Of a DNA stretch of 47,377 bases, positions 1 through 47,377 are shown one piece after another (the first letter of the stretch is position 1; each line of letters opens with the position of its first letter). Source of the DNA: Kiritimatiellia bacterium (GTDB taxonomy: Bacteria > Verrucomicrobiota > Kiritimatiellia > RZYC01). The stretch lies in assembly GCA_028708815.1 (NCBI GenBank), contig JAQVYB010000010.1, positions 1 through 47,377 of the forward strand, given 5' to 3'. Position numbers and translations under genes: made by a program. The notes beneath the pieces were generated by a model. It saw nothing but the letters and a program-made list of their open reading frames with translations. It had not been told where the DNA came from and did no database searches.

Positions 1-2
1 CC

Positions 3-3000
3 ATTATCCTGGCTGTTGTCTTTGCCGGTTCTGCTCTCGCAGCCCGGTGCGAAGTGACGGAGATGGCCGAACGCCCGTTTTCAATCCCGCCGAAAACGGA
101 GTGGAAGGCCACGGCCTCCGCCAATCAGAAGCCCGACGCATTTTTTCCGTCCGAGGCCATTGATGGCGACGGGGCGACACGTTGGAGTTCGCCGAACTCG
201 CAACCGAACTGGTTCGAAATTGATCTGGGGCGCCTGGCTGATCTCTACGGTTGCACCATCCATTGGGAAACGGCTTTTGCTTCAGCGTATGACATAGAAA
301 CTTCCGCCGATGGGCTGTCGTGGGAAAAGGTGTATACGACTCAGGATGGCGACGGCAAAACGGACGAACTGTTTTTCCGTCCCGTGCGCGCGCGGTTTTT
401 GCGGATCCATGCGACAGAACGCGGAACTTCGCACTGGGGCTTCTCCATTTTCGAGGTGGATATAAAGGGCGTGGATGAGCAGCCCTTGGTGAAGGTGGAG
501 GGCCAGAACGGGAAAGAGGCCATGCGTGCTTTTGATGGCTCATTCGACACCGTATGGAAAGGCCCGGAGTCGGCGCCCTATGCGCTCGATATCGATTTGC
601 GCGGGGAGAAGAATCTCGGTGGAATCTGGATCAAATGGGGTGAGAACTTCGCGACCCGGGCGACGCTGTTTACCAGCACGGATGGCAAGACCTGGGAACA
701 GGTCGCCCGTATTAGCGATGGAACGGGCGGGAAAGACATTCTTCTTCATAAAGGGAGAAAGGCACGAGCCATCCGGCTCCGGATCGATGAGACCCGCGGG
801 AATCTTCCTGTAGAGATTCAGGACATCTCTCTATGCAGTCCCGGCGAACATGAGAACTCCTTGCTCAAGTATAACTTTGTCGCAAAGAAACATCGCCGAG
901 GCATCTACCCGTTGCAGTTCCTTAATGAACAGGTCTACTGGACGTTGGTGGGAACCCCGGGTGACAGCGACGAAGCGCTCCTGGATGAATATGGCAACTT
1001 CGAGCCGCGCCAGAAGGCCGGCTCACTGCAACCCTACCTGCAGGTGGGTGACGAAATCGTGTGTGCACCGGATGCCCCGGTGCTGGAGCACAGTATGGAG
1101 GGGGGCTACCTGCCGATGCCCTGCGTCGGGTGGCACACAACGCCCATCAGCCTGCGTATTCGGGCCATGGCTCGCGGCAAAGATCCGGACTCGGCCTGCT
1201 ACGTATCTTACACCTTGAAGAATGTGACTGATCAGCCACAAAAAGGACGTTTCTTTCTAGTGGTACGTCCCGTGCAGATCAATCCCTCCTGGCAGTTTGG
1301 CGGGGTCTCGCCGATTGAGAGTCTGGAGTATAAAGACCTCTCGGAAGGGTTGGGGGTCTTTGTGAACGACACGTTGCAATACGCTTCCCTGACGCCCCCC
1401 TCGGCAACAGCCATACGCGCCTTTGAGCAGGGCGACATTATCGAGGATCTCCTGCGCGGCCGTTTTCCCCGGAGCGACGGGTTGAAAAATGCGGGAAAGG
1501 AACTTTCCGGAGCACTCGCCTACGAAATGGATCTCGCGCCCGGCGAAGAGCAATGCGTGATTATCGCTGCTCCGGTGCATGAATCCCGGGCAGACATCCG
1601 GGAATTCGCCCGGGAAATCGGCGGCGATCCTTCGCAGGCAAAAAACGTTTTCGAAAAAGTGTATAGCGAGGTGGCTCTGCAATGGCGCGATCTTCTGGAT
1701 CGGGTAACGATCGAAATTCCCGAACAGAGAATGATCTCCATCATGAAAGCTCAACTCGCGTACATCATGATCAATCGCGACGGACCAGCCATCCAGCCGG
1801 GCTCCCGCAATTACAAGCGTGCATTCATGCGGGACGGCTGTCTCACCTCGGGCGCGCTGCTCCGCATGGGCTGTACGAATGAAGTGCGTGACTATCTGGA
1901 CTGGTACTCGCAACGAGTGGACAAAGAGGGTTGGGTCCCGCCGATCCTTAATAACGATGGGAGCATCAATCAGGGATTTGGATGGGACAACGAATACGAC
2001 AGTCAGGGCGAATATCTTTTCGCTATGATGCAGTACTATCAGTTCACAAAGGATCGCTCGCTGATCATTAAATATTTCGACGCCATATACGGGGCCATGA
2101 AGTATCTCGTGGCCTTGCGCGAGAAGACGCTGGCGCCAGGGTATATGGCAAATGAGGAAGCGCCCGAACGCTTTGTCGGCGTGCTGCCCAGGTCGATCAG
2201 TCATGAAGGCTACAATCCGCCGGTGCACAGTTACTGGGATATGTTTTTCGCGCTCAAAGGATTGAAAGACGGTGCCGTCGCCGCACATCTTGCGGGACGG
2301 GATGAGGTGGCCGTCTGGGCAAAAAAACAGTACCACCTATTTCGCAAATCGATGCAGGAATCGATGAAGAGTACGGTCGACTGGAAAGGCGTTGATTATG
2401 TTCCGGCCTGTGCGGAGTATGCGGATTGCGATCCGACCAGCACAGCCATTGCGTTCTTTCCGTGTGGTGAACAGGAGATCATGTCGGAGGAGCGCATGCG
2501 CCGAACCTACGAGATCTATTACAACAGTTTCCGTCAGCGCCTCCGTCCCGGTTGGCATGGATACACCCCGTATGAAGTGCGTGTCATACCCGCTCTCGTT
2601 GAGCTGGGGCACAAGGATCAGGCAAAACAGGTGCTGGACACCATTCTCCGTGATTGTCGTCCACGGGGTTGGAAACATCTCCCCGAAGTCGTGGTCAGCG
2701 ATGCACGAAAAGGTTCGTATATGGGTGACATGCCGCATACGTGGATTGGATCGGCCATTGTCAATTCCGTGCGGTTCATGATTGTACATGAGGATGGGAA
2801 CAAACTCGTGCTTCTCAAAGGCATCCCTGATAACTGGGTGGAAGGAGAGGGGCTGCGTGTCGCCAATCTGCCCACTCATTTCGGCACGCTGGATATGAGC
2901 GCCAGGATGCAGGACGGAACTCTGGGTGTGCTGCTTGGAGGGTCCATAAAGGTCAGGGGAGGATTCGATCTTTGCTGGCCTGCCGCAGACAAACCGACCC

Positions 3001-3116
3001 AGGTGTGGGTGGATGGTCGCGAGTGGAATGCCTTTGATGACGCCGGCGTCCACGTTCCAACAGGAACGCGCACAATCAAAGCACGCTGGAGCACGGAACC
3101 GGACGAAACCACCTAA
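3..3116 (+). CDS. Exported discoidin-domain six-hairpin glycosidase-like protein (5' end cut off)
   Basis: The reading frame is open to the window edge. The residues before the first internal GTG (position 54) read as the hydrophobic core and Ala-x-Ala end of a signal peptide (FAGSALAA), so the true start lies upstream and the protein is exported. Two F5/8 type C (discoidin) modules follow, at about residues 25-155 and 160-285 of the visible part, each with the pattern of a Trp-rich edge, an LDIDLG-like strand and a TSxDGxxW strand. The rest resembles an (alpha/alpha)6 six-hairpin glycoside hydrolase (motifs RAFMRDG, WDNEYDSQGEY, HSYWDMFFALKG), ending in a small beta domain. By family knowledge such proteins bind and cleave polysaccharide outside the cell. 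The exact GH family and substrate cannot be told by eye. It converges on the hybrid kinase gene 23 bases downstream. Confidence 0.8.
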   Translation: MILAVVFAGSALAARCEVTEMAERPFSIPPKTEWKATASANQKPDAFFPSEAIDGDGATRWSSPNSQPNWFEIDLGRLADLYGCTIHWETAFASAYDIETSADGLSWEKVYTTQDGDGKTDELFFRPVRARFLRIHATERGTSHWGFSIFEVDIKGVDEQPLVKVEGQNGKEAMRAFDGSFDTVWKGPESAPYALDIDLRGEKNLGGIWIKWGENFATRATLFTSTDGKTWEQVARISDGTGGKDILLHKGRKARAIRLRIDETRGNLPVEIQDISLCSPGEHENSLLKYNFVAKKHRRGIYPLQFLNEQVYWTLVGTPGDSDEALLDEYGNFEPRQKAGSLQPYLQVGDEIVCAPDAPVLEHSMEGGYLPMPCVGWHTTPISLRIRAMARGKDPDSACYVSYTLKNVTDQPQKGRFFLVVRPVQINPSWQFGGVSPIESLEYKDLSEGLGVFVNDTLQYASLTPPSATAIRAFEQGDIIEDLLRGRFPRSDGLKNAGKELSGALAYEMDLAPGEEQCVIIAAPVHESRADIREFAREIGGDPSQAKNVFEKVYSEVALQWRDLLDRVTIEIPEQRMISIMKAQLAYIMINRDGPAIQPGSRNYKRAFMRDGCLTSGALLRMGCTNEVRDYLDWYSQRVDKEGWVPPILNNDGSINQGFGWDNEYDSQGEYLFAMMQYYQFTKDRSLIIKYFDAIYGAMKYLVALREKTLAPGYMANEEAPERFVGVLPRSISHEGYNPPVHSYWDMFFALKGLKDGAVAAHLAGRDEVAVWAKKQYHLFRKSMQESMKSTVDWKGVDYVPACAEYADCDPTSTAIAFFPCGEQEIMSEERMRRTYEIYYNSFRQRLRPGWHGYTPYEVRVIPALVELGHKDQAKQVLDTILRDCRPRGWKHLPEVVVSDARKGSYMGDMPHTWIGSAIVNSVRFMIVHEDGNKLVLLKGIPDNWVEGEGLRVANLPTHFGTLDMSARMQDGTLGVLLGGSIKVRGGFDLCWPAADKPTQVWVDGREWNAFDDAGVHVPTGTRTIKARWSTEPDETT

Positions 3117-3139
3117 GCTCGCGCCCATCCTTTTGGGTG

Positions 3140-5173
3140 TTATCCAATGTATATCCCCACGTCCTCTTCTGTCCCGTTGTCCATCGCGTTGCGCAGCGCT
3201 TGGTATAGTTCCGTTTTCTTGATTGGCTTGCCCACCAGCCCGTCCATGCCCGCCGCCAACATCTCCCCGCGCGCCTCCTCATCGGTTTTCGCCGACAGTG
3301 CGGTGATGAGTATTCGATGATCCGCACCTTCTTCAAAATTCAATTCCTCTTCCAGTCGACGAATTTCACGCGCGGCCTCCAGACCATCCATTTTCGGCAT
3401 AACGATATCCATGAGAATGATGGAAAACGGGTTGTCATCCTGCCCCTGCACATATGCCTCGACCGCTCTCAATCCATCTTCCACTATTTCGTAATCACAG
3501 CCCCAGTCACTCAGGCAGCGCTTCAGATATTCCTGGTTCACCCGGTTGTCTTCCGCCACCAAGACGCGCAATCCCCTTATCGCTCCGGCATCGGCCTCCT
3601 CTATTTTCTGTTCAACCGGGGCGTCAACAGCCTCTCTCGGGATTTGCTCTTCCAGCATCGGTAGCGAGACCTTTATGGCGGTGCCCTTGTCCTCAACACT
3701 TTCCACGTCGATATGGCCATGGTGCGATTCCACCAGCCGGTGCGTAATCGCCATGCCCAGCCCGGTCCCCACTTCGCCAGCCGTTCCTTTGCGCGAAGTT
3801 TTTGAATACTCATCAAACAGATGCGGAAGCATTTTTTTGGGTATGCCGATTCCCGTATCGCGCACCGTCACCTCGACGCTGCCGTTTTGGTCCGGCCTTA
3901 TCTCTACCGAAACCCGGCCCCCGGACGGCGTGAATTTTATCGCATTGGATATCAGGTTGTTGAAAATGCGGCGCAAGGCATTATCGTTGCCGTTGATGAT
4001 AATTCCGTCGGGTCCATCCAGCGTCAGTTCCACCTGTTTTGGTCCGGCTGTATGTTGCAGTGTGACTCGGCAGGATTGTATTATCTCCGTCAAATCCACC
4101 GGCTCAAACGCCATGTTGGACTCATCCGATTGCGTACGCCCGAGATCGAGAATATCGTTAATCAGGCTCATCAAATACTCGCCTGCGCCTCGGATATGAG
4201 TCAGCATTTCCCGCTGCGTGTTCGTTGTATCGGGGGCTTCTCTCAAGATCTCTGTAAGCCCCAGCATGCCGCTGAGCGGCGAACGTAAATCATGCGAACA
4301 GACCGCCAGAAATTTATCCTTGAGCTGATTCAGGCGTTTCAGCTCCGCAATATTGGCTTTGAGTTGAGTGTTGAGCAACTGACGGCGCATGTGCACCTCG
4401 AGGCGTGCCATCATCTCTTCGCGGACAAACGGTTTGTGGATATAGTCCGTGGCCCCCGCCTGAAAGATGTGCAGCACCTTCTGCGCCTGGTCATTCGAAC
4501 TCAAAAAGATGATCGGCAGGTCCACCAGTTTCAATTCTTTGCGAATCGTCCTGCAATACACATCGCCGTTCATTTTCGGCATTTGCAGGTCGGTGACCAC
4601 CACATCAATTTCATCCCGATGCGCCTTAAGCTGTTCCAGTGCTTCTGCGCCATCCTCCGCCTCGAAAATCGACACCCCGAAAGGTTCCAGACAGGACTTG
4701 ATCAGATAGCGGATGATCATGCTGTCGTCCACCACCTGGACGCCCAACTCATGAAATTCACAGGAAGGACGCAGGATTTTGTCCGTCAGCTTTTTCAGGG
4801 AAGCACGCACATCCGATTTCAGAATAAATTCGGTGGCACCCAATTCAAAACCGCGCAAGCGGTCTTTTTCGGTATCCTGCGAGGTCACGAAAACCATCGG
4901 CACCCACTGATTGTTCATCTCCCGAAATTCCGCCTGCTTTTCTGACGACCGAATTTCCGCCAGTGTTTCAAAGCCGGACCAACCCTTCATCTGCACATCC
5001 AGGAGGACCAGGCGGATGTTCGGAACCGAATTCAGCTTGTGGATCGCGTCGGGGCCGCTCTCCGCCTCCACCGGATCATACCCCAGCTTCTTTAAAGCAG
5101 TCGCCAGGCCCCAGCGTATGAACGAACTGTCATCCACCAACAGAATTTTCGGATGTTCCTCAGCCGGATTCAT
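3140..5173 (-). CDS. Soluble hybrid histidine kinase with REC-REC-HisKA-HATPase-REC architecture
   Basis: 677 aa with no membrane segment, so it should act in the cytoplasm. Two receiver domains come first (about 8-130 and 145-262, phospho-acceptor candidates Asp59 and Asp195). A short coiled linker leads to HisKA with His294 in CSHDLRSPLSG. The HATPase (about 390-508) has the N box NLISNAIKF and G boxes DTGIGIP and GTGLGMAI. A third receiver (about 535-665) carries Asp589 in LMDIVMPKMDG and the conserved Lys in GKPIKK. In the first receiver the usual Lys-Pro is Lys-Ser. With no sensor domain visible, input probably comes through phosphorylation of the N-terminal receivers by another kinase, an inference from this architecture. 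The start at 5173 fits the receiver-domain N terminus. No partner gene lies next to it. Confidence 0.9.
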   Translation of the reverse strand: MNPAEEHPKILLVDDSSFIRWGLATALKKLGYDPVEAESGPDAIHKLNSVPNIRLVLLDVQMKGWSGFETLAEIRSSEKQAEFREMNNQWVPMVFVTSQDTEKDRLRGFELGATEFILKSDVRASLKKLTDKILRPSCEFHELGVQVVDDSMIIRYLIKSCLEPFGVSIFEAEDGAEALEQLKAHRDEIDVVVTDLQMPKMNGDVYCRTIRKELKLVDLPIIFLSSNDQAQKVLHIFQAGATDYIHKPFVREEMMARLEVHMRRQLLNTQLKANIAELKRLNQLKDKFLAVCSHDLRSPLSGMLGLTEILREAPDTTNTQREMLTHIRGAGEYLMSLINDILDLGRTQSDESNMAFEPVDLTEIIQSCRVTLQHTAGPKQVELTLDGPDGIIINGNDNALRRIFNNLISNAIKFTPSGGRVSVEIRPDQNGSVEVTVRDTGIGIPKKMLPHLFDEYSKTSRKGTAGEVGTGLGMAITHRLVESHHGHIDVESVEDKGTAIKVSLPMLEEQIPREAVDAPVEQKIEEADAGAIRGLRVLVAEDNRVNQEYLKRCLSDWGCDYEIVEDGLRAVEAYVQGQDDNPFSIILMDIVMPKMDGLEAAREIRRLEEELNFEEGADHRILITALSAKTDEEARGEMLAAGMDGLVGKPIKKTELYQALRNAMDNGTEEDVGIYIG

Positions 5174-5301
5174 TGTCGTCTCCCCGCGAATATAAAGTTA
5201 AAGGATGAGCGCAACGGGCACCGGCATTTTAAAGGCTGGTGTCTGATTGTCAACCGGACTTCACCTTCGACGGTGGTCTGAATGAAGGACGTAATGCCTT
5301 T

Positions 5302-6630
5302 TCAGTCGGCAATTTCCCGGCTGATGCGCATGGAACAGAATTTGGGGCCGCACATGGTGCAGTAATGATGGGTGCCGTCGTCGTTGCAGGTGGATTGCAT
5401 GGACTCGGGATCGGCGGCCTGCTGCTCCTGCAGGGCTTCGCGGCGCAGGGCGCGAGCCCGTTCGGGATCCAGGGCGAGATCGAATTGGCGTTTCCAGTCG
5501 AACTCGGCGCGTGCTTTTGAAATGGCGTCGTCCCGTTCGCGGGCGTGGGGGCGCTTGAGGGCAATGTCGGCGGCATGGGCGGCGATTTTGTAGGCGATGA
5601 CGCCTTCGCGGACGTCGCGGTCGTTGGGGAGCCCGAGGTGTTCTTTCGGGGTGACGTAGCAGAGCATGGCGGCGCCGTGAAAGGCGCCGAGGGTGGCGCC
5701 GATGGCAGAGGTGATGTGATCGAAGCCGGGGGCGCAGTCGGTGACGACGGGGCCGAGGATGTAGAAGGGTGCGTCGTCGCACAGTTCGCGTTCGCGCTCC
5801 ATGTTCATCTGAATTTCATCGAGCGGGATGTGGCCGGGGCCTTCGACCATGGCCTGTACGCCGGCGGCGCGTGCGCGGCGCACGAGGTCGCCGAGAACGG
5901 TTAATTCCGCGAACTGGGCTGCGTCGGAGGCATCGGCCAGGCAGCCGGGACGCAGTCCGTCGCCCAGAGAGAGGGTGACGTCATGGGCACGGCAGATGTC
6001 CAGTAAATCGTCGTAATGGGTGAAGAGCGGATTTTCGCGGTCGTGTTGTTTCATCCATTTGGCGGTGATGGATCCCCCCCGGCTGACAATGCCGAGGAGC
6101 CGTTTTTTGGCTAGCGGGACGTGTTCTTTGAGAAGGCCGGCATGTACGGTCATGTAGTCGACGCCCTGGCGCGCCTGAAAGTCAATCACCTCGAGCAGGA
6201 GTTCGATGGAGATGTCCATGGGATCTTCCACCTGGTTGAGCGCCTGATAAATCGGGACGGTGCCGACGGGCACGGTGGCGTGCGCGAGAATCTGCGCGCG
6301 GATTTCATTCACGTTCGAGCCGGTGCTCAGGTCCATCACCGTATCGGCGCCGTATTGGACGGCGCAGTGCAGCTTGTTCAGTTCTTCGCCCAGGCCGCTG
6401 CTGAGGGCCGAGTTGCCTATGTTGGCATTGATTTTGGTGGAGAGTTCGCGTCCGATGCCGATGGGGTGCAGCGCGGCGTGATGGATGTTGGCGGGGATGA
6501 CGATGCGTCCGCCGGCCACGCCTGTGCGGATGGTCTCGGCTGGGAGAAATTCATGTTCCGCGACGGCGTTCATGTGCGGGGTGATGATGCCCTGGGCGGC
6601 GGCCTGCAGTTGTGTCTGGACGGTGCTCAT
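5302..6630 (-). CDS. thiC: Phosphomethylpyrimidine synthase ThiC (short form)
   Basis: 442 aa radical-SAM enzyme that converts aminoimidazole ribotide to the pyrimidine (HMP-P) half of thiamine in the cytoplasm. The C-terminal CX2CX4C cluster motif is visible at Cys424, Cys427 and Cys432, followed by MRISREI. Motifs such as [13 protein letters not shown] and [13 protein letters not shown] are typical of the family. It is the short type common in anaerobes, lacking the long N-terminal extension of the roughly 600-residue proteobacterial form. The ATG at 6630 follows a GAAAGGAT ribosome-binding site at 6639-6646. A TPP riboswitch lies just upstream, so expression should fall when thiamine pyrophosphate is plentiful. 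No other thiamine gene is in the window. Confidence 0.97.
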
Positions 6631-6638
6631 GTCAATCG

Positions 6639-6679
6639 ATCCTTTCCTTCGGCCCGGCGGAAAACACGGATGAAAGGAT
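6639..6679 (-). promoter_or_regulatory. Candidate ribosome-binding-site sequestering hairpin in the thiC leader
   Basis: ATCCTTTC and GAAAGGAT are perfect 8-base complements, about 25 bases apart, and the second is the thiC Shine-Dalgarno. The 5' octamer overlaps by three bases a competing hairpin, GATGGG-CGCC-CCCATC, that lies closer to the aptamer. The two pairings therefore exclude each other, as expected of a translational expression platform. The structure is inferred from base pairing only. Confidence 0.6.
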
Positions 6680-6703
6680 GGGGGCGCCCATCGCTTTGTT
6701 TCG

Positions 6704-6786
6704 CGTTCCCTGCGCTGGCATTATCCAACAGGTTCATGGGGTATGCTCTCAGCACGGCGCCTTACGCGCGCCGGCACCCCCGGCGG
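6704..6786 (-). promoter_or_regulatory. TPP riboswitch (THI element) of thiC
   Basis: On the minus strand the conserved blocks appear in order: GGGGTGCCGG, GTGCTGAGAG, ATACCCC, TGAACCTG, GGATAATGCCAGCG and CAGGGAA. The CUGAGA and GGAUAAUGCCAGCG blocks are diagnostic for the thiamine pyrophosphate aptamer. It sits 74 bases before the thiC start. An octamer ATCCTTTC (6672-6679 in minus sense) is the exact complement of the thiC ribosome-binding site GAAAGGAT (6639-6646). Ligand-dependent masking of that site is the likely mechanism, since no T-tract follows the aptamer. Confidence 0.95.
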
Positions 6787-6889
6787 AAAACGACAGGCAC
6801 CATGCACGAATTGAGGAAAAACGCCAGCGAATTGTGATGGGTTTTGGACGGGAACGGGCGGATCGGCGATTTAGTACATGGCCTGCATA

Positions 6890-6937
6890 GCCGATCAGAC
6901 GATCGGCGATCCCGGGAGCGCCAATCGTCTGATTGGC
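6890..6937. repeat. REP-like double hairpin, copy 1
   Basis: Two hairpins with complementary loops, GCCGATC-AGAC-GATCGGC and GCCAATC-GTCT-GATTGGC, flank the core GATCCCGGGAGC. The two arms are also near-perfect inverted repeats of one another. Related copies are at 8574-8618 and 29612-29640, all in non-coding DNA. Confidence 0.7.
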
Positions 6938-7098
6938 AGGGAGGTGTAACAAGCCGCAGATGCGCCCGACATCGATGGGAAGAAGGAAATGCGCTTGCCA
7001 TGGCCCCGCGGATAGTTTTAAGTACGTGCGATGAACCGGTGAAAAAAAACAACGAGTCCGGTTCCATCCGAACAATGGATCAACCCGGAGGTGTTATA

Positions 7099-7788
7099 AT
7101 GGACAAGACAGAAGTCAAGTTTGGCGAATGGATGGAAAAGGGGTTCAACCTGTATACCAAGGGCAACATGGGCCTGTTGGTGCTGGTGGCGCTGGTGGGG
7201 ATGCTGCTTTCGGCGGTGACAGTGGGCATTCTCTCCGGCCCGATGATGGCCGGGACGGTGCTGATCACGTTGCGCCTGGCCCGCGGCCAGCAGGCGGAGC
7301 TGAACGACCTGTTTAAGGGGTTCCAGTATTTTCTGCAGTCGTTTCTGCTGTATTTTGTTTGGGGGCTCATTGCCTTTGTGCTGACTCTGGTGTTGGGAAT
7401 GATTCCCTGCCTCGGCAGCATCCTGAGCATTCTGATTGTGTATGCGATTCAGACGGCGGTGATGTTCGCTCTGTTTCTGATTGTGGATCAGGGAATGGAT
7501 TTCTGGCCGGCCACCATGAAAGCCTTTGAAACGATCAAGTCGAACATCTGGCCCTTCCTCGGGTTTGGTTTTGTGGCGATGCTTATCGGTTCGCTGGGTG
7601 CCATTCTGTGTGGTATCGGCATCATCCTGACGCTGCCCGCCGCGATCTGCATGTTCACGGTGGCCTATCTGGATGTGTTTGAGCAGGGTGCGATTACGGT
7701 GAAGGCCGTTGAAGAACAGCCTGCGCCTCCTGCCGAAGAAAAACCGACGGAAGAAACGCCGGTGAATCCCGATGGCAATAATGCCTGA
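7099..7788 (+). CDS. Multi-pass membrane protein of unknown function
   Basis: 229 aa. The ATG at 7099 follows GGAGGT at 7087-7092. The open frame extends further upstream but has no other ribosome-binding site. The sequence has about six hydrophobic segments with many Gly (LLVLVALVGMLLSAVTVGIL, a central LLYFVWGLIAFVLTLVLGMI, and a final LGAILCGIGIILTLPAAI), then a polar Pro/Glu-rich cytoplasmic-type tail from about residue 198. The pattern resembles DUF975/YciC-like membrane proteins. No catalytic motif is visible. It is followed at once by the DUF2752 gene, which overlaps its end, so the two are probably translated from one message. Confidence 0.85.
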   Translation: MDKTEVKFGEWMEKGFNLYTKGNMGLLVLVALVGMLLSAVTVGILSGPMMAGTVLITLRLARGQQAELNDLFKGFQYFLQSFLLYFVWGLIAFVLTLVLGMIPCLGSILSILIVYAIQTAVMFALFLIVDQGMDFWPATMKAFETIKSNIWPFLGFGFVAMLIGSLGAILCGIGIILTLPAAICMFTVAYLDVFEQGAITVKAVEEQPAPPAEEKPTEETPVNPDGNNA

Positions 7789-8254
7789 ATCTGATCGGAA
7801 CAGGAGTTGTTATGCCGGGCGCCCGTGGATTTCCTGCGGGCGCCCGCCTTCCTATTGGCATGTGACGGCGGCGCATCTGCCGCTGCTGGTGTTGACGGGC
7901 ATCCCGCTCCTGTTGGCCGAGGTTGTCCCGCTGCATTGGTTTCCCCTGAGGGCCTGCACGTTTGTTTGGCTGACAGGCTATCCGTGCCCGTTTTGCGGAG
8001 TGACGCGCTCGTTCTGGATGATGGCGGCCGGCTCGTGGCGCGCGGCCTGGGTGTTTTGTCCGTTGGGCGCGGTGGTGTACGTGCTGTTTTGGGGAATCTT
8101 TTTGTGGAATGCGGCGGGGATGCTTTCGGGTCGCGTACTGATTCCATCCGGTTTGTTTTCCTGGATCGTACGGCATCGTCGCGCCGTTGGCCTGAGCGTG
8201 CTTCTGCTCCTGTTGGTCCACTGGATCTACCGACTGGTGTCCGGGCTTTGCTGA
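7781..8254 (+). CDS. DUF2752 membrane protein (start uncertain)
   Basis: About 157 aa with the DUF2752 hallmark CPFCGVTRSF followed by a Gly and a membrane segment, in a three-segment membrane protein. The family has no settled function. The start is unclear. ATG 7772 or 7781 overlaps the upstream gene without a good ribosome-binding site. An AGGAG at 7802-7806 instead points to an ATG at 7812 in another frame, which stops after 17 codons. A 9-bp GC hairpin (7817-7845) lies just there. An indel, or a later GTG start at 7862, is possible. The C-terminal two thirds is clearly coding. Confidence 0.72.
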   Translation: MPESDRNRSCYAGRPWISCGRPPSYWHVTAAHLPLLVLTGIPLLLAEVVPLHWFPLRACTFVWLTGYPCPFCGVTRSFWMMAAGSWRAAWVFCPLGAVVYVLFWGIFLWNAAGMLSGRVLIPSGLFSWIVRHRRAVGLSVLLLLLVHWIYRLVSGLC

Positions 8255-8333
8255 GCAAAAACGAGAAAAATCGCGTAAAACCGGCCGAAAACAGAAGAAA
8301 AACGCCAGAAAATGCCCAAAAAACGGGGAAAAC

Positions 8334-8364
8334 ACGCATTTTGAGCCGCAAAATAGGCGTTTTT
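8334..8364 (+). terminator. Terminator-like hairpin after the DUF2752 gene
   Basis: ACGC-ATTTTG, loop AGCCG, CAAAAT, a two-base bulge and GCGT are followed by TTTT and, after CG, by six more T. It lies 80 bases past the DUF2752 stop and suits the end of the 7099-8254 unit. The stem is AT-rich, so strength is uncertain. Confidence 0.5.
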
Positions 8365-8573
8365 CGTTTTTTGGCCGTTTTTGGGGCATTTTCGATGTTT
8401 TTCAGGCCCGCATGGGGGCGCTCGGAGAGCACTCCACTACTTTTCCCGTTCCATTATCAATCCGTCTTCGCTCTTTGAGCTTCGACGCGACACGTCCGTA
8501 GATTTGCCACTTCGCGGCCGTCGGGGGAGTATCGCGGCCCTTCTCCGCTACGCTCCGATTGCCCCGCGGTGCT

Positions 8574-8618
8574 GCCGATCAGGCGATCGGCGTTCCCGGG
8601 AGAGCCAGTCGTCCGGGC
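8574..8618. repeat. REP-like double hairpin, copy 2
   Basis: GCCGATC-AGGC-GATCGGC is intact, followed by GTTCCCGGGAGA and a decayed second arm (GCCAGTC-GTCC-GGGC). The order and spacing are the same as in the copy at 6890-6937. Confidence 0.6.
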
Positions 8619-8669
8619 ATCGTCCCGCAGTCACGGATAACAGACAATGGAGATGTTCCCGCCCGGCCC

Positions 8670-9332
8670 TTACATCATGGCGTCCCACGTGGCGGGGGAG
8701 GCGAATTGGTTGCAGATTTCCACGATGGTGGCGCGCACCTTCTGGGTGACCAGGTCCATGCGTGAAAGCAGGGCGATGCGCTCGCCGCAGCGCTGATATT
8801 CCTTCGGCGAGAGAATCTGCTCGATCAGTCCACACAGTTCAGCCAGGCCGATGAGCACGGTGTCGCGCGGATCCGGAATATCATCACTCAGCAGTATTTC
8901 GCGCAGGCGGGTTTCGACGTCCTTGATTTCGCGGTTGTCGATGATGGGGTAGCGTCGGGTCGGGAAGACCCAGAGTATGCGGCCTTTTTCCTCTTTCAAA
9001 ATGCCTTTCTCGATCAATTGAGTGCGGACCATTTCTTCGAGCGGCGCGGCGGAAAAAAAGATACTGCCGATGCAGTTGGCGGAAGGGATCTTAACACCAT
9101 CGAGTGCCGCCAGTTGTTCGAGGACGAGATCAATGATGGGCCGTCCGGTGGGCTCGGTGTTCAGGATGTAGATGAACTCGGCGTCCGAATCGATTTTGCT
9201 CAGGAAGGAGAGTTCCCCCAGTACGGCGCCGACGAGGGCGTTGTTCAGGACGATGTTTTTGTTTGGCATTTCTATTTTGCCGGTGGTTTCATTGAGGGCC
9301 AGCAGGTAGATTTCTTCGGCGAAGCTAAGCAT
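8670..9332 (-). CDS. GPP34 (Golgi phosphoprotein 3-like) family protein
   Basis: 220 aa. The N-terminal block LSFAEEIYLLALNETTG and the block VLNNALVGAVLGELSFL match the GPP34 (GOLPH3/Vps74) fold, a helical protein that binds phosphoinositides in eukaryotes. In bacteria it is best known from actinomycetes and its role is unclear. The start at 9332 is chosen because AAAGGATG lies 4-12 bases before it and homology begins there. The open frame upstream to 9530 has no family resemblance. The protein has no signal peptide or membrane helix, so it is cytoplasmic or peripheral. It diverges from the glutamine synthetase gene. Confidence 0.85.
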   Translation of the reverse strand: MLSFAEEIYLLALNETTGKIEMPNKNIVLNNALVGAVLGELSFLSKIDSDAEFIYILNTEPTGRPIIDLVLEQLAALDGVKIPSANCIGSIFFSAAPLEEMVRTQLIEKGILKEEKGRILWVFPTRRYPIIDNREIKDVETRLREILLSDDIPDPRDTVLIGLAELCGLIEQILSPKEYQRCGERIALLSRMDLVTQKVRATIVEICNQFASPATWDAMM

Positions 9333-9374
9333 GATAACATCCTTTGTAAGATTGACGGCTCCCTTGCACTTGCC

Positions 9375-9404
9375 TATATAACAGGGAATCCCGATCGGCG
9401 GCAA
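9375..9404 (-). promoter_or_regulatory. Candidate sigma-70-type promoter of the GPP34 gene
   Basis: On the minus strand TTGCCG and TATATA are separated by 18 bases, about 43 bases before the chosen start. The match is moderate and unsupported by other data. Confidence 0.35.
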
Positions 9405-9625
9405 GGGTTGTGTGCGATCAACTTGCCGGTTACGGGAAGGGCGTTCAAACAGGGCCTTTCCCTCTTCGGAGGAAGATGGATCAGGTTTGTTTGTTGCATT
9501 ATTGTAATAATTGGACGCAAAAAGGTTCATAAATGTATTTAATTAGCGTTTGAGGCGGGCGCCTTGGCTTTTGTGTTATGCGTAACTTGTTGAATGTAAA
9601 CGTGAAGCACCGGCATTTAAAAACA

Positions 9626-9641
9626 TGGCACGGGAATTGCT
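9626..9641 (+). promoter_or_regulatory. Sigma-54 (RpoN) promoter of the glutamine synthetase gene
   Basis: TGGCACGGGAATTGCT matches the -24/-12 consensus at every conserved base, with GG and GC correctly 10 bases apart. Transcription would start near 9652, about 90 bases before the glutamine synthetase start. A small palindrome ATTATT-GT-AATAAT at 9498-9511, roughly 120-150 bases upstream, is a possible activator site but weak evidence. The 9333-9625 stretch otherwise holds only the GPP34 promoter region. Confidence 0.88.
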
Positions 9642-9696
9642 ATATCTTGGGTCGGCGCGGTGAATTCGCGTGTGCCGGGTGGTCTTGTGCGCCGGC

Positions 9697-9723
9697 GGGC
9701 GGGATGATCCCGTCTGTTTTTTT
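9697..9723 (+). terminator. Terminator-like hairpin in the glutamine synthetase leader (candidate attenuator)
   Basis: GGGCGGGA-TGA-TCCCGTCT forms an 8-pair stem (two G-T pairs) followed by G and seven T. It lies between the sigma-54 promoter and the ribosome-binding site at 9729. Since any transcript from 9652 must pass it, it may act as an attenuator. An alternative upstream pairing GCCGG (9674-9678) with CCGGC (9692-9696) directly abuts it. Confidence 0.6.
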
Positions 9724-9740
9724 AACTGAAGGAGTGAATG

Positions 9741-11828
9741 ATGAGTAACATACAAACGTTGGTGGATCAGTTCGGCGAGAATGTATTTAGTTTGAAGGTC
9801 ATGCGGGAATATCTTTCGGAGGCGGCCTTCAAGTCGCTCTCCTCCACGATTCATACCGGGGTCACGATTGATCCGGGAATCGCGAATGAAGTGGCCGAGG
9901 CAATGAAACTTTGGGCGATGGAACGCGGGGCCACCCACTATACGCACTGGTTTCAGCCGCTGACCGGCGCCACCGCGGAAAAACACGACTCCTTTCTGGT
10001 ACCGGATGGGGAAGGCGGCGCGCTGGCCAAATTTTCGGGCGAGGAGTTGATTCAAGGCGAGCCCGATGCCTCGAGCTTTCCCTCGGGCGGGTTGCGCGCC
10101 ACCTTTGAGGCACGCGGCTACACGGGCTGGGATCCGACGAGTCCGGCCTTCATCAAGTATGATGCCGCAGGCGCCACGCTGTGTGTTCCTACGGTTTTCT
10201 GCGGCTACCATGGGGAGGCGCTGGATAAAAAGACGCCACTGCTGCGTTCGATGAACGCTTTGAATAAAGAAATTTGCCGTCTGGGTAAGCTGTTCGGGAT
10301 TGACTGCAATGGCAGCCGTGCGGTGGCCACACTCGGTGCCGAACAGGAATATTTCCTGATCGACAAGGAGTTTTACGAAATGCGGCTGGATCTGCTGCAG
10401 TGCGGCCGCACCCTGTTTGGGCGTTCTCCGGCCAAACATCAGCAGCTCGAAGATCACTATTTCGGCGCAATCAAGAGCCGTGTGCTGGCCTTCATGGCGG
10501 ATCTGGACAAAGAGCTCTGGCGTCTCGGCGTCCCGGCCCGTACGCGTCACAACGAGGTGTGTCCGGCACAGTTTGAAATTGCCCCGATGTTTGAGGAACT
10601 CAATCTGGCGGTGGATCACAATATGCTCACCATGGAAATCATGCGCAAGGTGGCTGAGGAACACGGCTTCTGCTGCCTGCTGCACGAAAAACCGTTCGCA
10701 GGCGTGAATGGTTCCGGCAAGCACAACAATTGGTCGGTCTGCGGGCCGGACGGCAAGAACTGGCTCAGCCCCGGCGATAATCCGCACGAGAACGCGAAGT
10801 TCATGACGATGATTTGCGCGCTGATGAAGGCCGTGGATGTCCATGCCGACTTGTTGCGCGCCACCGTGGCGACCGCCGGCAATGACCACCGCCTGGGCGC
10901 CAACGAGGCGCCTCCGGCGATTATCTCCATCTTCCTGGGCGATCAGCTCACCGACATCATCGAGCAGATCGAACAGGGTGGGGCCAGCAGCTCGAAGCGG
11001 GGCGGACTCATTGAGCTGGGGGTGGATTCCATTCCGCACCTTCCGCGGGGCAATACCGATCGCAACCGCACCTCGCCCTTTGCCTTCACCGGCAACAAGT
11101 TTGAGTTTCGTGCGGTGGGGTCGGAGCAGAATCCTTCGGCGGCGAACGTGGTGCTCAATACGATTGTGGCGGAGGTGCTTGACGAAATCTGCACGAAGAT
11201 GGAAAAGGCCGTGGCTGCAGGCGAAGAGTTTAACGCGGCGTTGCAGAGTATTTTGGGCGACATTGTCAAGAAGCACAAACGGGTGCTGTTCAACGGCGAT
11301 GGGTATACGGCCGACTGGGTGGCCGAAGCGGAACGCCGCGGATTGCCGAATCTCCGCAAAACGCCGGAAGCATTGGCGGTATACCGCACGGAAAAGGCAC
11401 GCAGTCTGTTCAGCAAGTATCAGGTGTTGAGCGAACGCGAACTGGAATCCCGCTACGAAGTCTACATCGAAGGCTATCAGCGTGTGGTACTGATTGAGGC
11501 CCGCTGTGCGGTGACGATCGCCAAGACGCTGATTGCGCCCGCCTGCATCAGTGCGCAGTCGGAGTTGGCCGATGGCATCAAGGCGGTGAAGGAAGTCAGC
11601 GGCGGATCGGTCTCGGGCGTACTCTCCCTGCTGGGGGACATCTGCACGCAGACGGAAGTCATGCTGGCCGCCATCAAAACGCTGGAAGCAAAAATAGAGG
11701 AAGGGGATATCCCCGGGATGATCGAAGCGACCCAGGCGTTGCGCGTGCCGGCCGATGAGCTTGAAGGTCTGATTCCGGATTACCTCTGGCCGCTGCCCTC
11801 GTATGCTGAAATGCTGTTTATGATGTAA
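9741..11828 (+). CDS. glnN: Type III glutamine synthetase (GlnN)
   Basis: 695 aa, the size of GS III (about 700) and not of GS I (about 450). It makes glutamine from glutamate, ammonia and ATP in the cytoplasm. The family signature [14 protein letters not shown] is at about residue 320. [14 protein letters not shown] and AEQEYFLID with FEIAPMFEE supply the catalytic carboxylates. Two ATGs (9738 and 9741) follow AAGGAG at 9729-9734. The second has the better 6-base spacing. The gene has its own sigma-54 promoter and a terminator-like leader hairpin, so control is probably by nitrogen status. GOGAT genes follow on the same strand. Confidence 0.96.
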
Positions 11829-11848
11829 TGGTAAAACGAAGTTGAAAC

Positions 11849-11895
11849 GGCATGGCGCGTGACGGGAGATTGCCTGTCGCGCGCTGTTCCATGCC
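11849..11895 (+). promoter_or_regulatory. Long hairpin in the leader of gltB
   Basis: GGCATGG pairs with CCATGCC. After a five-base bulge on the right, CGCGTGACGGG pairs with CCTGTCGCGCG (two G-T pairs) around a 6-base loop, so about 18 pairs in all. No T-tract follows, so it is not a typical terminator. It could be a processing, stabilising or regulatory element between the glutamine synthetase gene and gltB. Confidence 0.5.
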
Positions 11896-11944
11896 GGGAG
11901 GTTGGGGGCGAAGGCCCGAATAACAGGAAAAGGAGATTTGAATC

Positions 11945-14900
11945 ATGCAGCCGGTTGAACAACGCAATGAAGAGGATTTGGCTCACCAGCGATTGGCCCG
12001 CTTCCCGAGGAAGCAGGGCCTGTATGATCCGAACAATGAACACGATGCCTGCGGCGTCGGTTTCCTCGTCAACATTCATGGCGAAAAATCGCACGCCATC
12101 CTCGATAAAAGCATCGTTGTGCTGAAAAATCTGCTGCACCGGGGCGCCACGGGCGCCGACCCGGAAACGGGAGATGGCGTTGGACTGCTCTTTCAGATTC
12201 CGGACCGTTTTTTCCGCCGGGTCTGCCTGGAACGAAACATCGAACTGCCGCTGCCGGATGCGTATGGTGTCGGGATGTTTTTTCTTCCGCGGAATGCGGA
12301 GGCCCGCCCGCGGTGCATGAGCGAAGTCGAAAACAATGTGGGCCGGGAGGGCCTTCAGTTTCTGGGGTGGCGCGAGGTGCCGGTGAACCCGGACGCGCTG
12401 GGTCGAAAGGCCCGCGCCGAAATGCCGCATATTGCTCAATGTTTTGTCGCCGGGCTCTCCGGCGATGCGCTCGAACGGAAACTTTTTGTCGTCCGCAAAC
12501 AATGCGAAAAGCGCTTGGTCTCCCGACTGGGGGCGAACGATCTTTTTTATGTGCCCAGTTTTTCGGCACGAACGATTGTCTACAAGGGTCTGATGCTGCC
12601 GAAGCAGCTTGCGGCGTTTTATTCGGACCTGAACGATCCGGAACTGGAGTCGGCGCTGGTGGTGGTGCATCAGCGTTACAGCACCAACACCTTTCCCTCG
12701 TGGGCGCTGGCGCAGCCCTTCCGCCAGCTCGCGCACAACGGAGAAATCAATACCCTGCGCGGAAACCGAAACTGGATTGCCTCGCGCGAGAACAATTTGA
12801 AGTCGGAGGTGCTGGGCGATGATATTCTGAAGGTGACGCCCATCATTGAAGAAGGCGGCAGTGATTCCGCCGCGTTGGATAATGCGCTTGAGCTGCTCTG
12901 CAAGGCTGGTCGGTCGCTTGTGCATTCGATGGCGATGCTCGTGCCGCAGGCCTGGGGGGTGAAATATCCCATCGGTCCCGATCTGCGCGGATTCTTCGAG
13001 TATCACGCCGGTCTGATGGAGCCGTGGGACGGCCCCGCCGCGCTGGCATATACCGACGGACGGTTCATTGGCGCTGTGCTGGATCGCAACGGCCTTCGCC
13101 CTGCACGCTACACCGTCACACACGACGGATTCATGGTATTCGCCTCCGAGGCCGGTGTACTGGATATTCCCCCGGCGGAGGTGCGCGAAAAGGGCGCGTT
13201 ACGTCCGGGTGAAATGATCCTGGTGGATACCGCCGGCAACCGGCTGATGAAGGATGTGGAAATCAAGAATCGGCTGGCTCGGCAGCAGCCCTACCGCCGT
13301 TGGGTGGATGAAAACCGTATTGATATTCACGGCTTCTTCGGCGCTGTGGGAACCGTCTGCGCCGATGCCGGGAAACTGCGTTTTCGCGAAAAGCTTTTCG
13401 GCTATAGCAGAGAGGATTTGAACGTGATTCTCGGGCCCATGGCCGTGGCCGGACACGAGCCGATCGGCTCCATGGGCGCCGATCAGCCGCTTGCCGTGCT
13501 CTCCGAAAAACCGCAGTTGCTGTACTGGTATTTCAAACAGATATTTGCGCAGGTAACCAATCCGCCGGTTGATCCCTACCGCGAAGAGTTGGTGATGTCG
13601 CTGATGACCTTTCTGGGCAATACGGACGATATTCTGCGCGAAAGCCCGCAGCATGCCCGCCTGGTGAAACTCAAACATCCGATTCTGTCGAACGACGACC
13701 TGCAACGTATCCGCGAACTTCCGCACGAGGATTTCCGCAGTACCACCATGATCATGCAGTTTCCTCGGGGCGGCAGTGGGCGCGACCTCGAGGATGCCCT
13801 GGACGGGCTGTGCCGCAAGGCGGAACAGGCCGTACAGAACGGCTTCCGCATTTTGGTGTTGAGCGATAAAGAGGTGGATGAAGCTCACGCACCGATTCCG
13901 GCGTTGCTGGCGGTGGCGGCGGTGAACCGCTATCTGATCAGCAGGGGTCTGCGCACCCGCACGGGCCTGCTCGTGGAAACGGGAGAAGCACGCGAGGTGA
14001 TGCACATCGCCCTGCTGCTCGGTTACGGCGCCTCGGCGGTCAATCCCTGGCTGGCCTATGACATCATTGCCGACCTGGCGGTGAAAAAACAGTTGCCGCA
14101 GGAAGTGCCGGTGACCCGCGCCATCGAAAACTATATCAACGCCCTGCGCAAGGGTCTGCTGAAAATCATGTCGAAAATGGGTATTTCCACCCTGCGAAGC
14201 TATCGAAATGCACAGGTGTTCGAGGCGGTCGGACTCAAGCAGGACGTGATTCGGCGCTATTTCGAGGGCACTCCGTCGCGCGTGGAAGGCATCGGGATGG
14301 ATGGTATTGCCCGTGAGATTGGCGAACGTTGTGAAGCGGCGGATCGAAAGCTGCTGCGTGTGGACCTGCTGCCTTCGGGTGGGCATTACAGTTACCGTCA
14401 GGATGGCGAGCGCCATCTCTGGACCCCGCAGACGATCACCCTGTTGCAGCAGGCCACCCGCGAAAACAATGTGGAAAAGTACCGGCGGTATGCCGAGCTG
14501 ATCAATGATCAGTCGAGACGGCAAAGCACACTGCGCGGACTCTTTCGCTTCAAAAAAACCACGCCCGTTCCTCTCGACGAGGTCGAGCCGGCCGACGCCA
14601 TCATGAAACGCTTTGTCACCGGCGCGATGTCGTTCGGATCCATCAGTCGTGAGGCGCATGAGACGCTCGCGATCGCCATGAACCGCATCGGCGGTATGAG
14701 CAACAGCGGCGAAGGCGGCGAGGATGCCGCCCGGTACCAGCTCCTGCCCAATGGCGACTCGCGGTGCAGCGCCATCAAGCAGGTGGCCAGCGGACGCTTC
14801 GGCGTGACGGCGGAATATCTGGTCAACGCCCGTGATCTGCAAATCAAAATCGCCCAGGGCGCGAAACCCGGCGAAGGCGGGCAGTTGCCGGGGCACAAGG

Positions 14901-16513
14901 TGAACGAGGAAATCGCCCGTGTACGTCATTCCACCCCCGGCGTTACGTTGATCTCGCCGCCGCCTCATCATGATATTTACTCCATCGAAGACATCGCGCA
15001 GTTGATTTACGACCTGCACTGCGCCAACCGCGAAGCACGCGTCTCCGTGAAACTCGTTTCGGAAATCGGCGTGGGGACAGTCGCGGCGGGTGTGGCCAAA
15101 GGCAAGTCCGACATGATTCTGATCAGCGGCTGTGACGGCGGCACCGGCGCCTCGCCGCTGTCCTCCATCAAACACGCGGGCGTATCCTGGGAGCTGGGCC
15201 TGAGCGAAACGCAGCAGACGTTGGTGCTGAATCATCTGCGCAACCGGGTACGGCTGCAAGTGGATGGCCAGCTCAAAACCGGGCGCGATGTGGTGATCGG
15301 TGCGCTGCTCGGAGCCGAGGAGTTCGGGTTTGCCACGGCCCCGCTGGTCATCTGCGGCTGCGTGATGATGCGCGATTGCCATCGCAACACCTGCCCGGTG
15401 GGCGTGGCCACGCAGGATCCGCGGCTGCGCAAATGCTATCGCGGCGATCCGCAGTATCTCATTAACTTTTTCCGCTTCATCGCCGAAGAAGTGCGTACCT
15501 GCATGGCGCAACTCGGCATCCGTACCCTGGATGAACTGGTCGGACGAAGCGATCTGCTCGAAATGAATGACGCCATCGGATTCTGGAAGGCGAAAGGGGT
15601 GGATCTTTCGCGCATACTCTATCGACCCGAGGCGCAGCCCGACGAGGTGCGCTGCATGCAGAAACAGGAGCACGGTGTGGAACAGGCGCTGGACCTTGAG
15701 CTGATGGAGCGCGTCATCCCCGCGCTCGAACAGGGCGAGCGCGTGGAATTGGATGTGCCGGTTCGTAATTATCACCGAACGGTCGGAGCGATTATTTCCT
15801 CCGAAGTGGCCCGGCGTTACGGGCAGAAAGGGCTGCCCGAAGATTCCATTATCCTGCGCTTCAGCGGATCCGCCGGACAGAGCTTCGGAGCCTTTGCTTC
15901 CAAAGGCATGACCCTGATTCTCGAAGGGGAGGCCAACGACTTCGTGGGCAAGGGGCTTTCCGGCGGCAAGATCATTGTTCATCCTGCGAAAGAGGCGGGG
16001 TTTGAGCCTTCCGAGAGTATCATTGCCGGCAACGTACTGCTTTACGGAGCGACGTCGGGCGAGCTGTATCTCAACGGGCGTGCCGGCGAACGCTTCGGTA
16101 TTCGCAACAGCGGCGCCAAGGCCGTGGTGGAAGGCGTGGGCGACCACGGCTGTGAATACATGACCGGCGGGCGCGTGGTGATTCTCGGCCCCACGGGCGT
16201 GAACTTCGGCGCGGGGATGAGCGGAGGTCTCGCCTATGTGTATGACGAAACCGGCCTCTTTGATGAACGGTGCAATCTCGATATGATCGACCTGGAGCTG
16301 GTCGCCGGTCGGGCCGAGGAACGGGAACTTAAAACGCTGATTGAAAAACACCTTGAATATACCGGGAGCCCGAAGGCCAAGGCCATTCTCGACAACTGGG
16401 AAACCGCTCTGGGCTATTTCGTGAAGGTGTTCCCGATGGAATATAAGAAAGTACTCGGCATGCTCAGCCGGGAAGATGAAGCGACGAAGCGCGTGGAGGT
16501 GGTCAATGACTAA
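11945..16513 (+). CDS. gltB: Glutamate synthase large (alpha) subunit
   Basis: 1522 aa, full length. It carries the class II amidotransferase domain with catalytic Cys36 in DACGVGF after a 35-residue propeptide, a central domain, the FMN-binding synthase domain (GEGGEDAARY, PHHDIYSIEDIAQLIYDL) and the 3Fe-4S motif at Cys1139, Cys1145 and Cys1150, then the C-terminal glycine-rich beta-helix. It releases ammonia from glutamine and channels it to 2-oxoglutarate. The start has AGGAGAT 7 bases before it. It overlaps gltD by 8 bases, so the two are translationally coupled. It lies 116 bases after the glutamine synthetase gene. Confidence 0.97.
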   Translation: MQPVEQRNEEDLAHQRLARFPRKQGLYDPNNEHDACGVGFLVNIHGEKSHAILDKSIVVLKNLLHRGATGADPETGDGVGLLFQIPDRFFRRVCLERNIELPLPDAYGVGMFFLPRNAEARPRCMSEVENNVGREGLQFLGWREVPVNPDALGRKARAEMPHIAQCFVAGLSGDALERKLFVVRKQCEKRLVSRLGANDLFYVPSFSARTIVYKGLMLPKQLAAFYSDLNDPELESALVVVHQRYSTNTFPSWALAQPFRQLAHNGEINTLRGNRNWIASRENNLKSEVLGDDILKVTPIIEEGGSDSAALDNALELLCKAGRSLVHSMAMLVPQAWGVKYPIGPDLRGFFEYHAGLMEPWDGPAALAYTDGRFIGAVLDRNGLRPARYTVTHDGFMVFASEAGVLDIPPAEVREKGALRPGEMILVDTAGNRLMKDVEIKNRLARQQPYRRWVDENRIDIHGFFGAVGTVCADAGKLRFREKLFGYSREDLNVILGPMAVAGHEPIGSMGADQPLAVLSEKPQLLYWYFKQIFAQVTNPPVDPYREELVMSLMTFLGNTDDILRESPQHARLVKLKHPILSNDDLQRIRELPHEDFRSTTMIMQFPRGGSGRDLEDALDGLCRKAEQAVQNGFRILVLSDKEVDEAHAPIPALLAVAAVNRYLISRGLRTRTGLLVETGEAREVMHIALLLGYGASAVNPWLAYDIIADLAVKKQLPQEVPVTRAIENYINALRKGLLKIMSKMGISTLRSYRNAQVFEAVGLKQDVIRRYFEGTPSRVEGIGMDGIAREIGERCEAADRKLLRVDLLPSGGHYSYRQDGERHLWTPQTITLLQQATRENNVEKYRRYAELINDQSRRQSTLRGLFRFKKTTPVPLDEVEPADAIMKRFVTGAMSFGSISREAHETLAIAMNRIGGMSNSGEGGEDAARYQLLPNGDSRCSAIKQVASGRFGVTAEYLVNARDLQIKIAQGAKPGEGGQLPGHKVNEEIARVRHSTPGVTLISPPPHHDIYSIEDIAQLIYDLHCANREARVSVKLVSEIGVGTVAAGVAKGKSDMILISGCDGGTGASPLSSIKHAGVSWELGLSETQQTLVLNHLRNRVRLQVDGQLKTGRDVVIGALLGAEEFGFATAPLVICGCVMMRDCHRNTCPVGVATQDPRLRKCYRGDPQYLINFFRFIAEEVRTCMAQLGIRTLDELVGRSDLLEMNDAIGFWKAKGVDLSRILYRPEAQPDEVRCMQKQEHGVEQALDLELMERVIPALEQGERVELDVPVRNYHRTVGAIISSEVARRYGQKGLPEDSIILRFSGSAGQSFGAFASKGMTLILEGEANDFVGKGLSGGKIIVHPAKEAGFEPSESIIAGNVLLYGATSGELYLNGRAGERFGIRNSGAKAVVEGVGDHGCEYMTGGRVVILGPTGVNFGAGMSGGLAYVYDETGLFDERCNLDMIDLELVAGRAEERELKTLIEKHLEYTGSPKAKAILDNWETALGYFVKVFPMEYKKVLGMLSREDEATKRVEVVND

Positions 16514-17957
16514 GCAACTGGGTTTTCTGGAAGAGCGCAAAGAAGCGGGGTACCGCCCGGTGGGCATACGCCTGCTGGATTTTGAACCGGTGGAACAGGA
16601 CCTCACGCATGAGCAGGTTCGCGAACAAACGGCACGCTGCATGGAATGCGGCACGCCGTTCTGTCACGGCTACGGCTGCCCACTCTCGAATGCGATTCCC
16701 GAGTGCAACGAGCTGGTGTATCAGGGGCGCTGGTCCGACGCACTCGAACTCCTGCTCGCCACCAATCCGTTCCCCGAATTCACGGGGCGGATTTGTCCCG
16801 CCCCGTGCGAGACCTCGTGTGTGGCCGGACTCGGCGGCGAGGCGGTGACGATTCGGCAAATGGAGCGTGCGGTGATGGATTACGGCTATGACAACGGCCT
16901 GCTCGGGATGCCTCCCTCCATGCGCAGGGACGAGCTTGTGGCGGTCATCGGTTCGGGGCCTGCCGGTTTGGCCGCCGCCGAAATGCTGAACCGGGCCGGC
17001 TATCGGGTCACCGTGTATGATGAAGCCAAACGACCCGGCGGTATCCTGCGCTACGGCATTCCGAACTTCAAACTCGATAAGCAGGTCGTGGATCGGCGCA
17101 TCCGGCTCATGGAACAGGAAGGAATCGCTTTTGAATGCGGTGTGCGGGTCGGCGAGGATGTGTCCTATCACTATCTGAAAGACCGTTATGATGCGATCTG
17201 CCTATGCTGCGGATCACGTGCGCCACGCGACATGAAGGTGCCCGGACGTGAAAACAAGGGCATTCATTTTGCCATGGATTTTCTGATGCAGCAGAATCGA
17301 CGCGATGACGGGGAGGAGATTCCGCCGGAGCAGGAAATTTCGGCGGCGGGTAAGCACGTGGTGGTGATCGGCGGCGGCGATACCGGGTCGGACTGCCTGG
17401 GCACCTCGCTCCGGCAGGGTGCCGCGAGTGTGATGCAGTTGGAAATCATGCCCCGGCCGCCCGCTGAACGGGCGGAGGACAATCCCTGGCCCGAATGGCC
17501 GCGCACCAACCGCGAATCCAGCAGCCACAAGGAAGGCTGGGATCGCCGTTGGTGCGTGAACACCCGTCAGGTCCGGGGGAAAGAAGGGCAAGTCACCGGC
17601 CTGCAATGTGTGGAGGTGGAGTGGGTCAAAGAGAACGGACGCTTCCAGATGGTGGAAAAGAAGGGCTCGGAATTTGAGTTGGAGGCTGATCTCGTCCTGT
17701 TGGCCATGGGGTTTGTCGGCCCCGGCGAAAACAAACTCGCCGATGTCCTGGGCCTGACCAAAGATGCACGTGGCAACATTCAGGTCAATGCCAATCATCA
17801 AACCAGCGTGCCGGATCTCTTTGCCGCAGGTGATATGGTGAGCGGGCAATCTCTGGTCGTTCGCGCCATTGCCGACGGCATGGAAACCGCGAAAGGTATT
17901 CAGCGTGTTCTGGAGCAGAAGGCGGGCGACGTCCCTTCAAGCCCCGCATCCCCGTAA
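16506..17957 (+). CDS. gltD: Glutamate synthase small (beta) subunit
   Basis: 483 aa. The N-terminal Cys motifs (CMECGTPFCHGYGC and CPAPCETSC) bind the iron-sulfur clusters of the GltD/DPYD family. An FAD Rossmann motif VIGSGPAGLAAAEML and an NAD(P)H motif VIGGGDTGSDCLGTS follow, then the FAD-closing AAGDMVSGQSLVVRAI. It feeds electrons from NAD(P)H to GltB. The ATG at 16506 lies inside the end of gltB. An upstream in-frame ATG at 16476 would add residues not found in the family. Confidence 0.97.
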   Translation: MTKQLGFLEERKEAGYRPVGIRLLDFEPVEQDLTHEQVREQTARCMECGTPFCHGYGCPLSNAIPECNELVYQGRWSDALELLLATNPFPEFTGRICPAPCETSCVAGLGGEAVTIRQMERAVMDYGYDNGLLGMPPSMRRDELVAVIGSGPAGLAAAEMLNRAGYRVTVYDEAKRPGGILRYGIPNFKLDKQVVDRRIRLMEQEGIAFECGVRVGEDVSYHYLKDRYDAICLCCGSRAPRDMKVPGRENKGIHFAMDFLMQQNRRDDGEEIPPEQEISAAGKHVVVIGGGDTGSDCLGTSLRQGAASVMQLEIMPRPPAERAEDNPWPEWPRTNRESSSHKEGWDRRWCVNTRQVRGKEGQVTGLQCVEVEWVKENGRFQMVEKKGSEFELEADLVLLAMGFVGPGENKLADVLGLTKDARGNIQVNANHQTSVPDLFAAGDMVSGQSLVVRAIADGMETAKGIQRVLEQKAGDVPSSPASP

Positions 17958-18072
17958 TGTTCGGAAGAAATCTCGCCGCGTAATATTTATGGGCTGATTG
18001 AATTGCTCTGGCCGTTGTGGTACATCACCCCCCTGTTGAACATCATATCGTGTGCGAGCACAGGAGGCGGAC

Positions 18073-20055
18073 GTGGCGGATTCGATGCAGAAAGGCTTGA
18101 CGGTACATATCCCATTTCGGCGCAAATGCTCGTTGATCTGGATGTACGCGAAGGAGCGATTGGCCCGTCAGGTGCGTGCGGTGGCGTTCATCACCGCTTA
18201 TTTGGCTGTATTTCAATTGGTTGTGTTGCGCGCGCCCATTGAGGATTTTGCTCATATCGCGCTGGGTATTCTTGCCGTGGTGTGCGGTTTGGCTTTTTTC
18301 ATGGAAGGGCTTTTTCTGGCAATTATGCCGCTGGGTGAGCGGTGCGGTTTGCGCTTGCCGGCGCGGGCCGGGCTGGGCGTGTTGGTGGTCTTTTCCGTTA
18401 TTCTTGGAATTACGGCGACCTTCGCGGAGCCGGCGATCGGATTTCTGAAGGCTCAGGGAAGTGCTACGCTGCCGTGGCGGACGCCGCTGTTGTATTGGTT
18501 GCTGAATGCGGGGGCCTCGTGGTTGGTGGGCATGGTGGCCGTGGGGGTCGGGCTGGCCGTGGTGGCGGGCGTGTTTCGCGCGATGAAGGCGTGGAGTCTC
18601 AAGCCGTTTCTCTTTATCGCGATCCCTCTGCTGTTGGGCCTTTCTTGGTGGGCCTCCCGCGATCTGCGCTCGGCGTCGATTATTGGGTTGGCGTGGGACT
18701 CGGGGGGTGTGACTACGGGACCGGTGACGGTGCCTTTGGTGATTGCGCTGGGGTTGGGCGTCTCGCGTATCGCGGGGCGGGGCGATGAGACTTCGGGTGG
18801 TCTCGGCGTGGTGACGTTCGCTTCGGCACTGCCGGTGATTATGGTGCTGCTGCTGGGGGTGTTGTTGGCGCCGCACTTCCCAATGCCCGGGACGATGGAG
18901 GAGTTCTTCTCGCCGGAGCGGCAGGCATTCTCCGAACAGGTCGCGGGCGGGGAGGATGAGCTGCGGGCCCTGGCGGCACGCGAGATGACGCCGGAACAGG
19001 TGGCGCAACGGTTCGGGCCCGTGCAGGAGGCCCCCTTGTCGCGTCCGCATCAACGGGTTCAGGTGCCTCATTCGGTCATGCGGGCGCTGTTGATCAATGC
19101 CTTCAAGGCCATTTTGCCGTTAGCATTTGTGCTGCTTTTTGTATTGTTGGTGGTGGTACGCGATCGTCTGCCCCATGCGGATGAGGTGGCGCTGGGGCTG
19201 GTGTTCAGCATTATCGGCATGTTGCTGTTCAGCTACGGTATGGACCGGGGTCTTTCGAGTTTGGGCAATCAATCGGGGCGTGCTCTTCCGCGTGCGTGGG
19301 AGGTGACGGAACGCCCGGATAAGGAAGTGCTTTATCAGAACATTCAGGAGCCGTTGCTGATTCGTGCGGCGCGTCCGGACGGTTCGGTGGCGGAGTATCT
19401 TCCGATGGCGGCGCAAAGTGGGCCGCGCTTTGTTCCGTTTCACCGGGATCGGTATGATGTGACGAAGGGGGAATACCGGTATGTTCCGGAGGTGCAGCCG
19501 GTGGCGGGAGACGAGGCGTTTTGGGGTTACGTGTTGGTGCTGGTTTTTGTGTTTGTGATGGGTGTGGGCGCGACGATGGCGGAGCCTTCGCTGAATGCGC
19601 TGGGGGTTACGCTTGAGGAAGTGACGACGGGAACCTATAAGCGTTCGTTCCTGATTTGTACGGTGGCGGTGGGGGTTGGCTCGGGGATGGCGCTCGGCTT
19701 TGGGCGTATTCTCTTTGCCTGGCCGTTGGTGCCGATGCTGACGGGAACCTATCTGACGGCACTGGTGCTGACGTGGATTTCCACGGAGGATATTACCACG
19801 ATTGCGTGGGACAGCGCCGGCGTCACCACCGGACCCATCACGGTGCCGCTGGTGATTGCCGCAGGCCTGGGCATCGGCCAGCGGGCGGGCGTGGCGGAGG
19901 CCTTCGGGGTGGTGAGTATGGCGTCGGTGATGCCGATTATTTCCGTGCTGCTTTCCGGGTTTATCATTTCCGCCCGACGAAGCCGGCTGGACCGCGATTA
20001 TTCGGCGGGCCAGGCGGAAGCCCTGCCGCCGAAGAACCAGGAGGTGCAATCATGA
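18073..20055 (+). CDS. Tandem DUF1538 membrane protein (putative PII-linked permease)
   Basis: 660 aa with two homologous halves of roughly 300 residues, each with several membrane helices and the DUF1538 core: WDSGGVTTGPVTVPL from residue 208 and WDSAGVTTGPITVPL from residue 579. Each half also has a matching ATxAEPAI/ATMAEPSL segment. The internal duplication suggests an inverted- or tandem-repeat transporter. DUF1538 proteins are commonly discussed as permeases next to PII-like genes, but the substrate is not established. The GTG at 18073 is chosen because AGGAGG lies 5 bases before it. ATG 18085 is too far. It overlaps the next gene by 4 bases (ATGA). Ammonium, an amino acid or an ion are all open as cargo. 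Confidence 0.88.
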   Translation: MADSMQKGLTVHIPFRRKCSLIWMYAKERLARQVRAVAFITAYLAVFQLVVLRAPIEDFAHIALGILAVVCGLAFFMEGLFLAIMPLGERCGLRLPARAGLGVLVVFSVILGITATFAEPAIGFLKAQGSATLPWRTPLLYWLLNAGASWLVGMVAVGVGLAVVAGVFRAMKAWSLKPFLFIAIPLLLGLSWWASRDLRSASIIGLAWDSGGVTTGPVTVPLVIALGLGVSRIAGRGDETSGGLGVVTFASALPVIMVLLLGVLLAPHFPMPGTMEEFFSPERQAFSEQVAGGEDELRALAAREMTPEQVAQRFGPVQEAPLSRPHQRVQVPHSVMRALLINAFKAILPLAFVLLFVLLVVVRDRLPHADEVALGLVFSIIGMLLFSYGMDRGLSSLGNQSGRALPRAWEVTERPDKEVLYQNIQEPLLIRAARPDGSVAEYLPMAAQSGPRFVPFHRDRYDVTKGEYRYVPEVQPVAGDEAFWGYVLVLVFVFVMGVGATMAEPSLNALGVTLEEVTTGTYKRSFLICTVAVGVGSGMALGFGRILFAWPLVPMLTGTYLTALVLTWISTEDITTIAWDSAGVTTGPITVPLVIAAGLGIGQRAGVAEAFGVVSMASVMPIISVLLSGFIISARRSRLDRDYSAGQAEALPPKNQEVQS

Positions 20056-21203
20056 AGCGGCTTGAGGCTTCCAGAATTACCTGCATCGCCGATATACGGC
20101 TTTCAGAACGTATCGAAGCGGAGGTTGATCGGATGGGGCTGTTGGAAACCTATTCCGAGCGCGGCAAGCAGGTGGCGCTGAAGGCGCGGGCGGCCTGGTT
20201 GCCGTTTGGACGCCGCTCCTCCATGGTGGAATCGCCCTGCGAAGTCTTTCGATTTTATGTTCCGCGTGAATATGAACGGGCGGCCATGGTGCGGTTGGCG
20301 GGCGCGGCGGACCTGTTTCTTCCCGGACGCGGAAGCGTCTGTGCGCAGGATGCGGTGCTGATGGGGGAGGATCTTCGCTTTTGGGAGGAGTCGAATCTGT
20401 GTTCGGCCCCGCCGGATTGGGTGCTCGAGAGCCGTTTGCAGACTGCACCGTATGATCTGATCTTCTGCATTGTACAGCGCGGGCGCGGCGGAGAGCTCGC
20501 GCGCACCATGCTCGAGATGGGACTGGGTGCGCCGGTGATCAGTTATGGCGAAGGGATGGGGCTTCGCGACCGGCTTGGCCTGCTGCGCATTACCATCCCG
20601 CAGGAAAAGGAACTCTTTCGCTTTCTGGCACCCTCCGCCGATTCCGATTTGGTGGTGGATGTGGCGGTGCGGACGGCGGGTCTGAATCAGGCAGGTCAGG
20701 GATTTTTGTCGCGGACGCCTGTTCGTGCTTTGGCGGTCAATACGCAGATGAATCTGGATCGCCGCAGGCATGTGGCTTCCATGGAGCAGGTGATCAGCAC
20801 ACTGGATCAGTTGCGCGGTTCAACGGATTGGCGCCGCATCTCGGCTGCTGCCCGCCGCCATCATGCCGCCCGTCCGCCGGAGCGGGAGGGTATGGTACGC
20901 TTTTCACTGGTCTGCGAAAGCGGAACCGGTGGTCCGACTGTTCAGGCGGCCATGGAGGTCGGCGCCCGAGGGGCGACGCTGTCGCGCCTCTCCCGGCGTA
21001 TGAAGGAGTCCCTTGACGGTCCCGGTCCGGAAGAGGCGGCGATGGCGTCCTGTGCCCGGGAATGCTGCGAGTTGATTGTTACGCCTGCCGTGGCCCGGCG
21101 ACTCGAAGAAACCGTGATTAAAAGCGACTTGTTTGAAAAGCCCGCGAACGGGTTTGTTGAAATAGCCCCTGTCCATGACGCTGTCACCTACGCCGGGGGT
21201 TGA
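20052..21203 (+). CDS. Three-domain PII-like protein (single-chain PII pseudo-trimer)
   Basis: 383 aa. Three segments each repeat the beta-alpha-beta, long loop, beta-alpha-beta layout of PII signal proteins. They run about 7-104 (RITCIADIRLSERIEAEVDR to FRFYVPREYERAAMV), 133-228 (YDLIFCIVQRGRGGELARTM to GLLRITIPQEKELFRFL) and 281-380 (VRFSLVCESGTGG to CELIVTPAVARRLEETV). PII proteins are normally homotrimers of about 112 aa, so one chain may form the whole trimer. The loops lack the classic uridylylated Tyr motif. It overlaps the DUF1538 gene by 4 bases, so it probably gates or senses for that membrane protein. The domain assignment rests on pattern, not on a search. The middle and last domains are the clearest. 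Confidence 0.75.
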   Translation: MKRLEASRITCIADIRLSERIEAEVDRMGLLETYSERGKQVALKARAAWLPFGRRSSMVESPCEVFRFYVPREYERAAMVRLAGAADLFLPGRGSVCAQDAVLMGEDLRFWEESNLCSAPPDWVLESRLQTAPYDLIFCIVQRGRGGELARTMLEMGLGAPVISYGEGMGLRDRLGLLRITIPQEKELFRFLAPSADSDLVVDVAVRTAGLNQAGQGFLSRTPVRALAVNTQMNLDRRRHVASMEQVISTLDQLRGSTDWRRISAAARRHHAARPPEREGMVRFSLVCESGTGGPTVQAAMEVGARGATLSRLSRRMKESLDGPGPEEAAMASCARECCELIVTPAVARRLEETVIKSDLFEKPANGFVEIAPVHDAVTYAGG

Positions 21204-21257
21204 TGTATAAAAGAAGCGCGTTCGGGGCAGGGTGGGGCGGTCGGTTTTCAACGGGTC

Positions 21258-22877
21258 TTACGGTTGGGACGTTCTGCGGAAGGGCTCCGCTTTTTTTCCG
21301 AAGGGGATGCCGAGTTTTTTCATGCGGGCGCGGAGAGTGCCATGATTGATTTGCAGTAATTCGGCGGCGCCGCCCGGTCCTTCGATGCGTCCATTGGTCC
21401 ATTCCAGGACGCGGCGGATGTGCTCTGCGGTCACGTGGTTCAGCGCGAGTAATTCCCGGGGCGGACGACTCTCGGCGGCGGGCGCAGCAGCGCCGGATTG
21501 ACCGAGTGGCGGAATCTGCAGGTCGCCGCCCTGACACAAAATCAGCGCGCGTTCGATAATGTTCTGGAGCTCGCGGACATTGCCCGGCCAGGCATAGGCT
21601 GTGAGCCGATCCATCACGCCGGCATCCAGACGCGGTGTGGGCAGATTCATTTCGCGGCATTTGCGTTCGATGAAAAAATGCACCAGCGCATTGATGTCCT
21701 GCTTGCGCTCGCGCAGCGGAGGCAGGTGAATCGGGAAGACGTTCAGACGGAACCAGAGATCTTCACGAAAGCGGCCTTCCGTCACGCGCTGCTGAAGGTT
21801 TTGATGCGTGGCGGCAATCACGCGCACATCCGCCTTCATCATTTTTGATCCGCCCAGACGCTCGAATTCCTTTTCCTGCAACACGCGCAGCAGTTTCACC
21901 TGTGCTTCCTGGGTGAGTTCGGCGATTTCATCCAGAAAGATGGTTCCGCCTTCCGCGCGCTCGAAGCGTCCGCGCTTGGTATGTACCGCGCCGGTGAACG
22001 CGCCCTTTTCGTGTCCGAAGAGTTCGCTGTCCAGCAGCGATTCCGGAATCGCGCCGCACTGCACGCGGATGAAGGGTTGATTGCGGCGCGGCGAGGACAT
22101 GTGAATGGCGTTGGCGATCACTTCCTTGCCGGTGCCCGTTGCGCCCAGCAGCAGAACCGGGCTGGAGGTCGGGGCGACGTGGTAGACCAGCTCCATCACG
22201 CTGCGCAGTCCGAAGTCGGCCCCGATCACCTGATTGCCGGAGATGCGTTCCAGGTCGCGGTAGGCGGCCCGGTTATCTTCTGCGAGCAGTTCCTTCAGAC
22301 GCACCATGTGCTGATAACGCCGTGCGTTGCTCAGCGCAATCGCCAGGGGATCTTTTACGCTTTTCAGCAGTTCCGCGTGATGCGTGGTGAAGCGGTTTTC
22401 ACCCTTGGCCCAGATCGTCAGCATGCCTATTTCATCTTCGTTGATGGTCAGAAAGAGATGCAGGTAGGAATGATTCTGCAAGTGCGGGAAGTGTTTTTTT
22501 ACGATGTGGTAATGCGGATCGTCGTCTGAAAAATAATTTCCGATTTCGGTCTCCGAGTGCCGTATTTTTTCTTCCACGTTTTTTTTGAGCTGCTCAATTT
22601 CGGAGGGTTCAAAGACAATAAAGGGCGTATCGTGCAGGCTGTTGCGATCAATGATGTGTTCCGGATCCGCGAGCACGGGATCGGTCACGGCATAGAGGGC
22701 CAGCTCTTCTTCCACGAAGTAATACATCCCGGCATGATCCATGGGAATGTGGTTTCGCAGATAAGCAACGGTAGCCCTCAGCGCCTCGTTGATATCGAGA
22801 CTGCTGCAAATGCGCAGGGTGACCTCGCGGAAGAATTCATTCCGCTCCAGAGGAGTCATGTCGGTGTCATAGCTCAT
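21258..22877 (-). CDS. Sigma-54-dependent activator, GAF-AAA+-Fis (NifA/FhlA-like)
   Basis: 539 aa. An N-terminal GAF-type sensor (about 15-190) leads to an AAA+ domain with Walker A GATGTGKE at 245-252, the sigma-54 contact loop GAFTGA at 292-297 and Walker B GGTIFLDE at 310-317. A Fis-type helix-turn-helix is at the end (about 480-525, GGAAELLQINHGTLRARMKKLG). It remodels RNA polymerase-sigma-54. It diverges from an efflux operon that has a sigma-54 promoter, with palindromes between them, so that operon is the likely target. The GAF ligand is unknown. The start has only a weak ribosome-binding site. ATG 22859 is an alternative. Confidence 0.93.
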   Translation of the reverse strand: MSYDTDMTPLERNEFFREVTLRICSSLDINEALRATVAYLRNHIPMDHAGMYYFVEEELALYAVTDPVLADPEHIIDRNSLHDTPFIVFEPSEIEQLKKNVEEKIRHSETEIGNYFSDDDPHYHIVKKHFPHLQNHSYLHLFLTINEDEIGMLTIWAKGENRFTTHHAELLKSVKDPLAIALSNARRYQHMVRLKELLAEDNRAAYRDLERISGNQVIGADFGLRSVMELVYHVAPTSSPVLLLGATGTGKEVIANAIHMSSPRRNQPFIRVQCGAIPESLLDSELFGHEKGAFTGAVHTKRGRFERAEGGTIFLDEIAELTQEAQVKLLRVLQEKEFERLGGSKMMKADVRVIAATHQNLQQRVTEGRFREDLWFRLNVFPIHLPPLRERKQDINALVHFFIERKCREMNLPTPRLDAGVMDRLTAYAWPGNVRELQNIIERALILCQGGDLQIPPLGQSGAAAPAAESRPPRELLALNHVTAEHIRRVLEWTNGRIEGPGGAAELLQINHGTLRARMKKLGIPFGKKAEPFRRTSQP

Positions 22878-22889
22878 AATGGCCGTACT

Positions 22890-22929
22890 ATCTGACGGAT
22901 TTGTCAGATCAGACTGATATATATATCAG
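22890..22929. promoter_or_regulatory. Candidate upstream activator sites between the regulator and the efflux operon
   Basis: Two adjacent palindromes: ATCTGAC-N6-GTCAGAT (22890-22909) and the perfect 16-mer CTGATATATATATCAG (22914-22929), sharing TCAGA/CTGA half-sites about one to two helical turns apart. They lie about 150-185 bases upstream of the predicted start site of the sigma-54 promoter and 13 bases before the regulator's start codon, so they could serve activation and self-control. Confidence 0.65.
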
Positions 22930-23050
22930 ACATTGTAAAGCTTGGCGAGCATTTTTTAAAGCCTGGAAAATCTATAGAAGGCGGGTTCGCCCACCAAAAA
23001 AGGGCACAAATGGAGGGCGAACGTCCCTTGTGAGCCGTTTATTCCACGCT

Positions 23051-23066
23051 TGGCACGTTTATTGCG
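23051..23066 (+). promoter_or_regulatory. Sigma-54 promoter of the efflux operon
   Basis: TGGCACGTTTATTGCG matches the -24/-12 consensus with correct spacing. Transcription would start near 23077, 25 bases before the first gene. The divergent neighbour encodes a sigma-54 activator. Confidence 0.88.
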
Positions 23067-23101
23067 ATACCTTTGCAGGCTTAATCATCGTGGAGAACGG
23101 C

Positions 23102-23413
23102 ATGAAATGGCAGGAAGTGATTCATATTCGGGCAACGACTGAGGGTATGCGCACCTTGGAGCGAGTACTCCCGGAGCGTTGTCTGGCGCTGCATCAACTG
23201 AGCGGGCTGGAAGGCGCGGAACTCTATTCTGCGGGTGATTGCGATGCGGATCTGGTTTTGATTTTACGCTGGGATATCGAGCATCAGGCCCCGGAAAAAA
23301 GCCAGAGCGGCCTGCTGTTGGCGGAGTATTTGGAAAAGTTCGGAATGGTTAACCACAAGGTGCTGAAACAGATTTTTCCGGCACCGGGCGTGAGTTTACG
23401 AGGAGGGTATTGA
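23102..23413 (+). CDS. Small protein of unknown function heading the efflux operon
   Basis: 103 aa, acidic and soluble-looking, with no signal peptide or membrane helix. The ATG at 23102 lies just after the sigma-54 promoter and has GGAGA upstream. The frame extends upstream through the promoter, so longer starts are unlikely. The pattern EVIHIRATTEGMRTLERVL ... ADLVLILRWD ... YLEKFGMVNHKVLKQIF suggests a small ferredoxin-like alpha/beta fold, as in dimeric alpha-beta barrels, but this is only a guess. It overlaps the TolC gene by one base (TGATG), so it is part of the operon. Its function may be sensing or modifying the exported compound. Confidence 0.75.
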   Translation: MKWQEVIHIRATTEGMRTLERVLPERCLALHQLSGLEGAELYSAGDCDADLVLILRWDIEHQAPEKSQSGLLLAEYLEKFGMVNHKVLKQIFPAPGVSLRGGY

Positions 23414-24735
23414 TGAAAAGAAGGTGGATGATGAAATGGCTGCTTCCGTTGGGTATGTTGTGCTGGGGCGTAGTGATAAGTCGCGGTCAGTCGATTGAGG
23501 CGGAACCGGTGGAGTTGGATCTTCCGCGCATTATTCAGTTTGCGCTGGATAACAACCTGGACATTCTTTACGCCCGCGAGGAGCGTCGGGTGGCGGATGG
23601 ATTGGTCACCGAGGCGACGGCGGGGGCGTTGCCGCATTTTGCGGTGAACGGTTCGTATACGCGTTTGGATTCCATGCCGGAAGTACGCGGGGATGTGGAT
23701 AATTATTCCGCGAAACTCGGCGTGGTGCAACCGCTGTATGTGGGAGGGCGCGTTAGCGCGGCCCGGCGGATCGCCAACGAATTCAACCGCTCGGTGTCCG
23801 ATGGGATCAACCGCACCGAACAGGATATTATTTTTACCGTGCAGCGTGTGTTCTATGAGGTGCTTTTGGCGCGCGAGGATTTGGCGGTGGCCAACGATGC
23901 GGCGGTGCTCGCACAAGAGAATCTTGCCGAGGTGAAAACCAAATTTGAACAGGGGACGGCACGGCGTTTCGATTTACTGCGTGCCGAAGAGCAGCACAGC
24001 CAGAGCTGGGCGGATCAGTTGCGTGCCTCCAACGCGGTGGCACTGGCACGGACCGCCCTCTTCACACTGATCCGCATCAGCCCGGACAGCAGCATTCCGC
24101 TGGTCGGCGAGCTTTCATTCACGCCCGGCGAAGTCGATGAGGCGCAGGCGCTCGAAACAGCTCTGGAGTGCCGTCCGGATCTGCGGCAATCCGCCAGCCG
24201 CCTGAAGATGCAGGAGGATGCTATTGTCATCGCGGGTGCGGGCATGCGCCCCACACTCAGCGCGCGTGCGGATGCGGGCTACATCAATCCGGATCGTGCG
24301 GCGGTGGCGGAATGGTCGGACTGCTGGTCGGCCACGGTGGCGCTTGAAATACCGGTGTTTGATGGGTTGGATGCCCGGGGCAAGGTGGCGCAGGAACGGG
24401 CCCGGCTGGAGCAGTACCGCTACCAGGATGAGGCGCTCCGCGATGCCATTCAAAAAGAAATCACGCAGGCGGTGCTGAATTACCGGACCGCGCAGCAGCG
24501 GGTAACGGCCTGGCAGACCAGTATGGCACAATCGGAAGAATCGTACCGGCTGGTGACGGTGGGCTACCGCGAAGGTATCAACCCGCAAATCGACGTACTC
24601 TCGTCGCAACTTTCATTAACCAACACGCGGCGTGCCTACTATCGCGCCGTGTATGAGCATGTGATGGCTGATCTGTCGCTGAAAAAAGCGGAAGGCCTGA
24701 TTTATAACGAAACCATTGGAGAGGAGAACCTGTAA
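23413..24735 (+). CDS. TolC-family outer membrane efflux protein
   Basis: 440 aa. A signal peptide (about 1-27, ending near SRGQS) is followed by two repeats of the OEP/TolC pattern: long amphipathic helices rich in Ala, Glu and Gln and outer-membrane strands (FAVNGSYTRLDSM, YSAKLGVVQPLYVGGRV, and in the second half LSARADAGYINP, ATVALEIPVFDGL). It forms the trimeric exit duct of the tripartite pump. The ATG at 23413 follows AGGAGGG with 5-base spacing. The TAATG junction couples it to the next gene. Confidence 0.92.
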   Translation: MKRRWMMKWLLPLGMLCWGVVISRGQSIEAEPVELDLPRIIQFALDNNLDILYAREERRVADGLVTEATAGALPHFAVNGSYTRLDSMPEVRGDVDNYSAKLGVVQPLYVGGRVSAARRIANEFNRSVSDGINRTEQDIIFTVQRVFYEVLLAREDLAVANDAAVLAQENLAEVKTKFEQGTARRFDLLRAEEQHSQSWADQLRASNAVALARTALFTLIRISPDSSIPLVGELSFTPGEVDEAQALETALECRPDLRQSASRLKMQEDAIVIAGAGMRPTLSARADAGYINPDRAAVAEWSDCWSATVALEIPVFDGLDARGKVAQERARLEQYRYQDEALRDAIQKEITQAVLNYRTAQQRVTAWQTSMAQSEESYRLVTVGYREGINPQIDVLSSQLSLTNTRRAYYRAVYEHVMADLSLKKAEGLIYNETIGEENL

Positions 24736-25922
24736 TGACACGCAGCTCATCATCGAAACTGTTGATCCCGGGGTTGATTGCCGTTGCACTCGTCGCCGGC
24801 TGGGGGCTGAGCCGCGCGGCGCAATCCTCCAAAAAAGGCGATGTCGCCGCTGAGGTGTTCGCAGCCAAAATGGTGGAAACGCAATCCATCCGCAAGCAGG
24901 CGTTTGAGTCGCGTCTGGATGTGCAGGGCAATCTGGAGGCGGTGAACGTCGCGCAGGTTCCGGCGCGTATCGGCGGAACGATAGAAGCGTTGTGGGCCGA
25001 TAAGGGCAGCGTGGTCAAGACGGGCGACAAGCTTGCCCAGACCGATGCGGTGAAATTGGGCCAGGCCGTGGCGATTCGTCGTCGTGAACTGGATGTGGCG
25101 AAGTGTGCGCGTCGGGAGAAAGAGGCCGCTCTGGAAGAGACGAAGGCGCGGTTGGACAAGGCCACGCTCGATTTCAAACGGTACAAAAAACTGCTGAAGC
25201 AGGAAGTGGCCACGCAGGATGAATTTGAGCGGTACGATTCGGTATGGAAACAACAGAAGGCGCTGAGCGATCACAGCGAGGCTCTGCTGGATCTGGCGAA
25301 GGCGCAGGAAAAGCAGGCCGCCGTCGCGTTGGAGATGGCGGAAAAGGATGAGCAGGACAGTTTCGTTATCGCGCCGATTGATGGGGTGGTAAGCGAGCGA
25401 ATGCGCGAGCTGGGGGAGATGGCCGCACCGGGAAGCCCGGTATTCCGCATTGTGGATAACCGCCTGTTGGATGCCGCGGCGTTTCTTCCTTCGGAATATT
25501 ACGATCGTTTTGCACCGGGGCGTGCGGTGGTCCGCTTGACGGCCAACGGGCGTTCGCTCGGGGAATATCCCGTGACCTATCGCAGCCCGGATATCAACGC
25601 CAAATGGCGTACCTTTGAAATGGATGCGCGCATCACGGACCCGCCCGACTTTGTGGCGGCAGGCGGCATGGTGAAAATGCAGGCGATCATGGAACGTCAC
25701 GAAGGTTTGGGTGTGCCGCGTAATGCGATCCAGCAACGGGCGGACAAGAGCGTGGTGTTTCTGGTGGAAGGGGATACCGCTCGACAGGTGATTGTGAAGA
25801 CCGGTCTGGAAACAGATGGCTGGATTGAAGTGTCCGGCGATGGTTTGCAGGAGGGAATGCCGGTGGTGGTTTCCGGTCAGTCCATGCTGAACGACGGCGA
25901 TTGCGTGGAACTACTTAATTGA
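24735..25922 (+). CDS. Periplasmic membrane-fusion (adaptor) protein of an RND pump
   Basis: 395 aa. An N-terminal membrane anchor (about 8-30) leads to the split lipoyl domain (VQGNLEAVNVAQVPARIGGT and FVIAPIDGVVSERMRELGE) around a coiled-coil hairpin (about 110-205, rich in Lys, Glu and Ala), then beta-barrel and membrane-proximal domains. It links the TolC duct and the inner-membrane pump. No lipobox is seen, so it is held by the N-terminal helix. It overlaps tolC by one base. The pump gene follows only after a 304-bp palindrome-rich gap, unusual for this operon type. Confidence 0.92.
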   Translation: MTRSSSSKLLIPGLIAVALVAGWGLSRAAQSSKKGDVAAEVFAAKMVETQSIRKQAFESRLDVQGNLEAVNVAQVPARIGGTIEALWADKGSVVKTGDKLAQTDAVKLGQAVAIRRRELDVAKCARREKEAALEETKARLDKATLDFKRYKKLLKQEVATQDEFERYDSVWKQQKALSDHSEALLDLAKAQEKQAAVALEMAEKDEQDSFVIAPIDGVVSERMRELGEMAAPGSPVFRIVDNRLLDAAAFLPSEYYDRFAPGRAVVRLTANGRSLGEYPVTYRSPDINAKWRTFEMDARITDPPDFVAAGGMVKMQAIMERHEGLGVPRNAIQQRADKSVVFLVEGDTARQVIVKTGLETDGWIEVSGDGLQEGMPVVVSGQSMLNDGDCVELLN

Positions 25923-26226
25923 GCTAAATGAGAAAAGTTTCCAATGATTGGAAAAATGGACAAACGTCCGGTTCATGATGGCCCCGGAGGGGCCTGGGAA
26001 AATAGCCCGGGGTCATCAGACCCCGGGAACAAGACAAGCAAAACAACATGCACCCCGGATGGGGTGCGGGAAACGAGATGCGCAAGATACTTATTCCTGC
26101 ACCCCGTCCGGGGTGTGTGGGCCTTGGGTAATCAGAAACCCAGGGTCTGGCGACCCTGGGCTATATGCCTTCACCCCATCCGGGGTGAGGATTGTAAAAT
26201 ATAAATGGTAGAGAAGGAGAACGACG
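25923..26226. repeat. Palindrome block inside the efflux operon
   Basis: Non-coding. It begins with TTTCCAATGATTGGAAAAA (25938-25956), the same palindrome as in the 41-kb array. Two units of paired hairpins follow. Unit A is CCCGGGGTCATCAGACCCCGGG with GCACCCCGGATGGGGTGC. Unit B is CCCAGGGTCTGGCGACCCTGGG with TCACCCCATCCGGGGTGA. GCACCCCGTCCGGGGTGT sits between them. The units resemble each other in order and size, like REP clusters. A ribosome-binding site GAAGGAGA lies just before the pump gene. Confidence 0.8.
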
Positions 26227-29200
26227 ATGTTCTTATCAGATTTTTCCGTGAAGCGTCCGGTGGCCATGTCCTGTCTGATCATCGGCTTAACGCTGCTGGG
26301 TATTAACGCCTGGCGCAAAATGGGTTTGGAGCTGATGCCGAAGATTGATCTGCCGTTTGTGACGGTAACCACCGTCTATCCCGGCGCCAGCCCCGATCAG
26401 ATCGAAACGGATGTGGCCAAACGCATTGAAGACCAGGTGATGACGATCGACGGTCTGAAGCATGTCAGTTCCTCCTGCATGGAGAATATGTGCCAGACGT
26501 TTCTGGAATTTGAACTGGGCGTGGATGTGGATATTGCCGCCATGGATGTCCGTGAAAAAATCGATTTGGTCCGTGCGGACTTTCCCGATGATGTGGAGGA
26601 CCCGAAAATTCTGAAATACGATGTAAATGCCAAGGCGATTCTGACGATGGCGCTGACGGGCGATGTCTCGGTGGGGGACTTGTATGACTATGCCGACAAT
26701 ACGCTGCGCGACCGGATCAGTACTATCCCCGGCGTAGCGGATGTGACGTTGATCGGCGGCGAAAAACGCGAAGTGCATGTGCTGATTGATCGAGACAAAC
26801 TCGCCGCGCGCGGGCTGACCAGTATGGATGTGGTGAGCGCTATTGAACAGAATGTCCGCACGATTCCATCGGGTCGTGTGAAGGAAGGCGACACGGAATA
26901 TTCCGTGAAATTCGATGCCGACTATCCCGAAGTGCAGCGGATCGGTGACTTGGAAATTGCCAACAGCAATGGACAACGCTGCTACCTGCGTGATCTGAGC
27001 GCCGTCAAAATGACTACCGGCGAAATGCGCCAGCTCGCCGAAGTGGATGGGCGTTCGGCGGTGGCCATCAAGGTGATCAAAAAAGCGGATGCCAATGCCG
27101 TGGAGGTTGTGAGTCGGGTGCGCAAAGCCATGGATAAACTCGAACGCGAATTGCCCGGCGGCATGAAGCTGGTCTGGGTGACCGATGACGAGCGGTTTAC
27201 CTCCGCCACCAACTGGAGTGCCTGGAGCAGCATCGGGCAGGGGATTTTGCTGACGGCGGCCATTCTTTTTCTGTTTCTGTATAACCTTCGCGTATTGCTG
27301 GTGGTGTCGGTCAGCATGCCGCTGACCGTGGTGATCGGCCTGTTCTTTATGCAGCAGATCGGGTATACGTTGAATGCCGCCACGCTGATGTCGCTGGGTA
27401 TGTCAGTGGGCATTCTGGTGACCAATTCCATTGTGGTGATCGAGGCCATTATCAAGCGGCTCGATCAGGGGGCGCCGCCGAAAGAAGCGGCGTGTATCGG
27501 CGCCGGGCAGGCCTTTATTGCCGTGTTTGCCAGTGCGCTGACCAATATCGTCGTGCTGTTTCCAATGGCCAACATGAGCAGTCTGGTCGGACTTTTCATC
27601 AATCCCTTTGTGATGACCATGCTGATCGTTACCGTGGTCTCCCTGTTTATTTCCTTTACGCTGACCCCGATGCTCTGCTCGCTGATTCTGAAACCCTCCT
27701 CCGAAGGAAAACAGGGACTGATTGCGGCGATGGAATCGCGGTGGAACCGCGGATTCGACCATTTTCTGGGTCGCTACAAGCAGATGCTCTATTTCTTCGA
27801 AAAACGCCGCTGGGCTTCCCTGCTGCTGCTTCTGATCATTTTCGGCTGGCTGATTCAATCGATGGGGCTTGCCGGCAAACTGGGCACCAGCATGATGGAT
27901 GAATCAGACCGCGGAGAAATCTATGTGAAACTGGAATTTCCCACACGTTATTCCGTTGATCAGACCGCCCGCCGGATGGAAGAAGTCAACGCAAAGCTGG
28001 AAGGGGTCCCGCATCTAAGACATACCGTGACCACCATCGGCAAGGCGGATGGCGTGGTGGGTCAGGCCACCGAAGGGGTTTATCTTGCTCAAATCCTGCT
28101 GCGCTTCAATGAACGGACCGACCGAACAAGCACCATCCGCGATCTGATGCAGGATATCCGCGACCGGCTCGCGGACATTCCCGAAGCCGTGGTTACGGTA
28201 TCCATTCCATCCGCCATCGGCGGACAAAGTACGGATATCGAAATGGAAATCGCCGGCGACAGTCTGGAGGAACTCGATACACTCGCCCTGCGCGCCCGGG
28301 AACTGTCCGGGGACATCTCCGGCATGAAGGATATCAACACCACCGTGCGCGAAGGCAAACCCGAAATCCGCATCTATCCGAACCGCGCCGTACTGAGCGA
28401 TCTTAAGACCCCGGCCATCGCGCTGGGGATGATGTTGCGCGGCAATCTCGAGGGCATCACTGCCGGAACCTTTAAAAAGGATGCACGGAATTACGATATC
28501 GTGGTGAAGTTCGATGAAGAGCAGGGCAAAGAGCAGGTGGATGACTTCCTGTTCCCGGGGGCTGACGGAAAACCCGTCCTGATGAGTACACTGGGCACGA
28601 TGGAGAACTTGAAAGCGCCCATTCAGATCACCCGCAAGGATAAACGGCGGGTATCAAAAATGCTGGCCAATCTGTCTGGTGTTCCACTCGGTACGGCAGT
28701 TCAGGAAATCTCCTCCACGCTGGATCGCAACGGTGGTTTCCCTCCGGGCTATGATTATCAGTTTACCGGTACGTATGAAAAAATGGCCGAAGGGCAGGCG
28801 GGATTGCTCGAAGCCATGATGGTGGCTCTGGTGTTGGTTATTCTGACGCTGGCCGCCATCATGGAATCCTGGAAACAGCCCTGGCTGATTCTGGGGACCA
28901 TTCCCCTGGCGCTGATCGGCATGATCTGGGCGCTGTATCTGAACGGCTACAGCCTGGGCATCTTCGTAATCATGGGTGGCGTGATGCTGATCGGTATCGT
29001 GGTGAACAATGCCATTCTGATTATGGACCAGTTTAACGTGCATATCCGAGAAGGCGTGCCTCGACACAAAGCCATGATGACGGCAGCGACCGAGCAGTTT
29101 CGCCCGGTGATGATGATTACCATTGCCGCTGTACTCGGTATGCTGCCGATGGCTTTGAGCCAGGGGATCGGCGCGGAAATGCGCAACGCGCTCGGCATCG

Positions 29201-29304
29201 CTTCCGCAGGCGGCATTCTTGTTTCCGGCATGCTGACCATGCTGATCATCCCGATCCTGTACGATCTATGCACCCGACGTCAGCGTCCGGCGGGTGAGGA
29301 GTAG
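26227..29304 (+). CDS. RND-family efflux permease with atypical proton-relay residues
   Basis: 1025 aa inner-membrane pump of the AcrB/HAE type: helix 1 at the N terminus (FSVKRPVAMSCLIIGLTLLG), two large periplasmic porter loops and 12 helices arranged as two repeats. Helices 4 and 10 usually carry Asp-Asp and Lys (AcrB D407, D408, K940). Here helix 4 reads GILVTNSIVVIE, giving Thr399-Asn400, and helix 10 reads GIVVNNAILIMD, with Asn927. Loss of Lys is common in the VVNN subgroup, but loss of both Asp is not expected. The frame is intact and the protein full length, so it is not an obvious pseudogene. Substrate and coupling ion are unknown. Confidence 0.93.
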   Translation: MFLSDFSVKRPVAMSCLIIGLTLLGINAWRKMGLELMPKIDLPFVTVTTVYPGASPDQIETDVAKRIEDQVMTIDGLKHVSSSCMENMCQTFLEFELGVDVDIAAMDVREKIDLVRADFPDDVEDPKILKYDVNAKAILTMALTGDVSVGDLYDYADNTLRDRISTIPGVADVTLIGGEKREVHVLIDRDKLAARGLTSMDVVSAIEQNVRTIPSGRVKEGDTEYSVKFDADYPEVQRIGDLEIANSNGQRCYLRDLSAVKMTTGEMRQLAEVDGRSAVAIKVIKKADANAVEVVSRVRKAMDKLERELPGGMKLVWVTDDERFTSATNWSAWSSIGQGILLTAAILFLFLYNLRVLLVVSVSMPLTVVIGLFFMQQIGYTLNAATLMSLGMSVGILVTNSIVVIEAIIKRLDQGAPPKEAACIGAGQAFIAVFASALTNIVVLFPMANMSSLVGLFINPFVMTMLIVTVVSLFISFTLTPMLCSLILKPSSEGKQGLIAAMESRWNRGFDHFLGRYKQMLYFFEKRRWASLLLLLIIFGWLIQSMGLAGKLGTSMMDESDRGEIYVKLEFPTRYSVDQTARRMEEVNAKLEGVPHLRHTVTTIGKADGVVGQATEGVYLAQILLRFNERTDRTSTIRDLMQDIRDRLADIPEAVVTVSIPSAIGGQSTDIEMEIAGDSLEELDTLALRARELSGDISGMKDINTTVREGKPEIRIYPNRAVLSDLKTPAIALGMMLRGNLEGITAGTFKKDARNYDIVVKFDEEQGKEQVDDFLFPGADGKPVLMSTLGTMENLKAPIQITRKDKRRVSKMLANLSGVPLGTAVQEISSTLDRNGGFPPGYDYQFTGTYEKMAEGQAGLLEAMMVALVLVILTLAAIMESWKQPWLILGTIPLALIGMIWALYLNGYSLGIFVIMGGVMLIGIVVNNAILIMDQFNVHIREGVPRHKAMMTAATEQFRPVMMITIAAVLGMLPMALSQGIGAEMRNALGIASAGGILVSGMLTMLIIPILYDLCTRRQRPAGEE

Positions 29305-29770
29305 CCATCGGCATGCCGAATCTCTTTGCCGCAGGCGATCCGCGCAAAGGGGTGTTGTCTTACACGAAGGCATCAAGGCACGAAGAGTGAGCATACCTTC
29401 GGATGGGATGAACAGGATGTTCCGGATATTCCTGGCGGGCGGCAGGCCTCGGCCGCCCGAGGCGCGTGAGCTCATACTTCGCGCAAGGCTTCGTATGACA
29501 AGCTACGCGCCGTCCAAAAGTGGGAGCGCCCGCGGCCCGCAGGCTCCTGGCATATAAAGGAATTATCCCAACGAATGAAGAAAGCAGCGAATAAGTCCTC
29601 CGACAAAACCTTTCCCGGGAGCGCCGATCGTCTGATCGGCAATGCAGTGGAAATGGTCGCGTAGCGAAGAATGCGGCTTGGGTTGAGGGCTGATTGCATC
29701 GCGGTGATTAGGGATTGAATTTCGTCCGACGCTTCGTCACATTGCCCTTTTAACTCTTGAGAAGGAACCC
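29305..29770. other. Intergenic region with repeats, no gene
   Basis: No convincing coding sequence. It includes a low-complexity stretch of the kind ACGAAGGCATCAAGGCACGA near 29364, a possible GGGAGCGCC-type hairpin at 29522-29547 (GGAGC with GCTCC) and a clear half copy of the REP-like element at 29612-29640. No promoter stands out before the aminotransferase gene. Confidence 0.55.
29612..29640. repeat. REP-like element, copy 3 (half unit)
   Basis: TTCCCGGGAGC followed by the perfect hairpin GCCGATC-GTCT-GATCGGC. This equals the core and right arm of the copy at 6890-6937. The left arm is missing. Confidence 0.65.
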
Positions 29771-30745
29771 ATGAAGACCGATATAATCAGCGCGCGGGAT
29801 TTTGCGGAACGGATTCAGACGATGAAACGGGCGTATCACGAGGATTATTACGCCATGTATTCGAGTCTGTTTGGAGGGATTGTTACCGATCCGCTGCTGA
29901 TGCTGCTTCCGCTGGATGATCATGTGGTGCATCGGGGTGACGGGGTGTTCGAGAGTGTGAAGTGTGTTCACGGGAAAATCTATAATCTTCGTTCGCACCT
30001 GGAACGGCTCTGTAAATCGGCAGAGGCATTGCAGCTTGCGATTCCGGCATGGCGGGAAAATCTGGAGGCGTTGGTGATTGAGACGATTCAGGCGGGGGCG
30101 CATCCGGATTGTTGCGTGCGCGTTCTGGTCACACGAGGTCCGGGCGGACTCGGGGCGAATCCATACGAATGTTCTTCTCCTCAGCTTTACATCATGGCTT
30201 ACAAGCTCGGGGGCTCTTTCATGACAAAACGCCCGGAAGGGGCGCGTGTGGAGATCAGCCGCGTGCCGCCGAAGAACACTTTTTTTGCCCAGATTAAGAG
30301 CTGTAATTATCTGCCGAACGTGCTGATGGCGCGTGAGGCCGTGGATTGCGGGGCGGATTTTATGGCGGCGTTTGATGAGCAGGGCTTTCTGACGGAATGT
30401 GCCACGGAGAATATCGGCATGGTGACGAAGGACGGAGAACTTTTGACGCCTAATATGGGCCGTATCCTGGCAGGGACCACGATGCGCCGGGTGCTGGAGC
30501 TGGCCGACGTGCTGGTTCGGAATGGGGGGCTGAAGGCCGTTCGCTATGCCGATATCACGGTGGCGCAACTGCATGAGGCAAGCGAAGTTCTGGTGTTCGG
30601 AACCACGCGTGATGTGACGGCGGTGGTGCTGTTTGACGGAAGGCCGGTGGCTGACGGAAAACCGGGGCGGGTCTATGCTCTGCTGTCGGATCTGCTGCAT
30701 CGGGATATTTATGAGAATGAAGCCATGCAGACGCCGTGTTTCTGA
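29771..30745 (+). CDS. Class IV PLP aminotransferase (BCAT / D-amino acid transaminase / ADC lyase family)
   Basis: 324 aa. The family pattern is clear: HRGDGVFESVKCVHGKIYNL near the N terminus, an arginine-bearing RVLVTRGPGG strand, the PLP-lysine region FFAQIKSCNYLPNVLM, the Glu-containing FLTECATENIGMV and the phosphate-binding ILAGTTMRRVLELA. It transfers amino groups, or releases pyruvate from aminodeoxychorismate, in the cytoplasm. By eye the three specificities cannot be separated. The ATG at 29771 follows GAGAAGGAA. It stands alone between a repeat region and a convergent permease gene. Confidence 0.9.
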   Translation: MKTDIISARDFAERIQTMKRAYHEDYYAMYSSLFGGIVTDPLLMLLPLDDHVVHRGDGVFESVKCVHGKIYNLRSHLERLCKSAEALQLAIPAWRENLEALVIETIQAGAHPDCCVRVLVTRGPGGLGANPYECSSPQLYIMAYKLGGSFMTKRPEGARVEISRVPPKNTFFAQIKSCNYLPNVLMAREAVDCGADFMAAFDEQGFLTECATENIGMVTKDGELLTPNMGRILAGTTMRRVLELADVLVRNGGLKAVRYADITVAQLHEASEVLVFGTTRDVTAVVLFDGRPVADGKPGRVYALLSDLLHRDIYENEAMQTPCF

Positions 30746-30756
30746 GCGTGCGATGG

Positions 30757-32094
30757 TTACTTTCCGAAGGAGCGTTTGCGCCAGGCTGCCCATGTGAGAT
30801 CGAGGTTGATAACCTGATTCAGTATCACGGCCAGGAGGGTGGACGTGGGCAGCGGATCGGTGAAAAAACTCTGTATGGTATGGGGTGCCCGGGCATACAG
30901 ATAGGGGAGAAACGCGGTGCTCAGTCCGAGGAAAAGAGCGATGCCGATGACGAAGGTTTTTCGGGTGTCCCAGGGTTCTGCAAACATCTGCTGCAGGCCG
31001 GTGACAATCATGAAGCAGGCGGCAAAGGTCATTGATGCGCCCAAAACGGGTTTCGGAATCAACGAAAAGACCGTGGTCAGTTTCGGCGAGAGCGCAAACA
31101 GGATGAAAAGGATGCCGGCAGCGGTTGAGAGGCATCTGCTGAGCACTTTGGTCGACCCGGCCAGCCCGACATTGCTGGAAGACGTATCCACGGCCAGACC
31201 GCCCAGGGCACCTGCCAGCACCGTGGAAAAACCATCGGCCATCAGCCCGTTGCGAATCGGCTTGAAATCGGGTTTCTGCAGGTCCGGCTGTGACAGCCGC
31301 TGTATGGCCAGCAGATTGCCGAATGACTTGAGCGAGCCGCTTATTCCGATGACGACAAACGGAATAAACAGACCGAAGGAGGTGCGGATTTCAAAGAACT
31401 TCCAGGGCATGCGCGGCAACGCCATCCACGGTTGATCGGTCACGAGGACTAAGGCATCCCGTGCAGCAGGCAGAGCGATGAGGCCGACGATCCAGCCTGC
31501 CGCCATGCCAATCAGGAGGCAGTACATTTTTACGATGCCCTTGCCCCATACGTTGCACAGCACCATAACGGTCAGTGCAAAGGCTCCGATGAGAATGTCG
31601 CCTGAGGCAATGGCGTCGCCCCGATACGAAAGGCCGAACAGCGAGGTGACGGTGGGTGTAATCACACTCACGCCAACCAGCGCAACCACCATGCCCACGA
31701 CATAATTTGGGAAGAGACCTTTGAGTTTCTGCACGACCGGCGCCATGGTCATTTCCACGAGTCCGGCAATCATGGTCATGCCTCGCATCAGGGGAATTCC
31801 GCCCGCCCAGGCTGCCGAAACCTGAAGGCTGAAATAGGACGGGCCGCAGACGTTGGGGCAGAGGTAGCCGGAGCCGATCAGCGGGAGGCGCAATGACTGG
31901 ACGATCGAGCCGATTCCCGCAGAAATCATGGAAAAGGCCAGCAGTGCGCCGGTCAGTTCGATGGATGCGTTTATTTGAGCCCCGAGAATGACCGGCAGCG
32001 CCAGCGAGGTGAACATGAGCAGTACGTGCTGCATCGACAGGGCCATGATATGGCGGAACGGCGGTACTTCGTTGTAACGGTATTCGTATTTCAT
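30757..32094 (-). CDS. NCS2-family purine/pyrimidine (xanthine or uracil type) permease
   Basis: 445 aa with about 14 hydrophobic segments. MQHVLLMFTSLALPVILGAQ opens the protein and the NAT signature appears as SNVGLAGSTKVLSR, matching N-x-G-x4-T-K although the first Gln/Glu is Ser. It carries nucleobases with protons across the inner membrane. The upstream gene on this strand, a Cache lipoprotein, ends 14 bases before it, and GAGGAG lies just after that stop, so the two form an operon. A xanthine-dehydrogenase-type enzyme lies 4 kb away on the other strand, which favours a purine-like cargo. Confidence 0.9.
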   Translation of the reverse strand: MKYEYRYNEVPPFRHIMALSMQHVLLMFTSLALPVILGAQINASIELTGALLAFSMISAGIGSIVQSLRLPLIGSGYLCPNVCGPSYFSLQVSAAWAGGIPLMRGMTMIAGLVEMTMAPVVQKLKGLFPNYVVGMVVALVGVSVITPTVTSLFGLSYRGDAIASGDILIGAFALTVMVLCNVWGKGIVKMYCLLIGMAAGWIVGLIALPAARDALVLVTDQPWMALPRMPWKFFEIRTSFGLFIPFVVIGISGSLKSFGNLLAIQRLSQPDLQKPDFKPIRNGLMADGFSTVLAGALGGLAVDTSSSNVGLAGSTKVLSRCLSTAAGILFILFALSPKLTTVFSLIPKPVLGASMTFAACFMIVTGLQQMFAEPWDTRKTFVIGIALFLGLSTAFLPYLYARAPHTIQSFFTDPLPTSTLLAVILNQVINLDLTWAAWRKRSFGK

Positions 32095-32108
32095 GGGGAA
32101 AACTCTCC

Positions 32109-32999
32109 TCAGGGGGTCAACGGCAAATCGGTGATGGCGCCGACGAAGAGCGGCTTCCCGTCCAGGGTTGTTTTGCGCAGATAGAGGATTTTTTTCACGA
32201 GTTGCCGTTCGCCTCGAAGCTGTTCCGTGAACATCTGCCAGGTGGTTGTTTCGTTTTCCAGCGCTTGAAGCGCCCGTTTGAAAGGCCGATGTCCCACCGC
32301 ATCGGTGCAGGCCGGGAGGTCTATGGTAAAATTGACATTGCCGGCTATGGGTGAAATCAGGATTTCTCCGTTCGGGCGGAATGCGAAGACCCGAACCGTG
32401 CGGTAACTATATTCTGACCGGGGATCCTTCAATAAATCGAGGGCGGCCGCGCCTGATTGCTCAATGGCATCCGCCGCGCTGTCCACCACAATACGAATGA
32501 ACTCTTTTTCTTCGTGGGGATGGTTCATGCCGCCTCCCACGTATACCGTGCGCCCGTCAGGCAGAGTGGCCTTGATGTTGCAGGATGATTTTGGAACGGG
32601 ATAAAACCGGCCGGGCTCCCACCAGATATAATGCACCCAGCCGTGAGGATTCTGTGGGTTGTTCAGGGCGCGCTGCACCAACAGCGCAACGGGTTTTCCG
32701 GTTGCATCCACAAAATCATGTTCGTCTTTTCCCTCCAGTTCAGGCATTCCCGCATGGGTTAAGCAAACATCGTTCATGTCGTAAACATACAGATACGTAT
32801 TTTCCCCCGAATCCACATGCACGTCACCCAGGCCGGCCAGCCCCTTCGTCTCGAGCAGGGCCTTCGCCGTGTATAGGGTCTGTACCAGATTACGTGTGTC
32901 CCGATAATCATACATGGTCAGGTCAAGGTTGCCCGGTTGCTTCGCACAGGAGCCGCATAATAACGCCATCAGCATACAGCTCATTGAGGTATATCTCAT
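32109..32999 (-). CDS. Putative lipoprotein with two Cache-like sensor domains
   Basis: About 296 aa. A short signal peptide ends in ALLCGSC, a slightly atypical lipobox (Cys at -3), so it is probably an envelope lipoprotein. Two similar segments follow, each starting with a long helix and a YLYVYDMND or VRVFAFRPNGEIL strand, then an HDFVDATGKP or GHRPFKRALQ loop. Both have the look of PAS-like Cache domains that normally sit outside the membrane in chemoreceptors and kinases. Here no signalling domain is attached. It is the first gene of an operon with the NCS2 permease and diverges from a histidine kinase without its own periplasmic sensor. The ATG at 32999 is preferred to GTG 33002. Confidence 0.75.
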   Translation of the reverse strand: MRYTSMSCMLMALLCGSCAKQPGNLDLTMYDYRDTRNLVQTLYTAKALLETKGLAGLGDVHVDSGENTYLYVYDMNDVCLTHAGMPELEGKDEHDFVDATGKPVALLVQRALNNPQNPHGWVHYIWWEPGRFYPVPKSSCNIKATLPDGRTVYVGGGMNHPHEEKEFIRIVVDSAADAIEQSGAAALDLLKDPRSEYSYRTVRVFAFRPNGEILISPIAGNVNFTIDLPACTDAVGHRPFKRALQALENETTTWQMFTEQLRGERQLVKKILYLRKTTLDGKPLFVGAITDLPLTP

Positions 33000-33313
33000 C
33001 ACATCATCCCCGATCTTTCACACAATGGGCAATCCGGTCCGCAGGGCTCGGTCCCGCGTTAGAGAGGCGCAGCAAACAACCCTTTGAAACAAGCTACGCA
33101 CATCCATTCCATGGCGCAACTCAAAAAAAGCAGGATTGAAATCACCCGGGGGCGTCCGCGGGTCATTGATATGAGCATGGAAAGACCGCCAACTGGCCCG
33201 GCAGGCCGGATGGCGAGCGTTTTTCTTCGATTCGATTACCTTGATCCCGGCGGATTCAACGGGTATTGTATGTTTCGTGCGCCGATAAACGGGGTGCTGC
33301 CAGAGGGACGGTT
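33000..33313. other. Divergent promoter region between lipoprotein and kinase genes
   Basis: No supported gene. A 77-codon open frame at 33084-33317 runs into the kinase start and has no family resemblance or ribosome-binding site. A candidate sigma-70 promoter for the kinase lies at 33241-33269. Confidence 0.5.
33241..33269 (+). promoter_or_regulatory. Candidate sigma-70 promoter of the kinase-pyk unit
   Basis: TTGATC and TATTGT are separated by 17 bases, 45 bases before the start codon of the kinase gene. Confidence 0.45.
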
Positions 33314-34564
33314 ATGAGCGATCAGCAAGCGGGACGGTTGGAGGGCAGGCAGGCGTTGAATGCCGCCATTGCGGTTTGCGCACAGCAGTTTGCGGAAACA
33401 CGTGATCTGGATGTCATCCTGAAAAATGCCGTGCGTATCATTCGTCATGAGATCGGCCTTGATCGGGCGGGCATCTTTCTTTACGACCATGAAGAAAAAC
33501 TTTGGCACGGGGTATTCGGGACGGATGCCGAAGGCTTTCTGCGCGATGAGCACAATCTCAATATGCCCCGCAATCCGCAACATCCGATCTATCGCGCGGA
33601 ACGCGGCGAGGGGGATGAATTCTTCTATGATGATTTTTCCGCCGCCTTCCCGGAAGATCCCTTTATGGCCCATGTGAAGAACTGCTTTTTTGTCGTCCTG
33701 CGTGCACACGGGCATTTGCTGGGTGGCATCTCGGTGGATAATCTCGAAAGCGGGTGTGCAGTAGACGAGGATACGCGCGAAGACCTGCGCCGTTTCTCCC
33801 GCTATCTGGCATTGGCGTTGGAGAACCGGGGGCTGCTCAATCGGCTCGAGAGTGCCAACCGCCGACTCGAACGGGCCAATAAGGATTTGACGGAATTTGC
33901 GGATGTGATGGCGCACGACCTGACTTCGCCGTTGCAGGGGGTGACCCTGCTGCTGGAGGTGGTGCTGCGCCAATATCGGAAGGACTTGCCTGAGGATGCG
34001 CGGGATAAGCTGCAAAAGGCGTTGGAGCGGGTGTTGCGTCTGGGCCGCCTGCTGCAGGGGATACTCCGGTATTCGCGCATGGGTAAACGGGAAGGCGAGA
34101 CGGTCCTGCTCAGCACGCGGCAACTGGTCGGTGAAGTGGTGGAGTTTCTGGAGATTCCGAAGGGCCTTTCGGTGACCGTGGCGGATGACCTGCCTTCCGT
34201 GATTTATGATCAGGCTCAGTTGCACCAGGTGTTTCAGAATCTGATTTCCAATGCAGTGAAATACATGGGGCGCGAAGAGGGGCATATTGATGTCTTTTGT
34301 GAGAAACGCCCCGCGGACTGGATGTTCTGCGTGCGGGACGATGGGCAGGGCATCTCCGAGCGCTACCACCTGGAAATTTTCAAGATGTTCAACCGGGGGA
34401 ATCGGGAGGACGACGGTGCGTCGTGCGGCATGGGTCTTGCGTTGGTGAAAAAGATTGTAGAACGTGGCGGCGGCGAGGTCTGGGTTGAATCCAAAGAAGG
34501 GCAGGGCACGTCTTTTTACTTTACGATTCCGGCCCCGTCCATCCGGCGGGTCTCGGGTGGTTGA
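33314..34564 (+). CDS. GAF-domain sensor histidine kinase
   Basis: 416 aa, cytoplasmic. An N-terminal GAF domain (about 20-175) is followed by a short coiled coil, HisKA with the phospho-acceptor His in VMAHDLTSPLQG, and HATPase with NLISNAVKYMG, DDGQGISERY and GMGLALVKKIVE. The layout resembles bacteriophytochrome-type kinases lacking PAS and PHY. The ATG at 33314 follows AGAGGGAC; the frame is open further upstream without support. No response regulator is adjacent. Pyruvate kinase follows after 15 bases, so the two are probably co-transcribed. Confidence 0.9.
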   Translation: MSDQQAGRLEGRQALNAAIAVCAQQFAETRDLDVILKNAVRIIRHEIGLDRAGIFLYDHEEKLWHGVFGTDAEGFLRDEHNLNMPRNPQHPIYRAERGEGDEFFYDDFSAAFPEDPFMAHVKNCFFVVLRAHGHLLGGISVDNLESGCAVDEDTREDLRRFSRYLALALENRGLLNRLESANRRLERANKDLTEFADVMAHDLTSPLQGVTLLLEVVLRQYRKDLPEDARDKLQKALERVLRLGRLLQGILRYSRMGKREGETVLLSTRQLVGEVVEFLEIPKGLSVTVADDLPSVIYDQAQLHQVFQNLISNAVKYMGREEGHIDVFCEKRPADWMFCVRDDGQGISERYHLEIFKMFNRGNREDDGASCGMGLALVKKIVERGGGEVWVESKEGQGTSFYFTIPAPSIRRVSGG

Positions 34565-34579
34565 ACGATAAAGGAGCGG

Positions 34580-36001
34580 ATGAAACGGACAAAAATCGTA
34601 TGTACTATTGGGCCGGCTTCCAATACGGAGACGGTGATTGAAAAATTGATTCAGGCGGGCATGAATGTGGCCCGCTTGAATTTTTCGCACGGCACGCATG
34701 AAGAGCATGGCGAGGTGATCCGCACGATTCGCGCGGTCTCCGAGCGCCTCGCGGTGCCTGTGGCGATCCTGCAGGACATTGCCGGGCCGAAAATACGGAT
34801 TGGCCAGATTGAAAATGGTCCGGTGACTTTGGCCCCCGGCGACCGGTTTGTACTGACCTCGCGCGAGGTGCCCGGGAATACCCGGGAGGTTTCCGTGAAT
34901 TTTCGAGAGCTTCCCTCTTTCGTACAGCCCGGTGATTCCCTGCTGCTGGCCGACGGCATGCTGGAATTGACGGTGGAAAAAACCGGCGCCGAGGATATCG
35001 AATGCCGTGTGATTACCGGTGGCTCGCTCAACTCACGCAAGGGGATCAACCTGCCCACGCGCAGTACCGGGATCCCGATTCTGACCGAAAAGGATCGGGT
35101 GGATTTGCAGTTCGGCCGGAAATGCGGCGTGGATTACGTGGCTCTTTCCTTTGTACGTACGGCGGACGATGTGCGCTTGGTGCGCGCTCTGCTGCGCGAC
35201 GGCGGACAAACAACCCCGCTGATAGCCAAAATCGAAAAGCCGGAGGCGCTGGACCATCTGGATGAAATTCTGGAGGAGGTGGATGGTATTATGGTGGCAC
35301 GCGGCGATCTGGGCGTGGAGCTGCCCTTCGAGCGGGTGCCGCGGGCTCAGAAGGATATCATCGCCCGCGCGAATCGTGCCTCGAAGCCGGTGATCACAGC
35401 CACCCAGATGCTTGAATCCATGGTGAACAGCCCGCGTCCCACGCGCGCGGAGGTGAATGATGTGGCCAATGCCATTCTGGATGGAACGGATGCCGTGATG
35501 CTTTCGGAGGAAAGCGCGATGGGCGCCTATCCGGTGCAGGCGGTGCAGGCGATGGCCCGTATCGCAAAGGATGTGGAAGAGCACTTTCCCTATAAGGAAT
35601 GGTTTGCCGGGCGGGTCATGAACGAAGACTCGGATGTGGCGCATTCCGTTTCGCAGGCGGCGTGCGGGATGGCCGAGGTCCTGGGTGTGGCGGCGATTGT
35701 GGCGACGACGGTGACCGGTACGACGGCCCGGCAGGTGGCGCGGTTCCGCCCGGCACAGCCGATTCTGGCGCCGACTCCGTCGGCGGAAACCTATCGCAGG
35801 CTGGCGTTGGTCTGGGGCGTGGTGCCTGTGCTGAAGCCGTCGGCGAAGCACACGGACCAGATGATTCGCGAGGCGTTTAACCGTTTGCTGGAGCTGAATC
35901 TGCTGCAGGAGGGCCAACAGGTCGTTGTGACGGCGGGCATCCCGCAGGGGCTCGCGGGAACGACCAATTTTGTGGCCGTCCTGGAGGCGAAGAAATCCTG
36001 A
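34580..36001 (+). CDS. pyk: Pyruvate kinase
   Basis: 473 aa, normal length. It converts phosphoenolpyruvate and ADP to pyruvate and ATP in the cytoplasm. KIVCTIGPASN opens the barrel. The B domain follows, and the active-site signature AKIEKPEALDHLDEIL with MVARGDLGVELPFERVP is intact, as is TQMLESMVNSPRPTRAEVNDVANAI in shorter pieces. AAGGAG lies 3 bases before the ATG. It directly follows the GAF kinase gene, a pairing with no obvious functional logic. Confidence 0.97.
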   Translation: MKRTKIVCTIGPASNTETVIEKLIQAGMNVARLNFSHGTHEEHGEVIRTIRAVSERLAVPVAILQDIAGPKIRIGQIENGPVTLAPGDRFVLTSREVPGNTREVSVNFRELPSFVQPGDSLLLADGMLELTVEKTGAEDIECRVITGGSLNSRKGINLPTRSTGIPILTEKDRVDLQFGRKCGVDYVALSFVRTADDVRLVRALLRDGGQTTPLIAKIEKPEALDHLDEILEEVDGIMVARGDLGVELPFERVPRAQKDIIARANRASKPVITATQMLESMVNSPRPTRAEVNDVANAILDGTDAVMLSEESAMGAYPVQAVQAMARIAKDVEEHFPYKEWFAGRVMNEDSDVAHSVSQAACGMAEVLGVAAIVATTVTGTTARQVARFRPAQPILAPTPSAETYRRLALVWGVVPVLKPSAKHTDQMIREAFNRLLELNLLQEGQQVVVTAGIPQGLAGTTNFVAVLEAKKS

Positions 36002-36085
36002 CGCATGTTTTTTTCTCCCGGGCAAAACGGTGGCGCTATTCAATAAACAAAAGTGCGCCGGTCGGTAATAATATCGGGGTATAGG

Positions 36086-36113
36086 TTGTAATGTTCCGGC
36101 CAACCCGTAAAAT
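36086..36113 (+). promoter_or_regulatory. Candidate promoter of the molybdoenzyme operon
   Basis: TTGTAA and TAAAAT are separated by 16 bases, 34 bases before the start codon. The match is weak to moderate. Confidence 0.3.
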
Positions 36114-36147
36114 AACCGCCGGTGTTTCTTATCTTTGGAGAGTATTC

Positions 36148-38460
36148 ATGACCCAGCAATCCGATGGCTCTTTCCGCATCATCGGGCGCAGTTTGACGCG
36201 TTCCGATGCCGAAGACAAAGTGCGCGGCAAAGCGCAGTATCTTGATGATCTGACTATGCCCGGCGTATGGTATGCCGATGTCGTCCGTGCGCCCGTGCCC
36301 TGCGGAAAGCTGCTCGGTCTGCATTTTGATGAGTCGTTTGATTGGACGCAGGTGGTGACGGTGAAGCCCGAGGATATTCCGGGTGAGAACATCGTGGATA
36401 TGACCGGTCTGGACATGCCCTTTCTCGCGTATGACAGGATTCAGTATCAGGGAGAGCCGCTGGCATTGATTGCCGCGCCAAGCAAGGCGCTGGCGCGCGA
36501 GGCCGTGAACCATGTCCGTGCCGAGGTTGAGGAGCTGCCCGCCATCCAAAGTATTCAGGAGATGGTGGAGCGGCACAAGACGGGCCTGGCCGATTCGCTG
36601 CGCCTGTTGGAAAAGAAAGAGATTCGCAGGGGAGATGCCGAGGGCGTGTTGGCGGGTGCAGGGAAGGTGCTGGAAGGGGAATACTGGACGGGCTTTCAGG
36701 AGCAGCTGTATATTGAGCCGCAGGGCATGGCGGCCGAGCCGATGGAAAGTGGAGGAGTCTATATCCGGGGCAGCATTCAGTGTCCCTATTATGTGGCCCC
36801 GGAATTGATGAAGGTCTTGAATCTTCCTCTGGAAAAAATCCGCGTGGAACAGACGGTGACCGGCGGTGCCTTCGGCGGAAAAGAGGAGTTTCCCACGCTG
36901 CCCGGCGGCTATTGCGCCCTCCTGGCGTTGAAGGCGGGACGGCCCGTCAAGATGGTGTATGATCGTCACGAAGATATTCTGTTCACCACGAAGCGCCATC
37001 CATCGTGGACCCGCTACCGCACGGCGCTGGCCGAGGATGGCCGCATTGCCGCCATGGAAGTGGATATGATTCTGGATGGCGGGGCGTATACGACGATCAG
37101 TCCGGTGGTGTTGTATCGCGGCATCCTGCACGCCGCGCTGGGATACCGCTGTGAGAACGTGACGGTGCGCGGTTTCGTTTATGCCTCCAACAGTTTTCCG
37201 TGTGGGGCTTTTCGCGGATTCGGCGCGCCGCAGGCCTACTGGGGGCTCGAGTCGCATGTGGAGGATCTTGCGGAACAGGCCGGCCTTGGACCGGACGAAT
37301 TCCGCCTGAAAAATTGTTTGCAGGAGGGTGATATCACGCCGACGGGGCAGCATCTGCTCACCAGTGTCGGTACGCCCGCCGTTTTGAAGGAAGCGCTCCG
37401 CCGGTCGGACTTCCACGCGAAGCTGGCCCGTTGCGATCAGGGTCGGCCCGGCGCGAAAAGCTGGTATGGGATCGGGGTTTCCTTTTTTGCGCACGGCGCG
37501 GGATTCACCGGTGATGGCGAAGCGAAATTCGGCAGCCGCGCGGCGATGGAACTGGGGCGTTTGAGTGATGGACGTCCGGGCCTAACCTTATACGCCAGTT
37601 CCACGGAAATGGGGCAGGGCGCCAAAACGGTCCTCGCGCAGATGGCCGCCGAAGGGGCCGGCCTTCCCTTTGATCGTGTGTTTTATCCCCTGCCCGATAC
37701 CCGGGTGGTCCCCGACTCGGGGCCGACCGTGGCCTCGCGCACCACGATGGTGGTGGGTAATATTCTGTATCATGCCGGGCATAAAATGAAGTGCCTGCTC
37801 GAGGAGGCTGCTGCGAAGCATTGTTTCGGAGGGGCGTCGGTACGGCTCGAAGGCGGGCGGTTTTTTGCGGAAGGCGTCGAGGCGCGTCCGTTCGAGGAGG
37901 TGGCGGAGGTGCTGCTGGCCCAGGGTGAACCGCTGCGGACGGAGCATCAGTTTGCCTTGCCGCCGCACATCCGCTGGGATCAGGAACGTTTTGTGGGCGA
38001 TGCCTATCCGGCATACTCCTGGGCCTGCAATGTGGCGGAGGTGGAGGTGGACCCGTTGACGCTGCAGATTCACCTGCGCAAAATCACGGCGGTGTACGAC
38101 GTGGGCCGCATCATCAATCCCACGCTGGCCATCGGCCAGTTGCAGGGCGGCCTCGTGCAGACGATCGGCTACGCCCTCATGGAAACCATGCAGGTGCGCA
38201 AGGGCCTCTACGATGCCAACCGCCTTCAGACCTACATCATTCCGACCGCACTGGATGTGCCGGAAATGGACCTGCAGTTTTTGGAATATTCGTGCGACGA
38301 ACTCGCGCCGGGAGCCAAGGGCCTTGGTGAAATTACGATGAACGGCCTGGCACCGGCCATTGGCAATGCTGTACGCCGGGCCACCGGGTGCCGCCTGTGC
38401 GCCATCCCGATGCGCCCCGAAGATCTTTATGCAACACTGTATCAGGGAGCGAAAGATTAA
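36148..38460 (+). CDS. Xanthine dehydrogenase-type molybdenum-binding subunit
   Basis: 770 aa. It has the a/b hammerhead (GKAQYLDDLTMPGVWYADVV) and the two molybdopterin-binding domains. GAFRGFGAPQAYWGLE is the xanthine-dehydrogenase-type cofactor loop, unlike the AYRGAGRPE of CO dehydrogenases. GGAFGGKEE and the catalytic Glu in KGLGEITMNG are present. It hydroxylates purines or related N-heterocycles. The ATG at 36148 has GGAGAG 6 bases upstream, while earlier in-frame ATGs do not. The order Mo, 2Fe-2S, FAD with overlapping ends makes one operon. Substrate is inferred as purine-like only. Confidence 0.93.
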   Translation: MTQQSDGSFRIIGRSLTRSDAEDKVRGKAQYLDDLTMPGVWYADVVRAPVPCGKLLGLHFDESFDWTQVVTVKPEDIPGENIVDMTGLDMPFLAYDRIQYQGEPLALIAAPSKALAREAVNHVRAEVEELPAIQSIQEMVERHKTGLADSLRLLEKKEIRRGDAEGVLAGAGKVLEGEYWTGFQEQLYIEPQGMAAEPMESGGVYIRGSIQCPYYVAPELMKVLNLPLEKIRVEQTVTGGAFGGKEEFPTLPGGYCALLALKAGRPVKMVYDRHEDILFTTKRHPSWTRYRTALAEDGRIAAMEVDMILDGGAYTTISPVVLYRGILHAALGYRCENVTVRGFVYASNSFPCGAFRGFGAPQAYWGLESHVEDLAEQAGLGPDEFRLKNCLQEGDITPTGQHLLTSVGTPAVLKEALRRSDFHAKLARCDQGRPGAKSWYGIGVSFFAHGAGFTGDGEAKFGSRAAMELGRLSDGRPGLTLYASSTEMGQGAKTVLAQMAAEGAGLPFDRVFYPLPDTRVVPDSGPTVASRTTMVVGNILYHAGHKMKCLLEEAAAKHCFGGASVRLEGGRFFAEGVEARPFEEVAEVLLAQGEPLRTEHQFALPPHIRWDQERFVGDAYPAYSWACNVAEVEVDPLTLQIHLRKITAVYDVGRIINPTLAIGQLQGGLVQTIGYALMETMQVRKGLYDANRLQTYIIPTALDVPEMDLQFLEYSCDELAPGAKGLGEITMNGLAPAIGNAVRRATGCRLCAIPMRPEDLYATLYQGAKD

Positions 38461-38954
38461 TGAATACCATCACGAGAACATGGAACGTCAATGAGGAGGA
38501 ACGAACCGTAACCTTCGGCGGGCTGCATCGCCTGCTGGATGTGCTTCGGGAGGATCTTGGGCTGACGGGCGTCAAGGAGGGATGCGGCGAGGGCGAGTGT
38601 GGCGCCTGTACGGTGTTGATCAACGGCGACCCCGTCACCTCCTGCATTGTGTCTGCCGTGCAGGTGCCCGAGGGCGCAGAGATTCTCACGGTGGAAGGAC
38701 TCGAGAAGCTGGAGTTGGGGCGCCGCATTCAGAAGGCCTACATGGAGAAGGGTTCGGTGCAGTGCGGTTTCTGTACGCCGGGCATGCTGATGTCCTCGTA
38801 TGCGTTGTTGAGTCGCAACAGTCGTCCGACCGAGCAGGAGATTCGCGAGGCGCACGCGGGGAATCTCTGCCGTTGTACCGGCTACGAAAAAATTGTGGAC
38901 GCCGTCCGTGCGGTGGCGGATGAATTGGAACAAGGAACGCGGAGCACCGTATGA
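38460..38954 (+). CDS. Xanthine dehydrogenase-type 2Fe-2S subunit
   Basis: 164 aa. The ferredoxin cluster motif GCGEGECGACTVLINGDPV with a later Cys, and the helical-domain motifs CGFCTPGM and CRCTGYEKI, bind two 2Fe-2S clusters that pass electrons from molybdenum to FAD. The ATG overlaps the stop of the molybdenum subunit (TAATG) and its own stop overlaps the FAD gene start (ATGA). Confidence 0.95.
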   Translation: MNTITRTWNVNEEERTVTFGGLHRLLDVLREDLGLTGVKEGCGEGECGACTVLINGDPVTSCIVSAVQVPEGAEILTVEGLEKLELGRRIQKAYMEKGSVQCGFCTPGMLMSSYALLSRNSRPTEQEIREAHAGNLCRCTGYEKIVDAVRAVADELEQGTRSTV

Positions 38955-39808
38955 AAACGTTGGAAGAGATTTTCTGCCGTCAGCCTGAAACCCTGAATGA
39001 GGCCCTGACGTTGCTGAGTGATGAAGCCACGCGCGGGGTGTTGCTTTCGGGTGGAACGGATCTGGTTGTTCAGTGGCAGGCCGGAGCGGTGCCCATGCCG
39101 GAGCAGGTCATTGATCTGAGCGCCGTGCCGGAACTGAAAGAAATTTCAGCGCAGGACGGGTGCCTTCGAATCGGCGCGTGTGTGACCCATGCCGCGATTC
39201 GGAATCATGCCCTGACACGCGAGGCTCTGCCCGCGTTGGTAGCGGCCTGCGCCTCGATTGGCGCGCGGCAGATTCAGAGCCGTGGAACGTTGGGGGGGAA
39301 TGTGGCCAATGCGAGTCCGGCAGGCGATGCTTCGCCTGCGCTGCTGGTGGCGGATGCCCGCGTGGTGACGGCCTCGCTCGCCGGAGAGCGTTGCATCCCT
39401 ATGAACGAATTTCTGCTGGATTATCGGAAGATTGACCGTCACCCCGATGAATTGATTCTGCGCTTTGAACTCACCCCTTGTCCGCAGGGAGGCATCGAGC
39501 GGTTTTGCAAGATCGGCACGCGCGGCGCGCAGGCCATCTCCAAAGTGATGGGAGCCTGTCGGGTCGTGATGCACGGGAAGGATATCCAACATATGGCCCT
39601 GGCCCTCGGCAGTGTGGCGGCCACGGCAATTCGCCTGCCTGAAACGGAAAAACTGCTCGCCGGAAAAACGCTGTGTGAAGAATTGGTGGACGAAGCAGAG
39701 GCCTGTGTGCTGCGCGAAGTACACCCCATTGCGGACATCCGCTCCACCGCTGAATACCGCCGCTGGGTCAGCGGGCGTATTGTGCGCGGCTTCCTCGAAT
39801 CTCTCTAA
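38951..39808 (+). CDS. Xanthine dehydrogenase-type FAD-binding subunit
   Basis: 285 aa. FAD-binding motifs LLSGGTDLVVQWQAG and RNHALT...SRGTLGGNVANASPAGD are clear, followed by the CO-dehydrogenase-flavoprotein C-terminal domain. It accepts electrons from the 2Fe-2S subunit and passes them to NAD or another acceptor. It begins within the last codons of the 2Fe-2S gene and ends the operon. A small hairpin GTCGGG-N7-CCCGAC follows at 39815-39833 but lacks a T-tract. Confidence 0.94.
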   Translation: MKTLEEIFCRQPETLNEALTLLSDEATRGVLLSGGTDLVVQWQAGAVPMPEQVIDLSAVPELKEISAQDGCLRIGACVTHAAIRNHALTREALPALVAACASIGARQIQSRGTLGGNVANASPAGDASPALLVADARVVTASLAGERCIPMNEFLLDYRKIDRHPDELILRFELTPCPQGGIERFCKIGTRGAQAISKVMGACRVVMHGKDIQHMALALGSVAATAIRLPETEKLLAGKTLCEELVDEAEACVLREVHPIADIRSTAEYRRWVSGRIVRGFLESL

Positions 39809-39871
39809 CAACCAGTCGGGTTTTTGGCCCGACAAGGCTGCCCGTTCACCACCGCGGAGACGTTGTGGTTC

Positions 39872-40921
39872 TCAGCGTCCTTTTGTTTTACGAAGATGGT
39901 CGCTTGTTTTTCGCAGGCACGCCATCGCCGTTCGATAGGCCTTCAGGGCCTTGTTGCCGCAACCCGGGCGTGCGCCGGGACAATCCATCTCCCGTAGACG
40001 CAAGGTGACGTCCTGAATCAGGCGTTGAATTTCATCGGCCTCGGCGCCTCGATCGAAGGCGAAGGCGGCGGCAAGGGCGGGTGCGGCCTTGCAGGCAAGC
40101 CCGCAGGCTCCCGAAATGCGGCTGTGCGTTTCGCTCAGATGAATTTGCACGAGGAGGGCGAAAAGGGCGGCGGGCAGTACGGCCTGACCGCGCTCTTTGT
40201 AGGCCTCGTAAAATGGAACGCCGATGAAGATGCCCTGGTTGCCGGAGCCGGTGATGGTCATGATCGGTTCGGCGGAACCGAGCATGCGTGCGCGTACAAG
40301 AGCGGCAAGACTCCGATCAAGCGGGAGCGAGGTGTCACGCCGTACCTGCATGATCAGAAAATCGCGGGCGATGCCTTCGAGCACGGGGTTGCGTGCGCGG
40401 GCAAGCTCCATGATTTGCACAAAGGTGAGTGGTACGGAGTGCCGGGTTTTCCCGCTATAGACCGTGCGCCCGTTCTGTTTGATTTGGGTGATTATGTCGT
40501 GTCGTCCGGAGATGAGCGCGGAGACGGTTTCGCCCGGTGCGTGAAGGATGGCGTCAATGTAAATGCCCTTCTCCGGCGCGGTGACGGCTTTCATCCAGCC
40601 CCGCCGGGCAAGCAGCATACGCGCCGCCTCCAAATCCACCGAGGGCATGAGATTGAAGTCCGGCGTGGCGGCACACAGGCCTGCCGCTGCGGCGTTGCGC
40701 AGCCCGCGCCGATTCAGGCGGGGGACCACCGCCGTAGAGGCGTTGCGCATGACTTCGCTCGAAAGCCGCAACTCGGCGGTCATGCTGCCCGGGTCGAAGG
40801 GGCGCCTCAGTTGATGGCGCGCCTGTGCCAGGGCAAAGGCCACGCTGACTGGTTCGGTGCATCCCGTGACTTGAACTATTTCTTCGCCGAGTGTCCGCTC
40901 GACTTCTCGTAACAGGGACAC
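39872..40921 (-). CDS. L-cysteine desulfidase / serine dehydratase alpha-like protein (UPF0597 family)
   Basis: 349 aa. Family motifs: VTGCTEPVSVAFALA with Cys21, a Gly-rich TITGSGNQGIFIGVP, SGACGLACKAAPALAAA and a C-terminal CPGARPGCGNKALKA. The conserved Cys are those that bind a 4Fe-4S cluster in this family, whose known members release ammonia from cysteine or serine. The GTG at 40921 is chosen because AAAGGAGGGG lies just upstream. The in-frame ATG at 40981 would place the start inside the palindrome array. It diverges from the double-ACT gene across that array. Confidence 0.87.
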   Translation of the reverse strand: MSLLREVERTLGEEIVQVTGCTEPVSVAFALAQARHQLRRPFDPGSMTAELRLSSEVMRNASTAVVPRLNRRGLRNAAAAGLCAATPDFNLMPSVDLEAARMLLARRGWMKAVTAPEKGIYIDAILHAPGETVSALISGRHDIITQIKQNGRTVYSGKTRHSVPLTFVQIMELARARNPVLEGIARDFLIMQVRRDTSLPLDRSLAALVRARMLGSAEPIMTITGSGNQGIFIGVPFYEAYKERGQAVLPAALFALLVQIHLSETHSRISGACGLACKAAPALAAAFAFDRGAEADEIQRLIQDVTLRLREMDCPGARPGCGNKALKAYRTAMACLRKTSDHLRKTKGR

Positions 40922-40950
40922 GATGCCCCTCCTTTCATGTGGTTTCAGAT

Positions 40951-41163
40951 TTTCCAACGAGCGGAAGAGCCGTTGCGGCATATTCGTATTTTTTCCAACG
41001 ATTGGAAAAAGGGTTCAATACGTTTCCAACGATTGGAAAAATCCGAAAAAAAGTTTCCACTGGTTGGAACGTACCCGGATCTTTTTTCCAATGATTGGAA
41101 AAAACGAATAAAAAACTTCCAACGATTGGAAAAAAGGCAAAGAAAGTTTCCAATGATTGGAAG
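40951..41163. repeat. Array of TTCCAA-NNN-TTGGAA palindromes at an exact 31-bp period
   Basis: TTCCAA half-sites start at 40993, 41024, 41055, 41086, 41117 and 41148, that is five intervals of exactly 31 bp. A decayed copy (TTTCCAACGAGCGGAA) starts 41 bp earlier at 40951. The core is TTTCCAAYGATTGGAAAA. The copy at 41055 reads TTCCACTGGTTGGAA. The asymmetric centre YGA keeps one orientation in all the others. The 11-base stretches between cores are not conserved. The array fills the divergent intergenic region of the desulfidase-like and double-ACT genes. Thirty-one bases is close to three helical turns, as in operators bound side by side. Confidence 0.9.
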
Positions 41164-41224
41164 AAATGAAGAGGAGCCGTGAGGGAGCGTTCCGTGAATG
41201 AGCGGCGGGGTATTCGTATTTTTT
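40981..41224. repeat. 14-bp direct repeats flanking the palindrome array
   Basis: TATTCGTATTTTTT occurs identically at 40981-40994 and 41211-41224, on each side of the six regular palindromes. It could be a target duplication, a duplicated promoter part or chance in an AT-rich stretch. The 41166-41301 stretch after the array shows no other clear signal. Confidence 0.6.
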
Positions 41225-41301
41225 GACTGCTTTTCGGTTGGGCGAATGATAAGGAAAATAAACGAGATCCGGATTGGTGTGTTTGGTGAAAGGGTTGTGG
41301 T

Positions 41302-41724
41302 ATGATGGAAATGAAGTGTGTGGAGGCGAAGCGGGGGATTCAACTGTCGGTGTCGGTGCAGAATGAATGCGGTGTGCTTTCCCGGATTGCGGGTTTGCTG
41401 GGCGGCGCGGGAGTGAATGTGCATGCGCTGACGTTGACGGGCGGTATTGATCATGGCGATATCCGGCTGGTGGTGGATCGGAACGAGGAGGCCGCCGCCC
41501 TGTTGAAGGCCGAGGGATTTCTGGTGTTTTCCAGGGAGGTGGTGCTGCTTGAAATCGAGAACAGGCCGGGTGCGTTGGGCGAGGTCTCGGCGCTCTGGGC
41601 GGAGAACGGGGTGAATCTGGAGTATGCGTATTGTGCGGGCGGCCCGAGCGTGAATCGCGGTCTGGTGGTGCTGCGGGTGGATGATGTGGACAAGGCGCTG
41701 GACGTGCTTGGAAATGGCAAATGA
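41302..41724 (+). CDS. Double ACT-domain protein
   Basis: 140 aa made of two ACT domains, about 12-70 (LSVSVQNECGVLSRIAGLLG) and 75-135 (VVLLEIENRPGALGEVSALW). ACT domains bind amino acids and regulate enzymes or transcription, and stand-alone pairs of this kind are usually small-molecule sensors. GAAAGGG lies 7 bases before the ATG. Together with the divergent desulfidase-like gene this suggests cysteine, serine or a related amino acid as ligand, an inference from context only. Confidence 0.88.
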   Translation: MMEMKCVEAKRGIQLSVSVQNECGVLSRIAGLLGGAGVNVHALTLTGGIDHGDIRLVVDRNEEAAALLKAEGFLVFSREVVLLEIENRPGALGEVSALWAENGVNLEYAYCAGGPSVNRGLVVLRVDDVDKALDVLGNGK

Positions 41725-41744
41725 AAAACGAAAGGATGAGTACT

Positions 41745-42461
41745 ATGAAGGCTTTGGATGGTTTTTTGCGCGGGGTGTGGGTGTTGTTGCTGGCGGGGGT
41801 GACGGTGGGTTATGCGATGGATAACGGCGCGCCTATTTTTCTGGATAATCAGGAGGGGGCACTTCGTCTGGAGGCGATTTATGATCGGTTCAACCGGGAG
41901 GTGAAGATCGGGTCCGTAAAGGACGACATGGATCAGGATGTGTATATGCTGCGTCTGAATGTCGCGAATGATGTGGCGGTGACATATTTTGACGTGGGCG
42001 TTCTGGATGATGACCGGAAAGATGGTTCGACCCCGCCGGTGGTCGGTGCGGGGGTGTATTACACGATGTATGAGAGCGATTATCTGCGGCTGAACGCCCT
42101 GGTGAATGGGCATTACGTGCCGAAGTACGACACGAAAAGCTCGGGCTACAAGGGCGAGTTTGACTATTATGAGTTCGCGGCCTCGCTGGTGCTCTCCGGG
42201 AAGATCGATCTGATGAGCGGTGGTTTGTTTCTTTCGCCCTATGCGGGCGGAGGTTATTCGCTGCTGCGCGGTTCATACAAGGTGAATATTGATCCGCCGG
42301 CGGATGGGATTTCCAAGCTGGATTACGATCTGGAAGAGCGTGATCCGGTGGTGGGCATGGTCGGTCTGGCAGTGGTGTTTTCGGATCGGGTGAGCGCGCG
42401 TCTGGAGTATGCTTTCCTGAGCGACAGCAGTATTTCCGCCGCGGTGGGGGTTTCATTCTGA
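41745..42461 (+). CDS. Outer membrane beta-barrel protein
   Basis: About 238 aa. A signal peptide (GFLRGVWVLLLAGVTVGYA) is followed by alternating hydrophobic/polar strands (LRLEAIYDRF, VYYTMYESDYLRLNALVNG, DYYEFAASLVLSG, FLSPYAGGGYSLLRG, RVSARLEYAFLSD) and ends in Phe, as outer-membrane barrels do. Function is not known; it resembles small porin-like or OmpW-sized barrels. The ATG at 41745 gives the normal signal peptide with AAAGGA 8 bases upstream. ATG 41721 or 41736 is possible. It follows the double-ACT gene closely. Confidence 0.8.
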   Translation: MKALDGFLRGVWVLLLAGVTVGYAMDNGAPIFLDNQEGALRLEAIYDRFNREVKIGSVKDDMDQDVYMLRLNVANDVAVTYFDVGVLDDDRKDGSTPPVVGAGVYYTMYESDYLRLNALVNGHYVPKYDTKSSGYKGEFDYYEFAASLVLSGKIDLMSGGLFLSPYAGGGYSLLRGSYKVNIDPPADGISKLDYDLEERDPVVGMVGLAVVFSDRVSARLEYAFLSDSSISAAVGVSF

Positions 42462-42475
42462 GAGCGGAAGCGGAA

Positions 42476-43810
42476 GTGGTGATAGTGGGTGGCGGCGCGG
42501 CGGGCCTGATGGCGGCGGCCACCGCCGCCGAGTTGGGGGTGCGTGCGGTGCTGCTTGAACGTAAGCATTTGCCGGGGCGCAAGCTGCTGATGTGCGGAAA
42601 TGCCCGCTGCAATATCACGTCCAATCTCTCTGCCGCAGCCATGATCGAGGCGTATGGGCCGCCGGTGTCCGGTTTCCTGCGAAAGGCGATTGGTGATTTT
42701 CCGCCGGAGGCACTCCGGGCCTGGATGCGGGGCTATGGTTTGAATACCGTGGCGCATAAGGATGGTCGTGTTTTTCCGGCCTCGGAAAAGGCCGCCGATG
42801 TGCTGCATTTTTTTACGGATTTGCTGCGCGATGCGGCGATGCCGGTGATGTTCAACTGCCCGGTGGAAGGGATACGCCCGGTGAAGGATGGCTGGGAGGT
42901 TGCGGCGCGGTTTTGTACGTTTCATTGCCGGGCCGTTCTGCTGGCCACGGGCGGCGTGAGCTATCCCAAAACGGGTTCGGTGGGTGATGGTCAGAAAATG
43001 GCGGGAGTGCTGGGGCATAAGTTGATTCCGTACCGCCCGGGACTGGTCGGCTTTGCGGTACGTGAGTCCTGGTTGACCCGCCATCCGGATGAGGGCTTTC
43101 AGGCCGCGCAACTGACGATTCTGGATCGGCACGGCCAGACCGCCGGCGTGACGCAGGGCGAATTGCGCTGCGACCGGTGGGGTATCACCGGGCCCTGCGT
43201 GGTGAATGCCAGCCGGATTATCGCGCGAAACAATCTGGAGCACTATACGTTTTGTGTGGACCTCTTTCCGTCACTTTCGCCGGTGGAACTTGCTGAAAAA
43301 CTGCGGGGCGAAGGGCGCGGAGGATCGGGAAAAGACCTCGAAAGACGGCTTGCGGATTTGGGAATACCGGGTACCATGGTTCGCGATTTTGTGCAGCAGG
43401 CGGTGATGCCGGTTTGTGCGGGTGTTTGTGCGGGAAAGCCGTTGGATGAGGCGATTGTTTCCCTGTTGAAGGGTTGGGTGCTTCATCCGGTGAAGCCGAA
43501 TTCACTGAAGGAGGCGATGGTCACCGTGGGCGGTGTGGACTTGACGGGCGTGGATGAATCACGCATGGAGTCGAAAAGTCATGCCGGTCTCTTTTTCGCG
43601 GGCGAGGTGATGGATATGGATGGGCCGACGGGCGGGTTCAATCTGCACGCGGCCTTCGCGACGGCCCGGCTGGCTATGCGGTCCATCGCCGGGGAAGGGT
43701 TGGCGCCGAACGATGGGTTCCGGCGGAAGCCGGAAAACGAGCGGAGTAAACGAAAGAATGGGCGATTTAAAGACAATCCGAGAGCGGGCGGGAAGAGGCG
43801 TCCTCGTTAA
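42476..43810 (+). CDS. BaiN/HI0933-type NAD(P)/FAD-dependent oxidoreductase
   Basis: About 444 aa flavoprotein. The dinucleotide motif VIVGGGAAGLMAA is followed by the family hallmarks LPGRKLLMCGNARCNIT, ATGGVSYPKTGSVGDG and the C-terminal GLFFAGEVMDMDGPTGGFNL. Members are cytoplasmic reductases, and some act on unsaturated steroid or lipid bonds, but most have no known substrate. The start is uncertain: GTG 42476, or a CTG at 42458 that would give LRAEAE before the motif and overlap the upstream stop. The basic C-terminal tail (RKPENERSKRKNGRF) overlaps the start of the amidase gene by 53 bases. Confidence 0.9.
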   Translation: MVIVGGGAAGLMAAATAAELGVRAVLLERKHLPGRKLLMCGNARCNITSNLSAAAMIEAYGPPVSGFLRKAIGDFPPEALRAWMRGYGLNTVAHKDGRVFPASEKAADVLHFFTDLLRDAAMPVMFNCPVEGIRPVKDGWEVAARFCTFHCRAVLLATGGVSYPKTGSVGDGQKMAGVLGHKLIPYRPGLVGFAVRESWLTRHPDEGFQAAQLTILDRHGQTAGVTQGELRCDRWGITGPCVVNASRIIARNNLEHYTFCVDLFPSLSPVELAEKLRGEGRGGSGKDLERRLADLGIPGTMVRDFVQQAVMPVCAGVCAGKPLDEAIVSLLKGWVLHPVKPNSLKEAMVTVGGVDLTGVDESRMESKSHAGLFFAGEVMDMDGPTGGFNLHAAFATARLAMRSIAGEGLAPNDGFRRKPENERSKRKNGRFKDNPRAGGKRRPR

Positions 43811-45089
43811 GGGGGCGGTTGGAATTCTGCTGCTGCTTTTGTTGCCGGTCTATACGACTCAGGCAATGGAGATGGTAGACTCGCTAAGCCCGTACAGTCG
43901 CACACGGGGCGTGCGCCCGCATACCCGCTATATCGTGCTGCATACCACCGAGGCGCATGAGAAGAGTTCGCTGAATAAATTGCGCGAAAACGGGGAGGCC
44001 CATTACCTGGTAGGTACTCGGGGCGTGGTTTATCGGATTGTGGATACGCGCAAGATTGCGCGGCATGCCGGGGTGAGCATGTGGGAAGGGCATCGTGGTA
44101 TCGATGACTGGGCCATCGGCATCGAGGTGGTAGGCTATCATGACCGCGAAATCACGGCGGCGCAGTATCGTGCGCTCCGGGAATTACTGTCCTTTTTGCA
44201 GAGCCAATACACCATTCCGGATGAGCGTGTGATTACCCATTCCATGGTGGCCTACGGCGAGCCGAACAAGTGGCACAAAAAACCGCACCGCGGACGCAAA
44301 CGCTGCGGTATGCTTTTTGCCCGCGACCGCGTGCGCGCTCAATTGGGGCTGACGGCCAAACCCGCGTATGATCCGGACGTGCGTGCGGGGCGCCTTGTGG
44401 CGGCGGATGAGCATCTGGAACTGGTCTTGTACGGTTCTCCCTCGCGCAGTGAAAAGGAATACCTGCGCCTGAGCAAATCCGGTCGCGATGTCATTACCAA
44501 AAACAGTACGCCCTGGGATGTGGCGGGCGCGGATTACAACAAGGCCTCCACCTTGTATATTTTCCCGGATGGCAGCGAGAGAAAAGGATCCGAAATCCGG
44601 GACTGGGCCACGATTCCAGCGGGAACCAAAGTGGTGCTTTCACCAGAGGAACGTTATGTTGCGCTGCCTGCCTCCGCCTCCGCGGCACGCATCACCGCAG
44701 CGGTTCGTCCGGTTCAGCCCACCAGGATGCGTGTGCCGGGGGTGCCCGGGGTGAAATATATCGGCGCCGATGGTGAAAACGCCCGGCAAGTGGCCGGCGA
44801 GCGGTATAGGGAACCGGAGACGATCTATCTGTTGCCGGATGGATGTGTGCGTAATGGGCAGGAACTCAAGGAGGCAGAGCTGGATCGGCTGGCCGAAAAA
44901 ACGGCGGTTCTCATTGGATATACCTGCGTAGGCTATACCTCCAATCGGCATACGGCACAGCACCTTTGCGCCGACCGTTGGAATCACCCCGATACTTTTT
45001 ACCGGCTCTCCGATGGGCGTTTGGTGGCCGGGCACGAATTGCAGAACGCCAACCTCCCCCGCAACACCCTCGTGTTTTGTCGGAATTGA
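43758..45089 (+). CDS. Exported N-acetylmuramoyl-L-alanine amidase with three C-terminal repeats
   Basis: 443 aa. A signal peptide (about 17-37, VKGAVGILLLLLLPVYTTQA) leads to an Amidase_2 domain (about 50-200) with zinc ligands His62, His161 and Cys183 and catalytic Glu123 in IGIEVVGY. It cuts the link between peptide and glycan in peptidoglycan. The rest holds three copies of a module starting at about 252, 342 and 400, each with an AGxxY opening, a TxYxxxDG turn and a GxEL close. These may bind cell wall. The ATG lies within the end of the flavoprotein gene. Confidence 0.88.
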   Translation: MGDLKTIRERAGRGVLVKGAVGILLLLLLPVYTTQAMEMVDSLSPYSRTRGVRPHTRYIVLHTTEAHEKSSLNKLRENGEAHYLVGTRGVVYRIVDTRKIARHAGVSMWEGHRGIDDWAIGIEVVGYHDREITAAQYRALRELLSFLQSQYTIPDERVITHSMVAYGEPNKWHKKPHRGRKRCGMLFARDRVRAQLGLTAKPAYDPDVRAGRLVAADEHLELVLYGSPSRSEKEYLRLSKSGRDVITKNSTPWDVAGADYNKASTLYIFPDGSERKGSEIRDWATIPAGTKVVLSPEERYVALPASASAARITAAVRPVQPTRMRVPGVPGVKYIGADGENARQVAGERYREPETIYLLPDGCVRNGQELKEAELDRLAEKTAVLIGYTCVGYTSNRHTAQHLCADRWNHPDTFYRLSDGRLVAGHELQNANLPRNTLVFCRN

Positions 45090-45155
45090 TGAGGCCGCGC
45101 CGGGCCTGCCTGCGGGGCTGTAAGACTGCCGAATGCCCCCCCCTAAAACACTCTG

Positions 45156-45482
45156 TTACCAACGTTTTGTCAGCGGTTTTCTTTGCGGTTCGGGAGGTGG
45201 CTCGGAATCGACCCATTGCGCGATCATGGTGGCGACGGCTTTGGGATTGGTCTGGTTGAGTTTGTCGATCTGACGGGGTTCCTGCGGTGGCGCGGGGGTG
45301 GAGCCTGGGGTGTCCTGATTTTGGCCCTTGGAGTGCCCGGGCGAGGCGGAAAGACGGGAGGCGGATTTGCGCGCAATCTCTTCGGGCGGTTTGGGTCGGG
45401 CGGCGATATGCTTGATTTTAAAGTGGAAGAGCGCGGCCAGGATGGCGATAAAGGCTAGAAGAATCAGGCTTTCAATAATCAT
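45156..45482 (-). CDS. Small single-pass membrane protein with FliF-like C-terminal tail
   Basis: 108 aa. One membrane helix (about 3-20), a Pro/Ser/Gln-rich linker, and residues 71-94 reading QIDKLNQTNPKAVATMIAQW followed by VDSE. This resembles the C-terminal FliG-binding tail of the flagellar MS-ring protein FliF (in Salmonella DPRVVALVIRQWMSND). No other flagellar gene is in the window. Its ATG overlaps the stop of the coiled-coil gene (ATGA), so the two are co-translated. The similarity is short and could be convergence. Confidence 0.72.
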   Translation of the reverse strand: MIIESLILLAFIAILAALFHFKIKHIAARPKPPEEIARKSASRLSASPGHSKGQNQDTPGSTPAPPQEPRQIDKLNQTNPKAVATMIAQWVDSEPPPEPQRKPLTKRW

Positions 45483-46288
45483 GGTTTCGCCGGGGCATCT
45501 GTTCGGGTGTTCAGGAATTCGTTGAACTCGCGCAGTGTGGAGGAGACCCCCGTGATGGCACTCTGCTGGGCGGTTTGAAGCCCGGCAATCTGCTCCTGCA
45601 GTTGTGCCGTGATTTTCTGCAATTCGCTGTTTGTGGTTTCGGCGGTTTCCTTGGCTTCCCGCGTGGCGGCGAGCTTGTCCTGCAAGTCGGCCAGGGTTTG
45701 TTTCTGGTCGGCGTATGTCTTTTTCTGCGCGTCCAGTTCGTTTTTCAGGTTGGATACCTCTGCGGTCAGGCGTTCCTGCTGTCGGGCGCCGTTCACCTTC
45801 TCTTCATCCAGCTCCTTTTGAAGACGGGCGGTTTCCTCTTCTTTTTCGCGCAGGAGTTTTTCGGCCTGTACGGCGTCGGTCAGTTGCAGGATGCGTGCAT
45901 TCTTTTCACCGAGGGTCTGCTCGAACTGTGCCAGCTTTCCCTGCTGCGCCTCGAGTTCCTGGTAGCGTTGCTCGTTGACCTTTTGGAGCTGGGCGATATG
46001 GCTTTCCGTGCCGGATATTTCGTTGGTCAGCCGGGTCTCCTCCGCCTGCAGAGCGGCGAGGCGGTCGCGTGCGGCGGAAAGGGTCTGTTGCACCTCCTGA
46101 ATAAGGGTGTTATAGCGTTGCTGGGTCTCGGCGATCTGATTGGTGATGGCCCGATATTCCGGCGGCAGGGCGTTGGCGGTCTCGGTGGCATCTTTTCCGC
46201 TGGAAAACCACGCGAATGTTTCGGTGGAGGTCAGGCAAAAGAGGAAAAGCAAGGGCAGAGCCAGGTGGAGTTGTATTCTTTTTTTCAT
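45479..46288 (-). CDS. Exported coiled-coil protein
   Basis: 269 aa. A signal peptide (MKKRIQLHLALPLLFLFCLT to about residue 26) is followed by nearly continuous heptad-like coiled coil from about residue 40 to 250, rich in Glu, Gln, Lys and Leu, with no enzymatic motif. A periplasmic structural or scaffold role is likely by analogy. The ATG at 46288 gives the signal peptide; its ribosome-binding site is weak. It is the first gene of a two-gene unit with the FliF-tail protein. Confidence 0.82.
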   Translation of the reverse strand: MKKRIQLHLALPLLFLFCLTSTETFAWFSSGKDATETANALPPEYRAITNQIAETQQRYNTLIQEVQQTLSAARDRLAALQAEETRLTNEISGTESHIAQLQKVNEQRYQELEAQQGKLAQFEQTLGEKNARILQLTDAVQAEKLLREKEEETARLQKELDEEKVNGARQQERLTAEVSNLKNELDAQKKTYADQKQTLADLQDKLAATREAKETAETTNSELQKITAQLQEQIAGLQTAQQSAITGVSSTLREFNEFLNTRTDAPAKP

Positions 46289-46384
46289 GATGTAGTTGAA
46301 ATCCGAGGGGCTGTAGATTGGCCGCAATCATAGCGGGCATAGACGGGAAATCAAGTCCGCGCAGGTTTTTTTACACAAAAAGGC

Positions 46385-46414
46385 TTGCCTAGTTGAAGCG
46401 CCCTCCGCTACACA
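46385..46414 (+). promoter_or_regulatory. Candidate promoter of the tRNA-Arg gene
   Basis: TTGCCT and TACACA are 18 bases apart, 25 bases before the tRNA. Confidence 0.4.
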
Positions 46415-46439
46415 TAGCCCCGTCTTTTCAAGACCAGGC

Positions 46440-46516
46440 GTACCCGTAGCTCAATTGGATAGAGCATCTGACTACGGATCAGAAGGTTGGGAGTTCGACC
46501 CTCTCCGGGTACGCCA
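46440..46516 (+). tRNA. tRNA-Arg (anticodon ACG)
   Basis: 77 bases with encoded CCA. The stems fit: acceptor GTACCCG/CGGGTAC, D arm GCTC/GAGC, anticodon arm TCTGA-CTACGGA-TCAGA, variable loop AGGTT, T arm GGGAG-TTCGACC-CTCTC, discriminator G. Anticodon ACG would be edited to ICG and read CGU, CGC and CGA. Confidence 0.97.
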
Positions 46517-46518
46517 TT

Positions 46519-47205
46519 CTACATCGGGCATTGCCCCGTGTTTTCGATAATGCCCGCTGCGATGGCATACCGGGTTATTCCGGCGGTATCATGGATGTTG
46601 AGTTTTCGCATGAGATGATCGCGATGCTTCTCTACGGTTTTGACGCTGATGCCCAGAGATCCCGCAATTTGCTTATTGGCCTCCCCTTCGGCAATTTGCT
46701 GAAGCACCTCCATCTCGCGCGAAGTCAGGCTTGGAACATTCGTGCTGCCGCGGCCGCCCTTCTCCAGCGACTCCTGGCGGCGCTTGAGCAATCGCCTGCC
46801 GACCGCCGGGCTGAAAAAGGCATCTCCCTTTTGAATGACCTCCCGGATGGCTTCAATCAGGGTATGAACGGAGGTTTGCTTGATGAGGTATCCGGATGCG
46901 CCGGCGGCCAGGGCGCCCTCGACATAGGCATCATCGCTGTGGGCGGATAGAATGAGAATCTTAACGTCGGGGTCGGTCTGGCGAATCCGGCGGGTGGCTT
47001 CCATCCCGTTGAGTTTCGGCATGGCGATATCCATGACAATCACATCGGGATGAAGTGTTCGGGCCAACTCCACGGCCTGATGTCCGTTGGTCGCCTCGCC
47101 CGCGACAACGATGTCCTGTTCGTGCTCCAGCAGGTTTCGCAATCCTTCCCGGACCATTTTATGATCTTCGGCCAGTAACACTTTGATCGTTATGGGTGGC
47201 ATCAT
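46519..47205 (-). CDS. NarL/FixJ-type LuxR-family response regulator
   Basis: 228 aa. A receiver domain (about 4-120) has VLLAEDHKMVREGL, the phospho-acceptor Asp in VIVMDIAMPKLNG and YLIKQTSV. A LuxR helix-turn-helix follows at about 160-222 (LTSREMEVLQQIAEGEANKQ, then IAGSLGISVKTVEKHR). It is a DNA-binding transcription factor. The start at 47205 overlaps the stop of the kinase gene (ATGATG). The longer frame upstream only reads the kinase gene in another phase. Confidence 0.94.
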   Translation of the reverse strand: MMPPITIKVLLAEDHKMVREGLRNLLEHEQDIVVAGEATNGHQAVELARTLHPDVIVMDIAMPKLNGMEATRRIRQTDPDVKILILSAHSDDAYVEGALAAGASGYLIKQTSVHTLIEAIREVIQKGDAFFSPAVGRRLLKRRQESLEKGGRGSTNVPSLTSREMEVLQQIAEGEANKQIAGSLGISVKTVEKHRDHLMRKLNIHDTAGITRYAIAAGIIENTGQCPM

Positions 47206-47375
47206 GGGCCTACGCGTTCTTTCGTGCCGTTGGCGAACGGAATTTGGGCCTGGATGGTTGTGCCTTTCCCCGAGGGAGATTCGACGGAAAACTTTCCGCC
47301 GACCATTTCCACCCGCTCGCGCATCCCGAGCAGTCCCAGACGACGTCCCTTTCGGGTCGGCCACGAATGCTCGGT
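47202..47375 (-). CDS. C-terminal end of a NarX-type sensor histidine kinase (cut by window edge)
   Basis: The last 57 codons are visible on the minus strand. RLGLLGMRERVEMVGGKFSV followed by ESPSGKGTTIQAQIPF is the typical end of a HATPase in HisKA_3 kinases. It overlaps the response-regulator start by 4 bases, so the pair forms a two-component system. Confidence 0.9.
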   Translation of the reverse strand, partial: TEHSWPTRKGRRLGLLGMRERVEMVGGKFSVESPSGKGTTIQAQIPFANGTKERVGP

Positions 47376-47377
47376 CT

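Follow-up and report, generated by a model that had tools for sequence, protein, structure and literature searches.

A single-chain protein with three PII-like domains as the probable partner of a fused DUF1538 membrane protein in Kiritimatiellia

A protein with three PII-like domains in a single chain is encoded in the genome of a Kiritimatiellia bacterium (assembly GCA_028708815.1), and it is probably the dedicated partner of the fused UmpA-UmpB-type DUF1538 protein, a presumed antiporter, whose gene lies just upstream. Its position directly behind DUF1538 points to a built-in regulator of that membrane protein rather than a general nitrogen sensor. PII proteins are textbook homotrimers, and because their three sites are identical, the part played by any single site or T-loop is difficult to discern. 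The DNA analysed, referred to here as the window, is a stretch of 47,377 nucleotides (contig JAQVYB010000010.1), and its relevant features are collected in Table 1. The three-domain protein is a member of a real and widespread family, with about 80 relatives across Kiritimatiellota, Verrucomicrobiota, Spirochaetota, Riflebacteria, and others. Relatives from the same class provided the first alignment, and a profile-based scan then gave 67 loci from several phyla.

An initial annotation, made from the sequence alone, had proposed three PII-like units with limits at about residues 7-104, 133-228, and 281-380. The predicted structure agrees with these limits within a few residues. The AlphaFold2 model of the window protein, based on an alignment of 64 sequences (pLDDT 85.7, pTM 0.85), repeats the order E-H-E-E-H-E (βαββαβ) three times, over the residues given for the domains in Table 1, and thus contains three, and not fewer, ferredoxin-like PII folds. 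Confidence restricted to the individual domains would give a pTM of about 0.33 by our own estimate, so the mutual arrangement of the domains is also predicted confidently. Profiles of the three thirds matched each other over their full length in hhalign, with probabilities of 98.8, 97.7, and 93.9, while a control with reversed profiles reached at most 2.1. When the profile of the 64-sequence family was compared with the PDB, 39 sequences were found at E<=1, all of them PII/GlnK; domain 1 matched 6yc6 (E 1.1e-5), domain 2 matched MJ0059 (E 3e-4), and domain 3, the weakest of the three, matched GlnK2 (E 0.014). Foldseek also retrieved PII/GlnK structures at probability 1.00, with TM-scores (target) up to 0.72-0.73; for a second model, some longer matches of low TM-score to unrelated folds outrank them by E-value.

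It is important to note that standard annotation of the single sequence cannot yield this finding, since the window protein alone matched no model of Pfam or NCBIfam, even at E<=10. Its thirds had no match in Pfam, PF00543 included, at the same threshold, and the PF00543 comparison proposed in the initial annotation was positive only for the relatives, 17/64 of which match at E<=1 (best E 7.1e-12), several of them above the cut-off. With the single sequence, phmmer against the PDB gave only two matches, judged to be chance, and a search for related loci found none, an alignment profile being required. Matches to PF25293 (EMC1 propeller) at 0.004 were likewise taken as chance. Against a narrow set of canonical PII proteins, hhalign gave 78.5 for domain 1, 2.4 for domain 2, and 3.0 for domain 3; despite the low values, the PDB profile search and the Pfam matches of the relatives decided the identity of the domains. 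The protein therefore belongs to the PII-like superfamily by its βαββαβ topology and by the profile homology of each unit, and shares with GlnK/GlnB (PF00543) the fold of each third, the profile match, and alignable T-loop and B-loop positions. It falls outside P-II proper, however: the whole protein and its thirds miss the PF00543 gathering threshold, the window protein scoring nothing against this model; one chain of 383 aa with three unequal units replaces a homotrimer of 112-aa subunits; the T-loop of domain 2 lacks the uridylylated Tyr; and the ligand residues are incomplete, with Lys58 only in domain 2 and Gly87 only in domains 1 and 2.

Table 1. Features of the window and loci with two-domain chains
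Feature	Position	Strand	Description
Hybrid histidine kinase-like protein	3143-5173	-	three response-regulator receiver stretches
GS III	9738-11828	+	upstream of DUF1538
GOGAT subunits	11945-17957	+	upstream of DUF1538
DUF1538 membrane protein	18073..20055	+	fusion of a UmpA-like and a UmpB-like half; 4-nt overlap with the PII gene
Second DUF1538 half	19126-19962		insert of about 70 aa
GGAGG Shine-Dalgarno	20040-20044	+	inside the end of the DUF1538 gene
Three-domain PII-like protein gene	20052..21203	+	383 aa, ATG start
Domain 1 (aa 2-105)	20055..20366	+	PII-like; B-loop PGRGS kept
Domain 2 (aa 132-228)	20445..20735	+	conserved PII-like unit
Helical linker (about aa 236-276)	20757..20879	+	between domains 2 and 3; conserved pattern HAASMEQ...D.L.G.T.WR
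Domain 3 (aa 281-379)	20892..21188	+	degenerate PII-like unit
Sigma-54 activator with GAF domain	21258-22877	-	convergent with the PII gene
Xanthine dehydrogenase/CO dehydrogenase-type subunits	36091-39808	+	molybdopterin and FAD subunits
Two-domain loci	L174, L180, L181, L183, L197, L200-L213, L233		

The partner gene has an open reading frame that opens at 18052, and a GTG at 18073, behind AGGAGG (18062-18067), is its likelier start. The product matches PF07556 (E 1.5e-104) in two stretches that correspond to the two halves. In Halomonas, the DUF1538 pair UmpAB functions as a heterodimer and carries out Na+(Li+,K+)/H+ antiport (PMC5484666); the window protein scores under the NCBIfam equivalog cut-offs for UmpA (213 vs 490 bits) and UmpB (159 vs 500 bits), so antiport is here a presumed activity. 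The insert in its second half is present with most three-domain PII partners and absent in a Verrucomicrobiales/Planctomycete group (L081-L093). At the junction of the two genes (20040..20055), the stop and start codons overlap as ATGA and the GGAGG motif stands 7 nt ahead of the PII gene start, an arrangement that makes translational coupling probable.

The link to DUF1538, pointed out in the initial annotation together with the gene overlap, is supported by a near-invariant adjacency across phyla. Essentially all loci have DUF1538 directly upstream and in the same orientation, no other neighbour family recurs from phylum to phylum, and the ends of the two genes overlap or touch in nearly all loci. 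In the phylum of the window (388 genomes), DUF1538 was above the cut-off in 25 genomes, which include all 22 genomes bearing a relative; a PII-like gene adjoins it in 24 of these 25, and in the remaining genome the locus runs into a contig edge. This last locus (G170:C44:16310-19150, L236) encodes an extra-long DUF1538 with a partial extra half, with no PII gene before the contig end. In Spirochaetota (149 genomes), an adjacent PII-like gene accompanies DUF1538 in 26/26 genomes, which gives 50 of 51 for the two phyla together, and among 97 relatives of the class the same 13 genomes carry both genes. A 912-aa frame in L039 was rejected as a DUF1538-PII fusion, for the reading frames of the two genes differ and the long one lacks stops by chance. 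Borrelia BB0017, which combines a PII-like with a membrane domain, belongs to another family (DUF2179). Many relatives (L046-L064, among others) come from the sediment MAGs CSSed, T1Sed, T3Sed, and B1Sed, which we take to be from soda-lake sediments; such an origin fits the role of a Na+/H+ antiporter. Full-text searches in a collection of non-subscription papers brought up neither a link between DUF1538 and a P-II regulator nor any description of a PII pseudo-trimer.

The three domains are conserved to different degrees. Mean pairwise identity amounts to 47% in domain 2, 28% in domain 1, and 26% in domain 3. The most conserved stretch is the T-loop of domain 2, GxGxG(L/I)RDRLGLLRITIPxEKE, which in the window protein reads GEGMGLRDRLGLLRITIPQEKE (aa 166-187). 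Its invariance is partly ascertained, since the motif served as one search pattern in the locus scan; relatives retrieved without this pattern keep the T-loop too. Regarding the known ligand residues (Gln39, Lys58, Gly87, Lys90, Arg101, and Arg103; PMC8395244), Gln39 is absent from all three domains, while Lys90, Arg101, and Arg103 are missing from all three and also from the single-domain partners, so that any nucleotide must bind in a different manner. The 2-oxoglutarate lysine Lys58 is found in domain 2 in 68/68 members (Lys186 in the window protein) and also in the single-domain forms; domain 3 mostly has Arg in its place, and the residue is lost in domain 1, where the T-loop region is long and altered. 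The GxG of the B-loop (Gly87/Gly89) is kept in domains 1 and 2 (AGQGF, aa 214-218, in the latter), not in domain 3. This third domain retains GAT, the Thr29 equivalent, and Arg336-Glu337.

According to these features, two other roles for the protein can be weighed. The placement of the gene after GS III and GOGAT had been taken as a sign of nitrogen control, and a triple PII that reads 2-oxoglutarate/ATP and acts with these two enzymes, DUF1538 being incidental, would explain why they are encoded a short way upstream in the same orientation and why domain 2 keeps the lysine that binds 2-oxoglutarate in GlnK. Nonetheless, this neighbourhood occurs in the present genome only, among about 80 loci; a GltD-like match is nearby in only one other of 67 loci, and neither GS nor GOGAT was found within the stretch read in 12 loci of the window's class. 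The unique neighbourhood, the gap of 115 nt between GltD and the likely DUF1538 start, and the separate canonical PII that the source genome has on another contig make the placement weak evidence, and Gln39, Lys90, Arg101, and Arg103 are absent; a general nitrogen regulator is thus very improbable. Little more can be said for three distinct sensors, in which each inter-domain cleft would bind a different ligand and the protein would integrate them. The divergence of the three sites proposed in the initial annotation is real, given that the residues at ligand positions differ from domain to domain and that the domains form separate old clades. Its extension, that each cleft could sense something different, is countered by the loss of the B-loop and the T-loop base of domain 3 in essentially all 68 members, the loss of the T-loop base of domain 1, and the absence of the canonical phosphate-binding residues from all three domains; moreover, the highest rates of evolution are those of domains 1 and 3, which is what relaxed scaffold units would show. 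Such a triple sensor is therefore improbable. The loss of Lys90, Arg101, and Arg103 throughout makes a single functional cleft and loop, on domain 2, the likelier case. On the simplest reading of the residue patterns, only the loop of domain 2 and a cleft beside it, possibly completed by domain 3, would be functional, and the role of domains 1 and 3 would be mainly structural.

The PII chains linked to DUF1538 contain one, two or three domains, and this count tracks the architecture of the transporter, although the loci of this series are related and do not represent independent events. Single-domain PII proteins accompany separate or half-length UmpA/UmpB genes (L173, L193, L196, L237-L240), with one exception, which stands beside a fused transporter (L159, genome G038). 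A short fused DUF1538, spanning about 474-515 aa, goes with PII chains of two domains in a single frame, and three-domain chains occur always with a fused DUF1538, usually of about 590-690 aa (L229 and L230 being two shorter exceptions). Examples of the two-domain form, common in Spirochaetota, are L197:2219-2962 (247 aa), L201:2262-2933, and L183:807-1532; what appeared to be tandem PII genes in L112, L114, and L115 are in fact two-domain chains in one frame. Two genomes, G408 (L030/L197) and G411 (L047/L196), have two DUF1538-PII modules each, of different architecture, namely a three-domain form plus a one- or two-domain form. In the transporter tree, the partners of two-domain chains are united in a clade (98/96) that adjoins the separate-gene forms, while those of three-domain chains belong to another deep clade (100/100). 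It thus seems that fusion of the transporter and multiplication of the PII domain accompanied each other on two occasions. In the tree of single domains, canonical PII separates from all DUF1538-linked domains (100/99), domain 2 forms one group (91/91), and domain 3 another (100/74); for domain 1, two changes are required. The deep forks of this tree are weak because the alignment is short (106 columns); from the grouping of the domains, the triplication is old and was probably a single event. The two-domain chains group with the single-domain forms and are probably an independent multiplication.

The arrangement of the domains in space admits two readings. The confident model makes an intramolecular pseudo-trimer plausible. 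Alternatively, the protein could partner DUF1538 without any such trimer, as beads or as inter-chain (domain-swapped or higher) oligomers that offer one PII domain to each transporter half. Two-domain chains beside a fused, two-half DUF1538, which occur in many genomes of Spirochaetota and in some of Kiritimatiellota, would suit this arrangement, run counter to a simple rule of a one-chain trimer, and caution against taking three domains as a requirement; the most degenerate unit is, in addition, the third. This alternative is nevertheless rather unlikely, because a pTM of 0.85 over three domains of about 100 aa implies a confidently fixed mutual arrangement, and because the known PII and PII-like proteins are trimers. 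The intramolecular ring can also be placed in an evolutionary frame: it is conceivable, though we hold it only tentatively, that the number of domains per chain co-evolves with transporter fusion, giving an asymmetric one-chain PII ring, with one functional T-loop and one functional cleft, that gates a two-fold (pseudo-dimeric) rather than three-fold cation/proton antiporter.

Known systems suggest how a dedicated partner could act. PII-family T-loops enter the transporter in both GlnK-AmtB (PMC8352866) and SbtB-SbtA (PMC10710835), and T-loop gating of DUF1538 is proposed by analogy with them. The linkage of the PII gene to one transporter, a trait of transporter-plugging PII proteins such as GlnK with AmtB, is also present here. 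SbtB is likewise a PII-like protein encoded with a Na+-coupled transporter, the Na+/bicarbonate transporter SbtA on which it acts; in contrast, it forms a homotrimer of single-domain subunits and its transporter is trimeric, whereas a three-domain chain faces a two-half fused partner in the window. In the proposed mechanism, the three domains would close into an asymmetric PII-type ring at the cytoplasmic face of the antiporter, where one PII chain may bind one antiporter chain (1:1). Domain 2 would supply the working T-loop, which would bind or plug the transporter depending on whether the single well-preserved cleft near domain 2 is filled or vacated by a small ligand, perhaps a nucleotide or else an anion that Lys186 would hold. 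This cleft may be the one between domains 2 and 3, given the Thr29 equivalent retained in domain 3; for the most part, domains 1 and 3 would serve as scaffold. The effect would be an adjustment of cation/pH homeostasis to the metabolic state, not a control of nitrogen assimilation as such.

Closer relatives of the arrangement differ mainly in domain number. The Methylocystis rosea protein WP_124740562.1 occupies the same slot behind DUF1538, has a similar B-loop and a PEKE motif in strand 3, and has lost the same nucleotide residues, but it consists of one PII domain with separate UmpA and UmpB instead of three domains with a fused transporter. On plasmid pGW6_2 of this species (L193:2935-4726), umpA and umpB are joined by one "P-II family nitrogen regulator" gene in a block between IS66 transposase genes, which shows the DUF1538-PII module to be a unit; on this mobilizable plasmid, the block is possibly a mobile salt/pH-tolerance cassette. 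The two-domain chains (e.g., L197:2219-2962) are also multi-domain PII proteins directly behind a fused DUF1538, and differ by having two domains and by clustering with single-domain forms. Non-identical PII partners are thought to work together in NifI1/NifI2. These are, however, two separate genes that regulate nitrogenase, with no fused chain; their unusual oligomerization is mentioned in PMC8395244.

In a natural single-chain PII protein with three domains, each site can be changed alone. A cited review holds that PII regulation appears restricted to transporters able to act as trimers. A two-half fused antiporter accompanied by one, two or three PII domains per chain would be a natural test of this restriction, and the whole series beside one transporter family offers a ready test of PII symmetry versus that of its target. 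Furthermore, the widespread DUF1538/UmpAB family, whose regulation is described in no paper found, gains a probable regulator and hence a testable function.
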